The notes under the pieces were generated by a model that saw nothing but the letters and a program-made list of their open reading frames with translations, searched no databases and was not told where the DNA came from. DNA of 64,000 nt from Methylomonas koyamae (GTDB lineage Bacteria > Pseudomonadota > Gammaproteobacteria > Methylococcales > Methylomonadaceae), in NCBI RefSeq assembly GCF_006483455.1, contig NZ_PPPU01000036.1:31299-95298 (forward strand), in the 5' to 3' direction. The translations under genes and the position numbers were made by a program. Below are positions 1 to 64,000 of this stretch, one piece after another (position 1 is the stretch's first letter; every line of letters starts with the position of its first letter).

Positions 1-268
1 CAGCTCGGCGGCGTCCAACCTGTCGTCGCCGACGGTACTGATCGAATCGGCACCCATCGGCAAAGCAGAGCTGACGGCAGGACGCGATCCTATCGCGATC
101 TGCCTGCCGGAAAGCTTTTTGAACGCCCAGCCAATTGGCCAGCGCTATCTCGGGGTGCAGTACACCATTGCCACCGGTCCATTGACCGCCGGCAAGTTCA
201 CCTGCTCCATCACGGATAGCGAAGTGTCCAGCAACAAAAACTATCCATCCGGATTTACTGTGTTTTAA
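1..268 (+). CDS. Phage virion protein, 3' end only (capsid-cement type?)
   Basis: An open frame enters from the left edge (codons begin at base 2) and ends with TAA at 266-268, giving the last 88 residues of a protein. The tail ends KNYPSGFTVF and contains a GQRYLGVQYTIATGPLTAGKF-like stretch, the pattern I associate with capsid cement or decoration proteins of BPP-1-like podoviruses (Bbp16 family). That family call is from memory of the motif and is tentative. Its position directly before tail genes fits a head-to-tail gene order. The start lies outside the window. Confidence 0.5.
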   Translation, partial: SSAASNLSSPTVLIESAPIGKAELTAGRDPIAICLPESFLNAQPIGQRYLGVQYTIATGPLTAGKFTCSITDSEVSSNKNYPSGFTVF

Positions 269-278
269 CGGGTGAACC

Positions 279-584
279 ATGCCTAAGTACATAGCCCACA
301 GTAAAACCTGGCTCAGCCACGAAAACCGGTTGGTGGACGCTGGACAAGAGTTTGACACCACGTTTCCGGAGGGCATGAAGCTCGCCGGCAACATCGAGTT
401 GGTGGAAGACAAGACCGCGCCGACCAGGACCCGCCGGCCGCGCGTAGTTAAAACCGGCAGCGATCAAGGCGGAGACAGCGATCAAACCGGCAGCGACACC
501 GACAACACCGGCGACGACGATCAAGGCCAGGACGACGGCAGCGATGCTGATACCGGCGATCTTGACGATACCAGCGGCGATTGA
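279..584 (+). CDS. Small phage protein with acidic repetitive tail
   Basis: 101 residues, starting 10 bases after the preceding stop. The first half (about 1-55) is an ordinary globular-looking segment with MPKYIAHSKTWLSHENRLVDAG at its start. The second half is low complexity, rich in Asp, Gly, Ser and Thr with repeated GSD/TGD/DDQGQDD units, so it is probably disordered and strongly negative. I do not recognise a family. The gene lies between a capsid-associated protein and the tail module and is followed by a strong terminator, so it closes the head transcription block. A structural or scaffold-like accessory role is only a guess. Confidence 0.7.
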   Translation: MPKYIAHSKTWLSHENRLVDAGQEFDTTFPEGMKLAGNIELVEDKTAPTRTRRPRVVKTGSDQGGDSDQTGSDTDNTGDDDQGQDDGSDADTGDLDDTSGD

Positions 585-591
585 CGCCATA

Positions 592-626
592 CGGGCAGGC
601 TGAAAGGCCTGCCCGGTTTTATTTTA
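592..626 (+). terminator. Rho-independent terminator after the head genes
   Basis: A perfect GC-rich stem (CGGGCAGGC at 592-600 pairing with GCCTGCCCG at 607-615, 6-base loop) is followed by GTTTTATTTTATT. It lies 8 bases after the stop of the acidic-tail protein and before the deacetylase-like gene, so it separates the head genes from the next gene. Confidence 0.8.
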
Positions 627-662
627 TTAGCATAATTAGCAGCACCAATACGGAGCAACGAT

Positions 663-2141
663 ATGTCTAGACAACATCCTGGCGGGGGTATTTTTTTAAC
701 AGACGACGCTGGCGAGAAAGTTATTGGCGCCAAAAGTCCGGACGGAAGTGAGTCAAGTATTATTGCAAAATACAACCCGTTTGCTGCTTTGCCGTCTCCA
801 TTTGTGACTGGTGACGGTGTTTTACAACATGGAAATAAGCTGGTTCTTGTTCACAACAAAGAAGCAACAGAGGTCGCTACTTATAAACAGCAAAGCGTCA
901 ACCGCATGGTGTGCGACTGGTCGCCGTCGCTTGGCACGCTTTCGGCTATAAACGGCACGTTTGCGCTGGATTCCACTGTAACCATTCAAGGCAAGCCCGC
1001 AATTAAGGCCACTGGATCGGCGACAACGCCCTTCACTGGAACCCTGACGTTTACAAACCCGATCAGTTTTGCCACGTTTAAAAACATTACCATACCGGTA
1101 ATCATTACGTGCAACGAAACTGCATCTGGTATTGCTGCAAACTCAATTAAGTTTGTACTGACCACTAGCACGGGGAAAACCATTTCACTGACGGTTCACC
1201 ACACACAAGACATGACGCCGGGGGTTCCGTATGAGTTTAACTGGAACCGTGATTACGACTACAACAACGCCAACTTTTTCAACTATACGGGCGGTGCTAC
1301 CGTTGCAACGCTGGATTCAGAGTCAATTACCAGCATTGCATTAACATTCACGACCGGAGCGAGCTCTGCTAGTTATCCGATTTGGCTTGGCCCAGTTAAA
1401 TTGGATTGCGCTCCGGCTGACCAAAAAGGCCGAATTTATTTGCGGGTAGACGGCCCCTATGCCACGCACATGAATGTGTTGGACGTGCTAAATAAATACG
1501 GCGTCAATGCGATTTTTGGCTTGCGTAAGCAATTAGTCGGTTCCGAGTTAACCGAATCGCAAATGAACACTATTTATGAGGCCGGCAATGATTGGTGGCA
1601 CCACACGTTTGCAAGCAACAAAACCGGCGGCTATGTCAATGCAACAGACTGGCCTACAGCGTTTGACATCATTAACGACCACTTGAATCAATGGGCCTAC
1701 ATGGCTTCAATGGGCTGGACTCGTGGTATCGGTTTCAGTGTGCGGGCGTTTACCGATTTGTTCCCGTCATCTGTAGGCATGGCGCGTCAATTTTTGGTTA
1801 GGGATGCATTGCTGGCATCTGGAATCAAGTTAATGAGCGGCTCACAAACCGTTGTTGGTCGAAAAATTCCTATCGGATATGGCCCGATTGCCGGTTTGCC
1901 AATATTGAAATACGCCATATCAACCAGCGACTCCACCACGCTGCAGAACCTGATCGATGTAGCCGACATTGCGGCAACTACAAAAACCGGTCAAACCATC
2001 TTGATGCATGGCGCTGGCGGTGCTCCTGGGAATCAAGGCCTATCGGTTAGCGTGTTAGATCAATTCATCGCCCGCGTCAAGGCCCGCTCGGATGTGGAAA
2101 TCGTCAAGCTTACCGACGACGCTTACAAGTACTACCTGTAA
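663..2141 (+). CDS. Phage tail-associated protein with polysaccharide-deacetylase-like domain
   Basis: 492 residues. ATG at 663 is preceded by GGAG. Residues about 1-75 look like a virion-attachment segment, about 80-250 look like a beta-rich carbohydrate-binding region, and about 260-490 resemble the NodB/polysaccharide deacetylase fold: YLRVDGPYATHMNVLDVLNKYG matches the 'DDG...vL.kyg' opening, NDWWHHTF resembles the metal-binding His segment, and QTILMHGAGG resembles the closing 'llH' strand. The usual first motif is altered (RVDGP), so catalysis is uncertain. A function in binding or trimming host surface polysaccharide is inferred. The DNA is visibly less GC-rich than the genes around it, as expected for an exchangeable host-range module. 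Its stop overlaps the next start (TAATG). Confidence 0.7.
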   Translation: MSRQHPGGGIFLTDDAGEKVIGAKSPDGSESSIIAKYNPFAALPSPFVTGDGVLQHGNKLVLVHNKEATEVATYKQQSVNRMVCDWSPSLGTLSAINGTFALDSTVTIQGKPAIKATGSATTPFTGTLTFTNPISFATFKNITIPVIITCNETASGIAANSIKFVLTTSTGKTISLTVHHTQDMTPGVPYEFNWNRDYDYNNANFFNYTGGATVATLDSESITSIALTFTTGASSASYPIWLGPVKLDCAPADQKGRIYLRVDGPYATHMNVLDVLNKYGVNAIFGLRKQLVGSELTESQMNTIYEAGNDWWHHTFASNKTGGYVNATDWPTAFDIINDHLNQWAYMASMGWTRGIGFSVRAFTDLFPSSVGMARQFLVRDALLASGIKLMSGSQTVVGRKIPIGYGPIAGLPILKYAISTSDSTTLQNLIDVADIAATTKTGQTILMHGAGGAPGNQGLSVSVLDQFIARVKARSDVEIVKLTDDAYKYYL

Positions 2142-2395
2142 TGACCTACCAAGAACTCTTCAACATCGCCATCACTCTGGCGGGGATTTTGGGCGGGTGG
2201 ATACTCAAGACGGTTTGGGAATCGATCAAGGATTTGCAAAAAGCCGACCGCGAGATATTCGACAAGATTCACGAGCTGGACAAGGTCGTTGCCGGCGACT
2301 ATGTGCGCAAAGACTATCTCGAGCGCATCGTCGACGCCTTATTTCGCAAACTTGACTCCATGAACGATAAGCTAGACGGCAAGGTGGATAAATGA
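2141..2395 (+). CDS. Small phage membrane-anchored coiled-coil protein
   Basis: 84 residues. ATG overlaps the previous stop by one base. A hydrophobic segment (about residues 6-24, LFNIAITLAGILGGWILKTV) is followed by a charged helical part (KDLQKADREIFDKIHELDK and DYVRKDYLERIVDALFRKLDSM) that would form a coiled coil. Similar one-TM, coiled-coil proteins occur in phage tail and lysis regions; I cannot assign a function. It overlaps the tail gene after it by 4 bases, so the two are probably translationally coupled. Confidence 0.7.
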   Translation: MTYQELFNIAITLAGILGGWILKTVWESIKDLQKADREIFDKIHELDKVVAGDYVRKDYLERIVDALFRKLDSMNDKLDGKVDK

Positions 2396-2988
2396 ATCCG
2401 GTCGCATTGTGCAACCTCGCCTTGGGCAAGCTGGGCGATGCGGGCGGCGTGGTGTCGATCGATCCGCCCGACGATTCGGTGCAGGCCGGCCATTGCGCCC
2501 AGTTTTACCCGATCGCTTTGGCGTTTGCGCTGAGCCAGCACAATTGGAGCTTTGCCACCCGCACCGTGACGCCGTCCGCGCTGGTCAACGATAACGGAGC
2601 CTGGGCTTATGCGTTTGCATTGCCGGCCGGGTTTGCCAAGCTGGTAAATATCTCCACCTCTGAAATTGAAGAAGTCACCGAATACAGTTTGGAATTGTCC
2701 GACAGCGGCCAATCCGTGCTGTATGTAGACGAGGAAAGCATCACGCTGGAATTTGTCACCAGCAATCTCAGCAGCGACAATTTTCCCGGCTATTTTATCG
2801 GCTACTTCACTACGCTGTTAGCAAGTTATCTGGCCGGGCCGATCTTGCGCGGCGATGTCGGCGTGTCGGCGGCCAAAAGCTTGACGCAAACCGCGCTGGG
2901 CGAATTGGCCATCGCCACGGTACACGATAGCCGCAACGTGCGCCGCCGCCGCAACAAAATCCCCAAATACACCCAAGCCCGCCGCTGA
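2392..2988 (+). CDS. Phage tail tubular (gatekeeper) protein A-like
   Basis: 198 residues, overlapping the previous gene by ATGA. The N-terminus (NPVALCNLALGKLGD, then a segment ending FYPIALAFALSQHNWSFATR) has the typical form of T7 gp11-like tail tubular/adaptor proteins of podoviruses, which join the portal to the tail nozzle. The C-terminus is very basic (NVRRRRNKIPKYTQARR). The large nozzle-like protein follows one base later, the usual partner order. Family assignment is by motif memory. Confidence 0.7.
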   Translation: MNPVALCNLALGKLGDAGGVVSIDPPDDSVQAGHCAQFYPIALAFALSQHNWSFATRTVTPSALVNDNGAWAYAFALPAGFAKLVNISTSEIEEVTEYSLELSDSGQSVLYVDEESITLEFVTSNLSSDNFPGYFIGYFTTLLASYLAGPILRGDVGVSAAKSLTQTALGELAIATVHDSRNVRRRRNKIPKYTQARR

Positions 2989-2989
2989 T

Positions 2990-5047
2990 ATGCCCAGTAC
3001 TCGCGATCTGCGTAACTCGTTCAACGGCGGCGAGGTTAGCCGGCGCTTGCTCGGCAAAACCAATCTGGCTAAGTACCAGACTGGGCTGGAAACTTGTTTG
3101 AATTTTATTCCGTTGCCGCAAGGTTCAGCGATCAATCGGCCGGGGACGTTGTTTGTCAATGTGACCCGGACGCCGTCGCGCAAAGCCCGCTTGATTCCGT
3201 TTGTATTCAGTACTGGACAGGCGTTTGCAATTGAAATGGGCGTGGGATATTTCCGCTTTCATACGCTGGGCGGCACACTGCTCGATGGATCGGTTCCGTA
3301 TCAGATCAGCAGCCCATATGGCGAAGACGACATCTTCGATATCGTGATCAGCCAGTCCGGCGACGTGATTACGCTGACGCATCCGCTGTATGCCGTGCGC
3401 GAATTGACGCGCATCAGCAATACCCACTGGACATTGACCACGGTTGGTTTTTCCTCGCAAACGGCCGCACCCACCGGAGTTTCAGCGGTGGCAACGTATG
3501 CTACGGCGGGCAATCCGAAGACGGTGACTTATAAAGTCACGGCGCTGAACAGCCGCGGCTACGAAGAGTCGGTCGGTTCGGCCGCTTCCGGCAATGCTAC
3601 CAACGACCTCACTATCTCCGGCAATTACAACACCGTCACCTGGAGTGCCGTTACCGGCGCGGCGATGTATAACGTGTACAAGTCGGCGGCCGGCGGTTAC
3701 GGTTACATCGGCCAAACCTCTTCGCTTTCGTTCGTCGACGACAACATCCTGGCCGATATGAGCCACACGCTGCCGATTAGCGAAGACCCGTTCAATGGTA
3801 CCGACAACTATCCGTCGGCCGTGGGTTACTTCGAGCAGCGGCGGTTTTTCGGCGGCACAAATAACGACCCGATGAACGTCTGGAGCACGCAAAGCGGCTC
3901 GGACTACAACATGAACTACACCATCCCGTCGCAAGACAGCGATGCGTTGCGGTTCAAAATCAAGGCGTACAGGTCCGACGTGATCCGGCATATTGTGCCG
4001 CTGCAGGATCTGGTGATTCTCACCGCCGCCAACGAGTGGCGCATTGCCCAAGCGCAAAACGGCGCGCTGGTACCGAGTACGATCAACCCCAAGCCACAGG
4101 GCCAAAACGGCGCATCCAAGGTGCAACCGGAACTGATCGGCAACCGCATGCTGTACGTGGCGGCGCGTGGCGGGCATTTGCTGGAGATGTCCTACGACTG
4201 GCAAAACAACGGCTATATTTCGCAGGACGTCAGCATCCTGGCGACACACTTGTTCGATTATCTCGACGTGGTCGATATGGCTTTTGCCAGCGCACCGTGG
4301 AAAGTATTGTGGTGCGTCAGTAGCAACGGTCAATTGTTGGGCTGTACCTATGTGCCGGAACAGGATGTGCTGGCCTGGCACCGGCACCAGACCGACGGCG
4401 AAGTCGAGAGCTGTTGCGTGATTCCGGAGAACAATGCCGACGTGTTGTATCTGATCGTCAAGCGCATCATCAACGGTGAAACCAAACGCTACGTGGAAAT
4501 GTTGGATCTACGCAATCCGGCCACGGCGGCAGATGCGTTCTTCGTCGACAGCGGCTTGACCTACAGCGGCGCGGCGACCAACGTCATCAGCGGCCTGGAG
4601 CACCTGGAAGGTAAAACCGTCGCGATCCTGGGTAACGGCCAAGTCATGACGCCTAAAGTCGTCACCGGCGGCCAGATTACGCTCGACGACGGCGTGACTG
4701 TCACCAAGGCCCAAATCGGCCTGCCGATTACGGCCGATCTGAAAACGCTGCCGTTATGGTTCCAGGATTCGACTCAGGGCCAAAGCCGCATCAAGAACGT
4801 CAACAAAGTATGGGCGCAAATCTTGAACTCGGCGCCGTTCTATGCCGGCCCGGATTTTGACCAATTGACGCCGATCAAAACCCAAACCCTGGCCGCGATG
4901 GCGACGCCGGGGCAATGGTATTCCGGACTGGTGGAGTTAGTGGTAAAGGCCGACTGGAACAGCACCGGCCAGACTGCCATCCGCCATACCGACCCAACGC
5001 CGCTGGAAATTGTGTTTATCGCGTCCGAGGTGGCCATTGGCGGCTAA
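2990..5047 (+). CDS. Phage tail nozzle protein (tail tubular protein B-like)
   Basis: 685 residues. The opening TRDLRNSFNGGEVSRRLLGKT, with CLNFIPLPQGSAINRPGT shortly after, is the characteristic N-terminus of podovirus tail nozzle proteins. Residues about 160-260 (APTGVSAVATYAT through FVDDN) look like an inserted fibronectin III/Ig-like domain, common as a surface-exposed insert in tail proteins. The remainder alternates beta strands as expected for the propeller-rich nozzle. It follows the tubular A-like gene directly and is followed one base later by a gp13-like gene, so it is part of one tail operon. Confidence 0.8.
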   Translation: MPSTRDLRNSFNGGEVSRRLLGKTNLAKYQTGLETCLNFIPLPQGSAINRPGTLFVNVTRTPSRKARLIPFVFSTGQAFAIEMGVGYFRFHTLGGTLLDGSVPYQISSPYGEDDIFDIVISQSGDVITLTHPLYAVRELTRISNTHWTLTTVGFSSQTAAPTGVSAVATYATAGNPKTVTYKVTALNSRGYEESVGSAASGNATNDLTISGNYNTVTWSAVTGAAMYNVYKSAAGGYGYIGQTSSLSFVDDNILADMSHTLPISEDPFNGTDNYPSAVGYFEQRRFFGGTNNDPMNVWSTQSGSDYNMNYTIPSQDSDALRFKIKAYRSDVIRHIVPLQDLVILTAANEWRIAQAQNGALVPSTINPKPQGQNGASKVQPELIGNRMLYVAARGGHLLEMSYDWQNNGYISQDVSILATHLFDYLDVVDMAFASAPWKVLWCVSSNGQLLGCTYVPEQDVLAWHRHQTDGEVESCCVIPENNADVLYLIVKRIINGETKRYVEMLDLRNPATAADAFFVDSGLTYSGAATNVISGLEHLEGKTVAILGNGQVMTPKVVTGGQITLDDGVTVTKAQIGLPITADLKTLPLWFQDSTQGQSRIKNVNKVWAQILNSAPFYAGPDFDQLTPIKTQTLAAMATPGQWYSGLVELVVKADWNSTGQTAIRHTDPTPLEIVFIASEVAIGG

Positions 5048-5048
5048 T

Positions 5049-5501
5049 GTGGTGTTCCGGCCGCCGACCGCGGCGGATGTGGAGTATCTGGTCGGCCATT
5101 TGCGCCAAGCGGAACGGAACGATCTGCAAGCGATGGCCGCCGATGCCCGCCAGGCCTTGACGCAATCGATCAAGCTATCGCCGGCCGGGTTTTGTTATGC
5201 GGTGGAATACGACGGCGAACTGTTGTGTATCTGCGGTTGCGGCGCGTTGACGCTGATATCGCCGGTCGGCTTTCCCTGGCTGGTCGGTACGCCGGCGCTG
5301 GATCGGCATGCGGTAAAGTTGACTCGCCTGAGCCGGCGCGGCATTAAAACCATGCTGGAACGCTGGCCAACCCTATGCAATTACATCGATTGCCGCAATA
5401 CCCGGACGCTGGCGTGGTTGCAGCGGTTGGGGTTTGCGCTGGGCGAACAAAAAGAAGTGGTACCCGGGTATCCGATGGTTAAATTCGAAATGAGGGTGTA
5501 A
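5049..5501 (+). CDS. T7 gp13-like (DUF2833) internal protein, GNAT-like fold
   Basis: 150 residues if translated from GTG at 5049, one base after the nozzle-gene stop; a longer frame open from 5010 would overlap that gene and adds nothing family-like, so I prefer the GTG. The segments FRPPTAADVEYLVGHLR, FPWLVGTPALDRHAVKLTR and NYIDCRNTRTLAWLQRLGF are hallmarks of the DUF2833/gp13 group, which has an acetyltransferase-like architecture (C-terminal 'N..t..wl..lGF' motif) and is found next to internal virion proteins in T7-like phages. Whether it is an enzyme or a morphogenesis factor is not known from sequence. Confidence 0.75.
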   Translation: MVFRPPTAADVEYLVGHLRQAERNDLQAMAADARQALTQSIKLSPAGFCYAVEYDGELLCICGCGALTLISPVGFPWLVGTPALDRHAVKLTRLSRRGIKTMLERWPTLCNYIDCRNTRTLAWLQRLGFALGEQKEVVPGYPMVKFEMRV

Positions 5502-5503
5502 CG

Positions 5504-6175
5504 ATGTGTTTTGTAGCTTTGGCCCCGTTGGCGGCAATGGCGGCCTCGGCGGCCAGCACGGCTGGCGCCGCCATCGCTGCCGGCGCCAGCGCAATCGGTT
5601 CGGCAGCGGCGGCGGCCGGATCGGCCATCGGTACTGCAGCGTCGGCCGCTGGTTCTTTTGTCGCGGCCAACTCCGGCGCGTTCATGTTGGGCAGCAGCTT
5701 GCTGTCGGCCGGCATGTCGGCCTATCAGGCCAGCGAACAAGCCAGCGCAGCCAAGAAACAGGCGCAGTACCAGGCGCAGGTCGACGCCAACAATGCCAAG
5801 ATGGCCGAGTGGGCGCGCAGCGATGCGTTGCAGCGCGGCGAGATCGAGGCCCAACGTTCGATGCAATCCCGCGCGCAATTGATCGGCAGACAACGGGCGG
5901 CGCTGGCCGCCAACGGCGTCGAGCTTAACCAAGGCTCGGCATTGGATTTGTTGACCAGTACCGAGTATTTAGGACAACAGGAAGTCGATACCATCCAGAA
6001 CAACGCCCTGCGCGAGGCGTGGGGCTATTCCAACCAGGCGGCGGAATTCCGTTCCGGTTCCGCGTTTGCCGATTGGCGGGCGCGTAACACCAGCCCCGGC
6101 AAAGCGGCGTTGCTGTCCGGCGCGTCGTCGCTGATCAGTTCCGCCAGCCAGTTTGCAATGATGAAGGCACGATAA
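5504..6175 (+). CDS. Internal virion (core) protein, T7 gp14-like
   Basis: 223 residues. Residues about 1-75 are an Ala/Gly/Ser-rich, membrane-compatible segment. They are followed by a long amphipathic helix rich in Ala, Gln and Glu (ASEQASAAKKQAQYQAQVDA) and the conserved-looking block RAALAANGVELNQGSALDLL. That layout is typical of podovirus core proteins of the gp14 type, which are ejected and help form the DNA channel across the envelope. The gene overlaps the next one (ATAATGG at 6173-6179), which encodes the transglycosylase internal protein, its usual partner. Confidence 0.7.
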   Translation: MCFVALAPLAAMAASAASTAGAAIAAGASAIGSAAAAAGSAIGTAASAAGSFVAANSGAFMLGSSLLSAGMSAYQASEQASAAKKQAQYQAQVDANNAKMAEWARSDALQRGEIEAQRSMQSRAQLIGRQRAALAANGVELNQGSALDLLTSTEYLGQQEVDTIQNNALREAWGYSNQAAEFRSGSAFADWRARNTSPGKAALLSGASSLISSASQFAMMKAR

Positions 6176-8595
6176 TGGCGTTAAGAGTCCCTACTGCCGA
6201 CGGCGTCGGCGTTTCGTTGAACCGATTGCCGCAAGTCCAGCAGCGCGGCCGCAGCGTCGCGGATTTCATTAATCCCGACAATGCCATGTTTGCCGAAGCG
6301 GCCGGCAATGCCGCGCAAACCCTCGAGCGGGCCTCGATGGCGCTGAAAATGCGAGAGCTGCAGGATATCGACCGCACCCGCACCCAGGACGCCATCAACC
6401 AGACCTTGGCATTCGATCAGGATCTGGAATTCGGCGAAAACGGTTGGCGCAAGCAGACCGGCGCGGCGGTGCTGAGTCAGGCTAACAGCAAACCGCTGAC
6501 CGACAACGTGCTGGATACCAGGCAGCAGCACATCAACCAGATCATTCAAGGCCTGGGCAACGATAGCCAACGGTTGGCGTTTCAAGAATGGGCCGACCGC
6601 AGCAGCCTGCAATTGCGCCAGCAGTTGATGAGCCACGAAAACGAACAATACCGGGTATACAAGCGCGGGGTATTGCGCGGCGGCATCGACACCGCTACCC
6701 GCGATATCGAGCTGTTCAATAACGATCCGGCCCGGATCGGCGAATCGTTGACCAACATCAAACGCTATTCGGAAGATTTAGGGCTGCTGGAACACGGTAG
6801 CGCCGAAATCGGCCAAGTCGACGGCCGCCGCCACGTGTCCGCCGCCATTATTCAAGCCATCGACACCAGCCTGCAACAAGGCAACATTGCCAACGCCTGG
6901 CAGTTGCACAAACAGTTCGGCCAGGAAATGGATCTGAACGATTACGTGAAGGCAGCCAAGGTGCTGAACACGGAACACGAGCGGCAGACCGCGTTGCAAG
7001 TCGGCCAAACCGTGATTGGCGAATTGTATCCCCGGATGCAAACCGGCGACGGCGACCGGGCGTTTAATATTTTGCTCAATGCCGAATCCGGCGGCCGGCA
7101 ATTTGCACACGATTATGGATATGGACTTAGGCCAGATGGCACACCAAAAGGCAAAGGCTTTTTGGGTGAGCTTAAACGTCCTGATGGCGGAGTTATGACT
7201 GAGTTCAGTGTAGGCGTGAATATTGATGGAAAGGAAATGGATATTCCAACCATTGTTCCAACATTAAGCAAAAACGAGCTTGAATTTATTTTAAATATAA
7301 AAGATGGAGAAGAAATACCAAACTCTATTATCGACAAAGCAGTAGAACACGCAAAAAAAAGGATTTCTCAAAATAAAAGTGTTTTTGCCGATCCAGAGCC
7401 CATCACCAGCCGCAAAGGTGCGATCGGCATTGCTCAGATCATGCCGGACACCGGACCGGAAGCGGCGAAGCTGGCCGGCCTGCCCTGGGACGAGCAACGC
7501 TTTAGAACCGATGCCGAGTATAACAAGGCCTTGGGCAAAGCCTATTTTGCCAAGCAGTTGCAAGACTTCGATGGCGACCTGTCCAAGGCTTACGCAGCCT
7601 ATAACGCTGGCCCCGGCGCCTTGCGCAATGCGCTGAAACTGGCGGAATCCACCGGCCTGCCCTGGTCCGGATTTTTGCCGGACGAAACCCAGGCTTACGT
7701 GGCAAAAAATATGAAAGCCTTTGCCGCCGGCCAAGGCCAATATCAGCGCCCTACCCTGGCCGACGCCCAACAAACCGCATTGGACAAACTGGGCCCAAAT
7801 CCCAGCGCCGAGCTGGTCAAGTTGACGATGGATGTAGTGGAAAAACACTACAACGACCAGACCAAAGCGATTAAGCAACGCCAGGAAGAAGCCACCGGCA
7901 ATGCCATGCGCATGATCCTGGAGAACGGCGGCGATTTCGCCGGCTTGCCACCCCAGGTGCGCGGCTCGGTGCCGATCGAGGATGTGGACAAGGTGATGGC
8001 GTTTGCCAAGAAGATCAACGCCCGCGAACCGATCGAAACCGATTGGGGCCTGTATTACCGGATGAAATCCAACCCGCAGTTGCTGAAAGATACCAACCTG
8101 ATGGCGTTCCGTGACAAGTTGAGCGACAGCGAGTTTAAAGGCCTGTCCGAAGAACAGCAGCAGTTGAATAACCGAAACAGCAGCATGACTTCGGTACGCT
8201 CGCCTAAGCAGATTCTGGATCAATTCATGCTGGAGGCCGGCATCGATCCATCGCCGAAAGCCGGCAGCAAGGATGCCGAGAAAGTCGGCCGTCTGTGGGC
8301 TGCCTACGAGCAGCAAGTCGGGCAAGCGGAACAGGACACCGGCAAGAAATTATCCAACGAAGAACTGCGCCAAGTCGCGGCGCGGTTGTTTGTCGACGTG
8401 CAATTGAAACGCTCGTTCTGGTTCGACGAAACCCGCCCGGCCGGACTGATCGGCAGCGACGAGTTGAAAAACATTGTGGTACCGGCCGCAGAACGCCAGG
8501 CCATTATTGACGCCTGGAACCAAGCCGGCCGCGGCCGAGCCATCACCGAAAACGACATCGTCACGATGTACGCCCGCCGGCAGGGGCTGCTGTAA
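6175..8595 (+). CDS. Internal virion lytic transglycosylase with an inserted phage domain
   Basis: 806 residues. A soluble lytic transglycosylase (SLT, goose-lysozyme-like) domain lies at about 295-510: catalytic Glu304 in NAESGG, then GAIGIAQIMPDT (415-426) and AYAAYNAGPGALRNAL. It would cut peptidoglycan locally so the ejected proteins can pass. Between ESGG and GAIGIAQ sits an extra segment of about 94 residues (312-405; bases 7108-7389) with the recurrent phage pattern LRPDGTPKGKGFLGELKRPDG, ending AKKRISQNKSVFA; this DNA is clearly AT-rich against a GC-rich background. The rest is helical and Gln/Ala rich, as in internal virion proteins. Confidence 0.85.
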   Translation: MALRVPTADGVGVSLNRLPQVQQRGRSVADFINPDNAMFAEAAGNAAQTLERASMALKMRELQDIDRTRTQDAINQTLAFDQDLEFGENGWRKQTGAAVLSQANSKPLTDNVLDTRQQHINQIIQGLGNDSQRLAFQEWADRSSLQLRQQLMSHENEQYRVYKRGVLRGGIDTATRDIELFNNDPARIGESLTNIKRYSEDLGLLEHGSAEIGQVDGRRHVSAAIIQAIDTSLQQGNIANAWQLHKQFGQEMDLNDYVKAAKVLNTEHERQTALQVGQTVIGELYPRMQTGDGDRAFNILLNAESGGRQFAHDYGYGLRPDGTPKGKGFLGELKRPDGGVMTEFSVGVNIDGKEMDIPTIVPTLSKNELEFILNIKDGEEIPNSIIDKAVEHAKKRISQNKSVFADPEPITSRKGAIGIAQIMPDTGPEAAKLAGLPWDEQRFRTDAEYNKALGKAYFAKQLQDFDGDLSKAYAAYNAGPGALRNALKLAESTGLPWSGFLPDETQAYVAKNMKAFAAGQGQYQRPTLADAQQTALDKLGPNPSAELVKLTMDVVEKHYNDQTKAIKQRQEEATGNAMRMILENGGDFAGLPPQVRGSVPIEDVDKVMAFAKKINAREPIETDWGLYYRMKSNPQLLKDTNLMAFRDKLSDSEFKGLSEEQQQLNNRNSSMTSVRSPKQILDQFMLEAGIDPSPKAGSKDAEKVGRLWAAYEQQVGQAEQDTGKKLSNEELRQVAARLFVDVQLKRSFWFDETRPAGLIGSDELKNIVVPAAERQAIIDAWNQAGRGRAITENDIVTMYARRQGLL

Positions 8596-8625
8596 CGACC
8601 ATTTTCGTGACGCCACGAAAATGAT

Positions 8626-8826
8626 ATGGCCAGCGATAAACCCACACCGGCCGAACAAGACTTCGCCTGGTTTACCGGCCAAACCGGATCCGTGGACGAA
8701 AACACCAAGGAATGGTTTTTGGAGCGCGTCTCGATCAGAACCGAAAGCGGTTTTACCTCGATGCAGGCGCGGAATTTAACGTATAGCGAGTATTTGGCGC
8801 GAGAGAGTAATAATGAAAAGCACTGA
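8626..8826 (+). CDS. Small hypothetical phage protein
   Basis: 66 residues, starting 30 bases after the transglycosylase gene and overlapping the next gene by 14 bases. The protein (MASDKPTPAEQDFAWFTGQTG through YSEYLARESNNEKH) is hydrophilic, with no signal peptide or membrane segment, and I recognise no family. Its position between two virion-associated genes and its overlap suggest it is expressed; its role is unknown. Confidence 0.55.
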   Translation: MASDKPTPAEQDFAWFTGQTGSVDENTKEWFLERVSIRTESGFTSMQARNLTYSEYLARESNNEKH

Positions 8827-9178
8827 CACTGAAATTGAACAAGAAATCCAGGCAAAAGGCCTGACTGCGCCGCGTGTTACGCCGGACGATATTGAGGACA
8901 ATATCTCCAGCGAGTGGTATTTCACCGCGCACGATGGGGTTTGCGCGACACAAGGCCATAAATTTGAAACAGGATCAAGGCCAGAATCTCTCGACTTGTT
9001 GACATTTTGCGTGCTAATTCTGAAAAACGGCTTCACCGTTACCGGCGAGAGCGCCTGCGCCAGCCCGGAAAACTTCGACGCCGAACTGGGCCGCAAGATT
9101 GCACGCCAGAACGCGGTCAATAAAATATGGCCGCTGATGGGTTACGAGTTGAAGCAACGGCTTTTTGTGAACGGTTAG
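8813..9178 (+). CDS. Phage Gp49/Sf6 gp66-like protein
   Basis: 121 residues. The sequence has the features of the N4 gp49/Sf6 gene 66 family of small phage proteins: TAPRVTPDDIEDNISSEWYF near the N-terminus, LTFCVLILKNGFTVTGESACASPENFD in the middle and an ARQNAVNKIWPLMGYELK terminus. This family is very common in podo- and siphoviruses of Proteobacteria; its biochemical function is not established. The start is ATG at 8813, inside the end of the previous gene; the next gene follows after 8 bases. Confidence 0.85.
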   Translation: MKSTDTEIEQEIQAKGLTAPRVTPDDIEDNISSEWYFTAHDGVCATQGHKFETGSRPESLDLLTFCVLILKNGFTVTGESACASPENFDAELGRKIARQNAVNKIWPLMGYELKQRLFVNG

Positions 9179-9186
9179 GTTTTACC

Positions 9187-9423
9187 ATGGGCGACATCTG
9201 CAACTTCCGGCCGAAAAATGCGGCTATCGATCCGGATGTCGTTCTGCAAGAAGCCGCCGGCCAATTCGACAGTTTAGTGATTATTGGATGGGATAAAGAA
9301 GGCTTGCTGGATGCGCGGGCATCGCTAAACCTCAACCATGCTGAAATCCATTTTTTAATTTCAGTCTTTCAACACAAGTTATTGTCCAGCGACTTTTCCG
9401 GCGACATTGACGACATAGATTAA
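9187..9423 (+). CDS. Small hypothetical phage protein
   Basis: 78 residues from ATG 9187, chosen because it follows the gp49-like stop (9178); the frame is open further upstream but that would overlap the other gene by about 50 bases. The protein starts MGDICNFRPKNAAIDPDVVL and ends in an acidic DFSGDIDDID. No known motif. It ends 2 bases before the start of the very large polyvalent protein. Confidence 0.55.
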   Translation: MGDICNFRPKNAAIDPDVVLQEAAGQFDSLVIIGWDKEGLLDARASLNLNHAEIHFLISVFQHKLLSSDFSGDIDDID

Positions 9424-9425
9424 CC

Positions 9426-12400
9426 ATGCCCAGCCCAGAAGACTATTTAGCGCTGATCCAACAGGACGGCGAGGCTTCGCTACGCCTGTCCGCCATGAAT
9501 GCGGTCGACAAACAGCCCGACAGCGAGGCGGCCTTGCGCAAGTTGGCGCAGGATTACCGTTTGCCGTTGGAGGCGGTGCGGTTGGAGCGGACGCAGGTCG
9601 AGCGCCGTTCCCGATTGGATGCGATAGATTACGGCAAACTGGCGCGGGAGATGCCGGCCACGGCGGAACTGTTCCGCGATCCGAACGTGGCCGGGGTAAT
9701 CCATGACGATGTCGACAATCTGGGCGCATTGGAAAAAACCTTGCAGACAGGGAAAAACCTGGGCAAGGCGGCGGCGTCTGGTTATTTCGGTTTTGGCGAG
9801 GGTGCGGCCGGCGTGATGCAGGCCGGCGCCGATGCGCTGGCTGGCGTGACCGGGCCCATCGCCGACTTTTTCGGCACACCTGACGTACTGGGCCGGCCGT
9901 TAGCGCGGGATATGGCCGCATTGCGGCAAAACCAAACCGCCTGGCGCGAATATTTGATGCCAAAAGGCGGCGGCAATATCGAATCCGGCGTGTATTCCGG
10001 CGTGCAATCGTTGACGCAAAACCTGTTGACCTTGCCGCTGGCCATTGCCGCCAATAACCCGGCGCTGGCGCTCAATACCATGGCCGGCATCACCGGCGGC
10101 CAATCCTACGGCAAGGCCCGCGATAAAGGCCTCGATCCCGGACAGGCCGCGCTATTCGGCGCCGCCGATGCCGCGGTCGAGTACGGCACCGAAATGATTC
10201 CGGTCGGCCGGTTGTTCGGCGACTTGAACGCCGGCGCGCCGTTCTTCAAGACCCTAGCCAACCAGTTGGCGACGGAAATCCCCGGCGAGCAGGTTGCCAC
10301 CGCGTTTCAGGATCTGAACGAATGGGCGGTGCTGAATCCGGACAAAACCTTTGGCGATTATTTGGCGGCGCGGCCGGATGCGGCCATCCAAACCTTAGTG
10401 GCCACGGCGGTGGGCACCGGCGGCACGGTCAGCGTGTTGAAAGGCGCGGAAGCGCTGGCTACGCGCGGCATAGACCAAGCCGAGCAAAACGGCGGCTACT
10501 TCAACCAACTCGGCAGCGCGGCCAGCGCCAGCAAGACGTTGAACCGGGCGCCGGATTTGGTCGAAAAGCTGGTCAACGACGCCTTGGGCGACGATGCCCA
10601 CAATGTCTACATCGACGCCAACGCCTTTATGCAGTCCGGCGTGGCCGACCAGGTGCAGGCGTTATTGCCGGAGGTGGCCGAGCAGTTGCCGCAAGCCATC
10701 GCCAGCGGCGGCGAGATCCGGATACCGGTCGGCGACGTAGTCGCCAAACTGGGCAATACCGAGTTTTTCCAGCCGCTGGCCGACCATATGCGGCTGGCCG
10801 ATCAGGAGCTATCCGCCTTTGATGCCCGCCAGTTGCGCGACAACATACCGGCCGCGATCCGCGATGCTGCCGATGCCGCGTTCACCCGGGCGCAAACCGA
10901 ACAAGCCCTGGCCGCCGGGGCCGATCAAGTCAAAAACCGGGTGCTGGAGCAACTGGCCGCCACCGGCCGCTTCCAGGGTAACGCCAACGAAAACTATGCC
11001 ACGCTGGTCGGCCAATACTACGCCACCCAGGCGCAACGCTTCGGCATGTCGCCGGAAACGATGTTCGAGCGTTATCCGGTCAATGTGGATAGCGTGATTG
11101 GCGGCGGGCGGTTGTTGAATCAAGCCAATAACAACGATGGCCCTTTCGGCCCAATCCTAACCGATTACGCACGTAACGCCAGCGCAGCGATTGCCAAGCT
11201 GACCGAGTTGCAAACCGGTGAGGCCGTTGGCGCGTTGCATCATCCGGAAATCGGCGATATCGATTTGGTGTGGGGTGAGGCCGGGACTGGTGCGAGCGAC
11301 GGCTATGGTTTGGCCAAGCTAGTAAAATTCCATCCGGAAGTGGTTGGCAATTTACAAGAGATCATTTCCGGCATGCAGGTTGTTAGCCGCAGCGATAACC
11401 GAATCAATTTGGAGTCAGCAGACCACAAGGCCGGCGTGCGGTTGACTTGGGATAATCAAGCCAAACACTGGCTGATGACCGCGTTTGAAAAGCGAAAAAA
11501 AGGCGCCGCCGGTACCAGGACAGACACTACCGACGCAACGGGCAAGGATGACACAGCTAGCCTCACCAGCGCCTCGGATGCCATTGTAGACCAAACCCTA
11601 AATAAGTTCTATCAAGACGCCCGCGGCGCCTACAGCCCCGATACCAACACCATCGCCCTGCTGGAAAAAGCTGATTTGAGCACGTTCCTGCACGAATCCG
11701 GCCACATGTTCCTGGAACTGCACATGAACATGATGGCCAACCTGCTGACCGAAGACGAACTGGTCGGCACCACCGAGGCGCAAAAGCAGTTGATTGCCGA
11801 CACCAACACGCTGCTGAACTGGTTTGGCCTGCAAGACGTGCGCGAGTGGTTCAATCTGGACTTCGAGCAAAAGCGGGCCTATCACGAGCAATTTGCCGAG
11901 GCTTTCGAGAAATATCTGTTCGAGGGGCAGGCGCCCAGCCTGGAGCTATCGCGGATATTTGCTACCTTCCGCGCTTGGCTAAAACATGTTTATCAGCACA
12001 TCACGCGCTATTTTGACAACGCGCAATTAAATCAAGACGTGCGTAGCGTGTTTGATCGGATGCTGGCGACCGACGAACAAATCGAACTCGCCCAGCAAGG
12101 CCGCAGCCTGATGCCGCTATTTAGCGAACCAGAGCAAAGCGGCATGTCTGATCAAGAATTTGCCGAGTACCAAGCGGCATGGAAACACGCGATCAATGAC
12201 GCCAAAGAGCAACTGGCCCTGAAAGGCATGCGGGACATGCAATGGCTACAAAATGCCCGCAATCGCACCCTGAAACGATTGCAGCAACAGCACGACGATT
12301 TGCGGCGCGAAACGCGCGCTGAAGTACGCATGGAAGTGTACGCTCGCCCCGTGTATCAAGCCTGGCAGTTTTTAACGCGCAAGTTAACGCCCGAGGACAA

Positions 12401-15400
12401 ATTACCGACAGACAGCGACGCCCCGGAAATCTCGCAGATCGGCAACTTATTAGGATTGCAAGCCGGGCGATTGGAATTTGCCGCGCTATCGGACATGGAC
12501 GACATATCCGAGGACCTCGTAAAAGTACTGGTTGAGCGGAAAATGACGGCGCAGGATGGCTTGCATCCGGATATTGTTGCCGAGCTATTTGGATTTAGCT
12601 CGGGTGACGAGCTGGTAAAACAGTTAGCCGCGGCAATTCCACCGAAAGAGATGATCGAGCAATTGACCGATCATCGCATGCTACAAGAACACGCCGAGTT
12701 ATCCAGCCCCCAAGCCATACAAGAAGCGGCACACCGGGCCTTGTTTAACGAAGCGCGCGCCAAATTTGTGACCACCGAAGCCAACGCTTTGGCTAAAGCG
12801 ACCGGCGGAGTGCGGCTGGTAACCAGCGTAGCCAAGGAAATGGCTCACAACATGATCAGCAGGGTAAAGATTCGCGACTTGTCGCCTAGCGTGTATACCC
12901 GCGCAGAAGCCCGCGCAGCCAAGGCCGCGTTACAGGCCGAGAAAAAAGGCGACATTGAAACAGCCGCCGCCGAAAAGCGTAACCAGGTGTTGAACGTCGA
13001 GGCGAGCAAAGCCGCTTACGAAGCCAAGGATGATATCGAAAGCGGCTTAAAGTACCTGAAAAAATTTGACGGCGGCGGCTTGCCGACGATAGCCGCCGAT
13101 TACAACGATCAAATTTTAGCGATTCTGGACCGCTACGATTTCCGGAAAATGAGCGACGCCGAGCGCAATCGACGGGAACTATCTTTAGCCGAATGGCTAG
13201 CCGAGCAGGAAAACCAAGGTCTAACACCGAATGTTCCGCCAGAATTATTACGGGAGCATCAGCGCATCCCCTATAAAGATTTGACCGTGGAAGAATTGCG
13301 CGGGCTGATCGATACGGTCAAGCAGATTGCGCACATGGGCCGCGAGCAGAAAAAGCTGCTGGTATTGAGCCAAAAGCGCAATTTCTTGGAAATGGAAACC
13401 GAGGTAACCGATAGCATCGTATTGAATGCCAGCGAGCGCGTCGCCAACGATCGGTCAGCACAGGATGCGTTGGGGAAGTTCAAGGAAGGCGTCGGTGGGT
13501 TTTTCTTTAGTCATATTCGGGCATCATCAATTGCCCGCGTATTGGATGGCGGCAAAGAAAACGGGCCGATGTGGGATTATTTTATCCGGCCCGCCAACGT
13601 GCGCGGCGAATGGGAAACCAGCAAGCGCGCAGAGTACACGCAAAAATTGAGCGAGATTATGTCGCCGGTATTCAAAGGCGACAAACTGGGCGGCAAAGGC
13701 AAGTTTTACCCCAGCATCAACCGCAGCTTGAATAAAACCCAAGTACTGGCGATGGCCTTGAACATGGGCAACGAAAGCAATATGCAACGATTGCTGGGCG
13801 GAGAGGGCTGGACGGAAAGCCAAATTAGACCCGTGGTTGCCACATTGACCGCCGATGATTGGCTTACTGTGCAAAAAGTATGGGATTTGTTTGAGGAGTT
13901 CAGGCCGCTAATTGCCGAAAAAGAGCGGAGGCTGTACGGGAAAGAGCCCAATTGGATACCGCCAAGACCCTTTACCGCGATGTCCGTCGATGGCCCGATT
14001 GAGATGGCCGGCGGTTATTACCCTGTTAAGTACGATCCCCGCGCCAGCATCGGCGCCGAACAACATGCCGACGCCGAAGAGGCGAGAGCTATGCTGAAAG
14101 CCGCCTATTCCGCTGCAACGACGCGCCGCAGCTTTACCAAAAACCGGGTTGATGCCGTACTGGGCCGGCCCTTGTTGTTATCGCTGGATGGGGTATTTAA
14201 CGGACTGAATGAAGTGATTCATGATTTGGCGTGGCACGAATGGCTAATCGACATGAACAAGGTGCTTGGTTCTCGTCGTATTGATGGCGCGATTCGGCAG
14301 CATTATGGGCCGGATTACGTGCGAGTGCTTAAGCAATGGGAAAAGGACATTGCCGGCGGCGATACGGCAACGATGCGCGGGTGGGAAAAAGCCGGCGCCT
14401 GGATGCGGCAGAACATTAGCGCGGCCGGTTTGTCGTTTAACCTAATGTCGGCGGCCATGCAGTTTACCGGCATTACACAATCGTTTGTACGTGTAGGCGC
14501 CCCATGGATGACGCGCGGCATACTGCAAATGATGAACCAGCCGAAGCAAACCATGGATTTTGTCAATGAACGCTCGGTCTTTATGACCAACCGTTCCAGA
14601 ACCCGATTCCGCGAATTATCCGAGTTGCGCAATCGCATTCAATATCAAAGCGAGGCCAAGGCGGGGTTTGACTCGGCCAAATTCTGGTTGATCATGCGCG
14701 CGCAGGGGTTGGTCGATTATCCAACCTGGATAGGCGCTTTTTACAAAGCACTGGCCGACAATCACGGCGAAGAGAAAGCCGCGGCGCTAGCCGATCAAGC
14801 GGTAATCGATGCCCAAGGCGGCGGCGAAACCAAAGACTTATCGGCCATTGAAAACGACAAAAACCCCCTAAGCCGATTGTTTACCCTGTATTACAACTTT
14901 ATGGGTACGTTGTTGAATCTGGGTTTTGTTGAAGCGCAAACCGAAAAAAACAAAGGCAAGCTGGCCGCCAAGATGCTACTGCTGTTTGCCGTACCGCAAG
15001 TGCTGGAGCACGCGATCAGGGCCGCGATTACACCCGATGGCGACGACTGGGACGAAGTTGACTACGCGAAACATGCCCGCGAGGTGCTTGGTGAGATGGT
15101 TGATCGCATGACTGGGTTACTTGTGCTGGTGCGCGAGTTCAGGGAGCCTATCAAGTATGCCATTGGGCTAAGCGATCAAGTGCGCAATTATGAAGGCCCA
15201 ACTGGTTTGCGACTGGTCGGCGATGCCGGCGACTTGGCGACACAAGTCAGACAAGGCGAGTTTGACGCTGCATTTCGCAAAGCGTTTATCAATGTCATAG
15301 GCGACGTAACCGGCCTGCCTGCCGCACAAATCAATAAAACCTGGACCGGAGCGGAAGCCCTGGCCGACGATCAGACAGACAACCCGGCGGCAGCAGTGTT

Positions 15401-15416
15401 TGGGTACCGGCAATAA
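9426..15416 (+). CDS. Giant polyvalent virion protein with RNase-toxin-like and HExxH domains
   Basis: 1996 residues, one uninterrupted frame. The N-terminal ~250 residues contain Gly/Ala-rich, membrane-like stretches. Residues about 580-690 match the phage barnase/EndoU/colicin E5-D/RelE-like nuclease family: VGALHHPEIGDIDLVWGEAG, GYGLAKLVKFHPEVV, and KHWLMTAFEK. Next comes a candidate zinc-protease motif, HESGH at 756-760 in a FLHESGHMFLELH context. The middle is long, charged and helical (many KxE/AEAR segments). The C-terminal third has membrane-compatible patches typical of ejected virion proteins. This is the class of large polyvalent proteins that carry several effector domains and are injected with phage DNA. 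Individual activities are inferred from motifs. A terminator follows 22 bases after the stop. Confidence 0.85.
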   Translation: MPSPEDYLALIQQDGEASLRLSAMNAVDKQPDSEAALRKLAQDYRLPLEAVRLERTQVERRSRLDAIDYGKLAREMPATAELFRDPNVAGVIHDDVDNLGALEKTLQTGKNLGKAAASGYFGFGEGAAGVMQAGADALAGVTGPIADFFGTPDVLGRPLARDMAALRQNQTAWREYLMPKGGGNIESGVYSGVQSLTQNLLTLPLAIAANNPALALNTMAGITGGQSYGKARDKGLDPGQAALFGAADAAVEYGTEMIPVGRLFGDLNAGAPFFKTLANQLATEIPGEQVATAFQDLNEWAVLNPDKTFGDYLAARPDAAIQTLVATAVGTGGTVSVLKGAEALATRGIDQAEQNGGYFNQLGSAASASKTLNRAPDLVEKLVNDALGDDAHNVYIDANAFMQSGVADQVQALLPEVAEQLPQAIASGGEIRIPVGDVVAKLGNTEFFQPLADHMRLADQELSAFDARQLRDNIPAAIRDAADAAFTRAQTEQALAAGADQVKNRVLEQLAATGRFQGNANENYATLVGQYYATQAQRFGMSPETMFERYPVNVDSVIGGGRLLNQANNNDGPFGPILTDYARNASAAIAKLTELQTGEAVGALHHPEIGDIDLVWGEAGTGASDGYGLAKLVKFHPEVVGNLQEIISGMQVVSRSDNRINLESADHKAGVRLTWDNQAKHWLMTAFEKRKKGAAGTRTDTTDATGKDDTASLTSASDAIVDQTLNKFYQDARGAYSPDTNTIALLEKADLSTFLHESGHMFLELHMNMMANLLTEDELVGTTEAQKQLIADTNTLLNWFGLQDVREWFNLDFEQKRAYHEQFAEAFEKYLFEGQAPSLELSRIFATFRAWLKHVYQHITRYFDNAQLNQDVRSVFDRMLATDEQIELAQQGRSLMPLFSEPEQSGMSDQEFAEYQAAWKHAINDAKEQLALKGMRDMQWLQNARNRTLKRLQQQHDDLRRETRAEVRMEVYARPVYQAWQFLTRKLTPEDKLPTDSDAPEISQIGNLLGLQAGRLEFAALSDMDDISEDLVKVLVERKMTAQDGLHPDIVAELFGFSSGDELVKQLAAAIPPKEMIEQLTDHRMLQEHAELSSPQAIQEAAHRALFNEARAKFVTTEANALAKATGGVRLVTSVAKEMAHNMISRVKIRDLSPSVYTRAEARAAKAALQAEKKGDIETAAAEKRNQVLNVEASKAAYEAKDDIESGLKYLKKFDGGGLPTIAADYNDQILAILDRYDFRKMSDAERNRRELSLAEWLAEQENQGLTPNVPPELLREHQRIPYKDLTVEELRGLIDTVKQIAHMGREQKKLLVLSQKRNFLEMETEVTDSIVLNASERVANDRSAQDALGKFKEGVGGFFFSHIRASSIARVLDGGKENGPMWDYFIRPANVRGEWETSKRAEYTQKLSEIMSPVFKGDKLGGKGKFYPSINRSLNKTQVLAMALNMGNESNMQRLLGGEGWTESQIRPVVATLTADDWLTVQKVWDLFEEFRPLIAEKERRLYGKEPNWIPPRPFTAMSVDGPIEMAGGYYPVKYDPRASIGAEQHADAEEARAMLKAAYSAATTRRSFTKNRVDAVLGRPLLLSLDGVFNGLNEVIHDLAWHEWLIDMNKVLGSRRIDGAIRQHYGPDYVRVLKQWEKDIAGGDTATMRGWEKAGAWMRQNISAAGLSFNLMSAAMQFTGITQSFVRVGAPWMTRGILQMMNQPKQTMDFVNERSVFMTNRSRTRFRELSELRNRIQYQSEAKAGFDSAKFWLIMRAQGLVDYPTWIGAFYKALADNHGEEKAAALADQAVIDAQGGGETKDLSAIENDKNPLSRLFTLYYNFMGTLLNLGFVEAQTEKNKGKLAAKMLLLFAVPQVLEHAIRAAITPDGDDWDEVDYAKHAREVLGEMVDRMTGLLVLVREFREPIKYAIGLSDQVRNYEGPTGLRLVGDAGDLATQVRQGEFDAAFRKAFINVIGDVTGLPAAQINKTWTGAEALADDQTDNPAAAVFGYRQ

Positions 15417-15437
15417 GCGCAACCCGTCACAATCACA

Positions 15438-15464
15438 ACGGCCCTTCGGGGCCGTTTTCGTTTT
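15438..15464 (+). terminator. Rho-independent terminator after the virion gene block
   Basis: Perfect 7-bp stem ACGGCCC/GGGCCGT around a UUCG tetraloop, followed by TTTCGTTTT. UUCG-capped stems are very stable. It lies between the giant polyvalent gene and the tail-fibre gene, whose ATG is at 15476. Confidence 0.85.
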
Positions 15465-15475
15465 AAGAGGAACCC

Positions 15476-16915
15476 ATGACCATATCCAGCGAGAACCGAG
15501 TATCCGGCCCGTATCCTTGCAACGGCAGCCAGACGGTGTTTGCCTTCAATTTTAAAGTCTTCAAAAAAGCCGATGTGCGCGTCGTGCGCGCGATCGACGG
15601 CGTGGAAACCGATCTGGTATTGGATACCGATTTTACCGTGACGCTCAACGCCGATCAGGACGTCTCGCCCGGCGGCAGCATCACCACGCTGACCGCTTAC
15701 GCCACCGGCGTGACCGTGACCATTACCAGCCAGGTCGCTTACACCCAGCCCACCGACATGAAATTGGCCGGCGGTTATTACCTGTCCGCGATCAACGACG
15801 CGCTGGACCGGTTGGCGATGCAAGTACTGCAGCTAAAAAGCGCCATGGATCGGGCCGTTACGCTGCCGATCTCCGGATTGGGCGGGTTGGACCCGACCAG
15901 TTTGGTGTTTGGTGTGGACGGCTCCGGCGAGCCGATCCTGCGGCTAGTGAGCGATATCAACCTGGACACGCTGACCTTGACGCCCTTCGCCGCCACGTTG
16001 CTGGACGATGCGAACGCCGCCACCGCCAGGTCTACGCTGGGGCTGGGTACAGCGGCGACGGCGAACGTAGGCACGGGCGCCAATCAGTTGGTGCAGTTGG
16101 ATGGCAGCGGCAAGTTGCCGGCGCTGGATGCCAGTCAGCTAGTCGGCATCGAGACTCAGTCCTTAGCCGATTACATTGGCTTGCGGTTTTACACCACCGG
16201 TTCCGATACCGGCGTGTATATCTATATCGATCAGTTGCTGTTGCGCGACACCAGCGGCAACGTGGTGTTAAAGCAAAATTTGACGCTGGGCGTGGATTTG
16301 ACCGCGCTGGGCGTAAATGGCCTGGATAGCGGGTCCAACACTGCAAACACCAACTATATGGTGTATGCCATCTATAACCCAACGACCGACACCGTGGCGG
16401 CGCTGGCGTCGACAAATAGCAGCAATCCGATAATGCCGAGCGGGTACACCTATAAGTCCCGCCTAGGTTGGGTAAGGTCAAGCAGCGGCGCATCGCCGGC
16501 AGCTCGCTATCTGTATGCCATATTCAAGATCAATCGGGATGTGTTTTTCCGGGTTGTCGCCGGCACCATTTCTGCAGCGCTGCCGAAATTATCATCCGGC
16601 ACCCAAGGCAATCCAACGACGGGCCCGACGTTTGTGCCGATCACGTCGGTGATGATTCCGGAAACGGCAGCCGAGGTTGAATTCCTGGCATACAACGGCG
16701 GCGGTGCGATTTTGATGTCGACCGAGGGCGCCGGCGGCGTCGTCAATAGCACGACCAATCCTTCCGAGCTGAGTTTTACTTCGACCAATACCGAGTGCCG
16801 GTCTGTAGTTCTGCCGAATCGCGTTATTCCGGCCGGATTTTCCGGCCAATGGTATTACGCCGCATCCAGTGCCACAGCCGGGCTGTATTTGAAGGGTTAT
16901 CGGGATTCCATATGA
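15476..16915 (+). CDS. Phage tail fibre protein (T7 gp17-like N-terminus)
   Basis: 479 residues, ATG preceded by AAGAGGAA. Residues 1-150 are the T7-type tail-fibre attachment domain: PYPCNGSQTVFAFNFKVFKK, then a long beta-rich part and the helical neck AGGYYLSAINDALDRLAMQVLQLK. The middle contains short repeats typical of fibre shafts (ARSTLGLGTAATANVGTGANQLVQLD). The C-terminal ~250 residues are the putative receptor-binding tip; I recognise no enzyme domain in them. The next gene overlaps the stop (ATGA), as tail-fibre/chaperone pairs often do. Confidence 0.85.
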   Translation: MTISSENRVSGPYPCNGSQTVFAFNFKVFKKADVRVVRAIDGVETDLVLDTDFTVTLNADQDVSPGGSITTLTAYATGVTVTITSQVAYTQPTDMKLAGGYYLSAINDALDRLAMQVLQLKSAMDRAVTLPISGLGGLDPTSLVFGVDGSGEPILRLVSDINLDTLTLTPFAATLLDDANAATARSTLGLGTAATANVGTGANQLVQLDGSGKLPALDASQLVGIETQSLADYIGLRFYTTGSDTGVYIYIDQLLLRDTSGNVVLKQNLTLGVDLTALGVNGLDSGSNTANTNYMVYAIYNPTTDTVAALASTNSSNPIMPSGYTYKSRLGWVRSSSGASPAARYLYAIFKINRDVFFRVVAGTISAALPKLSSGTQGNPTTGPTFVPITSVMIPETAAEVEFLAYNGGGAILMSTEGAGGVVNSTTNPSELSFTSTNTECRSVVLPNRVIPAGFSGQWYYAASSATAGLYLKGYRDSI

Positions 16916-17256
16916 GTTATGCGATTCGCAAAGACGGTCTGGGCTGGCGCGAGGTTTTAGAATCCGGCGAAGTCCTGGAGCATGAGACATGGTCTGAAAC
17001 ACTTCCCGCCACCGATAGTCAATGCCCTGATTCGGTGTGGTCGTGGCAATTTGCCAGGGCTTTAACCCAAATGGGGTGGCGCGATCAGTTCGAGCAACTG
17101 GTTGCCGCAGCCGATCAGGACACGCGGGACATGTGGCAACGTTCGCCGACCATCGAACGCTATTCGCCGTTTGTGTTGAGCATTGCCGACCAAATGGGAA
17201 AAACCAGTGCCGACGTGGATAGCGTATTTATCCTGGCGGCGTCGATTATTCAATAA
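16912..17256 (+). CDS. Probable tail-fibre-associated protein
   Basis: 114 residues from ATG 16912, overlapping the fibre stop by 4 bases; the frame is open upstream but inside the fibre gene, so I chose this start. The protein begins MSYAIRKDGLGWREVLESGE and contains LTQMGWRDQFEQLVAAADQD, a helical region. Small proteins placed and coupled like this are often fibre assembly chaperones or fibre tips; that role is inferred from position only. Confidence 0.65.
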   Translation: MSYAIRKDGLGWREVLESGEVLEHETWSETLPATDSQCPDSVWSWQFARALTQMGWRDQFEQLVAAADQDTRDMWQRSPTIERYSPFVLSIADQMGKTSADVDSVFILAASIIQ

Positions 17257-17269
17257 AACGAGGTGAGAT

Positions 17270-17461
17270 ATGACTGTATTCGGCATGAAAATCAAAATCG
17301 ACTGGCGCCAAAAATCGACGATACGCGGCGCGATTCTGGCGTTTTTTTCGGCGGTGGCTTTGGTTGGTTACATCATTACCGGCGATCCTGCTTTTCCCGG
17401 CGTGGTTACGGCCATCGGTACCAGCCTGGCCGGCAATCTGGGCTTACTGGTTAAAGACTGA
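17270..17461 (+). CDS. Holin-like small membrane protein
   Basis: 63 residues, ATG preceded by GAGGTGAG. A basic N-terminus (KIKIDWRQKS) is followed by two hydrophobic segments (AILAFFSAVALVGYIITG and VVTAIGTSLAGNLGLLV). Position immediately before the lipoprotein and endolysin genes makes a holin or pinholin role likely: it would form inner-membrane lesions that release the endolysin or collapse the membrane potential. The stop overlaps the following small ORF's start (TGATG). Confidence 0.65.
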   Translation: MTVFGMKIKIDWRQKSTIRGAILAFFSAVALVGYIITGDPAFPGVVTAIGTSLAGNLGLLVKD

Positions 17462-17592
17462 TGTGGCGGGCGATTCTGTTGCTTGCGCTAGCGGGCTGTA
17501 GTCGGCCGCAGCCGACGGTGTGCCGGTTTTATATCTATCCCGATTTTCAACCTTTAACCCAGGAACATTGGGCAAGCCATGATCAACGATAG
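17461..17592 (+). CDS. Tiny lipoprotein in the lysis cassette
   Basis: A 43-codon frame (ATG 17461, TAG 17590-17592). It encodes MWRAILLLALAGC followed by SRPQPTVCRFYIYPDFQPL. The first 13 residues form a signal peptide ending in a clear lipobox (LAGC, Cys13), so a mature lipoprotein of about 31 residues is predicted. The start overlaps the holin-like stop and its end overlaps the endolysin start by 14 bases, which supports real translation. It is distinct from Rz1, found further on. Function unknown; a second lysis-related lipoprotein is a reasonable guess. Confidence 0.55.
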   Translation: MWRAILLLALAGCSRPQPTVCRFYIYPDFQPLTQEHWASHDQR

Positions 17593-18103
17593 CCAATTGA
17601 AAAAAATCATGCTTTTGGCCACCACGGGCAATATCGCCAAGTTTGCCAAACCAATTAACGATGCCTGCACGATGTTCGCGATCGATACCTCGCTGCGCCA
17701 AGCGGCGTTTTTAGCGCAGGTTGCCCACGAATCCGGAGAACTGCGCTACGTCAAAGAGTTGGCTGACGGCTCGGCTTATGAGGGCCGGATCGACCTGGGC
17801 AATCTGCATCCGGGAGACGGCCCACGCTATAAAGGCCGCGGCTTACTGCAAATCACCGGCCGCGACAATTATTACCGGCTAGGCAGGTATTTGAATATCG
17901 ATCTGATCGAGCAGCCGGAGCTATTGGAGCAGCCCGGTCTAGCCGCGACTTCTGCCGCCTGGTTTTGGACCGAAAAGGGGCTTAACGATTTGGCCGATAA
18001 GGGACTGTTCGAGCGAATTACCCGGCGCATCAACGGCGGCTTGAATCATTATCAAGAGCGGCTGGCATATTACCAGCGGGCGCAGCGGGTGCTTGAGTCA
18101 TGA
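17579..18103 (+). CDS. Phage endolysin, glycoside hydrolase family 19
   Basis: 174 residues. Class I chitinase/GH19 lysozyme features: LAQVAHESGELRYVKE with the likely catalytic Glu51 (and Glu60), the GDGPRYKGRGLLQITGRDNY segment, and AATSAAWFWTEKGLNDLADKG. GH19 phage endolysins cleave the glycan strand of peptidoglycan. No signal peptide, so release to the periplasm would need the holin upstream. It overlaps the Rz gene (ATGA at 18100-18103). Confidence 0.9.
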   Translation: MINDSQLKKIMLLATTGNIAKFAKPINDACTMFAIDTSLRQAAFLAQVAHESGELRYVKELADGSAYEGRIDLGNLHPGDGPRYKGRGLLQITGRDNYYRLGRYLNIDLIEQPELLEQPGLAATSAAWFWTEKGLNDLADKGLFERITRRINGGLNHYQERLAYYQRAQRVLES

Positions 18104-18594
18104 TCGGCGCGGCATTGTTTCAACGCGTGGCGCCGGCGCTGGTGTTTGTGCTGTTGCTCGCTGGCGTTTGGTGGCATGGCTATTTGACCGCAGACCGTTT
18201 GCGCGTCGAATTGGCCGCCACGGTAAAAGCCAGCTCCGATGCCGCACTGACTATTGCCATGACCGATAACCAGCGCCAGCGCCAGCGCTTAGTCGCGCTC
18301 AATCAACACATTCAACAAACGGATACAGCCTATGCCAAAGTTATCGAAGACCTGGCCCGCGATAATCGCGCTCGCATTACCAGCGTGCAGTTCCACCGTG
18401 CGCTATGTCCAGACGCCGCAGCCAAAGGCCCCGCCGCCACCAGCGGAAGCAATGCGGACGATTCCCCAACCGGGATATTTCTCTCAGGCGTTGAAAAACG
18501 ACATGAAGAAGCTGATGACGTGGCCAGAGTCGCCGTTGCCTGCCAAGCCTACGTCGCAGGATTAAAGGCCGAGGGGTTTATCGATGATCGTTGA
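18100..18594 (+). CDS. Rz: Inner-membrane spanin Rz (i-spanin)
   Basis: 164 residues. An N-terminal transmembrane anchor (about 10-28, VAPALVFVLLLAGVWWHGYL) is followed by a long helical, Ala/Gln-rich periplasmic part (about 35-100) typical of Rz. Rz joins an outer-membrane Rz1 lipoprotein across the periplasm and fuses the two membranes in the last step of lysis. Another frame inside this gene encodes that Rz1 partner. The gene overlaps endolysin upstream and the next gene downstream by 11 bases. Confidence 0.85.
   Translation: MIGAALFQRVAPALVFVLLLAGVWWHGYLTADRLRVELAATVKASSDAALTIAMTDNQRQRQRLVALNQHIQQTDTAYAKVIEDLARDNRARITSVQFHRALCPDAAAKGPAATSGSNADDSPTGIFLSGVEKRHEEADDVARVAVACQAYVAGLKAEGFIDDR
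18332..18565 (+). CDS. Rz1: Outer-membrane spanin lipoprotein Rz1, embedded in Rz
   Basis: 77 residues, read in the +1 frame wholly inside Rz. It has a lipoprotein signal ending ALALPAC (Cys19), then a proline-rich stretch (QTPQPKAPPPPAE), the hallmark of Rz1. The embedded architecture is the lambda-type arrangement. Lipobox, proline content and position all agree, so I consider it a true overlapping gene rather than a shadow frame. Confidence 0.85.
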   Translation: MPKLSKTWPAIIALALPACSSTVRYVQTPQPKAPPPPAEAMRTIPQPGYFSQALKNDMKKLMTWPESPLPAKPTSQD

Positions 18595-18931
18595 AGTAAT
18601 CGACCACGCCACGCTCTATGGCCTGGACAATGGCCAATGCGTCGAGAACAAAGACCGTTATTACGTGACCGGGCAGGCGTTCTTCGTCGGCAAGGTTGCT
18701 GTGTTTAAAGGTTTCCACGGCGCGTTGACGCTGGACGATATTCGTGAAGTCGTAGCGGTGGCGCTCAAACACGATTGCCAGTTTTTAATGGCCGAACGCC
18801 CTGATGAAAGCTTAATCCCGCGCGGGCAGATTATCGAGGCCGGCCCATTTATGGGTTGGTGGTATGTGGTGCTGGACGATCTGATCGGGACTAAATTCAG
18901 GTCGATACACCGGCCTAATAAGCAAATCTGA
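18584..18931 (+). CDS. Hypothetical phage protein after the lysis cassette
   Basis: 115 residues, starting inside the last 11 bases of Rz. The sequence (MIVEVIDHATLYGLDNGQCV, then YYVTGQAFFVGKVAVFKGF and MGWWYVVLDDL) is soluble, mixed alpha/beta, with no recognised family. It is the last plus-strand gene of the prophage and converges with, and overlaps by 17 bases, a minus-strand gene. Confidence 0.6.
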   Translation: MIVEVIDHATLYGLDNGQCVENKDRYYVTGQAFFVGKVAVFKGFHGALTLDDIREVVAVALKHDCQFLMAERPDESLIPRGQIIEAGPFMGWWYVVLDDLIGTKFRSIHRPNKQI

Positions 18932-19166
18932 TACCAATACGAACGTCAGGCAAAATGCAGAACTCGCCTTCTTTAAGCGGATCTGAAAAAGCGAGTGTAT
19001 CTTCTATTTTAAATCCATGTGATTGAATAATGCGCTTAATTAGAGCCAGCCGATCATTGCTGTACCTGCCCGCAAAAATAAACACTTCTTCCGGATGAAC
19101 TTGTATTAGTGGATCTAGTTGATGCAGTTCTTGTTTTAGTAAACGCAGACTTTGTATTAATTCCAT
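18915..19166 (-). CDS. Hypothetical protein at the prophage right end
   Basis: 83 residues on the strand opposite to all other prophage genes. MELIQSLRLLKQELHQLDPLI looks helical, followed by VHPEEVFIFAGRYSNDRLALI and a C-terminal GEFCILPDVRIGIRF. No known family. Lower GC and opposite orientation are typical of moron genes expressed from the lysogen, but that is inference. The upstream 150 bases (19167-19318) are AT-rich and could hold its promoter; I see no other gene between here and 19534. Confidence 0.5.
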   Translation of the reverse strand: MELIQSLRLLKQELHQLDPLIQVHPEEVFIFAGRYSNDRLALIKRIIQSHGFKIEDTLAFSDPLKEGEFCILPDVRIGIRFAY

Positions 19167-19318
19167 GCCATTTCCTTTTCAGACCCGTCGCCAACAGGAG
19201 CGCAGTTAATATACTGTTGACAAGAACTTATAAATCTCTTGAAAAACAATGCCATAATTTTTGCATTGTTGACAACGAAAAAATATAACATGCTGTTTTT
19301 CTGACATATGGCGCTTAA

Positions 19319-19363
19319 TTGTGATTCCGGTTGTCGTGGGTTCGAGCCCCATCGTTCACCCCA
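19319..19363 (+). other. 3' half of tRNA-His(GTG): prophage attachment site (attR)
   Basis: The 45 bases read as the anticodon loop TT-GTG-AT, 3' anticodon stem TCCGG, variable loop, T arm (GTGGG TTCGAGC CCCAT), 3' acceptor strand CGTTCAC, C73 and CCA of a bacterial tRNA-His. The matching 5' half is absent: the preceding bases (CGCTTAA) cannot form the anticodon stem with TCCGG. This is what remains where a phage has integrated into the 3' half of a tRNA gene. The intact tRNA-His and integrase should lie at the left prophage end, outside the window. The stretch 19364-19534 holds no gene I can see. Confidence 0.8.
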
Positions 19364-19534
19364 CCATACTCTTGACAGTCAAGCCTTTGTTCCAATCCAG
19401 TCACCGGCCAATATTTTGCCTGCCCCCTGACTGAACTGTTCAAAAAGACAAGCAATCCTCACCTGCTCCACCTAAAACAACCCGTATCCGCAAACGATTT
19501 GTTTTCGCCTGCAGTAGCTTCAAGACTCTAAATC

Positions 19535-21127
19535 CTATCTATCCGGCTTAATATCAAATGCAATACAAATTCGTTCCTGGTCGGAATTGAATGGAATTGT
19601 GCGGTGGAACAATGACGATGGAAACAACACCAGGTCACCAACTTTTTGGTCGACGATTTGGGTCGGAAAGTCGTCGTGCAGCCGAGGGTAGTCATCACCA
19701 TCGGTACCGTATTCGAAACTGCCTTCATGGTTGTTGCATTTGTCCGGTAGTTGCAAATAAACGCAACCGCTGATCCAGCCTTCTTCGTGGATGTGCGAGG
19801 TCAAATAGCCGCCCTGGTCCATGCGTAAATACCAGGAGCTGGCGAATTCCAGCGTTTTCGGAAACAAGCGAATCAACGCGTCATTACTGCCGGCAAAGTG
19901 TTGTTGGTAGGCTTTGACCTTGGCGCGGATCAGTGTCGCCAACCGCTGAAACGAGGCTTCCGGCCGCTGCAATAAATTTCCTGCCGACTGCATGCCGTAA
20001 TACAAACGGCCCTGCTTGCGCTCGGCGATGGCCAGATGTTTGACGTCATCCAGCAATTGGTTCAGCAAGGCGCTGCCGGGTTCCGTCAGTTCGGCTATCC
20101 GGGTGTGCTGAACGAACGCCATCGGATCGCGACAGTAGCCGTACACGTCGGATTGCCGGAAATTGGTGGCGTAGTGGGTCGCCAAACTGCCCAGCAACAC
20201 CGAGTTGTGGCGGTCTTGGGCGATCAATTCATCCAGGCGCTGTTTGAATGCGTCGAATTGACTGGTTTTATACAAACACAGCAACACCCGCTCTTGAGCG
20301 TCGGCGAAATCCGACGCCGAGAAGTAAGGGATCGCCTGCTCGAACTGTCCTCCCAAACAATAACTCTCGCCCAGATTGTAATTGGCACGGCCGTGCTCGG
20401 GATTGGCTTGCAGCGCGGCGCGGTAACAACGTACCGCTTCCTCCATGTTGCCTTGGTCGCGGTAAATCTCACCCAGGTCGTTCCAGGCATCGGCGAATTG
20501 CGGATCCAGGCGCAACGCTGCTTTGAAAGCGTCGATGGCTTGGCCGTGCGCGCCTTGGTCGTAAAGATTGGTGCCGAGATTGAAATAGCCCAGCGCATCG
20601 GCATTGATCTCCAGGGCTTTGCGGTAACACTGCTCGGCCGCTTTCAGGTCGCCAAGCGTTTGCAGCACCGCGCCCCAATTGGCCCAAGCCTGGTAATAAC
20701 CGGGTTGTTGCTCGACGGCCGTTCGATAATGCTTGGCCGCATCCTGCCATTGGTTTTGCTGCTGCAACAGCGCGCCCAAATTGAAATGCGCAACGGTCAG
20801 ATCGGGCTTGATTTGCAGAGCCTTACGGTAAGCGGCGATGGCGCCTTTGGCGTCGTTGAGTTGGGTATAAATCGCGCCGAGGTTGAAATGGATTTCGGCA
20901 ATATTGGGATCGATGGCGATCATCTTGCGGAAGCTGGCCGCCGCCTCGCGCAACTTGCCTTGCACCTGTTGGCACATGCCCAGCAGATTCAGTAAAGGCA
21001 AGGATTTGGGGAACGCGTTCAGCAAGCCTTGCGCCTTGATTTCCGCCAATGGAATTTGGCCGACCTGGTACAGTTGATGGATGGCCTGTAATTCCGCCGG
21101 TTGCGGTTGTTTGGGCTGGGCTTTCAT
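19535..21127 (-). CDS. TPR protein with C-terminal 2OG-Fe(II) oxygenase domain
   Basis: 530 residues. Residues about 10-290 contain a row of tetratricopeptide repeats with the usual W/L/G/Y...A/F...A..P spacing (IAEIHFNLGAIYTQLNDAKG, LTVAHFNLGALLQQQNQW, FADAWNDLGEIYRDQGNM). The C-terminal ~120 residues form a 2OG-Fe(II) oxygenase-like domain: HIHEEGW supplies the HxH/D-type metal site, SSLFHRTIPF the distal His, and ERICIAFDI the Arg expected to bind 2-oxoglutarate. The class hydroxylates unknown substrates and often sits near sulfation or glycosylation genes. It lies 94 bases after cysN on the same strand, perhaps linked to sulfur activation. Confidence 0.85.
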   Translation of the reverse strand: MKAQPKQPQPAELQAIHQLYQVGQIPLAEIKAQGLLNAFPKSLPLLNLLGMCQQVQGKLREAAASFRKMIAIDPNIAEIHFNLGAIYTQLNDAKGAIAAYRKALQIKPDLTVAHFNLGALLQQQNQWQDAAKHYRTAVEQQPGYYQAWANWGAVLQTLGDLKAAEQCYRKALEINADALGYFNLGTNLYDQGAHGQAIDAFKAALRLDPQFADAWNDLGEIYRDQGNMEEAVRCYRAALQANPEHGRANYNLGESYCLGGQFEQAIPYFSASDFADAQERVLLCLYKTSQFDAFKQRLDELIAQDRHNSVLLGSLATHYATNFRQSDVYGYCRDPMAFVQHTRIAELTEPGSALLNQLLDDVKHLAIAERKQGRLYYGMQSAGNLLQRPEASFQRLATLIRAKVKAYQQHFAGSNDALIRLFPKTLEFASSWYLRMDQGGYLTSHIHEEGWISGCVYLQLPDKCNNHEGSFEYGTDGDDYPRLHDDFPTQIVDQKVGDLVLFPSSLFHRTIPFNSDQERICIAFDIKPDR

Positions 21128-21221
21128 CGTCAGTCGATACCCGTGTGCTGGTTACAGGTGGTTGAGCAGCAAACTCGCCGCCGGGAACCGCCAGGTCACA
21201 AGGACCTGGCGGCAAACGGAT

Positions 21222-22847
21222 TTAACGCACCACTTCGCGCTGTTTCAATGCACCGTAAATGTCGTCGACGCTCATTTGGTCAGCGTCGAAGGCCAAATCG
21301 GCGGCATCGTCTGCCAAACCTACCGCCAAGCAGATCAAACCAGCGTTTTTAATCGCGGCGGCCAGTGCCGAATCGGCTTGCTCCAATACCGTCGCGGCGT
21401 GACCGGTGTCGAACAGGCGGCGCTCCAGATGATAAGCCATAGTTTTGGCATCAGCGCCAGCGAGGGCGACGATGGTGGCGGTTTGGCCGAAGCGGCTGGC
21501 GCGTTCCTCAGCAGTGACCGGCGCCCATTCGTCCTTGCTGGCATCGCCGACGATCATGCCGGCGCCGACCGTGACGTTGGTCAAACGGTCGATGATGATG
21601 AACGAGCCGGTGGCTTTATTGCGCTTATAGGGTTCGAACACCACTGGCGCATTGACCGCCACGGTGCACAGGCCGATTTCGTTCAGTTTCAATTCGTCGG
21701 CGTCGTGGTGTTCCAGGGTGTTGACGTCGATGCGATGGTGAATCGTCGCCACCGAACCGGACACGCTGCGAGTGGCCAGTTTGATCACGTACTGGCGACC
21801 GGGCAACATGGCTTGTTCGGTCATCCAGACAATGTTGGCCTTGAATTTATCGGCGACGCTGGGTGTGGTTTGTTGCTGGCCCAGGATGACGTCGCCGCGG
21901 CTGATGTCGATCTCGTCGTTCAGCGTCAAGGTCACGGCCATGCCGGCGAAAGCTTGTTGCAGATCGCCGTCGAAAGTCACGATCGATTTAATCGTGCTGG
22001 TTTTGCCGGACGGCAGCGCGGTAATCGCATCTCCCTTATGAAAAATACCCGACGCCACGGTACCGCAGAAGCCGCGGAAATCCAGATTCGGCCGGTTGAC
22101 GTACTGCACCGGAAAGCGGGCGTCGTCGAAATTATGGTCGCTGGCGATTTCGATGCTGTTCAGCAATTCCATCATCGGCAGGCCGCTGAACCAAGGCATA
22201 TTGGCGCTGGGGTTGACCACGTTGTCACCGTCCAAAGCCGACATTGGAATGAAATGGATATCATGCAAATCCAGATGTTTGACGAAAGCCATGTAATCGT
22301 CGCGAATCTTTTCGAAGGTTTCCTGGCTGTAGCCGACCAAGTCCATTTTGTTGACCGCGACGATGATGTGCTTGATACCCAGCAGCGAGGCGATGAAACT
22401 GTGGCGTTTGGTTTGGGTTTGCACGCCGTAACGGGCGTCGATCAGGATCACCGCCAAATCGCAGGTCGAGGCGCCAGTGGCCATGTTGCGTGTGTATTGC
22501 TCGTGGCCCGGCGTGTCGGCGATGATGAATTTGCGGGTCGAGGTCGAGAAATAACGGTAAGCGACATCAATGGTAATGCCTTGCTCGCGCTCCGCTTGCA
22601 GGCCGTCGACCAACAAAGCCAAATCGATCTTGCCGGCGCCGGTGGTGCCGGACTTGACGCTGTCGGCCTGCACCGCGGCCAACTGGTCTTCGTAGATCAT
22701 CTTCGAGTCGTGCAACAAGCGGCCGATCAGTGTGCTCTTGCCGTCGTCGACGTTACCGCAGGTCAAAAATCGCAGCAACTCCTTGCGTTCGTGTTGCGCC
22801 AAGTAGGCGTTGATGTCGGTGGCGATGAGGTCGGATTGATGGGACAT
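21222..22847 (-). CDS. cysN: Sulfate adenylyltransferase subunit 1 (GTPase)
   Basis: 541 residues. EF-Tu-like GTPase: P-loop [15 protein letters not shown] (31-45), DTPGHEQY (G3) and NKMDL (G4), then beta-barrel domains. CysN hydrolyses GTP to drive CysD-catalysed formation of adenosine 5'-phosphosulfate from ATP and sulfate. The usual length of CysN without a fused APS kinase is about 470-480; here the extra C-terminal ~100 residues ([21 protein letters not shown] onward) look like a degenerate APS-kinase-like remnant without a P-loop. Unusually, two unrelated genes separate it from cysD. Confidence 0.95.
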
Positions 22848-22901
22848 GGTCTTAGGTTCAGGGTAAAAGGTTCAGGGCGGTTGCTCAGTATTCAGGGTTA
22901 A

Positions 22902-22911
22902 AACGCTGTTT
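22902..22911. repeat. 10-bp direct repeat AACGCTGTTT, left copy
   Basis: AACGCTGTTT occurs here, at the stop codon of the four-helix-bundle gene, and again at 23994-24003. The two copies bracket exactly the two genes that interrupt cysD and cysN. This could be a target-site duplication or a short-homology junction. The flanking spacer 22855-22900 also has several TTCAGGG micro-repeats. Confidence 0.5.
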
Positions 22912-23251
22912 AAGATTGGCGAGCTTTTATCAGAGCTGAAAGCATTTTTGAAATTTGTTCGGCTTCTTCTTTAAAATTCATTCCGATTTGTTTGGGGATG
23001 TAACCAATTTTTATGCCAATGTAAAGTTGTGTGCGTAATTCACCAGCCGAGCCTCGAGCGTAATAAAAAAACTTGATAGCATCTTTGTTTGTGCCGCGTT
23101 CATATCCCTCTGCTATGTTGCTTGGGATAGAAAGAGCGCTACGAGTTATTTGATCTTTGAAGCTAAAGTCTCGACATTCATTAAGTTGTTGATAAATATC
23201 AACACACAATCTGCATGCTCTTTGCCAAACTTCAAGATCTTCAAAACGCAT
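22910..23251 (-). CDS. Four-helix-bundle protein (S23/IVS family)
   Basis: 113 residues. The sequence shows the family signature throughout: MRFEDLEVWQRACRL, FSFKDQITRSALSIPSNIAEG, and FFYYARGSAGELRTQL. This family (known from 23S rRNA intervening sequences, and related in fold to Avd of diversity-generating retroelements) forms pentameric helical bundles and is presumed to bind nucleic acid; its role in free-standing form is unknown. It is 8 bases from the HEPN-like gene on the same strand and both sit inside the cysDN operon. GC content is lower than that of cysN and cysD. Confidence 0.9.
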   Translation of the reverse strand: MRFEDLEVWQRACRLCVDIYQQLNECRDFSFKDQITRSALSIPSNIAEGYERGTNKDAIKFFYYARGSAGELRTQLYIGIKIGYIPKQIGMNFKEEAEQISKMLSALIKARQS

Positions 23252-23259
23252 AGTTTGAG

Positions 23260-23985
23260 TTAAAAGACATTTTTAGTTAGCCAATCAGCTCCTTTTATCA
23301 ATTCCTCTACCTGCTCTTTTGTAGGGTCTACATCTTTTTTGTGAGAGCACAAATTACGAAGGTCTGCCAAATAGCTGATTTTTCGCCAGGTGGGAGTATC
23401 GATGACTAACGCGGTTTTAAGTGGCTCATTCAAATCGGCAATGGTTGGGCTTTTCTTTCCAATCTTAATGCCATGAGAGTTTGCAACCTTTTGTAGGTGA
23501 GTTTCAATAATAACCCCGACAAGCGCACCGGCTGCCCTAGGGCTAATTTTTATTAGTAACTTTGCTGTAGCAATTTCATTATCTTGCAGTTCAGCGTAAA
23601 GCTCTCCTTCTATATTGCCCAAAATTGAATCGCATCGGTTCGTTATTGAGTTCAGAATTGCGAGCTGATTTGAAAAGCAATTTATAACTACTCCTCTGCG
23701 ATTAAAATCGAAGTTACCATTCGGAATTATCATTTTCAAGTAATCTTGAATGACATATGTTCCGTACCCTAAAGACTTTCTTTTAGGATTTATTTCATAA
23801 TAACTTCTGAATTCCTCGTAGCGGTCTGGAGCAAGCGAGTCCACTACCTTGAGTGCTTTTGTATACCAGTTTTGGTAGCCAAAATTAAATGAAGTCTCTT
23901 CGTTTTTTTCAAAAGCAGCGCCCAACAATAATCCTTCATCATAAAGAGCAGAAATCGAAGCAATGATTGCTTCCCGTTTATTCAT
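23260..23985 (-). CDS. HEPN-like protein of unknown function
   Basis: 241 residues, no signal peptide. The C-terminal third is helical and contains R-N-L-C-S-H (Arg210 to His215) in YLADLRNLCSHKKDVDPTKE, the Rx4-6H motif of HEPN RNases and of abortive-infection proteins. The N-terminal part (MNKREAIIASISALYDEG, WYTKALKVVDSLAPDRYEEF) resembles proteins often annotated as hypothetical near defence genes. AT-rich compared with the cys genes. With the four-helix-bundle gene 8 bases downstream it forms a two-gene unit; toxin or defence function is inferred, not shown. Confidence 0.6.
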   Translation of the reverse strand: MNKREAIIASISALYDEGLLLGAAFEKNEETSFNFGYQNWYTKALKVVDSLAPDRYEEFRSYYEINPKRKSLGYGTYVIQDYLKMIIPNGNFDFNRRGVVINCFSNQLAILNSITNRCDSILGNIEGELYAELQDNEIATAKLLIKISPRAAGALVGVIIETHLQKVANSHGIKIGKKSPTIADLNEPLKTALVIDTPTWRKISYLADLRNLCSHKKDVDPTKEQVEELIKGADWLTKNVF

Positions 23986-23993
23986 GAGACCTC

Positions 23994-24003
23994 AACGCTG
24001 TTT
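23994..24003. repeat. 10-bp direct repeat AACGCTGTTT, right copy
   Basis: Second exact copy of AACGCTGTTT, located between the HEPN-like start (23985) and the cysD stop (24033). See the left copy at 22902-22911; the distance between copies is 1092 bp. Confidence 0.5.
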
Positions 24004-24032
24004 TGAACCCTGTGCCTTGAATCTTGCACCTA

Positions 24033-24944
24033 TTAAAAATACCCTTCCCGCTTCTTCTGTTCCATAGACCCGGCCTGATCATGGTCGATCAAGCGACCCT
24101 GACGCTCGGACGTGGTGGTCAGCAACATTTCCTGAATGATTTCCGGCAAGGTGGTTGCGGTCGATTCGACGGCGCCGGTCAGCGGGTAGCAGCCCAAGGT
24201 ACGGAAGCGCACCATTTTCATTTCGACTTTGTCTTCGGGGCCGATCGGCATGCGGTCGTCGTCGACCATGATCAGCATGCCATCCTTGTTGACCACCGGA
24301 CGCTCCTTGGCGAAGTACAGCGGCACGATGGGGATGTTTTCCAGATGGATGTATTGCCAGATATCCAATTCAGTCCAGTTGGACAGCGGGAATACCCGAA
24401 TCGATTCACCCTTGTCGATCTTGCCGTTATAGATGTTCCAAAGCTCCGGGCGCTGGTTTTTTGGGTCCCAGCGGTGGTTCTTGTCGCGAAACGAGTAAAC
24501 CCGCTCCTTGGCACGGGATTTTTCCTCGTCGCGGCGGGCGCCGCCGAACGCGGCGTCAAACTGGTATTTGTTCAAGGCCTGTTTCAGGGAGTCGGTTTTC
24601 ATGACGTCGGTATGCTTCTTACTGCCGTGGGTGAACGGGCCGATGCCCTGGGCGACGCCTTCCTGATTGATATGGACGATCAGATCCCAGCCCAGATCTT
24701 TGGCCATGTTGTTCCGAAACTCGATCATTTCCCGGAATTTCCAGGTGGTATCGACGTGCAACAACGGAAACGGCGGTTTGCCGGGAAAGAAGGCTTTGCG
24801 GGTCAGATGCAGCATGACCGCCGAGTCCTTGCCGATGGAATAGAGCATGACGGGCTTTTCGAATTCCGCTGCCACTTCGCGGATGATGTGGATACTTTCG
24901 GCTTCGAGCTGTTTCAGGTGGGTCAGTTTATAATCGGTCATCAA
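24033..24944 (-). CDS. cysD: Sulfate adenylyltransferase subunit 2
   Basis: 303 residues, the normal CysD length. PP-loop ATP pyrophosphatase signature [17 protein letters not shown], then [19 protein letters not shown] and [18 protein letters not shown], all characteristic of CysD. It catalyses ATP + sulfate to APS + pyrophosphate together with the GTPase CysN. In most relatives cysN follows directly; here the interval is 1185 bases and contains the HEPN-like and four-helix-bundle genes, so expression of cysN must run through them or depend on another promoter. Confidence 0.95.
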
Positions 24945-24970
24945 TTATCCGGGGCGCGCGGCCTGTTTGC

Positions 24971-25441
24971 ATGCAAAGGTTAGTGCGCTATTTTAATGGC
25001 AAACCCCTATCGACGCCATCGGCAAAGCTTATGAGACAGTACCACGGCTTGGAAACTCTACGGGCAGCAATCTCCGGCCGGCCGACACTGGCAAAGTTGG
25101 CGGAATGCTTACTGGATGACCTGCGCGAATGCCGTTGCACGATATTCGGCAGCATTGGTGACGACGACCGCGTCGTGCTGGCCGAGCTGAGCTTGGAAGC
25201 CGATACGCTGCTTTACGAACACTTCGAACAACGCCTCGACTTGCAGATGGCCGGGCCGATTTTGCGCGACGATTGCGTGCCGCTGACCTTTCGTTTGGCC
25301 GGCGAGCGATTTGCAATCACCGGCCGCTGTTCGGCTTTACCGCACGTCTGCGGCCGGGATTTATATTTGAGCCGTTACAGCGGCCAAATTGGCGACATTG
25401 CCCGGCAACGTTTTCAAATTCCGCTGAAACAATTGCCGTAA
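24971..25441 (+). CDS. Hypothetical protein divergent from cysD
   Basis: 156 residues from ATG 24971, or 136 from ATG 25031 (MRQYHGLETLRAAIS); the upstream region shows no clear ribosome binding site for either. The sequence has LAECLLDDLRECRCTIFGSIG and LRDDCVPLTFRLAGERFAITGR, a mixed alpha/beta pattern with no membrane segment. I do not recognise the family. It is transcribed divergently from cysD and convergently with trxC, so it stands alone. Confidence 0.55.
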   Translation: MQRLVRYFNGKPLSTPSAKLMRQYHGLETLRAAISGRPTLAKLAECLLDDLRECRCTIFGSIGDDDRVVLAELSLEADTLLYEHFEQRLDLQMAGPILRDDCVPLTFRLAGERFAITGRCSALPHVCGRDLYLSRYSGQIGDIARQRFQIPLKQLP

Positions 25442-25450
25442 CAAATCAGT

Positions 25451-25885
25451 TCAAGCGTGACTTTTTGCCCAGCGCACGATGTCTTGGGCTGACATCGCCC
25501 CGGCCTGGCGGGCAATTTCGCGGCCGCCCTTGAACAAGATCAGCGTCGGGATGCTGCGGATCTGGTAATGCGCGCTCAACTCGACCTGGGCTTCGGTGTC
25601 GATTTTTCCCAGGCGCATCGTCGGTTCCAATAAGCCGGCCGCCTGGGCAAAGGCCGGCGCCATCATCCGGCAGGGCCCGCACCAAGCCGCCCAAAAATCC
25701 ACCAGCAGCGGTATCTCGCTAGAACGCAGATGTTTGTCGAAATTGGCGGCGGTCAATTCCAGCGGATGGCCGGTAAACAGCGCTTGATGGCATTGGCCGC
25801 ATTTTGGCTGCTGAGCCAGCCGCGCGGCAGGCAGGCGGTTGATGGCCGCGCAATGCGGGCAGGCTAAGTGAATCGATTCGCTCAT
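25451..25885 (-). CDS. trxC: Thioredoxin 2
   Basis: 144 residues. N-terminal zinc-binding pairs C9xxC12 and C29xxC32 (ACPHC...KCGQC), then a thioredoxin domain with the catalytic WCGPC (Cys69, Cys72) in LVDFWAAWCGPCRMMAP and the cis-Pro loop IRSIPTLILF. This is the standard TrxC layout: a cytosolic disulfide reductase often linked to oxidative-stress defence. Single gene; its stop lies 9 bases from that of the convergent hypothetical gene. Confidence 0.95.
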   Translation of the reverse strand: MSESIHLACPHCAAINRLPAARLAQQPKCGQCHQALFTGHPLELTAANFDKHLRSSEIPLLVDFWAAWCGPCRMMAPAFAQAAGLLEPTMRLGKIDTEAQVELSAHYQIRSIPTLILFKGGREIARQAGAMSAQDIVRWAKSHA

Positions 25886-25983
25886 ATTTGGCCTCGGAAT
25901 AGGGACGGCTAGCCTTCGCGGCGGCGAAGGGATTGCCGCTTAAACTTAGGGCGGTGCTGCTAAAAACAAGAGGCTGATCGAAA

Positions 25984-26934
25984 TTATCGCCACAAACCGC
26001 CGATTCGCCAGCGCGGCGCCCGCCGTACCGGAGTTACGCGGTAACCCAGTAACGGTGCATAGTCCAGCCAGTGACTCGGCGCCGCCGGCATCAAGGCCTG
26101 TAGCCGACGAATCCGTTCTTCGGTCGGCGGATGGGTGCGCAGCCAGGACGGTTCCGGGTTGCCCCAACCGGGAAACAACACGGCCAGCCAGCCCTTGCTG
26201 GCTTGTTCGATATGGGCCAGCGCTTGCGCCAAACCCAGCGGGTCGCCGGTCAGCAAGGCCGCATTCAAATCGGCGTCGTATTCGCGAGTACGGGACAAGC
26301 CCAGTTGCGCCAGCAGAGCCAAGTGCGGCGAAAACAACAATAGCAGTATCGCCGGCCAGTTAAACTCGAATACGACGTCGGCAAGCAGCATGGCCGGAAT
26401 ACTTAGCAGTAGAAACAACTGTCCTAAACTCGCAAACACCGCAGTGATGCGGCTAACCGCATCAGCCAGACTCATCACCCGCAAATCGTTGTTGGCAATA
26501 TGCGAGATTTCGTGGGCCAACACACCCGCCAGTTCTCGGGTCGATAGGCGCTGCAACAGGCTGTCGCTCAGCGCGATCGCCGATTGCTTGCGGCTGCCCA
26601 CGGCAAAGGCGTTGATGACCGGACTGGGGAAGAAGTAAGGCGTCGGTGCGCTGGGCAGTTCGGCACGTTCGGCCAGCGTTTCCAGCATTTGCCAAAGTAC
26701 CGGGGCTTCTTGCGGATAAATCGGCCGGGCCCGATAGAAACTCAAGGTCAGACGCCAAGCGGTGCTGGGTGTAATCAACAAACCGAAGCCGGCCGCCGCC
26801 AGGGCCATCCAGATACCGTCGTCGCCGAATAACAGACTGCCGGCCAGCGCGCAAATACCCAACAACGCGGCAACCAATAAAACGGTTTGCAGCCGATTCA
26901 GCCAGCGATGGCTGCGGCGAATAGCGCGATTCAT
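25984..26934 (-). CDS. M48-family membrane zinc metalloprotease (HtpX-like)
   Basis: 316 residues. Two N-terminal transmembrane helices (about 16-35 and 40-58), the zinc site HEISH (141-145, in GVLAHEISHIANND), two more hydrophobic segments (about 165-205) and the third-ligand region SRTREYDADLNAALL. The layout is that of HtpX/M48B proteases, which degrade misfolded membrane proteins. It follows cbpM by 2 bases, so it is part of a cbpA-cbpM-protease operon, consistent with a protein quality-control job. Confidence 0.9.
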   Translation of the reverse strand: MNRAIRRSHRWLNRLQTVLLVAALLGICALAGSLLFGDDGIWMALAAAGFGLLITPSTAWRLTLSFYRARPIYPQEAPVLWQMLETLAERAELPSAPTPYFFPSPVINAFAVGSRKQSAIALSDSLLQRLSTRELAGVLAHEISHIANNDLRVMSLADAVSRITAVFASLGQLFLLLSIPAMLLADVVFEFNWPAILLLLFSPHLALLAQLGLSRTREYDADLNAALLTGDPLGLAQALAHIEQASKGWLAVLFPGWGNPEPSWLRTHPPTEERIRRLQALMPAAPSHWLDYAPLLGYRVTPVRRAPRWRIGGLWR

Positions 26935-26936
26935 GA

Positions 26937-27248
26937 CTACTCCAAGCCGGCGCGGCGGAGACGACGCCGCAGGTCGTCGATTTCTTCCTGCATGTCGGCG
27001 ACCAGCGCCGCCAATTCCGGTATCGCCTCGAACTGGCGCTCAATGGCGGCGATACGCTTTACCCGCAGCAGCGTGGCACTGGAGAAGCGCCACTCTTCGC
27101 CGTGTCGGCTTGGCGTCAGCAAGCCCTCCGCAACGTGGTGGCTGATCCATTCGTGGTCCACCGCGGCCAACGCGGCAAGCTGCCGTAACGTCAGGCCGTG
27201 CTCTTCAAGAATGGCGTCTATGGCGATGGCGGTCAACGATCCGGACAT
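26937..27248 (-). CDS. cbpM: Chaperone modulator CbpM
   Basis: 103 residues. MerR-like winged-helix pattern (LTLRQLAALAAVDHEWISHHVAEGLL, then EEWRFSSATLLRVKRIAAIERQF) and a C-terminal coiled coil (LVADMQEEIDDLRRRLRRAGL). CbpM binds the J-domain of CbpA and inhibits its co-chaperone and DNA-binding activity. It lies 3 bases downstream of cbpA and 2 bases upstream of the protease gene. Confidence 0.9.
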   Translation of the reverse strand: MSGSLTAIAIDAILEEHGLTLRQLAALAAVDHEWISHHVAEGLLTPSRHGEEWRFSSATLLRVKRIAAIERQFEAIPELAALVADMQEEIDDLRRRLRRAGLE

Positions 27249-27251
27249 GGC

Positions 27252-28196
27252 TCAGCTCCCGTGTGCGGCGCGCGGATCGAAAGCCAATTCGCGCGCCATG
27301 GTTTGGTAAAGTTCTCTGGCTTTGGCGGTGTTGGCCGGCGGCAGCACCACGTGTATATCCAGCAGCAAATCGCCGGGCGTCGCGCTGGGGATGCCCTTAC
27401 CGCGCACGCGCAATTGCTGGCCGCTCTGGGTGCCCTCCGGAATCCGCACTTTCAATCCGGTCTCGAACAAATTGACCGGCAACACCGCGCCGAGTGCCGC
27501 TTCCCATGGCGTCACCGCCAAAGTCATATGCAGATTGTTACCGTCGACGCGCAATTGCGGATGCGGATTGAAATGGACTTCCAGCAACAGGTCGCCGGAC
27601 TTGCCGTTGCCCACGCCCGGCGAGCCCTGACCGGCCAGGCGAATGATCTGGCCTTCGTAGACGCCCCTGGGGATTTTGACGTTCAAGGTGCGGGTATTCA
27701 GTGTAACGTGGCCGCCGGCATCCATCGCCGGCACCCGCAGACTGATCTGACGGGTGGCGCCGCGGAAAGCATCCTCGATATCGAGCAACACTTTGGCATG
27801 ATGATCCTCGCCCTGGGCATGAAAACTACCGGCGTGAGCTTCGAACGGACCGCCGCGGCCGCGCGCGCCCATGCGACCGAACAACTGGCTGAAAAAATCG
27901 CCGAAATCCGCCGTATCGCCGCTGGAAAACTCGAAGCCGGCGTCCCAGTTCGGCGGCGGATGAAACTCCTGGCCGGAACGGTAACCACGGCCGAGTTGAT
28001 CGTAGGCCGCGCGTTTCTCGGTGTCGGACAAGACGGCATATGCCTCGTTAACTTCCTTCATCCGCGCTTCGGCATCCGGCTCTTTGGATATGTCCGGATG
28101 GTATTTACGGGCCAATTTACGGTAGGCCTTTTTGATATCCGCCAAAGCCGCATCGCGGCCGACGCCCAAAATCTGGTAATAATCTTTGTATTGCAC
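27252..28196 (-). CDS. cbpA: Curved-DNA-binding protein / DnaJ-like co-chaperone CbpA
   Basis: 314 residues. N-terminal J-domain (about 5-68) with HPD at 33-35 in [10 protein letters not shown], a Gly/Phe-containing linker, then the two beta C-terminal substrate-binding domains ([38 protein letters not shown]). There is no zinc-finger region, so it is CbpA rather than DnaJ. It stimulates DnaK and can coat curved DNA. First gene of the cbpA-cbpM-protease operon. Confidence 0.95.
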
Positions 28197-28426
28197 GCCA
28201 CGCCTCCAGTGACTGAAGCCGCCAAACTCAGCTGAGCCGGGTTCTTATAAACGATAGCGATCGGATGGACAATCGGCAAATGCAGACCACCCTCCTCCCG
28301 GCTCGATCATCGAGAAATGAAATGTCGGCCATTCGAATAAAAATCAAGAGCCTGGCTTGAAGCGCAAACGGCTTGAACCAATCGGATCAGCACCCATCTT
28401 ACGCAGCAATTCTTTTATCGATTTGA

Positions 28427-28432
28427 TAGAAT
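28427..28432 (+). promoter_or_regulatory. Likely -10 element of ssrA
   Basis: TAGAAT lies 9 bases upstream of the tmRNA 5' end (28442), the right distance for a sigma-70 -10 box. I do not see a convincing -35 hexamer at the proper spacing. The interval 28197-28426 shows no gene. Confidence 0.4.
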
Positions 28433-28441
28433 GAAGGTTCC

Positions 28442-28820
28442 GGGGGTGACATGGCTTCGACGTGGGTAGCAAAACCTCAGGTGCATGCCGAGCACAGTAC
28501 AGCTCGTAAAACCTACTGAAAACAAGTATTCGCAAACGACGAAAACTACTCAGTGGCCTTAGCAGCTTAAAACCTGCACCACTTCTCTGACCAGATGTAC
28601 TTATGCGTCTGGAGTCCTTTCGGGGACGCTCAGGGATCATATTACATAAGATCGCGCCAGGGCTTAGTTCGGAGCCTGAAGCGCTAAATCCAATCGAAAT
28701 CGCTGTTGATCCTCTTGGCCCGACGGGTAGTCAACAGTTAAATTAAAAGCGCGGGATAAGCATGTAGAGCTTGTGGCGGAGTGCTTGCGGACGGGGGTTC
28801 AATTCCCCCCACCTCCACCA
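28442..28820 (+). ncRNA. ssrA: Transfer-messenger RNA (tmRNA)
   Basis: One-piece tmRNA of 379 nt. The 5' end GGGGGTG pairs with CACCTCC before the discriminator A and CCA at 28818-28820 to form the acceptor stem (with one G-U pair). The 3' domain shows a T arm with GGTTCAATTCC. The mRNA part near 28534 reads GCA AAC GAC GAA AAC TAC TCA GTG GCC TTA GCA GCT TAA, giving the tag ANDENYSVALAA. tmRNA rescues stalled ribosomes and marks the unfinished protein for proteolysis. A terminator follows directly. Its 3' end is a well-known integration target, and a defence island begins just after it. Confidence 0.97.
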
Positions 28821-28828
28821 AATACAAG

Positions 28829-28857
28829 GGCTCGGATAATCTCCGGGCCTTTTTTTT
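28829..28857 (+). terminator. Rho-independent terminator of ssrA
   Basis: Stem GGCTCGGA/TCCGGGCC (one G-T wobble) around a TAATC loop, followed by eight T residues. Located 8 bases after the tmRNA CCA end. Confidence 0.9.
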
Positions 28858-28990
28858 GCCTGAAATCCCCGCACCACTCGGGTTCCGGGCATCTGTGTTC
28901 AGGGGAATCGGCACTGATGCAACTAACTGGTAGATTTTCAACGCTCGTTGCCGGCTCTGCTTATACCTGCTGAGCGCGGACGCCACGAAT

Positions 28991-29175
28991 CCTAAACCGT
29001 GGCTTATCGCCGAGGATGTCGCCCAGCACTTAGACGCGCTGGCGCGAACGCAAGGGATTACCGGCACGCAAAATTGGGCGACTTTGGAAATTTCAATTGT
29101 CTGAGGTCGATGAATGGGTGCGCGCGGGCGGCGCGAGTGAAAAGCAAGAGCCCGATTTACGGGAGAGCAATCGGC
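28991..29175 (+). pseudogene. Broken excisionase-type HTH gene upstream of hsdR
   Basis: One frame gives PKPWLIAEDVAQHL (28994-29032) and a second frame continues TRWRERKGLPARKIGRLWKF then QLSEVDEWVRAGGASEKQEP (about 29034-29150). Together they match the MerR/excisionase-like helix-turn-helix proteins ('PWLsveeiAehLgvs...iyrWie.kglPa.rvGrlWKF...evdeWv') that often precede type I restriction operons. The part expected between QHL and RW, about 8-10 codons, is missing and the frame changes, so the gene is broken; no start codon is evident. The rest of 28858-28990 shows nothing. Confidence 0.65.
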
Positions 29176-29176
29176 C

Positions 29177-31615
29177 ATGGACAAATATCAACTCAGTGAG
29201 CGCGACATATGCACTAAGTTCATTACGCCTTCCATCGTACAGGCGGGTTGGCAACAGCATCAATTTCGCGAAGAAGTCAATCTCACCAATGGTCGCGTGA
29301 TGGTGCGCGGCAAGCTGGCCGCGCGCATCAAAAACCCGGAAGTCAAAGGTGGACCTAAACGTGCCGATTACGTGCTGTATGCCAGACCAAACGTCCCAAT
29401 CGCCGTCGTCGAAGCCAAACAGGCCAAGTTTTCGATTGGGCATGGCATGCAACAGGCCTTAGCCTATGCAGAAATGCTGGATGCACCGTTTGCCATCAGC
29501 AGCAACGGCGACGGTTTTCTGTTGCACGACCGCACCGGTCTCACCCAACCAGTGGAACGCGAACTGCAACTCAACGGTTTCCCCTCATTGGATGATCTGT
29601 GGCCCTTGTACCAGGAATGGAAAGGACTGGCCGCTCCCGAAGCAATCAAACTCGTTGAGCAGCCTTTCCATACTGACGGCAGCGGTAAGGAACCCCGCTA
29701 TTACCAACGCGTGGCGATTAATCGTGCCATAGAGGCAGTCGCCAAAGGGCAGCAACGCGTGCTGCTGGTTATGGCCACCGGCACCGGCAAGACCTACACC
29801 GCGTTCCAGATTATCTGGCGACTGTGGAAAGCCAAATCCAAAAAGCGCATCCTGTTCCTGGCCGACCGCAATATCCTGGTTGACCAAACCATGCAGCAAG
29901 ACTTTGCCCCGTTCGGCGAAGTGATGCACAAGGTCACCAATCGCGAAGTCAAGAAAAACTATGAAATCTACCTGGCACTTTATCAAGCAGTAACGGGCAA
30001 AGAAGAATGGAAGCAAATCTATCGCCAGTTTCCGGCCGACTTCTTTGATCTGGTCGTCATTGACGAATGCCACCGTGGCAGTGCCGCAGAAGACTCCGCG
30101 TGGCGCGAGGTGCTCGCCTACTTCAACACCGCCACGCACTTGGGTCTCACCGCCACGCCCAAAGAAACCAGAGACGTTAGTAATACCACCTATTTTGGCG
30201 ATCCGGTTTACACCTACTCGCTAAAGCAGGGGATTGAAGACGGATTCCTCGCGCCGTACAAAGTCGTCCGTATAGCCACAGATGTCGATGCGGTTGGCTA
30301 CACCCCGGAGAAAGGCAAGTCCGACAAACTCGGCCAAACCGTGGAACAGCGGCAATACAACACCAAGGACTTCGACCGCAATCTGGTGTTGGAAAAGCGA
30401 ACCCAATTGGTCGCCAGCAAGGTATGGGAATATCTCAAGGCCACCGATCCATTGGCCAAGACCATAGTATTCTGCGACGATCAGGATCACGCAGAACGTA
30501 TGCGCCAAGAGCTGGTCAAGATCATCCCGGCTGCCGCCAGCAATCGTCGTTATGTCATGCGTATTACCGGCGACGACAACGAAGGCAAAGCCCAGCTCTC
30601 TTACTTCATCGACAATGACGAGCTCTATCCTGTCATCGCCACCACGTCCAAACTGCTCACGACCGGCGTGGATGCCAAGACTTGCAAGTTGATCGTACTG
30701 GACCAAAACATCAACTCGATGACCGAGTTCAAGCAGATCATCGGCCGAGGCACCCGCCTGCGCGAGGACTACCAGAAGCTCTACTTCACCATCATGGACT
30801 TTAAAGGCGCAACCCGCTTGTTCGCTGACCCGGATTTCGATGGCGAACCGGTAGTGATCTACGAACCTAAACCTGACGAACCCGTGGTACCGCCGGAGCT
30901 GATCGAACCGCAGGGTATCAGCGATCCCGAACCGCCCCCCTATACCCCAACCCCAACGAGCGGTGACGATACAGAACCCGCCGACGTCGCTGGCGGCGTT
31001 ATTAGCGCGGAAGGTCGGGTCAAGTACGTCATCGACGACGTGAACGTGCGCGTGGCGGTCGAACGCTCCCAGTATTTGGACGCCGACGGCAAGCTCATCA
31101 CTGAGGACTACCGTGTTCTACTCAAGGAGGACATCAAAAAAGCACTGCAAGCCGAATTCGGTACCATGACCGACTTCCTGCGCCGCTGGAACGGTGCCGA
31201 ACGCAAGCAGGCCGTACTCGAAGAGCTGGCCGAACACGGTGTACCGCTGGAAATCCTCCAGCAGGCGGTGGCCAACGGCAGTGAGCTGGATGTTTTTGAC
31301 CTGGTGGCCCACGTCGCTTTCGACCAAAAACCGCTCACCCGTCGCGAGCGGGCCAACAACGTCAAGAAGCGCGATGTATTTGGCAAGTACGGCGAGCAGG
31401 CCCGCGCCGTGCTCGAAGCCCTGCTCGACAAATTCGCCGATCACGGCGTGCAAGACATTGAAGACGCCAAGGTGCTGGAATTGCCGCCCTTCGACCAGTT
31501 CGGCAGCAAAACCCAAATCCGCCGCGGTATCTTCGGCAGCGTGGAGCAATACAGCCAAGCCGTGCACGAGCTTGAACAAGCTCTCTACGACATTCCTTTA
31601 CAAAAACAGGCGTAA
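29177..31615 (+). CDS. hsdR: Type I restriction enzyme R subunit
   Basis: 812 residues, ATG 29177 preceded by GGGAG. N-terminal nuclease region (about 1-150) with the PD-(E/D)xK-like elements KRADYVLY and AVVEAKQAKF; helicase core with Walker A VMATGTGKT (about 197-205), Walker B/DECH box VVIDECHRG (about 292-300), LGLTATPKE, and motif VI-like IIGRGTRLRED. Length and motif set fit the EcoEI-type HsdR. It translocates and cuts DNA lacking the methylation pattern set by HsdM/HsdS. First intact gene of the defence operon; hsdM follows after 33 bases. Confidence 0.95.
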   Translation: MDKYQLSERDICTKFITPSIVQAGWQQHQFREEVNLTNGRVMVRGKLAARIKNPEVKGGPKRADYVLYARPNVPIAVVEAKQAKFSIGHGMQQALAYAEMLDAPFAISSNGDGFLLHDRTGLTQPVERELQLNGFPSLDDLWPLYQEWKGLAAPEAIKLVEQPFHTDGSGKEPRYYQRVAINRAIEAVAKGQQRVLLVMATGTGKTYTAFQIIWRLWKAKSKKRILFLADRNILVDQTMQQDFAPFGEVMHKVTNREVKKNYEIYLALYQAVTGKEEWKQIYRQFPADFFDLVVIDECHRGSAAEDSAWREVLAYFNTATHLGLTATPKETRDVSNTTYFGDPVYTYSLKQGIEDGFLAPYKVVRIATDVDAVGYTPEKGKSDKLGQTVEQRQYNTKDFDRNLVLEKRTQLVASKVWEYLKATDPLAKTIVFCDDQDHAERMRQELVKIIPAAASNRRYVMRITGDDNEGKAQLSYFIDNDELYPVIATTSKLLTTGVDAKTCKLIVLDQNINSMTEFKQIIGRGTRLREDYQKLYFTIMDFKGATRLFADPDFDGEPVVIYEPKPDEPVVPPELIEPQGISDPEPPPYTPTPTSGDDTEPADVAGGVISAEGRVKYVIDDVNVRVAVERSQYLDADGKLITEDYRVLLKEDIKKALQAEFGTMTDFLRRWNGAERKQAVLEELAEHGVPLEILQQAVANGSELDVFDLVAHVAFDQKPLTRRERANNVKKRDVFGKYGEQARAVLEALLDKFADHGVQDIEDAKVLELPPFDQFGSKTQIRRGIFGSVEQYSQAVHELEQALYDIPLQKQA

Positions 31616-31648
31616 CCGAAGCGCCGGATTAGTAATACGACATACCGA

Positions 31649-33436
31649 ATGAATCTGAGCAGCACCATCAAATCCATCCAGGACATCATGCGCAAGGACG
31701 ACGGCGTCGACGGCGATGCCCAACGCCTCGGCCAGCTGACCTGGATGCTATTCCTTAAAGTATTCGACCAACGCGAAGAGGAATGGGAAGACGACAATGC
31801 CGACTATCAATCGCCCTTGCCAGAGCGCTTCCGCTGGCGGAATTGGGCAGCCTACAAAGCCGATCACGAAGGCAAGAAAAAACCGCAAATTGCCGCCAGC
31901 GATTTGATCGGCTTCGTCAACAACGAACTGTTCCCAGCGCTGAAAGACCAGATCGACGCCGACCGCAGTTCCCAGCATAAGGTCATCCGCGAAGTCTTCC
32001 GCGACGCCAACAACTATATGAAATCCGGCCCGCAGATGTTGGCCGTGATCGAGAAGCTGGAAGATGCCATCAACTTCCACGAGTTCACAACACGCTCGCA
32101 ACTCGGAAAAGTGTACGAACAATTGCTCAACGACCTGCGTGGTGCAGGCAATGCAGGCGAGTTCTACACCCCGCGCGCCATTACAGAATTCATGGCGGAT
32201 CGTGTCAACCCGCGTCTGGATAAACGCGAAACCGTGATGGACCCGGCTTGCGGTACCGGCGGCTTTTTGACCGCCGCCATTGACCATTTCCGAAATCAGC
32301 GCACCACCAAATCCGGCGCCGAAGACCAGCGCGCCATCGAAGCGCTGATCCACGGCATTGAAAAGAAGCAGTTACCCCACCTGCTGTGCACTACCAACAT
32401 GCTGTTGCACGGCATCGACGTGCCCAGCCAGATTGAGCACAAAAACACCCTGGGCATCGGCTGGAACGAATGGAACGCCAACGACAAGGTCGATTGCATC
32501 ATCACCAACCCGCCCTTTGGCGGTTACGAAGATGATGGCGTCGGCAGCGACTACCCCGCCGACCTGCGCACGCGGGAAACCGCCGACATGTTCATGGCGC
32601 TCATCATCAAGAAGCTGCTGAAAGAAAACGGCCGCGCCGCCGTGGTGCTGCCCGATGGCTTCCTGTTTGGCGATGGCATCAAAGGCACCTTGAAAAAACT
32701 GCTGTTACAAGAGTGCAAGCTGCATACGATTATTCGCCTGCCCAAAGGCGTATTTGCGCCCTACACCACCATCAAGACCAACCTGTTGTTCTTTACCAAA
32801 GGTGCCAGGGTGGATGATGGCAGCGAGCACTTCCATACCGACACCATCTGGTTCTACGAACACCCCTACCCGGCAGGCTACAAGAGCTATTCCAAGACCA
32901 AGCCGATCCGCTTGGAGGAATTCAAACCGGAACAAGAATGGTGGGGCAGCGAAGACAACAATTTTGCCGATCGAGCGGAAAATGAATTTGCCTGGAAGGT
33001 AGACTTTAAAACCAAGCGCGAACAAGCCGAAGCGGCCGCAAAGCCGCATTGGCAACGTGCCGAAGAATTGAACAACGCCGCTGCCAACCTGGAGAACGAA
33101 GCCGGCGATTTGCGCAAAAGCCTGGTCGGCACCACCGACACGGCCTACCGCGCAAAGATCGACACCCAAATTGCCGAGCTGCGCGCCAAGGCCGAACCGC
33201 TACGCCTGCAAGCCCGTGATGCCCAAGCCGCGGGCGACCGCCTCTACTGGCCGATCTTCAATCTCGACATCAAGAACCCCAACGCCCCGGAAGCAGAAAC
33301 CCACGACCCGGACCTGCTGCTGGAGAAATACAAAAAGCTGCTGGGCGAAATCGAAGAAACCGAAAACCAGCTCAAGAGCGAACTGGCCGCCGCGCTGGCA
33401 CATCATTTCACGAACCAGGAGGCGGCTGATGCCTGA
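31649..33436 (+). CDS. hsdM: Type I restriction-modification DNA methyltransferase (M subunit)
   Basis: 595 residues. Helical N-terminal domain (IQDIMRKDDGVDGDAQRLGQ), SAM-binding motif I DPACGTGGFLTAA (about 198-210), the catalytic NPPFGGYEDD (about 288) of N6-adenine methyltransferases, and LPDGFLFGDG. The C-terminus has an extra coiled coil (residues about 450-530, REQAEAAAKPHWQRAEELN). It methylates adenine at sites chosen by HsdS. The last 8 bases overlap the DUF1016 gene. Confidence 0.95.
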   Translation: MNLSSTIKSIQDIMRKDDGVDGDAQRLGQLTWMLFLKVFDQREEEWEDDNADYQSPLPERFRWRNWAAYKADHEGKKKPQIAASDLIGFVNNELFPALKDQIDADRSSQHKVIREVFRDANNYMKSGPQMLAVIEKLEDAINFHEFTTRSQLGKVYEQLLNDLRGAGNAGEFYTPRAITEFMADRVNPRLDKRETVMDPACGTGGFLTAAIDHFRNQRTTKSGAEDQRAIEALIHGIEKKQLPHLLCTTNMLLHGIDVPSQIEHKNTLGIGWNEWNANDKVDCIITNPPFGGYEDDGVGSDYPADLRTRETADMFMALIIKKLLKENGRAAVVLPDGFLFGDGIKGTLKKLLLQECKLHTIIRLPKGVFAPYTTIKTNLLFFTKGARVDDGSEHFHTDTIWFYEHPYPAGYKSYSKTKPIRLEEFKPEQEWWGSEDNNFADRAENEFAWKVDFKTKREQAEAAAKPHWQRAEELNNAAANLENEAGDLRKSLVGTTDTAYRAKIDTQIAELRAKAEPLRLQARDAQAAGDRLYWPIFNLDIKNPNAPEAETHDPDLLLEKYKKLLGEIEETENQLKSELAAALAHHFTNQEAADA

Positions 33437-34478
33437 TATCGTACCGCTGCCGCCGGACTATGCCGACTGGCTTGCCGAGCTGAAAACACGCATTCACAGC
33501 GCCCAGCAACGTGCCACCCTGGCGGTCAACCGGGAACTGGTTCTGCTCTATTGGCAGATCGGGCGTGACATTCTGGCGCGCCAGGCACAGCAGGGCTGGG
33601 GGGCCAAGGTGATCGAGCGGCTGGCGCAGGACCTGCGCGCGGCCTTTCCGGACATGAAAGGCTTTTCCCCCCGCAACCTCAAGTACATGCGCGCCTTTGC
33701 CGAGGCCTGGCCGGATGCCGAATTTGTGCAAGCGGTGCTTGCACAATTGCCCTGGTACCACCAGTTGGCGCTGCTGGACAAACTGCCCGATGCAGAAGCC
33801 CGTTGTTGGTATGCGGCCAAGGCAATAGAACACAACTGGTCGCGCAATGTACTGGTGATGCACATTGAAACCCGCTTGCAAGCACGCAGCGGCGCGGCGC
33901 TGACCAACTTTCCGGCAAGCTTGCCCAAGCCCCTGTCCGACCTGGCGCGCGAATCGCTCAAAGATCCCTACCGCTTCGATTTTTTGGGCTTGACGGACGA
34001 GGCGCAGGAACGCGAAGTTGAACACGCTCTGGTCAAGCACGTCACCCGGTTTCTGCTGGAACTGGGTGCAGGCTTTGCCTTTGTCGGGCGGCAGGTGCTG
34101 CTGAATGTGGGGGGCGACGAGTTTTTCATCGACCTGTTGTTCTACCACCTGAAACTGCGCTGCTATGTGGTGATTGAACTCAAAGGCGGCAAATTCAAGC
34201 CCGAACATCTGGGGCAACTCGGCTTTTACCTCACCGCCGTGGACATGCAGATCAAGGCCGAGCAGGACAACCCCACCATTGGCCTGCTGCTATGCAAAAG
34301 CAAGAACAAAGTCGTCGCCGAATACGCGCTGCGCGACACCGCCCAACCCATGGGCGTAGCGGAATATCAACTGATCGAGTCGCTGCCCGCCGAACTGCAG
34401 ACCAGCCTGCCCAGTATTGAGCAAATCGAGCAAGCCCTGGCTGACGAAGCGCGGGCATCCGAGGATGACCATGTGTAA
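33429..34478 (+). CDS. DUF1016 (YhcG-like) PDDEXK nuclease
   Basis: 349 residues from ATG 33429, overlapping the hsdM stop by 8 bases; the frame is open further upstream inside hsdM, so this start is preferred. N-terminal DUF1016_N helical region (LVLLYWQIGRDILARQAQQGWG, FPDMKGFSPRNLKYMRAFAE) and C-terminal nuclease core (EFFIDLLFYHLKLRCYVVIELK, with catalytic D...ELK). These proteins are frequent passengers between hsdM and hsdS and are thought to be accessory nucleases in phage defence. The role in this operon is not known. Confidence 0.9.
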   Translation: MPDIVPLPPDYADWLAELKTRIHSAQQRATLAVNRELVLLYWQIGRDILARQAQQGWGAKVIERLAQDLRAAFPDMKGFSPRNLKYMRAFAEAWPDAEFVQAVLAQLPWYHQLALLDKLPDAEARCWYAAKAIEHNWSRNVLVMHIETRLQARSGAALTNFPASLPKPLSDLARESLKDPYRFDFLGLTDEAQEREVEHALVKHVTRFLLELGAGFAFVGRQVLLNVGGDEFFIDLLFYHLKLRCYVVIELKGGKFKPEHLGQLGFYLTAVDMQIKAEQDNPTIGLLLCKSKNKVVAEYALRDTAQPMGVAEYQLIESLPAELQTSLPSIEQIEQALADEARASEDDHV

Positions 34479-34803
34479 CCTACCTAAGACGCCGTTTACC
34501 GGCCGACCGCTGGCAGCCCCCCTCTTTGCCGAAGTGAAAGAAGGCGGGTACGCCGCCTGCAGAATGCCGATTGCCTCCGCTCTGAGGAGACAATCGGCAC
34601 AGAGCCTCATGCGCTACAGCAGCATCCACGGCGCCGAATGTCTCAGCAGCCAGCCTCCCAGCGAGATGCTGCAAGCCAAACTGCATGAAGCCAACGCCCG
34701 CTCACGCGCCCGGCTGGAAAATCGTGAAGTCGGTCATTCCCGCGAAGGCGGGAATCCAGAACACGATGCCCAGCCAGACAACCCCAATGAGGAGCAAGTC
34801 TGA
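34467..34803 (+). CDS. Possible small ORF filling the spacer before hsdS
   Basis: 112-codon frame from ATG 34467 (inside the end of the DUF1016 gene) to TGA 34801-34803, which overlaps the hsdS ATG by one base. The coupling at both ends is gene-like. However, the sequence (PLAAPLFAEVKEGGYAACRM, EVGHSREGGNPEHDAQ) is of low quality, resembles no family I know, and contains the translation of a dispersed palindromic repeat. It may be a spacer remnant rather than a gene. Confidence 0.3.
34736..34755. repeat. Palindromic intergenic repeat (ATTCCCGC/GCGGGAAT)
   Basis: Perfect 8-bp inverted repeat ATTCCCGC-GAAG-GCGGGAAT inside the DUF1016-hsdS spacer, with the familiar 'cattcccgcgaaggcggg' wording of dispersed repeats in many Proteobacteria (translated as SREGGNP). 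It would form a stable hairpin in the operon mRNA. Only this copy was noticed in the window. Confidence 0.65.
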
Positions 34804-36815
34804 TGGACGCGCAGCAGTTTTTGGCGGAGTTTGGGCATATTGCGAATGCGCCGGGGGGCGTGGCGCGGCTGCGGGAGCTAATAATCCAATTGGCCATTTC
34901 AGGGCGGCTTGTAGAGCGTATCGAATCAGAAATTACTGCTTCGCAGGCTATCGAAGCGGCCGCTGAGTTGCGTCGTGCCTATGAAGAAGAGCTTGATCTG
35001 CGAGCCACGCGGATGCACCCACCATTGCATTCGAAACCATTTTCGGTGCCCGATCATTGGCAATGGACTCGCCTAGAACAAATCTGCCTTTATATCCAAC
35101 GAGGCAAAGGCCCTAAATATGTGGAGAAAAGCTCTACTCACGTTATCTCACAAAAATGCGTGCAGTGGTCTGGGTTTGATTTGTCATCCGCACGCTTTGT
35201 GGCGGACGATTCATTGGCTTCATACGGCAAAGAGCGCTTTCTTTGCGCAGGTGACTTGTTGTGGAATTCGACCGGAACCGGTACTGCCGGTCGTGTGGCA
35301 ATTTATCAGCCTGATGAGAGTGTCACCGCCGTAGCAGATTCTCACGTTACCGTTGTGCGTCTCGCTAACTGTTCCCCGCGCTATCTGTGGTGTGTAATCG
35401 CTTCGCCTTGGGTACAGTCACGTATTGAGCCGTCACATTCTGATTCGCTGGTGTCTGGCACTACTCAGCAGGTGGAATTGAATACCAGCACAGCACGGGC
35501 GCTTCCGATTCCTCTTCCTCCAATCCAAGAACAATCCCGCATCGTCGCCAAAGTCGATGAACTGATGGCCTTGTGCGACAAGCTGGAAGCACAGCAGCAG
35601 GCCCGCCGCTTACTGCAAAACAAGCTGCGCCAGGCCACCCTGCAAGCCGTCGCCAGCGCCACCAGCCCGCACGAACTTCAAACCACCTGGGCACGCCTGG
35701 CCGACAACTTCGGACGGCTGTTTCATGCGCCGGAGGATGTGGTTGAGCTTCGCAGGCTGATATTGGATATGGCCATGCGCGGCCACTTAGTTCATCAAGA
35801 CGCCATCGAAGAGCCTGCGGTGACTCTTTGCGCACATATCGAAACAAAGAAGCGTGAGCTCTCGCAAGTTAAGAAGCTCAAACTGCAGAAATCGCTCTCC
35901 AAAATAGGTGAGGATGAAATTCCATTCGATATACCTAAGGGGTGGGAGTGGATTCGACTTGGGCAAATTGCAGAGCTCATCAATGGAGACAGAGGTAAAA
36001 ACTACCCTAACAAAGATGAATATGTATCCGTCGGTATACCTTGGATAAATACTGGTCATATTGAACCCGATGGCACACTGACCCGACATCACATGAATTT
36101 CATAAGTCGTGGGAAATTCGATAGCCTAAATAGCGGAAAAATTGAGCCCGGCGATCTCGTCTATTGCCTAAGAGGCGCAACTTTTGGGAAGACGGCATTC
36201 GTTACGCCGTATAAAGAAGGTGCAATTGCTTCTTCGTTGATGATTATTAGACCAATCATTTCTAACCTGAGTCGCTTTCTTTACTACTATCTGATCAGCC
36301 CATTGGGCAGAAATCAGATATCCCGTTTCGATAACGGCACTGCGCAGCCGAATCTCTCTGCAAATAGCGTGGGACTCTTTTCATATCCGCTTCCTCCACT
36401 TCAAGAGCAAAGCCGAATTGCGGACAAGATAGAACAACTAATGCGGGTTTGCGATGCGCTGGAGCTGCAGCTACGGCACTCAACCGAAGTCGCCGGTCGC
36501 CTTGCAATTGCCGCCATTTCCATCCTCACCGGCATCGCCATCGAACAAAAAGAGGAACCCATGAAAGCCCCGCAAACCGAATTGATCGCTCCGCTGCGTT
36601 TGGGCACTGCCCCCGACATCAAGACCCAGGCGCCGCTGGCTACCATTCTGGCCCGCCAAAACGGCGAAATGAGCGCCAAGGATTTGTGGCAGCGCTTCGG
36701 CGGCGAGATCGACGCTTTTTACGCGCAACTGAAAACCGAGGTGGCGCACGGCTGGATTCTGGAACCGGCGCCCGCCGAAATGCGCGAAAAGCCAACCGAA
36801 ACGGTGAGCGCCTGA
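34803..36815 (+). CDS. hsdS: Type I restriction enzyme specificity subunit with C-terminal extension
   Basis: 670 residues, long for HsdS (usually 400-600). Two target-recognition domains: the first about 75-240 (FSVPDHWQWTRLEQICLYI), the second about 375-550 (IPKGWEWIRLGQIAELING). Each is followed by the conserved spacer helix (LPPIQEQSRIVAKVDELMALCD; LPPLQEQSRIADKIEQLMRVCD). After about residue 580 there is an extra ~90-residue segment (LATILARQNGEMSAKDLWQRF) resembling a small helical or winged-helix domain. The TRDs have lower GC than the conserved helices, as expected from exchange of recognition domains. One base separates it from the ATPase gene. Confidence 0.93.
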   Translation: MDAQQFLAEFGHIANAPGGVARLRELIIQLAISGRLVERIESEITASQAIEAAAELRRAYEEELDLRATRMHPPLHSKPFSVPDHWQWTRLEQICLYIQRGKGPKYVEKSSTHVISQKCVQWSGFDLSSARFVADDSLASYGKERFLCAGDLLWNSTGTGTAGRVAIYQPDESVTAVADSHVTVVRLANCSPRYLWCVIASPWVQSRIEPSHSDSLVSGTTQQVELNTSTARALPIPLPPIQEQSRIVAKVDELMALCDKLEAQQQARRLLQNKLRQATLQAVASATSPHELQTTWARLADNFGRLFHAPEDVVELRRLILDMAMRGHLVHQDAIEEPAVTLCAHIETKKRELSQVKKLKLQKSLSKIGEDEIPFDIPKGWEWIRLGQIAELINGDRGKNYPNKDEYVSVGIPWINTGHIEPDGTLTRHHMNFISRGKFDSLNSGKIEPGDLVYCLRGATFGKTAFVTPYKEGAIASSLMIIRPIISNLSRFLYYYLISPLGRNQISRFDNGTAQPNLSANSVGLFSYPLPPLQEQSRIADKIEQLMRVCDALELQLRHSTEVAGRLAIAAISILTGIAIEQKEEPMKAPQTELIAPLRLGTAPDIKTQAPLATILARQNGEMSAKDLWQRFGGEIDAFYAQLKTEVAHGWILEPAPAEMREKPTETVSA

Positions 36816-36816
36816 C

Positions 36817-38568
36817 ATGCAGCTACTGCGCATCCGTATCCCGGCCTTCCGCAACCTGCGCGATCTCGACATTGGCTTCGAGTCGCATTTGCCGCCTGCT
36901 GCCGGCGCGTCGGCGGATGCGCAGCCCAAACCCGTCCGCAGCCACGCGCTGATCGGCCAGAACGGCACCGGCAAGTCGAATCTGATCGAAGCGCTGATCA
37001 CCATCTTCCGCGATGTCGATCTGGACCGCGAAGCGGCGTTCGATTACACGCTGGAATACACCATTCGCGGCCACACGGTACGCATCGAGGCGGATACCGC
37101 CAAACAGAAGCGGCCTTACGTGTGGGTGGACGGCAAGACCGAGTCGCAAGGCTATTTGCTGAAAAACCGCGAACTGCTGCCCGCCCACATATTTGCTTAT
37201 TACTCGGGCCGCAACGAGCGCATCGAGGCCTTGTTTCAGGAGCATCAGCGCCGCTTCAACCAGCGTCAGGAAATCACCACCGACGAGGTGTTGTCCGAAC
37301 AGCTGCTGGAAAACTTTACCGGCTCCGAAGCCGATATTCGCGCCGTCGAAGAAGCCAAACGCCGCCGCGAGTCGCGGCTGAAGCAAGCGGGCGACGACCG
37401 CCTGCGCCGCCTGTTCTATTGCCGGGGCGGCCATAGCCAGCTGGTGCTGCTGGCTTGCCTGCTGTCCGACGACCCGGTGTTTCAGAAGGTGCTGAAGAAC
37501 CTGCATATCGAGTCGCTGGAATCCGCACTGTTTGTGTTGAAAGAACCGCACCGCCTGCGCGAAAAACGCCGCAGCGGCAAATTCGACGAACAGGAGCTGA
37601 ACGAAGGCGATCCGCGTTTCTGGTATGCGCGCGGCAATGTGGTCAGCGAGTTCCTCGACAAGCTTTGGCAAGTGGCCTGGGCCCCGATTGAGCAGGAAGC
37701 CACCAAGCAGATCGACTTCCGTGGCCGCAGCGAGAAACAGAAACAGCTTTATCTATTTGTACCCAGCCAGGACAAGCTCAAGCAACTCGGCGAGCTGGTC
37801 GGCGGCACCGACAGCTTCTTCCGCTACGCCGAGGGCGCTTATATCGGCGACCTGATCGACGAAGTGCGGATCACCGTCAAGAAACGCGATGAGCACGGCG
37901 GCAAGGTGAGCTTCACCCAGCTTTCGGAAGGCGAGCTGCAAATGCTCACCGTGCTGGGCCTGATGCGCATCACCCGCGAAGACCACTGCCTGTTTTTGCT
38001 CGACGAACCCGACACCCACCTGAACCCGATCTGGAAGCTGCGCTACTTCGACGACATTGAAAGCGTACTGAGTCCGCGCGAAGGCACAGTGCTACAAGGC
38101 GAGTCGCAAATCCTGATAACCACCCACGACCCGATGATGGTGGGCAGCCTTAAGCGCGAGCAGGTACACATTTTGCGCCGCGATGGCGACAGAACCGTAG
38201 TGGATGTGCCGGATGAGCATCCGCAAGGCATGGGCGTGACCGGTTTACTGAAAAGTGAGTTATTCGGCCTGTCGTCCACGCTGGACATCGAAACCGAGCG
38301 CCGTTTGTTCCGTCGTAACGAGTTGTTCGTGAAATCGCCGCGCACACCCGAGGAAGATGCCGAGCTGAGCCGCCTGTCTGCCGAACTGGCCGATCTGGGT
38401 TTTTCCACAGCCGACTTCCGCGACCCGGATTACGCGCTGTTCGTGCGCAAGATGGCGCAACACCGCCGCTTTCGCAAACCCGTACTCACGCCCGAGGAGC
38501 TGGCCGAGCAGGATCGCATTGCCGATTCCATCATTGCCGAAATTCTGCATGAGGAGGATGGCCTGTGA
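36817..38568 (+). CDS. AAA ATPase of Septu-like defence pair (PtuA-like)
   Basis: 583 residues. Walker A GQNGTGKS (47-54), long helical middle (about 150-330) as in SMC/OLD-related ATPases, signature-like FTQLSEGELQMLTVLGLMRI and Walker B LFLLDEPDTHLNP, then LITTHDPMMVGSL (switch His). C-terminus is helical. It is coupled to an HNH nuclease gene (GTGA overlap), the arrangement of the Septu (PtuAB) system, in which the ATPase holds the nuclease inactive until phage infection. Septu assignment is by domain pairing and neighbourhood; other ATPase/HNH systems, such as retron Ec78 effectors, share the pair. Confidence 0.75.
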   Translation: MQLLRIRIPAFRNLRDLDIGFESHLPPAAGASADAQPKPVRSHALIGQNGTGKSNLIEALITIFRDVDLDREAAFDYTLEYTIRGHTVRIEADTAKQKRPYVWVDGKTESQGYLLKNRELLPAHIFAYYSGRNERIEALFQEHQRRFNQRQEITTDEVLSEQLLENFTGSEADIRAVEEAKRRRESRLKQAGDDRLRRLFYCRGGHSQLVLLACLLSDDPVFQKVLKNLHIESLESALFVLKEPHRLREKRRSGKFDEQELNEGDPRFWYARGNVVSEFLDKLWQVAWAPIEQEATKQIDFRGRSEKQKQLYLFVPSQDKLKQLGELVGGTDSFFRYAEGAYIGDLIDEVRITVKKRDEHGGKVSFTQLSEGELQMLTVLGLMRITREDHCLFLLDEPDTHLNPIWKLRYFDDIESVLSPREGTVLQGESQILITTHDPMMVGSLKREQVHILRRDGDRTVVDVPDEHPQGMGVTGLLKSELFGLSSTLDIETERRLFRRNELFVKSPRTPEEDAELSRLSAELADLGFSTADFRDPDYALFVRKMAQHRRFRKPVLTPEELAEQDRIADSIIAEILHEEDGL

Positions 38569-39422
38569 TCTGGATTGATCTGGCGCACAAGCGGCCCACC
38601 GATACCAACATCCCGAACTGGGAGCCGTGGAAGCAAGCGCAGTGGGATGCCTGGCTGGCGAAATCCGCCCAACTGGTGGCCGATCTGGCCGCTATGGATG
38701 CGGCGGGCAAGCGCGATGAGCGCAACGCACTGATTGACGCCAACAGCGCTCACTGGGGCGCCTTGAAAGAATGGCTGTTGGCCTTGTCGGCTGGCAAATG
38801 TTGGTTTTCAGAAGTGCGCGAGCTGTACTCACACTACGACGTGGAACACTTCCGCCCCAAGAAAGAAGCCAAGGCCCTGGATGCCAGCCTGCGCGATGGC
38901 TACTGGTGGCTGGCTTTCGATTACATGAATTTCCGCGTCTGCGGCAATGTCGGCAACCGCAAGAAAGGCGGTTGGTTTCCGCTCAAAGATGGCTCGCTGT
39001 GCTCCACACATGCCCAGCAATGCGAAGAATCCGAAACGCGCTACCTGCTTGACCCGATTGACGACGACGATGTGGCGCTGATCGCCTTCGATGAAGAAGG
39101 CAAGGTCATTCCGATGCCGGGTTCTTCGGCGTGGGAGCAGGAACGCGTCAACGAAACGGTAAAGCGGCTCAAACTCAATGATCATGCGCCGCTGGCAGAA
39201 GCCCGCCGCAAGGTGTGGCAGCAAGTGAACGGTTTGGTCGAAGATTTTATGAAGGCCAAAGCCCGATGCGGCAATGGCAATAACCCGGCGGCCAAGGCGA
39301 AGCTGAGCGAAATTCGGGCCCGCGTGCGCGAGATGACCAATCCAACAGCGGAACTGTCTGCGGTAGCGCGTTGGTGTTTGCTAATGCGTAACGATCCACA
39401 GCTTTCCCGATTAGTTGGGTAA
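38565..39422 (+). CDS. HNH endonuclease of Septu-like pair (PtuB-like)
   Basis: 285 residues from GTG 38565, which overlaps the ATPase stop (GTGA). Nuclease core at about 76-110: KCWFSE (Cys79) and DVEHFRPKK (92-100, the usual PtuB 'vEHfrPK' box), with a later Asn-containing FRVCGNVGNRKKG. The C-terminal half is helical (NETVKRLKLNDHAPLAEARRK). It would degrade DNA or tRNA on phage infection. It is the last gene of the island; 39423-39662 has no gene. Confidence 0.75.
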   Translation: MIWIDLAHKRPTDTNIPNWEPWKQAQWDAWLAKSAQLVADLAAMDAAGKRDERNALIDANSAHWGALKEWLLALSAGKCWFSEVRELYSHYDVEHFRPKKEAKALDASLRDGYWWLAFDYMNFRVCGNVGNRKKGGWFPLKDGSLCSTHAQQCEESETRYLLDPIDDDDVALIAFDEEGKVIPMPGSSAWEQERVNETVKRLKLNDHAPLAEARRKVWQQVNGLVEDFMKAKARCGNGNNPAAKAKLSEIRARVREMTNPTAELSAVARWCLLMRNDPQLSRLVG

Positions 39423-39662
39423 GGCGCAGATACGGCCGAACTCCAAGCCCCCAACCCCGGCGAGTTTCTGCGCTACGAAACTGCAGTTGGCCGCAGCCGC
39501 GTCGAGTGCCGTTTCGCCGAAAATAGTGGCCCTCGCCGCCACGGATGCTGCAGCCCGACGGCCAACCGACGACACGACATGGCGGCGATGGCTACGCTCA
39601 GGCCGTAACAACGCCGATGAACGACTCGGAATAACCCAGCCGTTCGTTTATCGACATCCGCA

Positions 39663-40448
39663 TCACGCGGCTTTTTTCCGATAGCCGGCCGCGCCCAATC
39701 CGAGTGCGCCGCTCAGGAACATCCAGACGGCGGCAGGCAGCGGGACTACCGTGGTTTGAAAACTGAAGGTGCCGATGCGGGCGTTGGCGGCTCTAGCGAC
39801 TTCGGCGCCCAGATGATCGAAGCCCCAGCCATACCCCAAACTGCCGTTCAAGGTCAGAACATTGCCGGTTAACTGCGTTGTCACGTCGAACAATTCGAAA
39901 GCGACGGCGGAAAAACCGACTTGGTTATAGATTACCCACGCCGAACTTTCCGGCGTTTTTTGCTGCTCCGCCGGGTTATATGCCAGGATCATATCGGCCA
40001 TTAAGACTCTGTTGGTCGGTGGATCGACATCGACTCGATAACGCATCCCGCCGGCCAAGCCGATGTTTCCGGTCGCGGTGGCGGCGATGTTATTGGGGTC
40101 GAAGCTAAAAGTCGTCGGGCTGTTGTGCCGATTGGTCGGATTGGGTGCGACGCTTGCGCCGTTCACGGTGAACTCAAGACCGATTGCGGAGATTTCGTTC
40201 GCCGCATAGTTCGTGAGATCGACCGGCGTGTTGGAGTCGCGCAACTGGGCAAATGTTTTCGAAGCCGCCGAAGCGTCGAAATACTCTTCTACATAAATCG
40301 ACGGCGCCGGCGTGTTATCCAAGTCGATTCCGGCAGCGAACGCGTTCCGGTCCAGGTTGAGGATCAACGAACCGCCGGCCACGGTGGCCGCGTGCGCGGA
40401 TGTCGCGAGCAGCGATGCGGCGATCGCGACAACGTTTAAAGATTTCAT
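39663..40448 (-). CDS. Secreted protein with PEP-CTERM-type sorting tail (1)
   Basis: 261 residues from ATG 40448, which has AGGAAA 6 bases upstream; the longer frame from 40517 has no such site. Signal peptide MKSLNVVAIAASLLATSAHA. The C-terminus VVPLPAAVWMFLSGALGLGAAGYRKKAA has a short P-rich motif, a hydrophobic helix and a basic end, as in PEP-CTERM/VPxPAA proteins processed by exosortase. The middle contains GNIGLAGGMRYRVDV, shared in pattern with the other exported proteins of the window. Function unknown; presumably cell-surface or matrix. Confidence 0.85.
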   Translation of the reverse strand: MKSLNVVAIAASLLATSAHAATVAGGSLILNLDRNAFAAGIDLDNTPAPSIYVEEYFDASAASKTFAQLRDSNTPVDLTNYAANEISAIGLEFTVNGASVAPNPTNRHNSPTTFSFDPNNIAATATGNIGLAGGMRYRVDVDPPTNRVLMADMILAYNPAEQQKTPESSAWVIYNQVGFSAVAFELFDVTTQLTGNVLTLNGSLGYGWGFDHLGAEVARAANARIGTFSFQTTVVPLPAAVWMFLSGALGLGAAGYRKKAA

Positions 40449-40649
40449 TTTGTTTCCTTGTTTTAGAGGTGATTTCAATACCGGCCCTAACTGAAAATCC
40501 CAGGCGCACCGCGCCATTGCTGGCGGAAGCGTTCAACGCTCGGCGCTATATCCGCGCCGGGATTGAACCGGTGTAACTGGCGGCTGGGATAAATTGGCTC
40601 GGCACCGCCGATATTGCCGGGCAAATCGGCGACGGTGCCGGCTGGCGGC

Positions 40650-41408
40650 TTAGGCGGACAATCTGATTTTTCCGCGCGCTGAACCCAATAGCCCCAACAA
40701 TCCGCTGCCGAATAGCCAAACGGCGGCCGGCACCGGTACTGCCGATGGCGTCAGGCTGAAAGTGCCCAGCTTGACCGACTGGCTACCATTCAACAGCAAG
40801 TTCCAGGAAAAGGATTGAGCCGTGAAATACACGTCGCCGCTCAGCGATAACTCGCCGTTGGCGTTAACCGATTCCGAGGCATTGACCAAACGGAACAGTG
40901 CCGGTTGGCCAAAGCCGTTGCTGTAGGTAAAGATGTCCCATTGACCGGCGGTTTTTTTCAAAAAGAAATCGGCGGGATTGAGATAAGTGCCGCCAGCCGC
41001 CGGCTCCATCCGGAAAGCGCCGCTCAAGCCGATTTGACCGGCCGCGGTGTTGCCGGCGTCCATCGTCGTGGCTTGTTGCTTGCGAGCGGCCCCGTAGTTG
41101 ATGGTCGAAGTATTGCTATTAACCGCCAACGACACGCTAAAGGTTCCGGTCTGGCTCAGCGCGACACCTCCGGTTGTATCCAGAGTGATCGGCGTGGCGT
41201 TATGGTTTTTATCCCAAAAATTAGCGATATACCAACCTTCGGCACCTGGTACAGCCGAAGTAAAGGCGGAATTGTCGATTGTTAAATTCGCCACGCCGCT
41301 AACAAGAGCCGCGTTGGCATCGGTTGTTGTCAACAGTCCGCCGAATAGACCGATTGCCAGAACGCCGGCCGAGGCCAATTTGTGGCTATGTTTTTTAAAT
41401 AGATACAT
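40650..41408 (-). CDS. Secreted protein with PEP-CTERM-type sorting tail (2)
   Basis: 252 residues, ATG preceded by AAGGAAA. Signal peptide LASAGVLAIGLFGGLLTTTDANA. Sorting tail VPVPAAVWLFGSGLLGLLGS then RGKIRLSA. The central part has GQIGLSGAFRMEP and FFLKKTAGQWDIFTYSNGFG, matching the layout of the secreted protein at 60512-61552. Same strand as, and 201 bases upstream of, the first PEP-CTERM gene, but each has its own ribosome site. Confidence 0.88.
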   Translation of the reverse strand: MYLFKKHSHKLASAGVLAIGLFGGLLTTTDANAALVSGVANLTIDNSAFTSAVPGAEGWYIANFWDKNHNATPITLDTTGGVALSQTGTFSVSLAVNSNTSTINYGAARKQQATTMDAGNTAAGQIGLSGAFRMEPAAGGTYLNPADFFLKKTAGQWDIFTYSNGFGQPALFRLVNASESVNANGELSLSGDVYFTAQSFSWNLLLNGSQSVKLGTFSLTPSAVPVPAAVWLFGSGLLGLLGSARGKIRLSA

Positions 41409-41911
41409 GGTTTTTCCTTGTAGATTGATCGATGGTTAAGTTATGCGGCGGGTTCCAAGTTTGTAAATCGACGCGGCCGACGCCGTGTCTATCGGCAAAC
41501 CTTGCCCGCCGGTAACCCGGCCGTCTTGTTCCAAGACCCGTGGCTTTCCGGCTCCGCCTCGCGGCGGGTGTGGCGTTGCGCCGCAATCCTTGCGGCATCG
41601 CTGCTTCCGCGAACGATTACTGCCTGAGCTTCCAGCAATTCCTTCCAATAACTCGAGCTCCCGACGGTCTCTTCACAAAACGCAGGCGGAGTTGCGGCGT
41701 AGCGACGCTGCAACGGAAAGGCCGCGAAGGCAGATTAAAGTCGGGTTTTCGAATCAATTAGCGACGAGCAAACACTAGGCCAAATCTGATTCGCCTGGAA
41801 TAACAAGGCTTGGCACGGCGAATCCGGCGCCGGTCCTCGAAAACTAAGTTATCTCACGCAATCGCCGCGTGAAATCCCGCGTCGCCGCCGGAACTGACGC
41901 GATTCCGGGTG
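41409..41911. other. Gene-free interval before the exporter
   Basis: About 500 bases without a convincing gene. Short open frames on both strands have no start signals or recognisable content. The part near 41410-41460 should contain the promoter of the PEP-CTERM gene. I see no clear terminator for the permease gene that ends at 41912. Confidence 0.5.
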
Positions 41912-42919
41912 CTAGTCTTCCACCCATCTGAAGCGCAGCGCAGCGCTGGTCAGAAACAGCAGTGTCATTGCCGACAGCGTCAATAACGCCGGTGCAATAT
42001 CGCTTAATCCGGCACCGTCTATCATCACGGCCCGCGCGGCTTGCAGCATGTGGGTCAGCGGAAAAATCAGCGTCAGGTTCTGCAACAGCGCCGGCGCGCC
42101 TTCCAGCGAAAACCAGACCCCGGACAGCAAAATCATCGGCAAGGTCAGCAGGTTCAGGATGCCCAAGGCCAATTCTTCGCTGCTGGTCCTACTCGCCATC
42201 AACAAGCCGAGGCTGATCAGGGTTACCGAACCGAGTACCGCAATCAGCACCAACAGCGCAAAAGCGCCCTGAACTAAAAAATCGAACAAGGCGTGCATCG
42301 CCACAAATTGCAGCACGATCGCCAGCATCAACATCGCCAACCGACTGACGACTTGCGCCGACAGGAATTCGAAGGCGTTGACCGGTGAGGCTTTCAAGCG
42401 TTTAAGCACGCCGTTTTTACGGTATCTGACGATGGTAAAACCGACGCCGAACAAACTGCTGTGCATGATATTAATGGCTAGAATGCCGGGCAAAACCCAG
42501 TCGAGGTAGCGCACCTGCCGCCCGGACACCACTTGCTTTTTCCAGGTCGTAGCTTGATCGCCGGCCAATAGGATTTTCTCCAGCAGATAGCCTTGTGCGG
42601 CACTGTCGTTGATCCAGTAACCGTCTTCCGAGCCACCCTGCACCACCATGTCCAACTGATGATGCTGCAGTTTGGCTAGCGCCTTATCCAGCTCGGGGTA
42701 GTGGATAAATTGCAAATATTGGGTGGTCTTGAATGCGGCGATCTGCGGACTCGCCTCGCCGACCACGCCCACTTTGAACAGCGCGGTCTCCTTGTCGTCG
42801 AATATCGCCGCGATGCCGACGATCAACACCACCGGAAACACGAAATTCCAGACCCAGGTGGCTTTGTCGCGGATCAATTCGATATTGCGGGCTGTTAGCA
42901 ATGCCAAAAAATGCTTCAT
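41912..42919 (-). CDS. ABC-2 type exporter permease
   Basis: 335 residues. Transmembrane helix 1 at about 24-42 (TWVWNFVFPVVLIVGIAAI), an external domain to about residue 150, then five helices (WVLPGILAINIMHSSLFGVG, LAMLMLAIVLQFVAMHALF, GAFALLVLIAVLGSVTLISL, LNLLTLPMILLSGVWF, LLTLSAMTLLFLTSAAL). This is the DrrB/YhhJ-like ABC-2 membrane subunit of drug and natural-product exporters. No separate ATPase gene is present; the ATPase is fused to the C-terminus of the NRPS one base upstream, so the two must work together to export the peptide product. Confidence 0.92.
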   Translation of the reverse strand: MKHFLALLTARNIELIRDKATWVWNFVFPVVLIVGIAAIFDDKETALFKVGVVGEASPQIAAFKTTQYLQFIHYPELDKALAKLQHHQLDMVVQGGSEDGYWINDSAAQGYLLEKILLAGDQATTWKKQVVSGRQVRYLDWVLPGILAINIMHSSLFGVGFTIVRYRKNGVLKRLKASPVNAFEFLSAQVVSRLAMLMLAIVLQFVAMHALFDFLVQGAFALLVLIAVLGSVTLISLGLLMASRTSSEELALGILNLLTLPMILLSGVWFSLEGAPALLQNLTLIFPLTHMLQAARAVMIDGAGLSDIAPALLTLSAMTLLFLTSAALRFRWVED

Positions 42920-42920
42920 C

Positions 42921-45900
42921 TCAACTTCTCAATGAGTGGCCGGTTAATTTAAGAAACAGGTTTTCCAGATTCGGCGTGGCGACCGTCAAGCCTGCCAACG
43001 GCACATTCAGCCGAGTCAGTTGGGCGATCGCCGCTTCCACATTGGCGGTGACGAACTCCACCGTTTCGGCGCCGGCACTCACCGCGAACGGCAAGCCTGG
43101 AAGCTCCGCCAGCCCGCTGGCCCGCGGCAGGCGGATCAGCACGCCGTCGAAATGCTCCTGCAACAGGTTCTCCGGTGTGTCCTGGACGATGACCCGGCCT
43201 TGATCCATGATCGCGATTTCGTCGCAAAGCTGCTCGGCTTCCTCCATGTAATGCGTGGTCAACACAATGGTCTTGCCGCGCTGTTTGATGTCCCGAATCA
43301 AGCTCCAGAAGTTGTGGCGCGATTGCGGGTCCAGACCGGTAGTCGGTTCGTCCAGAAACAAAATGTCCGGATCGTTGATTAAGGCGATGCCCAGCAACAA
43401 GCGTTGCCGCTGGCCGCCGGACAGCTTGCGGGAATCGCGGTTGATATAGTCCCCTAAGGCGCAGGCCTCGATAATGTCGTCGAGCGGCAGACTACGCGGG
43501 TAAAGCTTCTGAAACAGTTGCAAGCATTCCTTCACCGTCAAGGTTTCCGGCAAGGCGGTATGTTGAAACTGAATCCCGATGTGCTGGCTGTAGCCTCTAT
43601 CGATCGGTTTGCCGCGAAACAGGATGTCGCCTTTGCTCGGCTTGAGTATGCCTTCCAGCATTTCCAACGTGGAGGTTTTGCCGGCGCCGTTCGGTCCCAG
43701 CAAGCCGAAGCACGTCCCGGCTTGCAGCTCGAAACTGACCCCGGCAACCGCCGTCGTTTCGCCATAGTGTTTCTCCAAGCCTCTGACGCTCAGCAGACTA
43801 CTAGTCTGGTCCGGCTCGGCCAGCGGCGGCGCGGCGAGCGTTAACGGTTGAGCGGCCGGCTCGGGACTCAGCGCTCGCAACCAAGCCGCGCAATACGGCT
43901 GCTTGACCACCGTGAAATGCTCACCCTTGGCCTTGATGACATTGACGGCTTGAAAATAATCGTTCCACTCGTTGGCCGCCAACCAACCTTTACTGCCTTC
44001 CGCGATCACCAGCGTCACCCGATACGGCAACTTGGCGGTGTAACGGTAACGGGCGGTAATCGACGCCTCGGTCACTTGCCAGATTTTCAGAAAATGCCCG
44101 GCGTCCAGATTCGGAAGGATGTCCGCCAATAATGACGCAAAGCAGTCTTTCCACTCCGCATAGGGCTTGGTTTTTAAAATTTCGGCAATCGCGCCGCGAT
44201 GGGGCTCGGGCGAAATACCGGCGTTAGTCAGCATGAAGTTGCAGAATGCCTTGACCGAGGCCTGGTCCACGCTGCTTTGCCGCAGCAACAAACCGCTATC
44301 GATCAACACCACTTCGCCGATTTCGTAAGCCGAATCTTGCAACTGGCGCAACATTTCGTAGACCACGGTGCCGCCGTAACTGTGCGCGTACAAATTGATC
44401 CGGCCTTGCGGCCAGACGCGTTCGATCTGGGCGATATTGTGCGCGGCCATGTCCTCGACCGTGGTCGCCGGCGGCTCGTCGCTATAGCCTTTCATTTGCA
44501 AGCCGTAAACCGGCCCTTCCCGCTTCAGGCACTCCGCCAGTTCGAAATAGCCGTCGCTCAAGCCGGGCATGCCCGGCACGATAAACGTCGGAATCCCCGA
44601 GCGCAGATTGAGCAAATACGCTGAATTGGTCAGTTTTTCCAGCGGGCGCTCTAGATAATCGGTCAACGCTTTTATCGTCGGATATTTGAAAATATCGGCG
44701 AGATTCAGCGAGCTGTCGGGGAGAATGGCATTGATGCGACTAATCAGTTGCACGGTCAGCAAGGAGTGGCCGCCCAATTCAAAAAAATTGTCGTTCACGC
44801 CGACCCGCTCGATGTTCAACAGCGCCCGCCAAATTTCGGCCAGTTGTTGTTCCAGTTGGCCGCGTGGCGGGCTGAAATCCCCGCGCCCGGCCAGCCAACT
44901 CTCGGCTTGCTGTGCCAGTGCCTTACGGTCGATTTTGCCGCCCGGCGTCATCGGCAGGGTATCGAGTGCCAGCACCGCCAGCGGCACCATGTAGTCGGGC
45001 AAGGTTTGGCGCAGAAAAGCCTTCATGACTTCTTGCTCGGGCGGTTGGCCGGCGTGGGTATAAAACGCCAACAATTGTTTGTTGCCTTGGCGTTCGCTGA
45101 CGATGACGACGGCCAAGCGAACCGCCGGATGCTCGGCCAACGCGCTTTCAACTTCGCCCAATTCCACCCGAAACCCGCGAATCTTGACCTGATGGTCGCG
45201 GCGGCCGATAAAGGCCAGATTGCCGTCGTCCAGCCAGCGCACCAGATCGCCGGTTTTATACAGTTTGTCGGCCCCAAACGGGTTGGCAATGAATTTTTCG
45301 GCGGTCAATTCGGGCTGATTCAGATAGCCGCGAGCGACGCCGGCACCGGCGATGTGCAGTTCGCCCGGCACGCCGATCGGCACCGGTTTGAGTGCGCTGT
45401 CCAGCACATAGACCTGGGTGTTGGCCAGCGGCTTGCCGAGCGGTATCGCTTGGTCGGGATCGTGGGCCGGGTCTATCGGGTGCAGCAACGAAATGACGGT
45501 GGTTTCGGTCGGGCCGTAGGTGTTGATCACCGCGATGTTGGGGTTGCGTTGCCGCCAGGCCCGATACTTTTGCGCTTCGGCTTTTTCGCCGCCGATCACC
45601 ACCCGGCTCAGCGCGGTGTGGCTGAAGTCTTGCTCCACCAGCGTATGCCAATAGGCGGTGGGCAGGTTGATCAGACTGACTCGGTGGCGTTGCAGCAGGC
45701 TTTTTAAGTAAGCCACATCGGTGAAACGCTCGCCGTCCATCATCACCACCGCGCCGCCGCTGAGCAGGGTCGGAAACACTTCCTCGACGAAGATATCGAA
45801 GCTGATCGTCGAAAACTGCAACACCCGGTCGCGCTCGTTGAGACGGTAGGCGGCGATGACGGCCAGGTTGTGATTGACCACGTTGCGGTGTTCGACCATC

Positions 45901-47933
45901 ACCCCTTTGGGCTGACCGGTGGAACCGGAGGTATAGATCACATAGGCCAGATGCTCGGGAGCCGCGCTGGGACGCGGTTGCCCGGTGCTTTGGGCGATCA
46001 ACGGGCAGTCGCTATCCAGCGCCACGGTCTGAATCGCCGGACCGGTACCGATTTCACGCAAGCCTTCGACCAGGCCGGCTTCGGTCAGCAGCAGTTGGGC
46101 GCCGCTGTCCAACAGCAAGACTTTGCTACGTTCGGCGGGGGTATTGGCGTCCAGTGGCAGATAGGCGCCGCCGGCCTTGAGGATGCCCAGCAAGCCGACC
46201 AGCATCAGCGGCGAACGGCGCAAACACACCGCCACGAGGGTATCGGCCTGGACGCCTAACTTTTGCAGATAAACGGCCAGCCGGTCACTTTGCTCGTGCA
46301 GTTCTCGGTAGCTGAGCGAACTCTCCTCGCCGATCACCGCCACCTGTTCCGGGGTTTTCAAGGCTTGGCGGACGAACAGGTCGTGAAGGCAGGCGTCGGA
46401 AACCTGATTGGCGGTCGAGCGGCCCCAGTCGTCCAGTATCTTGCGCTGCTCGTCCGCATCCAGCAAATCGAGTTCCGCGAGCATGCCGTTCGGCGACTCG
46501 ACCAGGTAGCGCATGATGCTGGTCAGATGCTCCGCCATCCGCTGCACCGTCTGCGGCCGATACAGATCGGCGGCGTATTCGATCCCGATCAGCGCATGCT
46601 CGTCTTCGAATTCGTTATAGGTGAAGGTCAACTCGAACTTCGCTTCATTGATCTCGAAATCGAACAAGGGCTCCAGGCGGCAATTGCCGAACGGTAAGCC
46701 GCTGAGCCGAAGCGGGGTGTAGTTGATCAGGACTTGAAACAAGGGGCTGCGGCTTAAATCGCGCTCCGGTTGCAGCAAATCGAAAATCTTCTCGATCGGC
46801 ACCTGCTGGTTTTCCTGGCCTTCGACAATCACGGTGTGAACCTGCTCGAGCAAGGCGTTCACCGTCAAACCGGTTTGTTCCGGCGGGTTAATCCGCATCA
46901 CCACGGTATTGACGAAAAAACCGACCACAGCTTCGATTTCGCGCTGATTGCGGTTGGCCACCGGCATGCCCAAGCAAATGTCGTGTTGGCCGCTGTATTT
47001 TTTTAACAGCAGATAGACCGCGGCCATAAACAAGGTGAACGGAGTGGTTTTGCGCGTTCTGGCCGCTTGTTTAACCAATTTGCCCTGCTCCGAACTCAAC
47101 TCGAACTGGAGGTAAGCGCCGCGCCCGCTGGCGCTGGCCGGACGCGCAAAATCCAACGGCATCTCAAGATTCTGGTAACCGGATAACTGGCGTTGCCAGT
47201 AAGCCAGTTCGCGCGTCAGTTTGGCATCCGTGTGGGTTTCCCGCTCCCAACCGGCATACTGGGCGTAATCGACCGGCAAGGTCGGCAACGCGGGCGGTTT
47301 ACCTTCGACAAACGCGGCGTAGGCTGCCGCCAGATCGTTCAATAACACCCGCATCGACCAGCCGTCGGTCACGATGTGGTGCAAGCACAAGGCCAGGATG
47401 TGGGTTTCCGTCGCCAGGCGCAGCAGCATCGCCCTGAATAGTGCGGAAGTCTCCAGATTGAATGGCTGCTCGATAAAGCTTTGCAGCCGTTGTTTTTGTT
47501 CGCGACGTTGCAGTTCGCCGCTAAACCGGCTGAGATCGTGTTGCTCGATAGCGACTGCCGCCGCCGGCCGGATTCGTTGTAACGGCGTGTTGTCCAGCAC
47601 CGAAAAATTGGTGCGCAAGGCTTCGTGCCGGGCGTAAATAAAATCCAGCGCCTTGGCCAACGCGCCGATATCCAGCGGCCCTTCGATCTTGCCCAAACCC
47701 GGCACATGGTATTGGCCGCCGAAACCCAGCCGATCCAGAAACCACAAGCGCTCCTGCGAAAACGACTGACAGGCGATCTTGTCGCCGGCCAGATAGCTGA
47801 GAACCCCGGCCTTCTCCGCCTTTAGCGCGGACTTCACCGCGTCGGTCAGCAGGCCGGCGCCGGCTTCGACGCACAAATCTCCGGCCGGCGATCCGGTCAA
47901 GCGCGCGCCGTTAGCGATCAACTCGCTCAACAT
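42921..47933 (-). CDS. NRPS (docking-C-A-PCP-TE) fused to an ABC exporter ATPase
   Basis: 1670 residues in one frame. 1-48: TubC-type docking domain. About 52-470: condensation domain, HHIVTDG at about 184. About 500-1010: adenylation domain (YTSGSTGQPKG about 668, YGPTETT, KTGDL). About 1020-1095: carrier, Ser in LGGHSLL about 1056. About 1110-1355: thioesterase, Ser in AHSYGG about 1183, His in GEHFTVV. Then a Pro/Ala linker and, about 1375-1670, a complete ABC ATPase: Walker A GPNGAGKTS (about 1411), LSGGQRQR (about 1501), Walker B ILFLDEPTTGLDP. Specificity pocket read by eye as D-I-E-A-V-G-T-V-I-K; E at the third site occurs in some Lys/Orn pockets, so a basic residue is possible but unproven. 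The permease follows one base later. Last peptide-bond step, release and export are thus in one chain. Confidence 0.93.
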   Translation of the reverse strand: MLSELIANGARLTGSPAGDLCVEAGAGLLTDAVKSALKAEKAGVLSYLAGDKIACQSFSQERLWFLDRLGFGGQYHVPGLGKIEGPLDIGALAKALDFIYARHEALRTNFSVLDNTPLQRIRPAAAVAIEQHDLSRFSGELQRREQKQRLQSFIEQPFNLETSALFRAMLLRLATETHILALCLHHIVTDGWSMRVLLNDLAAAYAAFVEGKPPALPTLPVDYAQYAGWERETHTDAKLTRELAYWQRQLSGYQNLEMPLDFARPASASGRGAYLQFELSSEQGKLVKQAARTRKTTPFTLFMAAVYLLLKKYSGQHDICLGMPVANRNQREIEAVVGFFVNTVVMRINPPEQTGLTVNALLEQVHTVIVEGQENQQVPIEKIFDLLQPERDLSRSPLFQVLINYTPLRLSGLPFGNCRLEPLFDFEINEAKFELTFTYNEFEDEHALIGIEYAADLYRPQTVQRMAEHLTSIMRYLVESPNGMLAELDLLDADEQRKILDDWGRSTANQVSDACLHDLFVRQALKTPEQVAVIGEESSLSYRELHEQSDRLAVYLQKLGVQADTLVAVCLRRSPLMLVGLLGILKAGGAYLPLDANTPAERSKVLLLDSGAQLLLTEAGLVEGLREIGTGPAIQTVALDSDCPLIAQSTGQPRPSAAPEHLAYVIYTSGSTGQPKGVMVEHRNVVNHNLAVIAAYRLNERDRVLQFSTISFDIFVEEVFPTLLSGGAVVMMDGERFTDVAYLKSLLQRHRVSLINLPTAYWHTLVEQDFSHTALSRVVIGGEKAEAQKYRAWRQRNPNIAVINTYGPTETTVISLLHPIDPAHDPDQAIPLGKPLANTQVYVLDSALKPVPIGVPGELHIAGAGVARGYLNQPELTAEKFIANPFGADKLYKTGDLVRWLDDGNLAFIGRRDHQVKIRGFRVELGEVESALAEHPAVRLAVVIVSERQGNKQLLAFYTHAGQPPEQEVMKAFLRQTLPDYMVPLAVLALDTLPMTPGGKIDRKALAQQAESWLAGRGDFSPPRGQLEQQLAEIWRALLNIERVGVNDNFFELGGHSLLTVQLISRINAILPDSSLNLADIFKYPTIKALTDYLERPLEKLTNSAYLLNLRSGIPTFIVPGMPGLSDGYFELAECLKREGPVYGLQMKGYSDEPPATTVEDMAAHNIAQIERVWPQGRINLYAHSYGGTVVYEMLRQLQDSAYEIGEVVLIDSGLLLRQSSVDQASVKAFCNFMLTNAGISPEPHRGAIAEILKTKPYAEWKDCFASLLADILPNLDAGHFLKIWQVTEASITARYRYTAKLPYRVTLVIAEGSKGWLAANEWNDYFQAVNVIKAKGEHFTVVKQPYCAAWLRALSPEPAAQPLTLAAPPLAEPDQTSSLLSVRGLEKHYGETTAVAGVSFELQAGTCFGLLGPNGAGKTSTLEMLEGILKPSKGDILFRGKPIDRGYSQHIGIQFQHTALPETLTVKECLQLFQKLYPRSLPLDDIIEACALGDYINRDSRKLSGGQRQRLLLGIALINDPDILFLDEPTTGLDPQSRHNFWSLIRDIKQRGKTIVLTTHYMEEAEQLCDEIAIMDQGRVIVQDTPENLLQEHFDGVLIRLPRASGLAELPGLPFAVSAGAETVEFVTANVEAAIAQLTRLNVPLAGLTVATPNLENLFLKLTGHSLRS

Positions 47934-48008
47934 GGACTTGCTGCCGCGAATTGGATGAATCCCAGGCTGCGATCAGAAACCGAATCGCACCACCGATGCC
48001 GTATGCCG

Positions 48009-51000
48009 TTAAACAACGAATGCCTCCAGATGTTTCAGATAGTTAGCCAACGAATCTTCGGCCGGGGCGCAGCCGCTGTTCGCAATCGCCACGGCCAGTT
48101 GTTGAATGTCCGCCGCCTCGAACAAAGTACTCAGCGCCAGTTCGACACCCAACGCCGCCTTGGCCCGCAACACGATTTGGATCGCCAGCAAGGAATGGCC
48201 GCCCAACGCGAAAAAATTGTCCTGAATCCCGATCCGGCCGATACCCAATACATCCTGCCAAATGTCGGCCAAAGTGGCCTCGATGGCGTTGCTCGGCGCG
48301 ACGTAACCCGCCTCTGCCGAGCGCTCGACCGGCAGCGCCAGCAACGCTTTGCGATCGACCTTGCCGTTATCGGTCAACGGCATTTGCGCCAACGCCACCC
48401 AGGCGGCAGGCACCATGTAATCGGGCAAGCGCTGGCGCAAATACGCGATCAATTCCGCCGTCTCGAGCGCTATCCCGGCCTGGAAATAGGCAACCAACTG
48501 CTTGCCCCCGGCAAATTCCCGGGCAACGACGACGGCGTGGCGAATGTTCGGATGCAACAGCAAGGCCTGTTCGATTTCGCCGAGCTCGACTCGAAAGCCG
48601 CGAATCTTCACTTGCTGGTCTTGCCGGCCGATGAACAGCAACTGGCCGTCGTCGCGCCAGCGTACCAAGTCGCCGGTCTTGTACAGCCGACCCGGACCGA
48701 AGGGGTTGGCGATGAATTTCTCGGCGGTCAGCTCCGGCTGGTGCAGGTAGCCGCGGGCAACACCGGCGCCGGCAATGTGCAATTCGCCGGGTACGCCGAT
48801 CGGGACCGGTTGCAGGTCGCTGTCCAGGACGTAGACTTGGGTGTTGGCCAGCGGCCGACCCAGCGGGATCGGCTGGTCGGCGGCGACGGCCGCTTCGATG
48901 GGGTACAGCGTGGCGATGACGGTGGTTTCGGTCGGGCCGTAGCTGTTGATGACCCGGATATTCGGGTTGCGTTGCCGCCAGACCCGATACTTTTGCGCTT
49001 CGGCTTTTTCGCCGCCGATCACCACCCGGCTTAGCGCGGTGTCGCTGAAGTCTTGCTCCACCAGCGTATGCCAGTAGGCGGTGGGCAGGTTGATCAGGCT
49101 GACCCGCTGCCGCTGTACCAGGGTTTTCAGGTAGCCGGCGTCGGTAAAGCGTTCGCCGTCCATCATCACCACCGCGCCGCCGCTGAGCAGGGTCGGAAAC
49201 ACTTCTTCGACGAAGATATCGAAGCTGATCGTCGAAAATTGCAGCACCCGATCGCTGCCGCTGAGTTGGTAGGCGGCGATGACGGCCAGGTTGTGATTGA
49301 CGACGTTGCGGTGCTCGACCATGACGCCTTTGGGCCGGCCGCTGGAACCGGAGGTGTAGATGACATAGGCCAGATGCTCGGGACGCGCCAATTGCCGCGG
49401 CGGCTCGTCGATTTGGGCGATCCGCGGCCAGTCCCGGTCCACGGCAACCCGCAGCAGGTCCAGGCCCTGGGTTATCTCGTCGGCACCCGGCTCCAGCGCC
49501 GCTTCGGTCAATATCAGTTTGGCGCCGCTGTCCGCCAGCAGCAGTTTGCCGCGTTCGGTTGGGGTGTTGGCGTCCAGCGGCAGATAGGCGCCGCCGGCCT
49601 TGAGGATACCCAGCAAGCCGACCAGCATCAGCGGCGAACGGCGCAGACACACCGCCACCAGGGTATCGGCCTGGACGCCAAGCTGTTGCAGATAAACGGC
49701 CAGCCGGTCGCTTTGCTGGTGCAGTTCCCGGTAGCTGAGCGAACTCTCCTCGCCGATCACCGCCACCTGTTCCGGGGTTTTCAACGCCTGGCGGACGAAT
49801 AGCTGGTGCAGGCAGACGGCGGGAACCGCGACCGTCTGCGTCGCATTGAACCCGGTCAACAGACGTTGCTTTTCGGCCGCCGGCAGGATTTCGATGGCGC
49901 TGACGGCTTGATCCGGATTGGCAACCACACCGGAAATTAACTGTTTGAAACAGGCCAAATGCCGGACAACGCTGGCATCGTCGAACAAGCTGCGCTTGTA
50001 CTTGATGTTGATTTGCAGGCTGTGCCTGAAATCGTAAATTTCGAGCGTGTAATTGTCCTCGGTTTGCTGAAACACCTCGTACAAAGTCTCGACGCCCTGC
50101 AGCGCGTCGGCGTTATGTAACAGCTCGTCGAAAAAATTCTGGTAGGTGTAGGACACCGGAAACGGGTTTTCCTGGGGATTGGCCAAATGCAAGCCCAAGT
50201 CCGACAACAGCCTGGGAAACGGATAGTGCGCATGGTCCAGGCACTCGAAAAACCGGCGCCGGGCTTGCTGCATCAACTGATTGAAGGAAGCTGCCGGCTG
50301 CACTTGGCACGGTACGACCATGACGTTGATGTAACAACCGATACTGTGTTCGTAGGCCGATTTGGGCCGCCCGCGTACCGGCGTCGTCACCGCCGGCGCC
50401 GCGTGCCGGGTCAGCTTGTATAAAAAGACTTGAAACAGCGCCAGGAACAACACCGCCAAGCTGGTTTTACCACGCGTCGCCAAGCGCTTCAGGGCTGCCA
50501 GCTCGGCACCGTCCAGCCTGAACTTTTGACAACCGATACCGGCGGCCGACAAACTGGCTTGCGGCAAATAATCGTAAGGCAGATTCAAGGTCGCCGCTCG
50601 ATCGGCCAATAATTCACGCCACCAGCGTGCGTCTGCCGCCCCGTCAGCGCCGGCCAGATAGCGCCGTTCCCAATCGACAAAATCCAGAAACGCCAGATCG
50701 GGAGCGCGGCAAACCAAGGTCGCACCGGCCCGTAAGGCGTGATATTTCTGCCAGAACGCGGCGATAAACAAGGCCCCGGAGGTGCCGTCGAACACAATGT
50801 GGTGAATGACGAAATAGACGTAAGTCCCGGCCTCGGCCGCATCGATCGCATACAGCCTGACCGGCGCGTCCTTGGACAAATCGAAAGGCTGCCGCAACAA
50901 TTCCCACAAGCAGGCGTCCAGCACCGCCGCCGATTCCAGTCGCATTTCGTGACAGTTGATACATGCTGCGACCGGCCGAATCCGCTGCACGCAAGCGCCG

Positions 51001-53252
51001 GTCTCGGCGTCGACCTCGAGCGCCACGGTAAGCATGGGGTACTCGGCCAGCATCGCCGCAAGCGCTTGCTGCAATAAGACGGCATCGACGTTGCCTGAGA
51101 CTTTGAACGTCAACGGCACGTTAAACGCGATCGACTCCGGCGCCAGTTGATTGACGTACCACAGACCCTTTTGCACCTCCGACAACGGACCGCAGATAGC
51201 CGCATCGGCCAAACCCGGCGTCTCCCCGCTTGAGCCGGTGCTGCCGGCCGGCGTTTTTTGCTGCAGTTTCAGCGCCAACAGCGCAAAAAACCCGGCAAAG
51301 TCGTCGACACCCAGCACCTGGCTGAATTTGATGTCCAACCCCAGCGACTCGTTCAAACGGCCGACGAACTGCACCACGTCGATGGAATCGAAACCGTAAT
51401 CGATCAGGGAAAGCGACAAGTCGAGCGAGCCCAGCTCCAGCTTAAAAATGTCTTGAACCAACTCGGCTAGCACCGCGGCGCTGGATGGATCGAGCCCCAA
51501 CTCCGCCAAGGGCCGATCGGAGGCCCGCGCTGCGCGCTGGGCGATGCCGCTGGCGGCAACCGCGGCGTCGGCCCGGTATTCCTCCAGAACGACATGGGCG
51601 TTTACCCCGCCGATGGCATAGCTGTTCAGGGCCGCGCGTTTCGGCTGATCGGAACTCGGCCAAGGCCGGCCCTGGCGTTGCAGAATCAACGCATGCCCGG
51701 CGGCCAAATCGCTATTCACCGCATCGAGACCGGCGATACCGGGCAACAGAGCGTGCTCGAAAGCTTTTAACACTTTGATAATCGACGCCATCCCGGAAGC
51801 GGCTTCCGGGTGGCCGATGCTGGGCTTTACGCTGCTGACGTGCCAGCGTTTGCCGGAATCGGCGCTGGCTTGCCGGTAGCTTTGGTCGACAGCGCCCAAT
51901 TCCAACGCATCGGCCATCGGATTGCCGATACCGTGCGCCTCGACGTAATCGATCGAGTCGGCGCTGCAGCCGGCATTGGCGAGGCTCAATCGAATCGCTT
52001 CCTTAAGCCCTTGCGGATTCGGCGCCTCGAACGAATAGCCGCGGCCGCCGTGGTAAACCGCCGATCCTTTGACCACGCCCAAAATGCGGTTGCCATCCTG
52101 CTCGGCATCGGCCAAGGGTTTCAGGATCAACACGCCGCCGCCTTCGCTACGCAGATAACCGTTGGCGGTAGCGCCGAAACTTTTGGTCTGGTTGTCGCGG
52201 CTGAGAATATCGCGGTAAAGTCCCTGTCGCGCCGCCTGAGCGAATTCGTCCGCAGCAATCAGGTTGACGCCGCCGACAATTGCCTGCCGGCATTCCCCGG
52301 CCCGCAAACTTTGCACCGCCCGGTGCAAGGCCAGGTAGACACTGATGCAAAAGGAATTGACCGTCTCGCTCGGCCCTTTCAGGTTCAGCCGAAACGAAAT
52401 TTTGTTGGCAAGCGGAATCCGATACGCCACGTCCGCCGTCGGCGCCGTTTCCCGGCAGCCGATGAAAACCGCGGTCGGAGTGTTCGCCAATCCCGCAAGG
52501 TCGAGCCGATACTCCAGCAAAGCGTCCGCGATACATCGATACAGCAATTGCTCCTGCCGCGGCAAGGCTGCATACTCGGCTTCCGAGATCGGCAATGCCT
52601 CCGGCGCGTGCCGCTTGCCAAGGTCGATTCGGCCATAGGCAAGTTCCGGCGCTTCCGAACGGCCCGAGACCTGCAACGGCACCCCGGACACCACCTTTTG
52701 CCATAACGCAGCGGCATTTTCGGCTTCCGGGAAAATCCCGGCCATGCCGACCACGGCAATCGCCATGGCGGCTTGCGCCGGCTGCGGTCGCGCCACCAAT
52801 GCCGCCGGCACAGTCACAGGCCGGCAGTCCGTAGCCACCGCCGCCAAGTCCAACACCTCCGCAAGCAAATAATCCGCAAGCAAGTCCAAACGCGGATAAT
52901 CGAACAGCACGGTCGACCGCAACGCGCAGTGCAAGCGCTGTTCCAGTTCCACTTTAAAGTCGACCGCCTGCATGGAGTCGGCGCCGAGTTCGCCGAAGTT
53001 CCGGTCGTCGGCGACATCGTCGGGATCGTCCAATTCCAAAAACTCGACCAGCAAACCGCGGATAAAATCGATCAAGATGCGTCGGCGCAAATCCGGCTGC
53101 GCTTGGGCAAGCCGGTCTAACACGCTGAATGCTTCATGCGTTTCGCAGTAGGCGTCCGCAAACTGTATATCCGTCCCCATTGTGGTCTGAATAGAGTCAA
53201 AAACTATGGATAGTTGGCGCAAAATCGATGTGCGGAATCGACGTTCCGTCAA
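48009..53252 (-). CDS. Hybrid PKS-NRPS: ACP-KS-ACP-C-A-PCP
   Basis: 1747 residues from TTG 53252 (overlapping the thioesterase stop); ATG 53180 is an alternative start. About 55-135: carrier, Ser93 in GADSMQAVDF. About 160-560: ketosynthase with Cys in NSFCISVYLALH (about 302), His in EAHGIGNPM (about 435) and SIGHPEAASG (about 480); it resembles trans-AT ketosynthases (YHGGRGYSFEAPNPQG), and no AT, KR or DH is present. About 585-660: second carrier, DYGFDSID. About 690-1120: condensation domain, HHIVFDG about 818. About 1140-1640: adenylation domain, YTSGSSGRPKG about 1300, pocket read as D-I-E-A-V-G-S-V-I-K. About 1650-1720: carrier, LGGHSLL. It is expected to accept the isonitrile acyl chain on its first carrier and pass it to the first amino acid. 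The next synthetase starts 75 bases on. Confidence 0.92.
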   Translation of the reverse strand: MTERRFRTSILRQLSIVFDSIQTTMGTDIQFADAYCETHEAFSVLDRLAQAQPDLRRRILIDFIRGLLVEFLELDDPDDVADDRNFGELGADSMQAVDFKVELEQRLHCALRSTVLFDYPRLDLLADYLLAEVLDLAAVATDCRPVTVPAALVARPQPAQAAMAIAVVGMAGIFPEAENAAALWQKVVSGVPLQVSGRSEAPELAYGRIDLGKRHAPEALPISEAEYAALPRQEQLLYRCIADALLEYRLDLAGLANTPTAVFIGCRETAPTADVAYRIPLANKISFRLNLKGPSETVNSFCISVYLALHRAVQSLRAGECRQAIVGGVNLIAADEFAQAARQGLYRDILSRDNQTKSFGATANGYLRSEGGGVLILKPLADAEQDGNRILGVVKGSAVYHGGRGYSFEAPNPQGLKEAIRLSLANAGCSADSIDYVEAHGIGNPMADALELGAVDQSYRQASADSGKRWHVSSVKPSIGHPEAASGMASIIKVLKAFEHALLPGIAGLDAVNSDLAAGHALILQRQGRPWPSSDQPKRAALNSYAIGGVNAHVVLEEYRADAAVAASGIAQRAARASDRPLAELGLDPSSAAVLAELVQDIFKLELGSLDLSLSLIDYGFDSIDVVQFVGRLNESLGLDIKFSQVLGVDDFAGFFALLALKLQQKTPAGSTGSSGETPGLADAAICGPLSEVQKGLWYVNQLAPESIAFNVPLTFKVSGNVDAVLLQQALAAMLAEYPMLTVALEVDAETGACVQRIRPVAACINCHEMRLESAAVLDACLWELLRQPFDLSKDAPVRLYAIDAAEAGTYVYFVIHHIVFDGTSGALFIAAFWQKYHALRAGATLVCRAPDLAFLDFVDWERRYLAGADGAADARWWRELLADRAATLNLPYDYLPQASLSAAGIGCQKFRLDGAELAALKRLATRGKTSLAVLFLALFQVFLYKLTRHAAPAVTTPVRGRPKSAYEHSIGCYINVMVVPCQVQPAASFNQLMQQARRRFFECLDHAHYPFPRLLSDLGLHLANPQENPFPVSYTYQNFFDELLHNADALQGVETLYEVFQQTEDNYTLEIYDFRHSLQINIKYKRSLFDDASVVRHLACFKQLISGVVANPDQAVSAIEILPAAEKQRLLTGFNATQTVAVPAVCLHQLFVRQALKTPEQVAVIGEESSLSYRELHQQSDRLAVYLQQLGVQADTLVAVCLRRSPLMLVGLLGILKAGGAYLPLDANTPTERGKLLLADSGAKLILTEAALEPGADEITQGLDLLRVAVDRDWPRIAQIDEPPRQLARPEHLAYVIYTSGSSGRPKGVMVEHRNVVNHNLAVIAAYQLSGSDRVLQFSTISFDIFVEEVFPTLLSGGAVVMMDGERFTDAGYLKTLVQRQRVSLINLPTAYWHTLVEQDFSDTALSRVVIGGEKAEAQKYRVWRQRNPNIRVINSYGPTETTVIATLYPIEAAVAADQPIPLGRPLANTQVYVLDSDLQPVPIGVPGELHIAGAGVARGYLHQPELTAEKFIANPFGPGRLYKTGDLVRWRDDGQLLFIGRQDQQVKIRGFRVELGEIEQALLLHPNIRHAVVVAREFAGGKQLVAYFQAGIALETAELIAYLRQRLPDYMVPAAWVALAQMPLTDNGKVDRKALLALPVERSAEAGYVAPSNAIEATLADIWQDVLGIGRIGIQDNFFALGGHSLLAIQIVLRAKAALGVELALSTLFEAADIQQLAVAIANSGCAPAEDSLANYLKHLEAFVV

Positions 53253-53794
53253 GCATCCGGGCGTAACACCGCCAACGTTACCTCGCCTTTGGATTTGCCA
53301 AGCTTGTCGTCGTGAAAATGGCAGAACGTCTTCAAAAACGTGCAGCGAGAGGTTTTCTTCACCAAACTAATGCCGAAGGTTCCGTAAAACCGTTTGGCAT
53401 TAATAAAGCTTTGATAGCTGGAATTTAAATTCGCAATTAGAAAGTTGGACAACTGCTTCTCGAAAAAAGAATCCGGCTCGTATTCGTTTAACTCCGGAAT
53501 TAATCCGTGCTTGATGCAATATCCCAAATGAACATAAGCGATTTGGTTGTAACAAATATTGTATTCGACGGCGTTAAAATGTCCGGTATCGTCGATATAG
53601 CAGGATTCCGGAATCGAAAACTCGCCGTTCATCAACATACCTTGTAATCCCAGCCCTTCTTGCTGCTGAAAATAAGCCTTCTTCAGATATTGGCAGTGCT
53701 GCCGATACGGCGACAATACCTGATTGACGAAGGAACCTTCGATATCGGTTAACGTCAGCGCGTCGCATTCCGCTAATTCAGTGATTGCACTCAT
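53249..53794 (-). CDS. FcoT/ScoD-type thioesterase (isonitrile pathway)
   Basis: 181 residues. Clear resemblance to Rv0098 (FcoT) of M. tuberculosis as I remember it: VLSPYRQHCQYLKKAYF, GEFSIPESCYIDDTGHFNAVE (key residues 58-77) and YNQIAY (82-87) all line up, with the conserved Gly-His-Phe-Asn block at 71-74. In actinobacterial isonitrile pathways this hot-dog-fold enzyme adds glycine to an alpha,beta-unsaturated acyl-ACP and hydrolyses the adduct, giving a beta-(carboxymethylamino) fatty acid for the oxidase. It overlaps both neighbours by 4 and 4 bases (ATGA; TTGA), so it is tightly coupled to an oxidase gene and the megasynthase. Confidence 0.88.
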   Translation of the reverse strand: MSAITELAECDALTLTDIEGSFVNQVLSPYRQHCQYLKKAYFQQQEGLGLQGMLMNGEFSIPESCYIDDTGHFNAVEYNICYNQIAYVHLGYCIKHGLIPELNEYEPDSFFEKQLSNFLIANLNSSYQSFINAKRFYGTFGISLVKKTSRCTFLKTFCHFHDDKLGKSKGEVTLAVLRPDA

Positions 53795-54687
53795 GAGTTT
53801 ATTCCTACATAAAAAGGTAAGTCGTCGTAAATACCGATGCGATAGCTCTTGCTTTGCTCGCCCGGTTTTACCGAAGAGGCTTTATGCACCAGCGGCCGGT
53901 TATCCCAGATAATCAAATCGCCTTCCTCCCAATAATGCGTATGAATATGTTCCGGCTGCTCGGCGAAGTCGAATAAGGCCTGCATTACCTTTTGATTTTC
54001 TTCGTAAGTTAAACCGGCCAATTTGGTGGTAAAACCGCTACTGATATAGAGAATCTTTTCGCCTGTGACCGGATGCTGTATCACCGCCGGATGAATAACC
54101 GGCGGTACTTCGTTATGGATCCGGTCGAGTAACTCGGCCAACGACTTGTCGATATCCGACGCTTGAACTTTGTAACGCAGTTTGCCTTCGTGAACGGCGC
54201 TTGCCGTTTCGACATAGGCTTTTAATTCGGCCGGCAATTTTGCGTATACCGCGGCCATGTCGATATAAGACGTTTCCCGGGCGGATTTCGGGAATACCAA
54301 GGGATAGACCGACGTGAAAGACAGCGGGTGGGGTTCGAACGCGCAATCGGTGTGCCAGTAGCGCCCGGTGCCCGCCACGCCAAGCTTTTTGCCGTCCGCC
54401 TCAATCACGTTGGACGAGACGAAGATCTCGGCATGGTCGGGATGATGGTACTGCGGCTGAAAATACACTTGCGGCCGACCCAGTTTGCGGGTGAACGCCA
54501 CATAACGTTCCGCCGTCAATTCTTGACCGCGCAACACCACCAGTTTGTTTTTATAAATCAACTGCCTTATCAGCGCTAACTCCGGCGCATGGTCAGACAA
54601 TTCGTTAACATCCAATCCAATAATTTCGGCGCCGATATTACCGGGCCTTGCTTCTTTAATTTCCAGGCCTGAAGTTTCAGTAGTCAT
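53791..54687 (-). CDS. ScoE/Rv0097-type isonitrile-forming Fe(II)/2OG oxidase, copy 2
   Basis: 298 residues. TauD-like fold with metal site H112-x-D114 (RYWHTDCAF), distal His268 (WDNRPLVHKAS) and Arg283 for 2-oxoglutarate (SYRIGIYDD). The substrate-side blocks YFQPQYHHPDHAEIFVSS (75-92) and ETSYIDM match Rv0097 (YYEPMYHHEDHPEIFVSS as I recall), which separates this group from taurine dioxygenases. ScoE/Rv0097 converts the CH2-COOH on the amine of a beta-amino fatty acid to an isonitrile with loss of CO2. The stop overlaps the thioesterase start (ATGA). It is a close paralogue of the next gene upstream, mostly identical by eye and colinear without gaps. Confidence 0.9.
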   Translation of the reverse strand: MTTETSGLEIKEARPGNIGAEIIGLDVNELSDHAPELALIRQLIYKNKLVVLRGQELTAERYVAFTRKLGRPQVYFQPQYHHPDHAEIFVSSNVIEADGKKLGVAGTGRYWHTDCAFEPHPLSFTSVYPLVFPKSARETSYIDMAAVYAKLPAELKAYVETASAVHEGKLRYKVQASDIDKSLAELLDRIHNEVPPVIHPAVIQHPVTGEKILYISSGFTTKLAGLTYEENQKVMQALFDFAEQPEHIHTHYWEEGDLIIWDNRPLVHKASSVKPGEQSKSYRIGIYDDLPFYVGINS

Positions 54688-54754
54688 TCGCTTATTCCAA
54701 TTTCAATAATTTCGCCAAAAGTAAACAGTATTACCGGCAAGATATTCTCGAACG

Positions 54755-55651
54755 TCAATTGCCGATACCAACGTAAAAAGGCAAATCGTCGTAAATACCA
54801 ACCCGATACATTTTGCTGGTCTCGCCCGGCTTAACCCCCGAGGCCTTATGAATCACCGAACGGTTATCCCAAATGATTAAATCGCCCTCTTCCCAATAAT
54901 GGGTATGCACGTGCTCCGGACGCTCGATAAAATCGAATAATGCCTTCAGCGCCATTTGATTTTCTTCATGGTCCAGTCCGGCGATTTTTATCGTAAAACC
55001 GCTACTGATATACAACGAGAATTCGCCGGTTACCGGATGTTGAATGACGGCCGGATGTTCGACCGGAGGCACTTCGGCATTGATGCGCTCGAGTAACTCC
55101 GCCAGCGATTTATCGATATCGCTGGCCTGAACCTTATACCTGAGTTGGCCGGCGTGAATATAGGTTTTGGCGTCGACATATTGCTTTAATTGCGCCGGTA
55201 GATTTTTCAACACCTGCACCATATCGATGTACGAAGTTTCCCGCGACATTTTCGGAAATACCAAGGGATAAACCGAGGTAAACGACAAAGGATGTTTTTC
55301 GAAAGCACAATCGGTATGCCAATATTTTCCGGTACCGGACACGCCGATTTTGTTGCCGTTTTGATCCGGCACGTTGGACGAAACAAAAATTTCGGGGTAA
55401 TTCGGATGGTGGTACTGCGGTTGGAAATAAACCTGCGGCCGACCCAGTTTACGGGCGAATGCCACATACCTGGCTTCGTCCAGTTCCTGGTTACGCAACA
55501 CGACCAGTTTATTGCGGTAGATCAGACTGCGAATCATCCCGAGTTCAGGCGCTTCGGCGGACAAGGCGTTTATGTCCAGGCCGCGGATTTCGGCACCGAT
55601 TTTGCCGGGTTTAGACTCGATCACTTCGATTTCGATGGTTTCAACGCTCAT
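54755..55651 (-). CDS. ScoE/Rv0097-type isonitrile-forming Fe(II)/2OG oxidase, copy 1
   Basis: 298 residues, same length and numbering as copy 2: H112, D114 (KYWHTDCAF), H268 (WDNRSVIHKAS), R283 (MYRVGIYDD), and YFQPQYHHPNYPEIFVSS at 75-92. Good ribosome site (AGGAG). Differences from copy 2 are concentrated in residues 94-105, 143-170 and 222-246, which could alter chain-length preference. Only one ScoE is present in the Sco and Rv0097-0101 clusters that I know, so the tandem pair is unusual. Either one per acyl chain or position, or a recent duplication, is possible. Both keep all metal and cosubstrate residues, so neither looks dead. Confidence 0.9.
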   Translation of the reverse strand: MSVETIEIEVIESKPGKIGAEIRGLDINALSAEAPELGMIRSLIYRNKLVVLRNQELDEARYVAFARKLGRPQVYFQPQYHHPNYPEIFVSSNVPDQNGNKIGVSGTGKYWHTDCAFEKHPLSFTSVYPLVFPKMSRETSYIDMVQVLKNLPAQLKQYVDAKTYIHAGQLRYKVQASDIDKSLAELLERINAEVPPVEHPAVIQHPVTGEFSLYISSGFTIKIAGLDHEENQMALKALFDFIERPEHVHTHYWEEGDLIIWDNRSVIHKASGVKPGETSKMYRVGIYDDLPFYVGIGN

Positions 55652-55773
55652 TCAGGCACTCCTATAAGCTCCAGTGATGGTGGTGGGTTGGTACTCCCGG
55701 CAGGTGTCGACTGGCGCACGACGCTACCGATTTGGCCCTGCAATCCAAGTCGGCCGCCAATAGCGGGCGCGGC

Positions 55774-57351
55774 CTAATTGACTTGCCGGGATTGTGCGGT
55801 CCAATAAGGCGTCCTCAATTCCCGCTTCAATATTTTTCCGCTTGGATTCCGAGGCAGCTTTTCCAGAAAGTCGATCGATTTCGGCGCCTTGAAGTCGGCA
55901 ATGCGCTGGCGGGTAAAATTGATCAATTCTCGCGGCTTGATCGTCCAACCCGGTCGCAACACCACAAACGCCTTAACGACTTCGCCCCAACGTTCGTCCG
56001 GGACGCCGATAACCGCCGCCTCGGCGACGCCGTCGTGCTCGCATAGCGCAGCTTCGATTTCGGCCGGATAGATGTTCTCGCCGCCGTAAATGATCATGTC
56101 CTTGAGCCGATCGCAGATAAACAAATAGCCCTGGTCGTCGAGATAACCGGCATCGCCGGTGCGGACCCAACCGTCGACGGACAGACATTCCCGCGTTGCC
56201 GCCGGATTGTTCCAATATCCGACCATATTGGCCGGCGACTTGATGCAGATCTCGCCTATCGCCAGCGGCGGCAGACAACGGCCTTCGGTGTCGATCACCC
56301 GCAGTTCCACCCCCGGCAAAGCCCGGCCGGCAGATTCCAAACGCTTGGGGTTTGCCGGCTCATGGTCCTCGGGGCGTAAGCAGACCGCCATATTGCCGGT
56401 TTCGGTCATGCCGTAGATTTGGAAAAAGCCGCAACCGAACCGCGCCATCGCCTTTTTCAGCAAGGCCGGCGCGATCGGCGAACCGCCGTAGAGAAAGCCC
56501 TTTACCGACGACAAATCCGTGTTATCGCAGGTCGGTTCCGCCAGCGTGGTCTGAATCATGGCCGGCACCATCGGCACTTTGCTGATCCGGTGGCGCTCGA
56601 TCAATTCCAACACTTTCCAGGCCACAAAGGTGTCGATGACAATGCCTTGCGCGCCGGCAATGAATCCCTGTATCGCCCACCAGATCCCGCCCATATGGAA
56701 TTGCGGCAACGATATCAACAGCCGGTCTTCCGGATTCAGATCCATCCAAAGGTCGCCTCGTTCGCGCATGCCCCGCATCAGCCTGAAGAACGCATGATTC
56801 GGCAACTGCACCCCTTTCGGATGGCCGGTGGTACCGCTGGTATACATTTGCACCACCACATCTTCCGGACGAGGCTGCAAAGCCGGCGGCGTTGGCGGAA
56901 ACCGGTCCCGCCAACCCTGAAAGCTTGGGTATTCGCCCAGTTCCGCGTCTAACACGACAATTGTGCGCAGCCGCGGCAGTGCGTGTTTTGCCGCGGCAAC
57001 ACGTTCGAGAAAATCTTTAGCCACAAACACTATTTCGACTTCGCCGTTTTGCAGGATATAAACGCTTTCCGCCGCGGACAGGCGCCAGTTAATCCCGATC
57101 AGCACCGCCCGCGCCTTGGCGCAGCCAAATAAAATTTGATAGCTGTCGATACTGTCCTTGGCCAAAACCGCAACCCGAGCTTGCGGCATAATCCCCTCGG
57201 CGACTAATCCGGCAGCAACTTGATTGGCATGCCGGTCGAACTGGCTAAACGTCGAACGACAGTCTTCGAATACGAAAGCGGTCGCATCGCCACGCTGTTG
57301 CGCTTGCCAAGCCGAGATTCCGGCCAGAGTTTCCGGGGCTGATAACGTCAT
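55774..57351 (-). CDS. Acyl-AMP ligase (FadD10/ScoC-like) loading the isonitrile pathway
   Basis: 525 residues from ATG 57351 (MTLSAPETLAGISAWQAQQRG); a frame 14 codons longer exists but neither start has a strong ribosome site. ANL-superfamily motifs: YTSGTTGHPKG, YGMTETGN, GWVRTGDAGYLDDQGYLFICDR and the catalytic Lys in NPSGKILKREL near the C-terminus. In the isonitrile lipopeptide pathway this enzyme (ScoC, FadD10) activates the fatty acid and loads it on the carrier (ScoB), and later reactivates the isonitrile acid. First gene of the operon. No free-standing carrier gene is present; the N-terminal carrier of the hybrid synthase may replace it. Confidence 0.88.
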   Translation of the reverse strand: MTLSAPETLAGISAWQAQQRGDATAFVFEDCRSTFSQFDRHANQVAAGLVAEGIMPQARVAVLAKDSIDSYQILFGCAKARAVLIGINWRLSAAESVYILQNGEVEIVFVAKDFLERVAAAKHALPRLRTIVVLDAELGEYPSFQGWRDRFPPTPPALQPRPEDVVVQMYTSGTTGHPKGVQLPNHAFFRLMRGMRERGDLWMDLNPEDRLLISLPQFHMGGIWWAIQGFIAGAQGIVIDTFVAWKVLELIERHRISKVPMVPAMIQTTLAEPTCDNTDLSSVKGFLYGGSPIAPALLKKAMARFGCGFFQIYGMTETGNMAVCLRPEDHEPANPKRLESAGRALPGVELRVIDTEGRCLPPLAIGEICIKSPANMVGYWNNPAATRECLSVDGWVRTGDAGYLDDQGYLFICDRLKDMIIYGGENIYPAEIEAALCEHDGVAEAAVIGVPDERWGEVVKAFVVLRPGWTIKPRELINFTRQRIADFKAPKSIDFLEKLPRNPSGKILKRELRTPYWTAQSRQVN

Positions 57352-57455
57352 TGTGCTTGCTAGAGATAAGTATGATGCTTTTACATAAAGCAACTAGAAT
57401 GCCACCCGGAATTTCTGTAGCAGCATAAATCGGCACATAAAACTCAATATATTGA

Positions 57456-57479
57456 TTTAATTAAATTTATTTAATTAAA
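57456..57479 (-). promoter_or_regulatory. Twin TTTAATTAAA palindromes upstream of the isonitrile operon
   Basis: Two perfect copies of the self-complementary decamer TTTAATTAAA at 57456-57465 and 57470-57479, centres 14 bp apart, about 105 bp upstream of the ligase start in the only AT-rich stretch around. This is the expected promoter region of the minus-strand operon, so a regulator operator or an AT-rich UP-like element is possible. No known binding consensus is matched by eye. Confidence 0.4.
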
Positions 57480-57780
57480 AACCGACTAAGGTCACCGGGC
57501 TTGAACCGGCAAATCGGCCCCGCTCAGCGGCGTAACCGGCCGCCAACATATCTAGCAAGAAAAATGGGTGTTTTGGCGTAATTTTTTTGAGTCAAATCAC
57601 ATAGCTCAAAAACCGCGCTCGTTTTCAGCCAGCCCGAGCATCGAAGCGGACGATAAAACCTTTCCGCATCGCAATTGGAGAGCAACCTTTCCTGGCTGTT
57701 GCCGAAATATCGGAATCCGATCTCAGGGAATTTTTCGCCAAGCCGGCTGCCCGGCATCTATGGCCAACACTGCAGCTTGG

Positions 57781-57911
57781 CGATCGGGAGGAGGATCAGG
57801 CTGATGAAATGAAGATTGGTGCCCGCCGCGCGGGAGCGGCTTGAATCAGCCACGACCAGGAAGCGGAATTGGTTCGGAATTTGGTTTAGTTGAAACTCAA
57901 ATTGGCTTGAG
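57781..57911. repeat. 131-bp sequence duplicated at 62627-62757
   Basis: Nearly identical in wording and equal in length to the segment at the 3' end of the second HEAT-repeat gene: both start CGAT, contain GAGGAGGATCAGGC, GGAGCGGCTTGAATCAGCCACG and GCGGAATTGGT, and end ATTGG(C/T)TTGAG. On the minus strand this copy still encodes an ANLSFN-stop tail, like the NLGFN-stop end of the gene at 62732. It is probably the relic of a deleted paralogue. The remainder of 57480-58032 shows no gene. Confidence 0.75.
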
Positions 57912-58032
57912 CCAGGGCGCCGGCAGCCAGATACCCTTAATAATTCGGATCGTCGGCATCGGCCTGGCCTTGCTCCCGTGATTCCAACCCGCCACTACTT
58001 CAAGCAGGGTAACTGCCCAGTCAGCCTTGACT

Positions 58033-59148
58033 TCAATTAAAAGCGCCGCTTGCGCTGCCTCCTTCCGTTTTAACGCTTGCCATGTACTCCTGATAAATTT
58101 TGAGCGCTTGTTCGTCCAATGGAAAACTCGAAAGGGCCTGTTGAGCGGCGGCTTGGACTTTTAGGTCTTCGCTCGGGTTTTGGAGTACGGCTAACAAGGA
58201 ATCGCGGACATTTTCGTAACTAAAGCTGCCGTTACCCAGCGCCGATACCGCCAAGCTGCGCACGCCGGTATCGGAATCCCGCGCGGCTTTGGTAAAAATT
58301 TCCAGCGTGGACTGGTCTTTGCCGGTCCATTGAGTCAGAACCTGTAAGCTATTGCGGCGCACTTCGGGATCGGCACTGGCGGCCAGCGGCGAAACCGCTC
58401 GAATCACGTCCTGATGCTCGGTGCGGGTGGAGACGCCTTGCCGATTTAAACTGGAAATCGCCGCGCTGGCCAGCCGGGGATCGCTATCGGCAACCTTGTG
58501 CAGCATGTCTATGACTTGCGAGCGAAGTTTAGGATCGTTGCCGGCCGCGCCACCGATCAACTGCAAGGCATTCAAGCGTTGCTCGTCGTTGCCGTCGCGC
58601 AGGAGTTGCGAAGCCGCGTCTTTAAGCTCCGGCATCACTTCTACGCCGCCGGACATGGCCAATATTTCGCTCAAGGTGTTGCCTAAATCTGTGCCGCTGG
58701 CATGCAGGAATTGGGAGATGACTTGGTTGCGCGCAGCCGGATCGCTTTGTAAATGCGCGATGAGTTGCTGGAATTCCGGGCTATTGCGCAAAGCGTCCAT
58801 ATCCGGATTTTGCGCCAGTTTGGCGTCCAAAGCCCCCAATAATTCATGCGTGTCCCGAGGGGCTGCTTCAGTCTCAGCCATGGGTAAAGCCTGAGTCCGA
58901 GAAACAGCGGCGCCACGGTTTACAGCCTGTTCTGAAAGGCGAATGCCGGAGGCCGATGCTGCCAGCCGTGAAGTTTTGCCCGATTGCTCGCTTTTGCGGT
59001 TGGCGGCAAGCGGGCGCGGCGTCGTGGGCTGAGAGGCGCTTTGATTGGCGAGACTCGCTGCGTCTGAGAAATCAATTCCGCGAACGCAATACCCGGCACC
59101 GAATGCCGCCATCAGGAGAGACAGAGATAAAATTTTGGAATTAGGCAT
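58033..59148 (-). CDS. Exported HEAT-repeat protein (paralogue A)
   Basis: 371 residues from ATG 59148 (MPNSKILSLSLLMAAFGAGYC), chosen because it begins with a signal/anchor sequence; a longer frame from 59238 has a hydrophilic, implausible extension. After a low-complexity linker, residues about 100-360 are helical HEAT-like repeats (DPKLRSQVIDMLHKVADSDPRL, DPEVRRNSLQVLTQWTG, DTGVRSLAVSALGNGSFSYENV). Clear paralogue of the gene at 62732-63799, sharing LQSDPAAR, NALQLIG and SALGNGSFSY-type blocks. The function is not known; such repeats bind partner proteins. Confidence 0.8.
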   Translation of the reverse strand: MPNSKILSLSLLMAAFGAGYCVRGIDFSDAASLANQSASQPTTPRPLAANRKSEQSGKTSRLAASASGIRLSEQAVNRGAAVSRTQALPMAETEAAPRDTHELLGALDAKLAQNPDMDALRNSPEFQQLIAHLQSDPAARNQVISQFLHASGTDLGNTLSEILAMSGGVEVMPELKDAASQLLRDGNDEQRLNALQLIGGAAGNDPKLRSQVIDMLHKVADSDPRLASAAISSLNRQGVSTRTEHQDVIRAVSPLAASADPEVRRNSLQVLTQWTGKDQSTLEIFTKAARDSDTGVRSLAVSALGNGSFSYENVRDSLLAVLQNPSEDLKVQAAAQQALSSFPLDEQALKIYQEYMASVKTEGGSASGAFN

Positions 59149-59250
59149 AATTCTTAAAGACTCCCGCGAAGCTTCGCAAACGAACGGTATCTCGCCGAAG
59201 CAGGCGTGCTGCGTCCATTGCCGCCTGCTCCAAGCCACTAAAAACGTCTA

Positions 59251-60213
59251 TCAAGCAAGTACTGCGGTACGGCGTTTAAAACCCAGCCAGCCCGCCAAGG
59301 CACTTCCGAATAACCACACGGCTGCCGGCACCGGCACCGGTGCCGTTTCCGCGCCGAGATTCATCGTAATATGCCCCAGCACTTTTTCGGTGATATCTCC
59401 AGGTTCGGCACCGAATCTAAAAAAATTACTCCATTGAGACGCGCCCCATTTGTAATCCGCGCTTAAGGTCGTAAAGCCAGTTGTCGGATCGACGCCGAAC
59501 ACCGGGTTGATTAGTTCAAATATGCTTCCAGGCGCCACGCCGCCACTGCTACCGATGTACCATTTGTATTCCTGAGTCATCCGATCTTGTTGCAGGCGGA
59601 TATCCAGGCTGGCAAACCACAGCGAAGCGCCCGGTGCGATAAAATCGCTGTGCAGGCGCAGTGAGCCGCCCAGGCCGATTGTTAAAGGCGTTTCCTCGCC
59701 CGGATAGGGATTATAACTGCTGGGTACCCAACCGGATTTTTCAGGCCACCAGACCCCTGCTCGCAAATCATCGACTTGCATGGTAAAGCCGCCTGGCGGT
59801 TGATCCAGAGGCACCCAATCATCTTGATTGTAGATACGCCATTGCGCCACGGCTTCCGGATCGGCTGTGCCATTGGCTATACGCGCCTCCGAGGCAAGCT
59901 CCGAACGCTTAATGGCGGTAGGCGAGTTATGATCCAAAAATAGCTGCGGATATAAAAAACGATTGCCCTTGGTATCCGACGTCGGTCCTTCAGACCCCTC
60001 TATGGGGATACCATGGATATTGGTTCGAGACCACCTCGGCATCATGGTGGCCCAGGCTTGGCGGTCATAGGTCAAACGCGCTTCCCCGCCTATAAACCCT
60101 GGAGGGAAATAAGTGGGTTCGAATACTGTTGAGGAGAAAACTTGCGTGGATAGTAGCAGCGAATTTATCAAAACTAATAATGCGTTTTTTTTAACGGATT
60201 TTGTTGATGGCAT
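59251..60213 (-). CDS. Secreted protein with PEP-CTERM-type sorting tail (3)
   Basis: 320 residues from ATG 60213 (a TTG two codons upstream is an alternative); AGGAAA precedes it. Signal peptide KKNALLVLINSLLLSTQVFSS. C-terminal VPVPAAVWLFGSALAGWLGFKRR sorting tail. The middle has TIGLGGSLRLHSDFIAPGA, the same 'IGLxGxxR' block as the other exported proteins here, after a cluster of Trp-rich segments. Presumably surface-anchored; substrate or partner unknown. The region 60214-60511 upstream shows no gene. Confidence 0.85.
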   Translation of the reverse strand: MPSTKSVKKNALLVLINSLLLSTQVFSSTVFEPTYFPPGFIGGEARLTYDRQAWATMMPRWSRTNIHGIPIEGSEGPTSDTKGNRFLYPQLFLDHNSPTAIKRSELASEARIANGTADPEAVAQWRIYNQDDWVPLDQPPGGFTMQVDDLRAGVWWPEKSGWVPSSYNPYPGEETPLTIGLGGSLRLHSDFIAPGASLWFASLDIRLQQDRMTQEYKWYIGSSGGVAPGSIFELINPVFGVDPTTGFTTLSADYKWGASQWSNFFRFGAEPGDITEKVLGHITMNLGAETAPVPVPAAVWLFGSALAGWLGFKRRTAVLA

Positions 60214-60511
60214 AGTCAATTTTCCTTTTAAACTAAGATGGACAAAAAGGGTGCAATGAATTTAAAGCTAATTAAAAATTATTGAAAATAAATCAGGCTT
60301 GGCTAGCTGCAGGTATGGTGGATTTTTGCAGGTGGTGGGTGAGTTTGCGAACCCCCAACATTTGCAGCTTCGAATTATTGGGCTTCACTCGCGGTAACCT
60401 CAAACTACCGCGCTTTAAAACTGAAACCACCCGAGATGTTTTGCTAATTCACTCAAGTGGTTTCAATTTATCGATCAACCGCAGTCTATGTAAAACTGAA
60501 TCAATAGACTT

Positions 60512-61552
60512 TTAGTTGTAGGTATATGTCACAGAGATTCTACCGACTAAAGCAAGTGCCTCTGAACCAGTAGGGGTTGCGCCTGCTGAAGTTTTATAGG
60601 CATTGGGAACAAGCCCTGTTAATACACCTGTACCTGTTGGCGTGGTAAGGCCGGTGCCGGGACCCATCATTAGCGCATTATCCGTTGAATTTAGGCCGGA
60701 AGTGATCCACCAAGTGCCTGTGCCGCCATCGGGTGCAGCGCATGGAGCACTGTTTGGCGTCCCCCGGTAGCATCGTCCCCAATCGGTGGTGTTGGCAGAC
60801 GAAGGGTTGGCCCAGTTATCAACGGCATCGGCAAAACGAAGGTTGGCTTTCAGGGTGACGGTTTTAGTTGCCGCGGTATGAACATAGTTAACTTCAGTAA
60901 GCTTGAGGAAACTCAGCCCATTATGATCATCCCATAGCTCCCAGTCTGTACCTACTTTGGTAAGCCTGAGTTTACCCATTCTTAAAGATAGGGTTGGATT
61001 TTGAAATGAGCTGCGAAATTTGAACACCCCAGCCAATCCAATATTACCTGTTCCCGTAACGCCGCTGTAGTTTGAAACGGTATTACCAACTTTAAACGTC
61101 GAAGTGTAGTTAGGCGTCGCCGAGGTTGCGCATACCACGGGCAGGCTATAAGGGCCGTAATAGTCGGTTCCTGCCGCATCGCCGTTTGCACCAGGCGCGT
61201 TAGTGGTAGGGACGGTATTGGACGGGACCGTGCTTGAATAATTCCATGTGGTGGGTGAAGGTGTTGCGCCGGTTCTTTCTTCGATAAAGGCATTCAGATA
61301 GATGTAGCGGTTGCCATAAGTTGACCATGCGCCTGTGCCGGTATCGCTGTTTGAAGGGACTGGAGAAATGACTGAACCAGCAGGTATGCGTTTAGTAGAA
61401 TCCCCTTGCATTGAAGCTAAAACACCCTTGTTCAAGGTAACGGATGCCGATCCACCGCAAACCGCACTTGCATCGAAAGCCAACAGAGCGCTAGACAATC
61501 CGGTTAAGGTAAAAAGTCCGGCTTTAATCATTTTTAGATTGACGTTTTTCAT
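60512..61552 (-). CDS. Secreted protein of the same family without sorting tail
   Basis: 346 residues, AGGAAA before ATG. Signal peptide KAGLFTLTGLSSALLAFDASA. It contains GNIGLAGVFKFRSSFQNPTL followed by LRLTKVGTDWELWDDHNGLS, closely parallel to GQIGLSGAFRMEP...FFLKKTAGQWDIFTYSNGFG of the PEP-CTERM protein at 40650. Unlike its relatives it ends in a beta strand (LVGRISVTYTYN) with no hydrophobic helix or basic tail, so it is probably released. It has several Cys residues (e.g. VCGG, VVCAT, GRCY, APCAA) that could form disulfides. Confidence 0.8.
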   Translation of the reverse strand: MKNVNLKMIKAGLFTLTGLSSALLAFDASAVCGGSASVTLNKGVLASMQGDSTKRIPAGSVISPVPSNSDTGTGAWSTYGNRYIYLNAFIEERTGATPSPTTWNYSSTVPSNTVPTTNAPGANGDAAGTDYYGPYSLPVVCATSATPNYTSTFKVGNTVSNYSGVTGTGNIGLAGVFKFRSSFQNPTLSLRMGKLRLTKVGTDWELWDDHNGLSFLKLTEVNYVHTAATKTVTLKANLRFADAVDNWANPSSANTTDWGRCYRGTPNSAPCAAPDGGTGTWWITSGLNSTDNALMMGPGTGLTTPTGTGVLTGLVPNAYKTSAGATPTGSEALALVGRISVTYTYN

Positions 61553-61781
61553 TAATTTTTCCTGATAAATGGATTAACTATTTAGGTTTGCTCATAAACT
61601 ACCGAGGACGACAAACCCATTGCAGGATTGGCGGTTAATATCGCGCATACCATTACTGCGCCTACTTTGGGTACAAAACTCTTGATCAGTATCAAGCTCC
61701 AGATTAGTTTTATACCTGCATTTTCTATCCCTGAACCGCTGATCCTGTTTTAACAAATGCAAATCTTTTGCGTAATTTTGT

Positions 61782-61919
61782 TCATAATTCTGATGGATAC
61801 TTTGAGTTTTCAGGGGGCGGTGCCTGCTCGTCGGCCACATTGGCACCCACTGAAATTAACGTGACGGAAATCGCGCTCAGCGCAAACAGGCTTAAATGCT
61901 TTTTGTTGCGGATATTCAT
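61782..61919 (-). CDS. Tiny secreted peptide (45 residues)
   Basis: 45 residues from ATG 61919, which has AAGGAGA 6 bases upstream. MNIRNKKHLSLFALSAISVT is a signal sequence with cleavage probable after VGANVA; the mature peptide would be only about 20 residues, DEQAPPPENSKYPSEL at the end, acidic and Pro-rich. It lies 230 bases upstream of the secreted protein gene on the same strand. The interval 61553-61781 has no other gene. Function unknown. Confidence 0.55.
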   Translation of the reverse strand: MNIRNKKHLSLFALSAISVTLISVGANVADEQAPPPENSKYPSEL

Positions 61920-62626
61920 TTTTTCTCCTTTGTTTTGACTGAAAACTTTAATTTCCAAATCAAACATAAATTGGCGATTATTAATTTGGCCGCCAAGCGA
62001 TTAAAGAACTCTAACACTCCCACTGACTCCATCGGAGTCGGCGCGAAGTTTCCACCGAGATTTACAGAGTTTCAATGAGGCAAATTGTCGCACCACAAAC
62101 CAACTCGGCAACACTATCCATACTGTGTTAAATAACTATTTTAAATACCGCACTTTTGGCCGATTTTACGGCATATGCCGCAATTACTATAAATAGGAAA
62201 AATTTCTATTTGAAAATATTTTTTACCGCCAACAGGTGCCGAAACGAACTAACACTCAAGCAAATTCCATAGAAGACGCATCGAGACCATCTTATCAGCC
62301 ATAAGACGCCATAATTTTCGGAATATCGTCAAAACGCATCATCCGAACAGCTCATCTTAAAAGCTAATATATATTATTTAATTATTTATTTTTAATACCT
62401 AAAGTAAACGGCGATTTACCTTGGTAAAAATCTATATCTCAGACAATATTTACGAACCTACAAAAATAGCCACAGCAGGCAGATAATCACTTAGCAACCG
62501 ACCAGACAGCTTAAATATTTAGTTTTATCCGTTAGTGCCAGCGCCGCCGGCATTATTCAACCCACTATTTACCTTGCCGCTGTGTAAATATAGAAACTCC
62601 GCATATCACCGAAAAACTGCTTTTTC
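61920..62626. other. About 0.7 kb AT-rich interval without a gene
   Basis: I find no convincing coding frame on either strand. There is one short perfect inverted repeat (GACTCC-ATC-GGAGTC around 62026-62040) with no T-run. The stretch 62140-62420 is very AT-rich. It may hold the promoter of the small peptide gene and the end region of the HEAT gene; a small RNA cannot be excluded. Confidence 0.4.
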
Positions 62627-62757
62627 CGATGGCGAGGAGGATCAGGCGGATGAAATGAAGCTCGGTGCCCGCCGCGGGGGAGCGGCTTGAATCAGCCACG
62701 GCCGGTAAGCGGAATTGGTGCGGAATATCGTTTAGTTGAAACCCAAATTGGTTTGAG
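62627..62757. repeat. 131-bp sequence duplicated at 57781-57911
   Basis: This copy covers the last nine codons of the HEAT-repeat gene (stop at 62732-62734) and about 105 bp beyond it. See the other copy for the shared landmarks. The duplication suggests the HEAT genes arose by segmental duplication and that one copy near 57.8 kb has been lost. Confidence 0.75.
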
Positions 62758-63799
62758 GCGGCTGATAGGACTCGCTTGCCATATACTGCTGAATGGCGGC
62801 TTGCGCTTGCTCATCCAACGCAAAACGCGCCAACGCCCGTTGCGCAACCGCTTTTATTGCCGGCTCTTCATCCGGGTTATGCAAGGTGTCGAGCAAAGGT
62901 TGGCGCACGCTGTCGTAACTAAATTCGCCGTTGCCAAACGCAGAAAGCACCCAGGTTCGCACCTGAGGATCGGGATCGTTAGCGCCTTGGGCCAAAGTTT
63001 GCATGGCATCCGGGTCTTGGGCTCCCCACTTGGCGATTACCTGGAAACCGTTCAAGCGCACTCGCGAATCGTCATGCCCGACGAACGGCGTCACCTCCTT
63101 GATGATCGCCTGCCGCTCGACCTCCGAGGCTCCACCTTGCCGCACCAAGTTGTCCATCGCCGCCACCGCCACCTCCGGATCGCCGCCATCACGTTTCAGC
63201 GCCTCCAGCAACGCCGCGCGGGTTTGCGGCGTGTAACTGGGGGTCGAACCCAGCAGTTGCAAGGCGTCAGCCCGCTGTTCGCTGTTACCGTGTTTCAGCA
63301 GCCATTCGGCCGAACTTTTCAACGTCCCCATGCCAACGCCCGCGCCGGATGTCGCCACAGCCAGCACCAAGGTTTTACCGAGCGGCGTGCCGCTGGTTTT
63401 CATGATCCGCGCCAATACGGCTTGCCGCGCTGCGGGGTCGGATTGCAGTTTTGCCATCAACAATTGATAACTTTCGCTGTTTAATAGCTCGTCGTGACTA
63501 AGGCCCTGTCCGGCCAGATCGTCGAGGACCAACAATATTTCCCCGACGGCCTGGGGTAGAGGATTTTCCGCCAAAGCATCCTCATCCTCGGCAACTTCTG
63601 CGAATCCCGGCTCCGGCTGGTCAGCCGCCCAACCCGGCAGCACCACGGAATCGACGGACCGGCTGACGCGAGATGCCGGCCCGGCGGAAGCCCTACCGCC
63701 GACTCTAAGCGACTGGGCCGTCTCGCCGCCGCCGAAAAAATAGATCATCAAACAAGCCAGCAGAAACGCGGGGATCACAATCGCGCGGGTTAGCTGCAT
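62732..63799 (-). CDS. Exported HEAT-repeat protein (paralogue B)
   Basis: 355 residues; AAGGAG lies 7 bases before ATG. N-terminal signal/anchor VIPAFLLACLMIYFFGGG, a linker (about 25-75), then helical HEAT-like repeats (DPEVAVAAMDNLVRQGGASEV, DSRVRLNGFQVIAKWG, DPQVRTWVLSAFGNGEFSYDSV) to about 340. Collinear with paralogue A at 58033-59148 through most of the length, including the conserved (S/A)AFGNGEFSY-like repeat. Unknown function; presumably a periplasmic, membrane-tethered scaffold. Confidence 0.82.
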   Translation of the reverse strand: MQLTRAIVIPAFLLACLMIYFFGGGETAQSLRVGGRASAGPASRVSRSVDSVVLPGWAADQPEPGFAEVAEDEDALAENPLPQAVGEILLVLDDLAGQGLSHDELLNSESYQLLMAKLQSDPAARQAVLARIMKTSGTPLGKTLVLAVATSGAGVGMGTLKSSAEWLLKHGNSEQRADALQLLGSTPSYTPQTRAALLEALKRDGGDPEVAVAAMDNLVRQGGASEVERQAIIKEVTPFVGHDDSRVRLNGFQVIAKWGAQDPDAMQTLAQGANDPDPQVRTWVLSAFGNGEFSYDSVRQPLLDTLHNPDEEPAIKAVAQRALARFALDEQAQAAIQQYMASESYQPPQTNLGFN

Positions 63800-63922
63800 A
63801 TACGATGTCTCCTTGTCATTCGATTTTCGCGAGTTGTAGATTCAACAAACCGTTGAGCCGAGAATGCTGCCCAGAACCTAGGAACCGGGCTAAACACCAT
63901 GATGCGCGGTTGCAAAGCAACA

Positions 63923-64000
63923 TTAACCCCTCTCGAATCGCCGCAATCCGCCGACGCCAAGCAGTGCGCCGCCGAACAGCCAGACCGCGCCCGGCAGCGG
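63923..64000 (-). CDS. PEP-CTERM-type protein, C-terminal end only
   Basis: At the right edge the minus strand reads PLPGAVWLFGGALLGVGGLRRFERG and stop (TAA at 63923-63925). This is the sorting tail of a fourth PEP-CTERM-like exported protein; the rest lies outside the window. Between its stop and the start of the HEAT gene (63799) there are 123 bases with no gene. Confidence 0.8.
   Translation of the reverse strand, partial: PLPGAVWLFGGALLGVGGLRRFERG

What the first reader, a model, noticed from the sequence alone, without database searches (positions are those of the whole stretch)
41912..57351. Isonitrile-lipopeptide-type gene cluster in a proteobacterial setting
The sequence shows, in one minus-strand operon, an acyl-AMP ligase, two oxidases with the Rv0097/ScoE blocks (YFQPQYHH..., WHTD, WDNR..HKAS), an FcoT/ScoD-type protein (GHFNAVE, YNQIAY) and NRPS modules. 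Known pathway logic (ScoA-E, Rv0097-Rv0101): ligase loads the fatty acid, ScoD-type enzyme adds glycine and releases, ScoE-type oxidase turns the glycyl unit into an isonitrile, NRPS attaches it to an amino acid. The families are those of actinobacterial isonitrile lipopeptides, but the megasynthase design (PKS-containing, two NRPS modules, built-in exporter ATPase) differs from those I know. Novelty in this lineage is inference; I could not search.
Basis: partly seen in the sequence, partly recalled or inferred. Interest (0 to 1): 0.95.

Follow-up and report, generated by a model that had tools for sequence, protein, structure and literature searches.

The report
Methanotroph isonitrile metallophore gene cluster
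A methane-eating bacterium carries a seven-gene operon with the enzyme set known from isonitrile lipopeptides, predicted to make and export an isonitrile compound that likely grabs copper, which would matter because only 1 of 311 genomes searched in its order shows a gene for methanobactin, the copper scavenger known from other methane eaters.

Summary
Observation confirmed: window 41912-57393 (minus strand) holds a ligase, two ScoE-type oxidases, an FcoT/ScoD-type enzyme, ACP-KS-ACP-C-A-PCP, C-A-PCP-TE-ABC and an ABC-2 permease. The oxidases group with ScoE/Rv0097 against TauD (100/99) and fold like ScoE (TM 0.90) but form a second class: iron and substrate residues kept, ScoE His299 and Arg195 lost. 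FcoT occurs in 15 of 311 Methylococcales genomes; the KS-hybrid layout recurs in Bacteroidota, Aquisphaera and Marinibactrum. I read this as a Gram-negative isonitrile metallophore system, most likely for copper (inferred). Against: the window's own genome has neither this hydratase nor a close copy of this receptor; product, metal binding and regulation are untested. New variant of a known kind: oxidases and FcoT miss the NCBIfam equivalog cut-offs.

The parts
55774..57393 (-). acyl-AMP ligase (AMP-binding + C domain); predicted to load the enoic, later the isocyano, acid onto the N-terminal ACP
   Evidence: PF00501 279.9 bits, PF13193 86.3 bits; PDB relatives include FadD13 and FadD10
54755..55651 (-). 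oxidase A, second-class ScoE-type Fe/alpha-KG oxidase
   Evidence: NF049937 261.2 bits, cut-off 400; PDB ScoE E 2.3e-64; residues; trees
53791..54687 (-). oxidase B, second-class ScoE-type Fe/alpha-KG oxidase
   Evidence: NF049937 281.4 bits, cut-off 400; PDB SfaA/ScoE E 6e-66 and 1e-65; model pLDDT 93.2, best fold match ScoE TMq 0.90
53249..53794 (-). FcoT/ScoD-type enzyme, predicted to add glycine to enoyl-ACP and release the adduct
   Evidence: PF10862 162.9 bits; NF049938 136.5 bits, cut-off 250; PDB 5wsy E 3e-27, Rv0098 E 1e-18
48009..53252 (-). PKS-NRPS megasynthase ACP-KS-ACP-C-A-PCP, 1747 aa, no AT match
   Evidence: Pfam; sequence
52848..53069 (-). N-terminal ACP (motif GADSM), the likely counterpart of the free-standing ACP of known clusters; borders approximate
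   Evidence: (three PP-binding stretches)
51729..52763 (-). ketosynthase with Cys-His-His kept
51288..51500 (-). second ACP (GFDSI); borders approximate
49857..51188 (-). condensation domain 1 (HHIVFDG)
48360..49796 (-). adenylation domain 1; pocket residues read by eye as D-I-E-N-V-G-S-V-I
48093..48275 (-). PCP 1 (GGHSL)
42921..47933 (-). NRPS C-A-PCP-TE fused to a DrrA-type ABC ATPase, 1670 aa
   Evidence: Pfam, TIGR01188 225 bits at 1388-1665, below its cut-off 312; fusion survey
44934..46373 (-). adenylation domain 2; pocket residues read by eye as D-I-E-N-V-G-T-V-I; 78.6% identical to A domain 1 while the C domains share 24.9%
43884..44585 (-). type I thioesterase (AHSYGG); Pfam matches its first half only, end approximate
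42939..43772 (-). ABC ATPase with Walker A, LSGGQ and Walker B
41912..42919 (-). ABC-2 permease, predicted partner of the fused ATPase
   Evidence: PF12698 92.8 bits

Best explanation
This Methylomonas operon encodes a ligase, two ScoE-type oxidases, an FcoT/ScoD-type enzyme, two PKS/NRPS megasynthases and an ABC transporter, and is predicted to build and secrete an isonitrile-bearing lipopeptide that likely serves as a copper-binding metallophore. Proposed steps, all inferred from family chemistry: the ligase loads an enoic acid on the N-terminal ACP; the FcoT enzyme adds glycine across the double bond and releases the adduct; one or both oxidases turn the N-carboxymethyl group into the isonitrile; the ligase loads the isocyano acid again; the KS passes it on, with or without one malonyl extension from a trans AT, to the second ACP; two NRPS modules add two similar, probably cationic (ornithine- or lysine-like) residues; the TE releases the product and the fused ABC ATPase with the permease exports it. 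In relatives a TonB receptor and a Tat-signal isonitrile hydratase would bring the loaded molecule in and destroy the ligand in the periplasm to free the metal. Shown: gene content, families, phylogeny, kept and lost residues, recurrence and linkage. Not shown: product, metal, regulation, and any uptake partner in the window's own genome.
For: Family and fold; tree against TauD 100/99. In 80 oxidase rows (some redundant) the Fe residues, Arg157, Lys193, Asp198 and Arg310 are kept in 80 of 80, Tyr96 and Tyr101 in 79 of 79 (L004 is cut there). The order ligase-oxidase-FcoT-[ACP-KS-ACP-C-A-PCP...] recurs in Methylobacter, Bacteroidota and Aquisphaera loci. An exporter goes with the Methylococcales clusters: fused ABC plus permease in the window, G166, G167, G025 and G223; MFS and HlyD genes in six Methylobacter-type loci, five of them with an OEP gene. 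Isonitrile link: the DJ-1/PfpI neighbour is an isocyanide hydratase homologue (PDB 3non E 1.4e-53), Asp17 and Cys101 kept in 17 of 17; it lies behind the permease of the operon in G025 (L101:3731-4564) and with a TonB gene beside the cluster in L010. ICH ortholog in 10 of 15 FcoT-positive against 13 of 296 FcoT-negative genomes, Fisher p 1.4e-9; by genus 6 of 7 against 5 of 43, p 1.8e-4. TonB receptor directly upstream of ICH in 21 of 23. TonB genes lie in 17 of the 80 named loci, 13 of them cyanobacterial; of three scanned, one is above the siderophore-receptor cut-off. A P-type ATPase annotated as heavy-metal and a PCu(A)C chaperone flank a Streptomyces cluster. Diisonitriles are copper chalkophores in mycobacteria (PMC9600254 abstract, PMC12140626 passages). 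MbnC is in 1 of 311 Methylococcales genomes and in none of the 15 FcoT-positive.
Against: The window's genome and its same-species relative G167 have no ICH ortholog, and the best TonB receptors of the window's genome are 31-33% identical; G165 and G166 (35% matches only) and G223 (none) lack the ICH ortholog too. By the probes used no TonB gene lies near the cluster in 14 of the 15 FcoT-positive genomes, three of which were read on contigs under 10 kb. The oxidases lack His299 and have Gln for Arg195; PMC7949033 (passages) reports no detected product for ScoE with Arg195 replaced and loss of activity for Arg157 and His299 variants. The distribution is patchy (15 of 311), so the system is not a general copper route of the order. 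The 10/15 association is corrected for relatedness only by the genus count, and several FcoT-negative genomes with ICH are incomplete (down to 63%), so an FcoT gene could be missed there. No gene for making the enoyl substrate was recognised in the operon.
Confidence: 0.6

Rival explanations
1. The operon makes an isonitrile lipopeptide whose main role is antagonism of competitors, and the TonB-hydratase pair in relatives is detoxification or scavenging rather than metal uptake.
For: ICH is described as a likely defence, perhaps self-protection, enzyme (PMC10792529 and PMC10971408, passages); exporter genes at the clusters; ICH-TonB pairs also occur in 13 FcoT-negative genomes.
Against: A TonB receptor with ECF sigma and FecR genes upstream is an uptake design; diisonitriles of mycobacteria are chalkophores (PMC9600254, abstract).
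Confidence: 0.2
2. The product is an isonitrile metallophore for another metal such as zinc, nickel or iron.
For: TonB receptors at related loci score best on siderophore-type models; a zinc role has been proposed for the mycobacterial compound (recalled).
Against: P-type ATPase and PCu(A)C genes flank a Streptomyces cluster; copper but not zinc starvation induces and requires the mycobacterial operon (PMC9600254, abstract).
Confidence: 0.15
3. The second-class oxidases do not finish the isonitrile and the operon yields another N-modified lipopeptide (for example an N-hydroxy, imine, formamide or beta-amino product).
For: Loss of His299 and Arg195 in these oxidases and the effect of such losses in ScoE (PMC7949033, passages); scores below the NF049937 equivalog cut-off.
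Against: All Fe and substrate residues kept; the isonitrile hydratase homologue is linked to second-class clusters; both oxidases retained at about 90% identity between species.
Confidence: 0.12
4. The ICH-FcoT association reflects shared ancestry or general secondary-metabolite load, not function.
For: Two genera (g10, g11) supply 6 of the 10 genomes that have both.
Against: Genus-level p 1.8e-4; physical linkage in genomes of two families of the order (G085, G025) and DJ-1/PfpI genes at Bacteroidota and Planctomycetota clusters.
Confidence: 0.1

Closest known systems
Actinobacterial isonitrile lipopeptide clusters (ScoA-E of Streptomyces coeruleorubidus, SF2768 of S. thioluteus, the mycobacterial nrp operon; gene layouts recalled, mycobacterial operon also in PMC12140626 passages)
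   Same: Ligase, ScoE-type oxidase, ScoD/FcoT enzyme, ACP and NRPS together.
   Different: ACP fused into the megasynthase; a KS between two ACPs; TE release; ABC ATPase fused to the NRPS; near-identical A domains; two oxidases; second-class oxidase residues.
ScoE / SfaA / Rv0097 oxidases
   Same: Same side of the tree against TauD, same fold (TM 0.90 to ScoE), same Fe and substrate residues.
   Different: 33-38% identity; His299 to Gly/Ser, Arg195 to Gln, Tyr97 to Phe; below the NF049937 cut-off.
Methanobactin systems of methanotrophs
   Same: Proposed job: secreted copper ligand, TonB uptake in relatives.
   Different: Not ribosomal; MbnC in none of the 15 genomes, in 1 of 311 of the order.
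Isonitrile hydratase acting on diisonitriles in Streptomyces thioluteus (only the title seen, in the reference list of PMC10971408)
   Same: Same enzyme family together with an isonitrile metallophore.
   Different: Here with Tat- or lipoprotein-like N termini and a TonB partner, so predicted periplasmic; the S. clavifer copy (L114) shows no signal.
FcoT-type enzymes of beta-amino-acid macrolactam clusters (CmiS1 type, recalled)
   Same: FcoT enzyme beside PKS genes.
   Different: Loci such as L058, L059 and L060 show FcoT and KS but no ScoE-type oxidase; the window has two.

Membership tests
ScoE/Rv0097 isonitrile-forming oxidase | Fe-binding His-X-Asp...His | tested here: met
   both oxidases
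ScoE/Rv0097 isonitrile-forming oxidase | substrate residues Tyr96, Tyr101, Lys193, Arg310 and alpha-KG residue Arg157 | tested here: met
ScoE/Rv0097 isonitrile-forming oxidase | inducible alpha-KG residue His299, and Arg195 | tested here: not met
   Gly or Ser, and Gln, in the window; no His299 in 51 of 51 second-class rows; His in 22 and Tyr in 7 of 29 first-class rows
ScoE/Rv0097 isonitrile-forming oxidase | phylogeny with ScoE, not TauD | tested here: met
   100/99 with four TauD-type rows (three so annotated), tool warned of long outgroup branches
ScoE/Rv0097 isonitrile-forming oxidase | NF049937 equivalog cut-off (400 bits) | tested here: not met
   281 and 261 bits
ScoE/Rv0097 isonitrile-forming oxidase | isonitrile formation in vitro | not testable with these tools
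   -
FcoT/ScoD enoyl-ACP glycyltransferase | FcoT domain over the Pfam cut-off | tested here: met
   162.9 bits, cut-off 27
FcoT/ScoD enoyl-ACP glycyltransferase | NF049938 equivalog cut-off (250 bits) | tested here: not met
   136.5 bits
Isonitrile lipopeptide biosynthetic cluster | ligase + ScoE-type + ScoD-type + ACP + NRPS together | tested here: met
Isonitrile lipopeptide biosynthetic cluster | isonitrile lipopeptide product | not testable with these tools
Chalkophore system | copper-linked or uptake genes with the cluster | tested here: inconclusive
   seen in relatives, not in the window's genome
Chalkophore system | Cu(I) binding and copper-repressed expression | not testable with these tools
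   -
Isocyanide hydratase (partner gene of relatives) | Cys101 nucleophile and Asp17 | tested here: met
   17 of 17
Methanobactin | MbnC gene | tested here: not met
   0 of 15 FcoT-positive genomes; the model rings in 1 of 311

The most novel reading that the evidence does not exclude
Gram-negative bacteria run a complete isonitrile chalkophore cycle: a PKS-NRPS operon makes and exports the ligand, an ECF/FecR-controlled TonB receptor brings the copper complex in, and a periplasmic isonitrile hydratase destroys the ligand to unload copper where pMMO is metallated. Methylococcales that lack methanobactin use it, and genomes with only the receptor-hydratase pair steal the compound from producers.
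Probability: 0.35. Interest if true: 0.9.

Novelty: new variant of a known kind. Interest (0 to 1): 0.75.

Why it matters
Methanotrophs need much copper for pMMO, and methanobactin may be confined to a few type II strains; the authors of PMC4688376 (passage) considered a novel chalkophore, or ample copper at the vent, for a gammaproteobacterial methanotroph without methanobactin genes. This operon names concrete genes to delete and a compound class to look for. It also gives isonitrile hydratase a possible physiological job (metal release in the periplasm), extends ScoE chemistry to a second enzyme class that would have to bind alpha-KG without His299, and offers an unusual natural fusion of NRPS, thioesterase and transporter ATPase.

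Tried and rejected
Taurine or alkylsulfatase dioxygenase: rejected by scores, tree and fold. PF05114 as a methanobactin marker: rang in 15 of 15 genomes, too broad, replaced by MbnC TIGR04160. Beta-amino-acid (CmiS1-type) pathway: disfavoured because ScoE-type oxidases are present. Copper genes beside the TonB-ICH pairs: 13 neighbouring genes were scanned (10, 3); sigma factors, FecR, TonB, PepSY, penicillin amidase, a MutY-like, an AsmA, a phosphoketolase, a DHH and a PF05114 gene turned up and two had no match; apart from the PF05114 gene none suggests copper. pMMO presence (PF02461 in 14 of 15, the miss 77% complete) says little by itself. The KS role (extension or mere transfer) could not be decided. 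Ten paper searches were made. No title or abstract start in the lists points to such a cluster in methanotrophs or Bacteroidota; most of these papers were not opened, one search showed 20 of 870, one search was swamped by a general term (12 of 8,989 shown), and the library holds open-licence PMC only, so absence is weak. Oxidase A against B: both lie in a 16-row Methylococcales set (95, quick tree), but neither tree makes them sisters, so the order of duplication is open. first read the G025 hydratase one base out of frame; one search corrected it.
Full report
Setting. The window lies at C29:31299-95298 of a 4.54 Mb genome in 89 contigs. So this is a Methylomonas, order Methylococcales.

What is there. 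Seven minus-strand ORFs follow each other, some overlapping, the widest gap about 120 bases: ligase, oxidase A, oxidase B, FcoT, a 1747-residue ACP-KS-ACP-C-A-PCP protein, a 1670-residue C-A-PCP-TE-ABC protein, and an ABC-2 permease. Motifs of the C, ACP/PCP, TE and ABC domains are present. The KS Cys-His-His is kept in the 23 rows of this KS type (some redundant), though its surroundings (in the window NSFCISVYL, EAHGIGN, KPSIGHPE) differ from the usual PKS motifs. Pfam shows no AT domain, so an extension by this KS would need malonyl-ACP made in trans; whether it extends or only passes the chain on is open.

Family tests. The oxidases score 281 and 261 bits on the ScoE model against about 125 on taurine dioxygenase. 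Against four TauD-type rows the 34 ScoE-type rows stand together at 100/99, with a tool warning about long outgroup branches. An AlphaFold2 model of oxidase B (mean pLDDT 93.2) matches ScoE best (E 3.8e-36, TM 0.90), then SfaA, Rv0097 and MmaE, then TauD. Mapped on ScoE numbering from PMC7949033 (passages), the Fe ligands, Arg157, Lys193, Asp198 and Arg310 are kept in 80 of 80 rows and Tyr96 and Tyr101 in 79 of 79; His299 is in none of 51 second-class rows, and Arg195 is Gln or Thr in most of them. The 29 first-class rows have His299 in 22 and Tyr in 7; ScoE, SfaA and Rv0097 belong to this class. The split speaks for the same substrate and a changed alpha-KG site, and it is also the best argument against assuming the same reaction. 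FcoT is clear by Pfam but below the ScoD equivalog cut-off.

Recurrence. One scan of named genomes gave 80 loci, the best of 117 confirmed. The order ligase-oxidase-FcoT-ACP-KS-ACP-C-A-PCP recurs in Methylobacter, Methylocucumis, Microscilla, Pedobacter, Aquimarina, a Cytophagaceae and Aquisphaera; Marinibactrum has it with the ligase on the other strand, Rhodopirellula without the KS. In Methylococcales 15 of 311 genomes have FcoT, in 7 of 50 genera. Two oxidases were seen only in Methylomonas (window, G167, G166, L003). The NRPS-TE-ABC fusion is in the window, G166, G167, G025 and, broken over frames in a draft contig, G223. In a protein search with that region 11 of the 120 listed hits (of 1375) had the full fusion, two of them named, both Methylomonas; one Xanthomonas protein joins NRPS and ABC without a TE. 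Methylobacter-type clusters lack the fusion and have MFS and HlyD genes, five of six with an OEP gene as well. The product is therefore very probably secreted (inference).

Product hints. The two A domains are 78.6% identical overall and 95-97% at their N-terminal part, while the C domains share 24.9%. In G025 and G223 module 1 has a different A domain, so in Methylomonas module 1 seems to have received a copy of the module 2 A domain (inference). Pocket residues D-I-E-N-V-G-(S/T)-V-I, read by eye, carry an acidic residue as expected for a cationic amino acid (inference, recalled codes); a synthetic analogue of the mycobacterial compound contains ornithine (PMC12140626, passages).

Partner genes. 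DJ-1/PfpI proteins turned up at clusters of Pedobacter and a Cytophagaceae, each with a TonB receptor, of Ca. Methylobacter oryzae directly behind a TonB receptor, and of Aquimarina muelleri, Rhodopirellula and Aquisphaera. The methanotroph protein matches isonitrile hydratase 3non at E 1.4e-53; Asp17 and Cys101 are kept in 17 of 17. Of 11 Methylococcales copies read, 10 show RRxF in a Tat-like N terminus and in the eleventh (G084) the printed part stops at RR; the Bacteroidota and Planctomycetota copies have lipoprotein-, Sec- or Tat-like starts, the Streptomyces copy none (judged by eye, no signal predictor). Across the order 23 of 311 genomes have this ortholog (E below 1e-60; the next, G171, is at 6e-52). 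In 21 of 23 a TonB receptor lies directly upstream on the same strand (in G291 it is only 39% identical to the probe); in G093 both genes are cut by contig ends; in G025 the hydratase lies behind the permease of the isonitrile operon. ECF sigma and FecR genes stand before the receptor in G081, with homologues at eight of the nine other loci read. FcoT-positive genomes have the hydratase in 10 of 15, FcoT-negative in 13 of 296 (p 1.4e-9; by genus 6 of 7 against 5 of 43, p 1.8e-4). The 13 receptor-hydratase genomes without a detected FcoT, some of them incomplete, could be users of foreign compound (inference).

Limits. The window's genome has no such hydratase and no close copy of the receptor: all 22 candidates were scored, best 31-33% identity. 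For this species the copper role rests on analogy. MbnC was found in 1 of 311 genomes, so methanobactin does not explain copper uptake in most of the order; but 15 of 311 is too patchy for the isonitrile operon to be a general answer either.

Verdict. The biosynthetic reading is strong (about 0.8 that an isonitrile is made), the copper reading moderate (about 0.5), the full uptake-and-unloading cycle speculative but testable (0.35).

Noticed in passing
window 29177-39422: Defence island next to the operon: type I restriction-modification genes, a PDC-S02 gene and a Septu-type PtuA/PtuB pair.
   Followed up: partly
window 39663-40517, 40650-41408, 59251-60219: Proteins with signal-like starts and PEP-CTERM-like ends flank the operon on both sides (by eye); the last matches NF033554 below its cut-off.
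   Followed up: no
window 48360-49796 and 44934-46373: The two A domains look like a copy of one onto the other, with the C domains far apart; G025 and G223 keep a different module 1 A domain.
   Followed up: partly
L114 (Streptomyces clavifer plasmid): Isonitrile-type cluster with a heavy-metal P-type ATPase, PCu(A)C copper chaperone and DJ-1/PfpI gene upstream and an iron-type ABC importer downstream.
   Followed up: no
L113 (Halotia branconii plasmid) and 13 cyanobacterial loci: Cyanobacterial FcoT/ScoE-type clusters with a TonB receptor; cyanobacteria hold both oxidase classes.
   Followed up: no
L142:15987-16844 (G085): A PF05114 (MbnB/TglH/ChrH) gene about 8.5 kb from the TonB-ICH pair of Ca. 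Methylobacter oryzae.
   Followed up: no
L018 and L019: Aquimarina aquimarini holds two different FcoT/oxidase clusters.
   Followed up: no
L053, L079, L055: First-class ScoE-type oxidases with FcoT also occur in an Alteromonadaceae, a Burkholderia and another gammaproteobacterium.
   Followed up: no
L137 (G197) and L141 (G254): Behind ICH lie two conserved genes (345 and 411 aa in L137, no Pfam match there) and a second TonB receptor.
   Followed up: no
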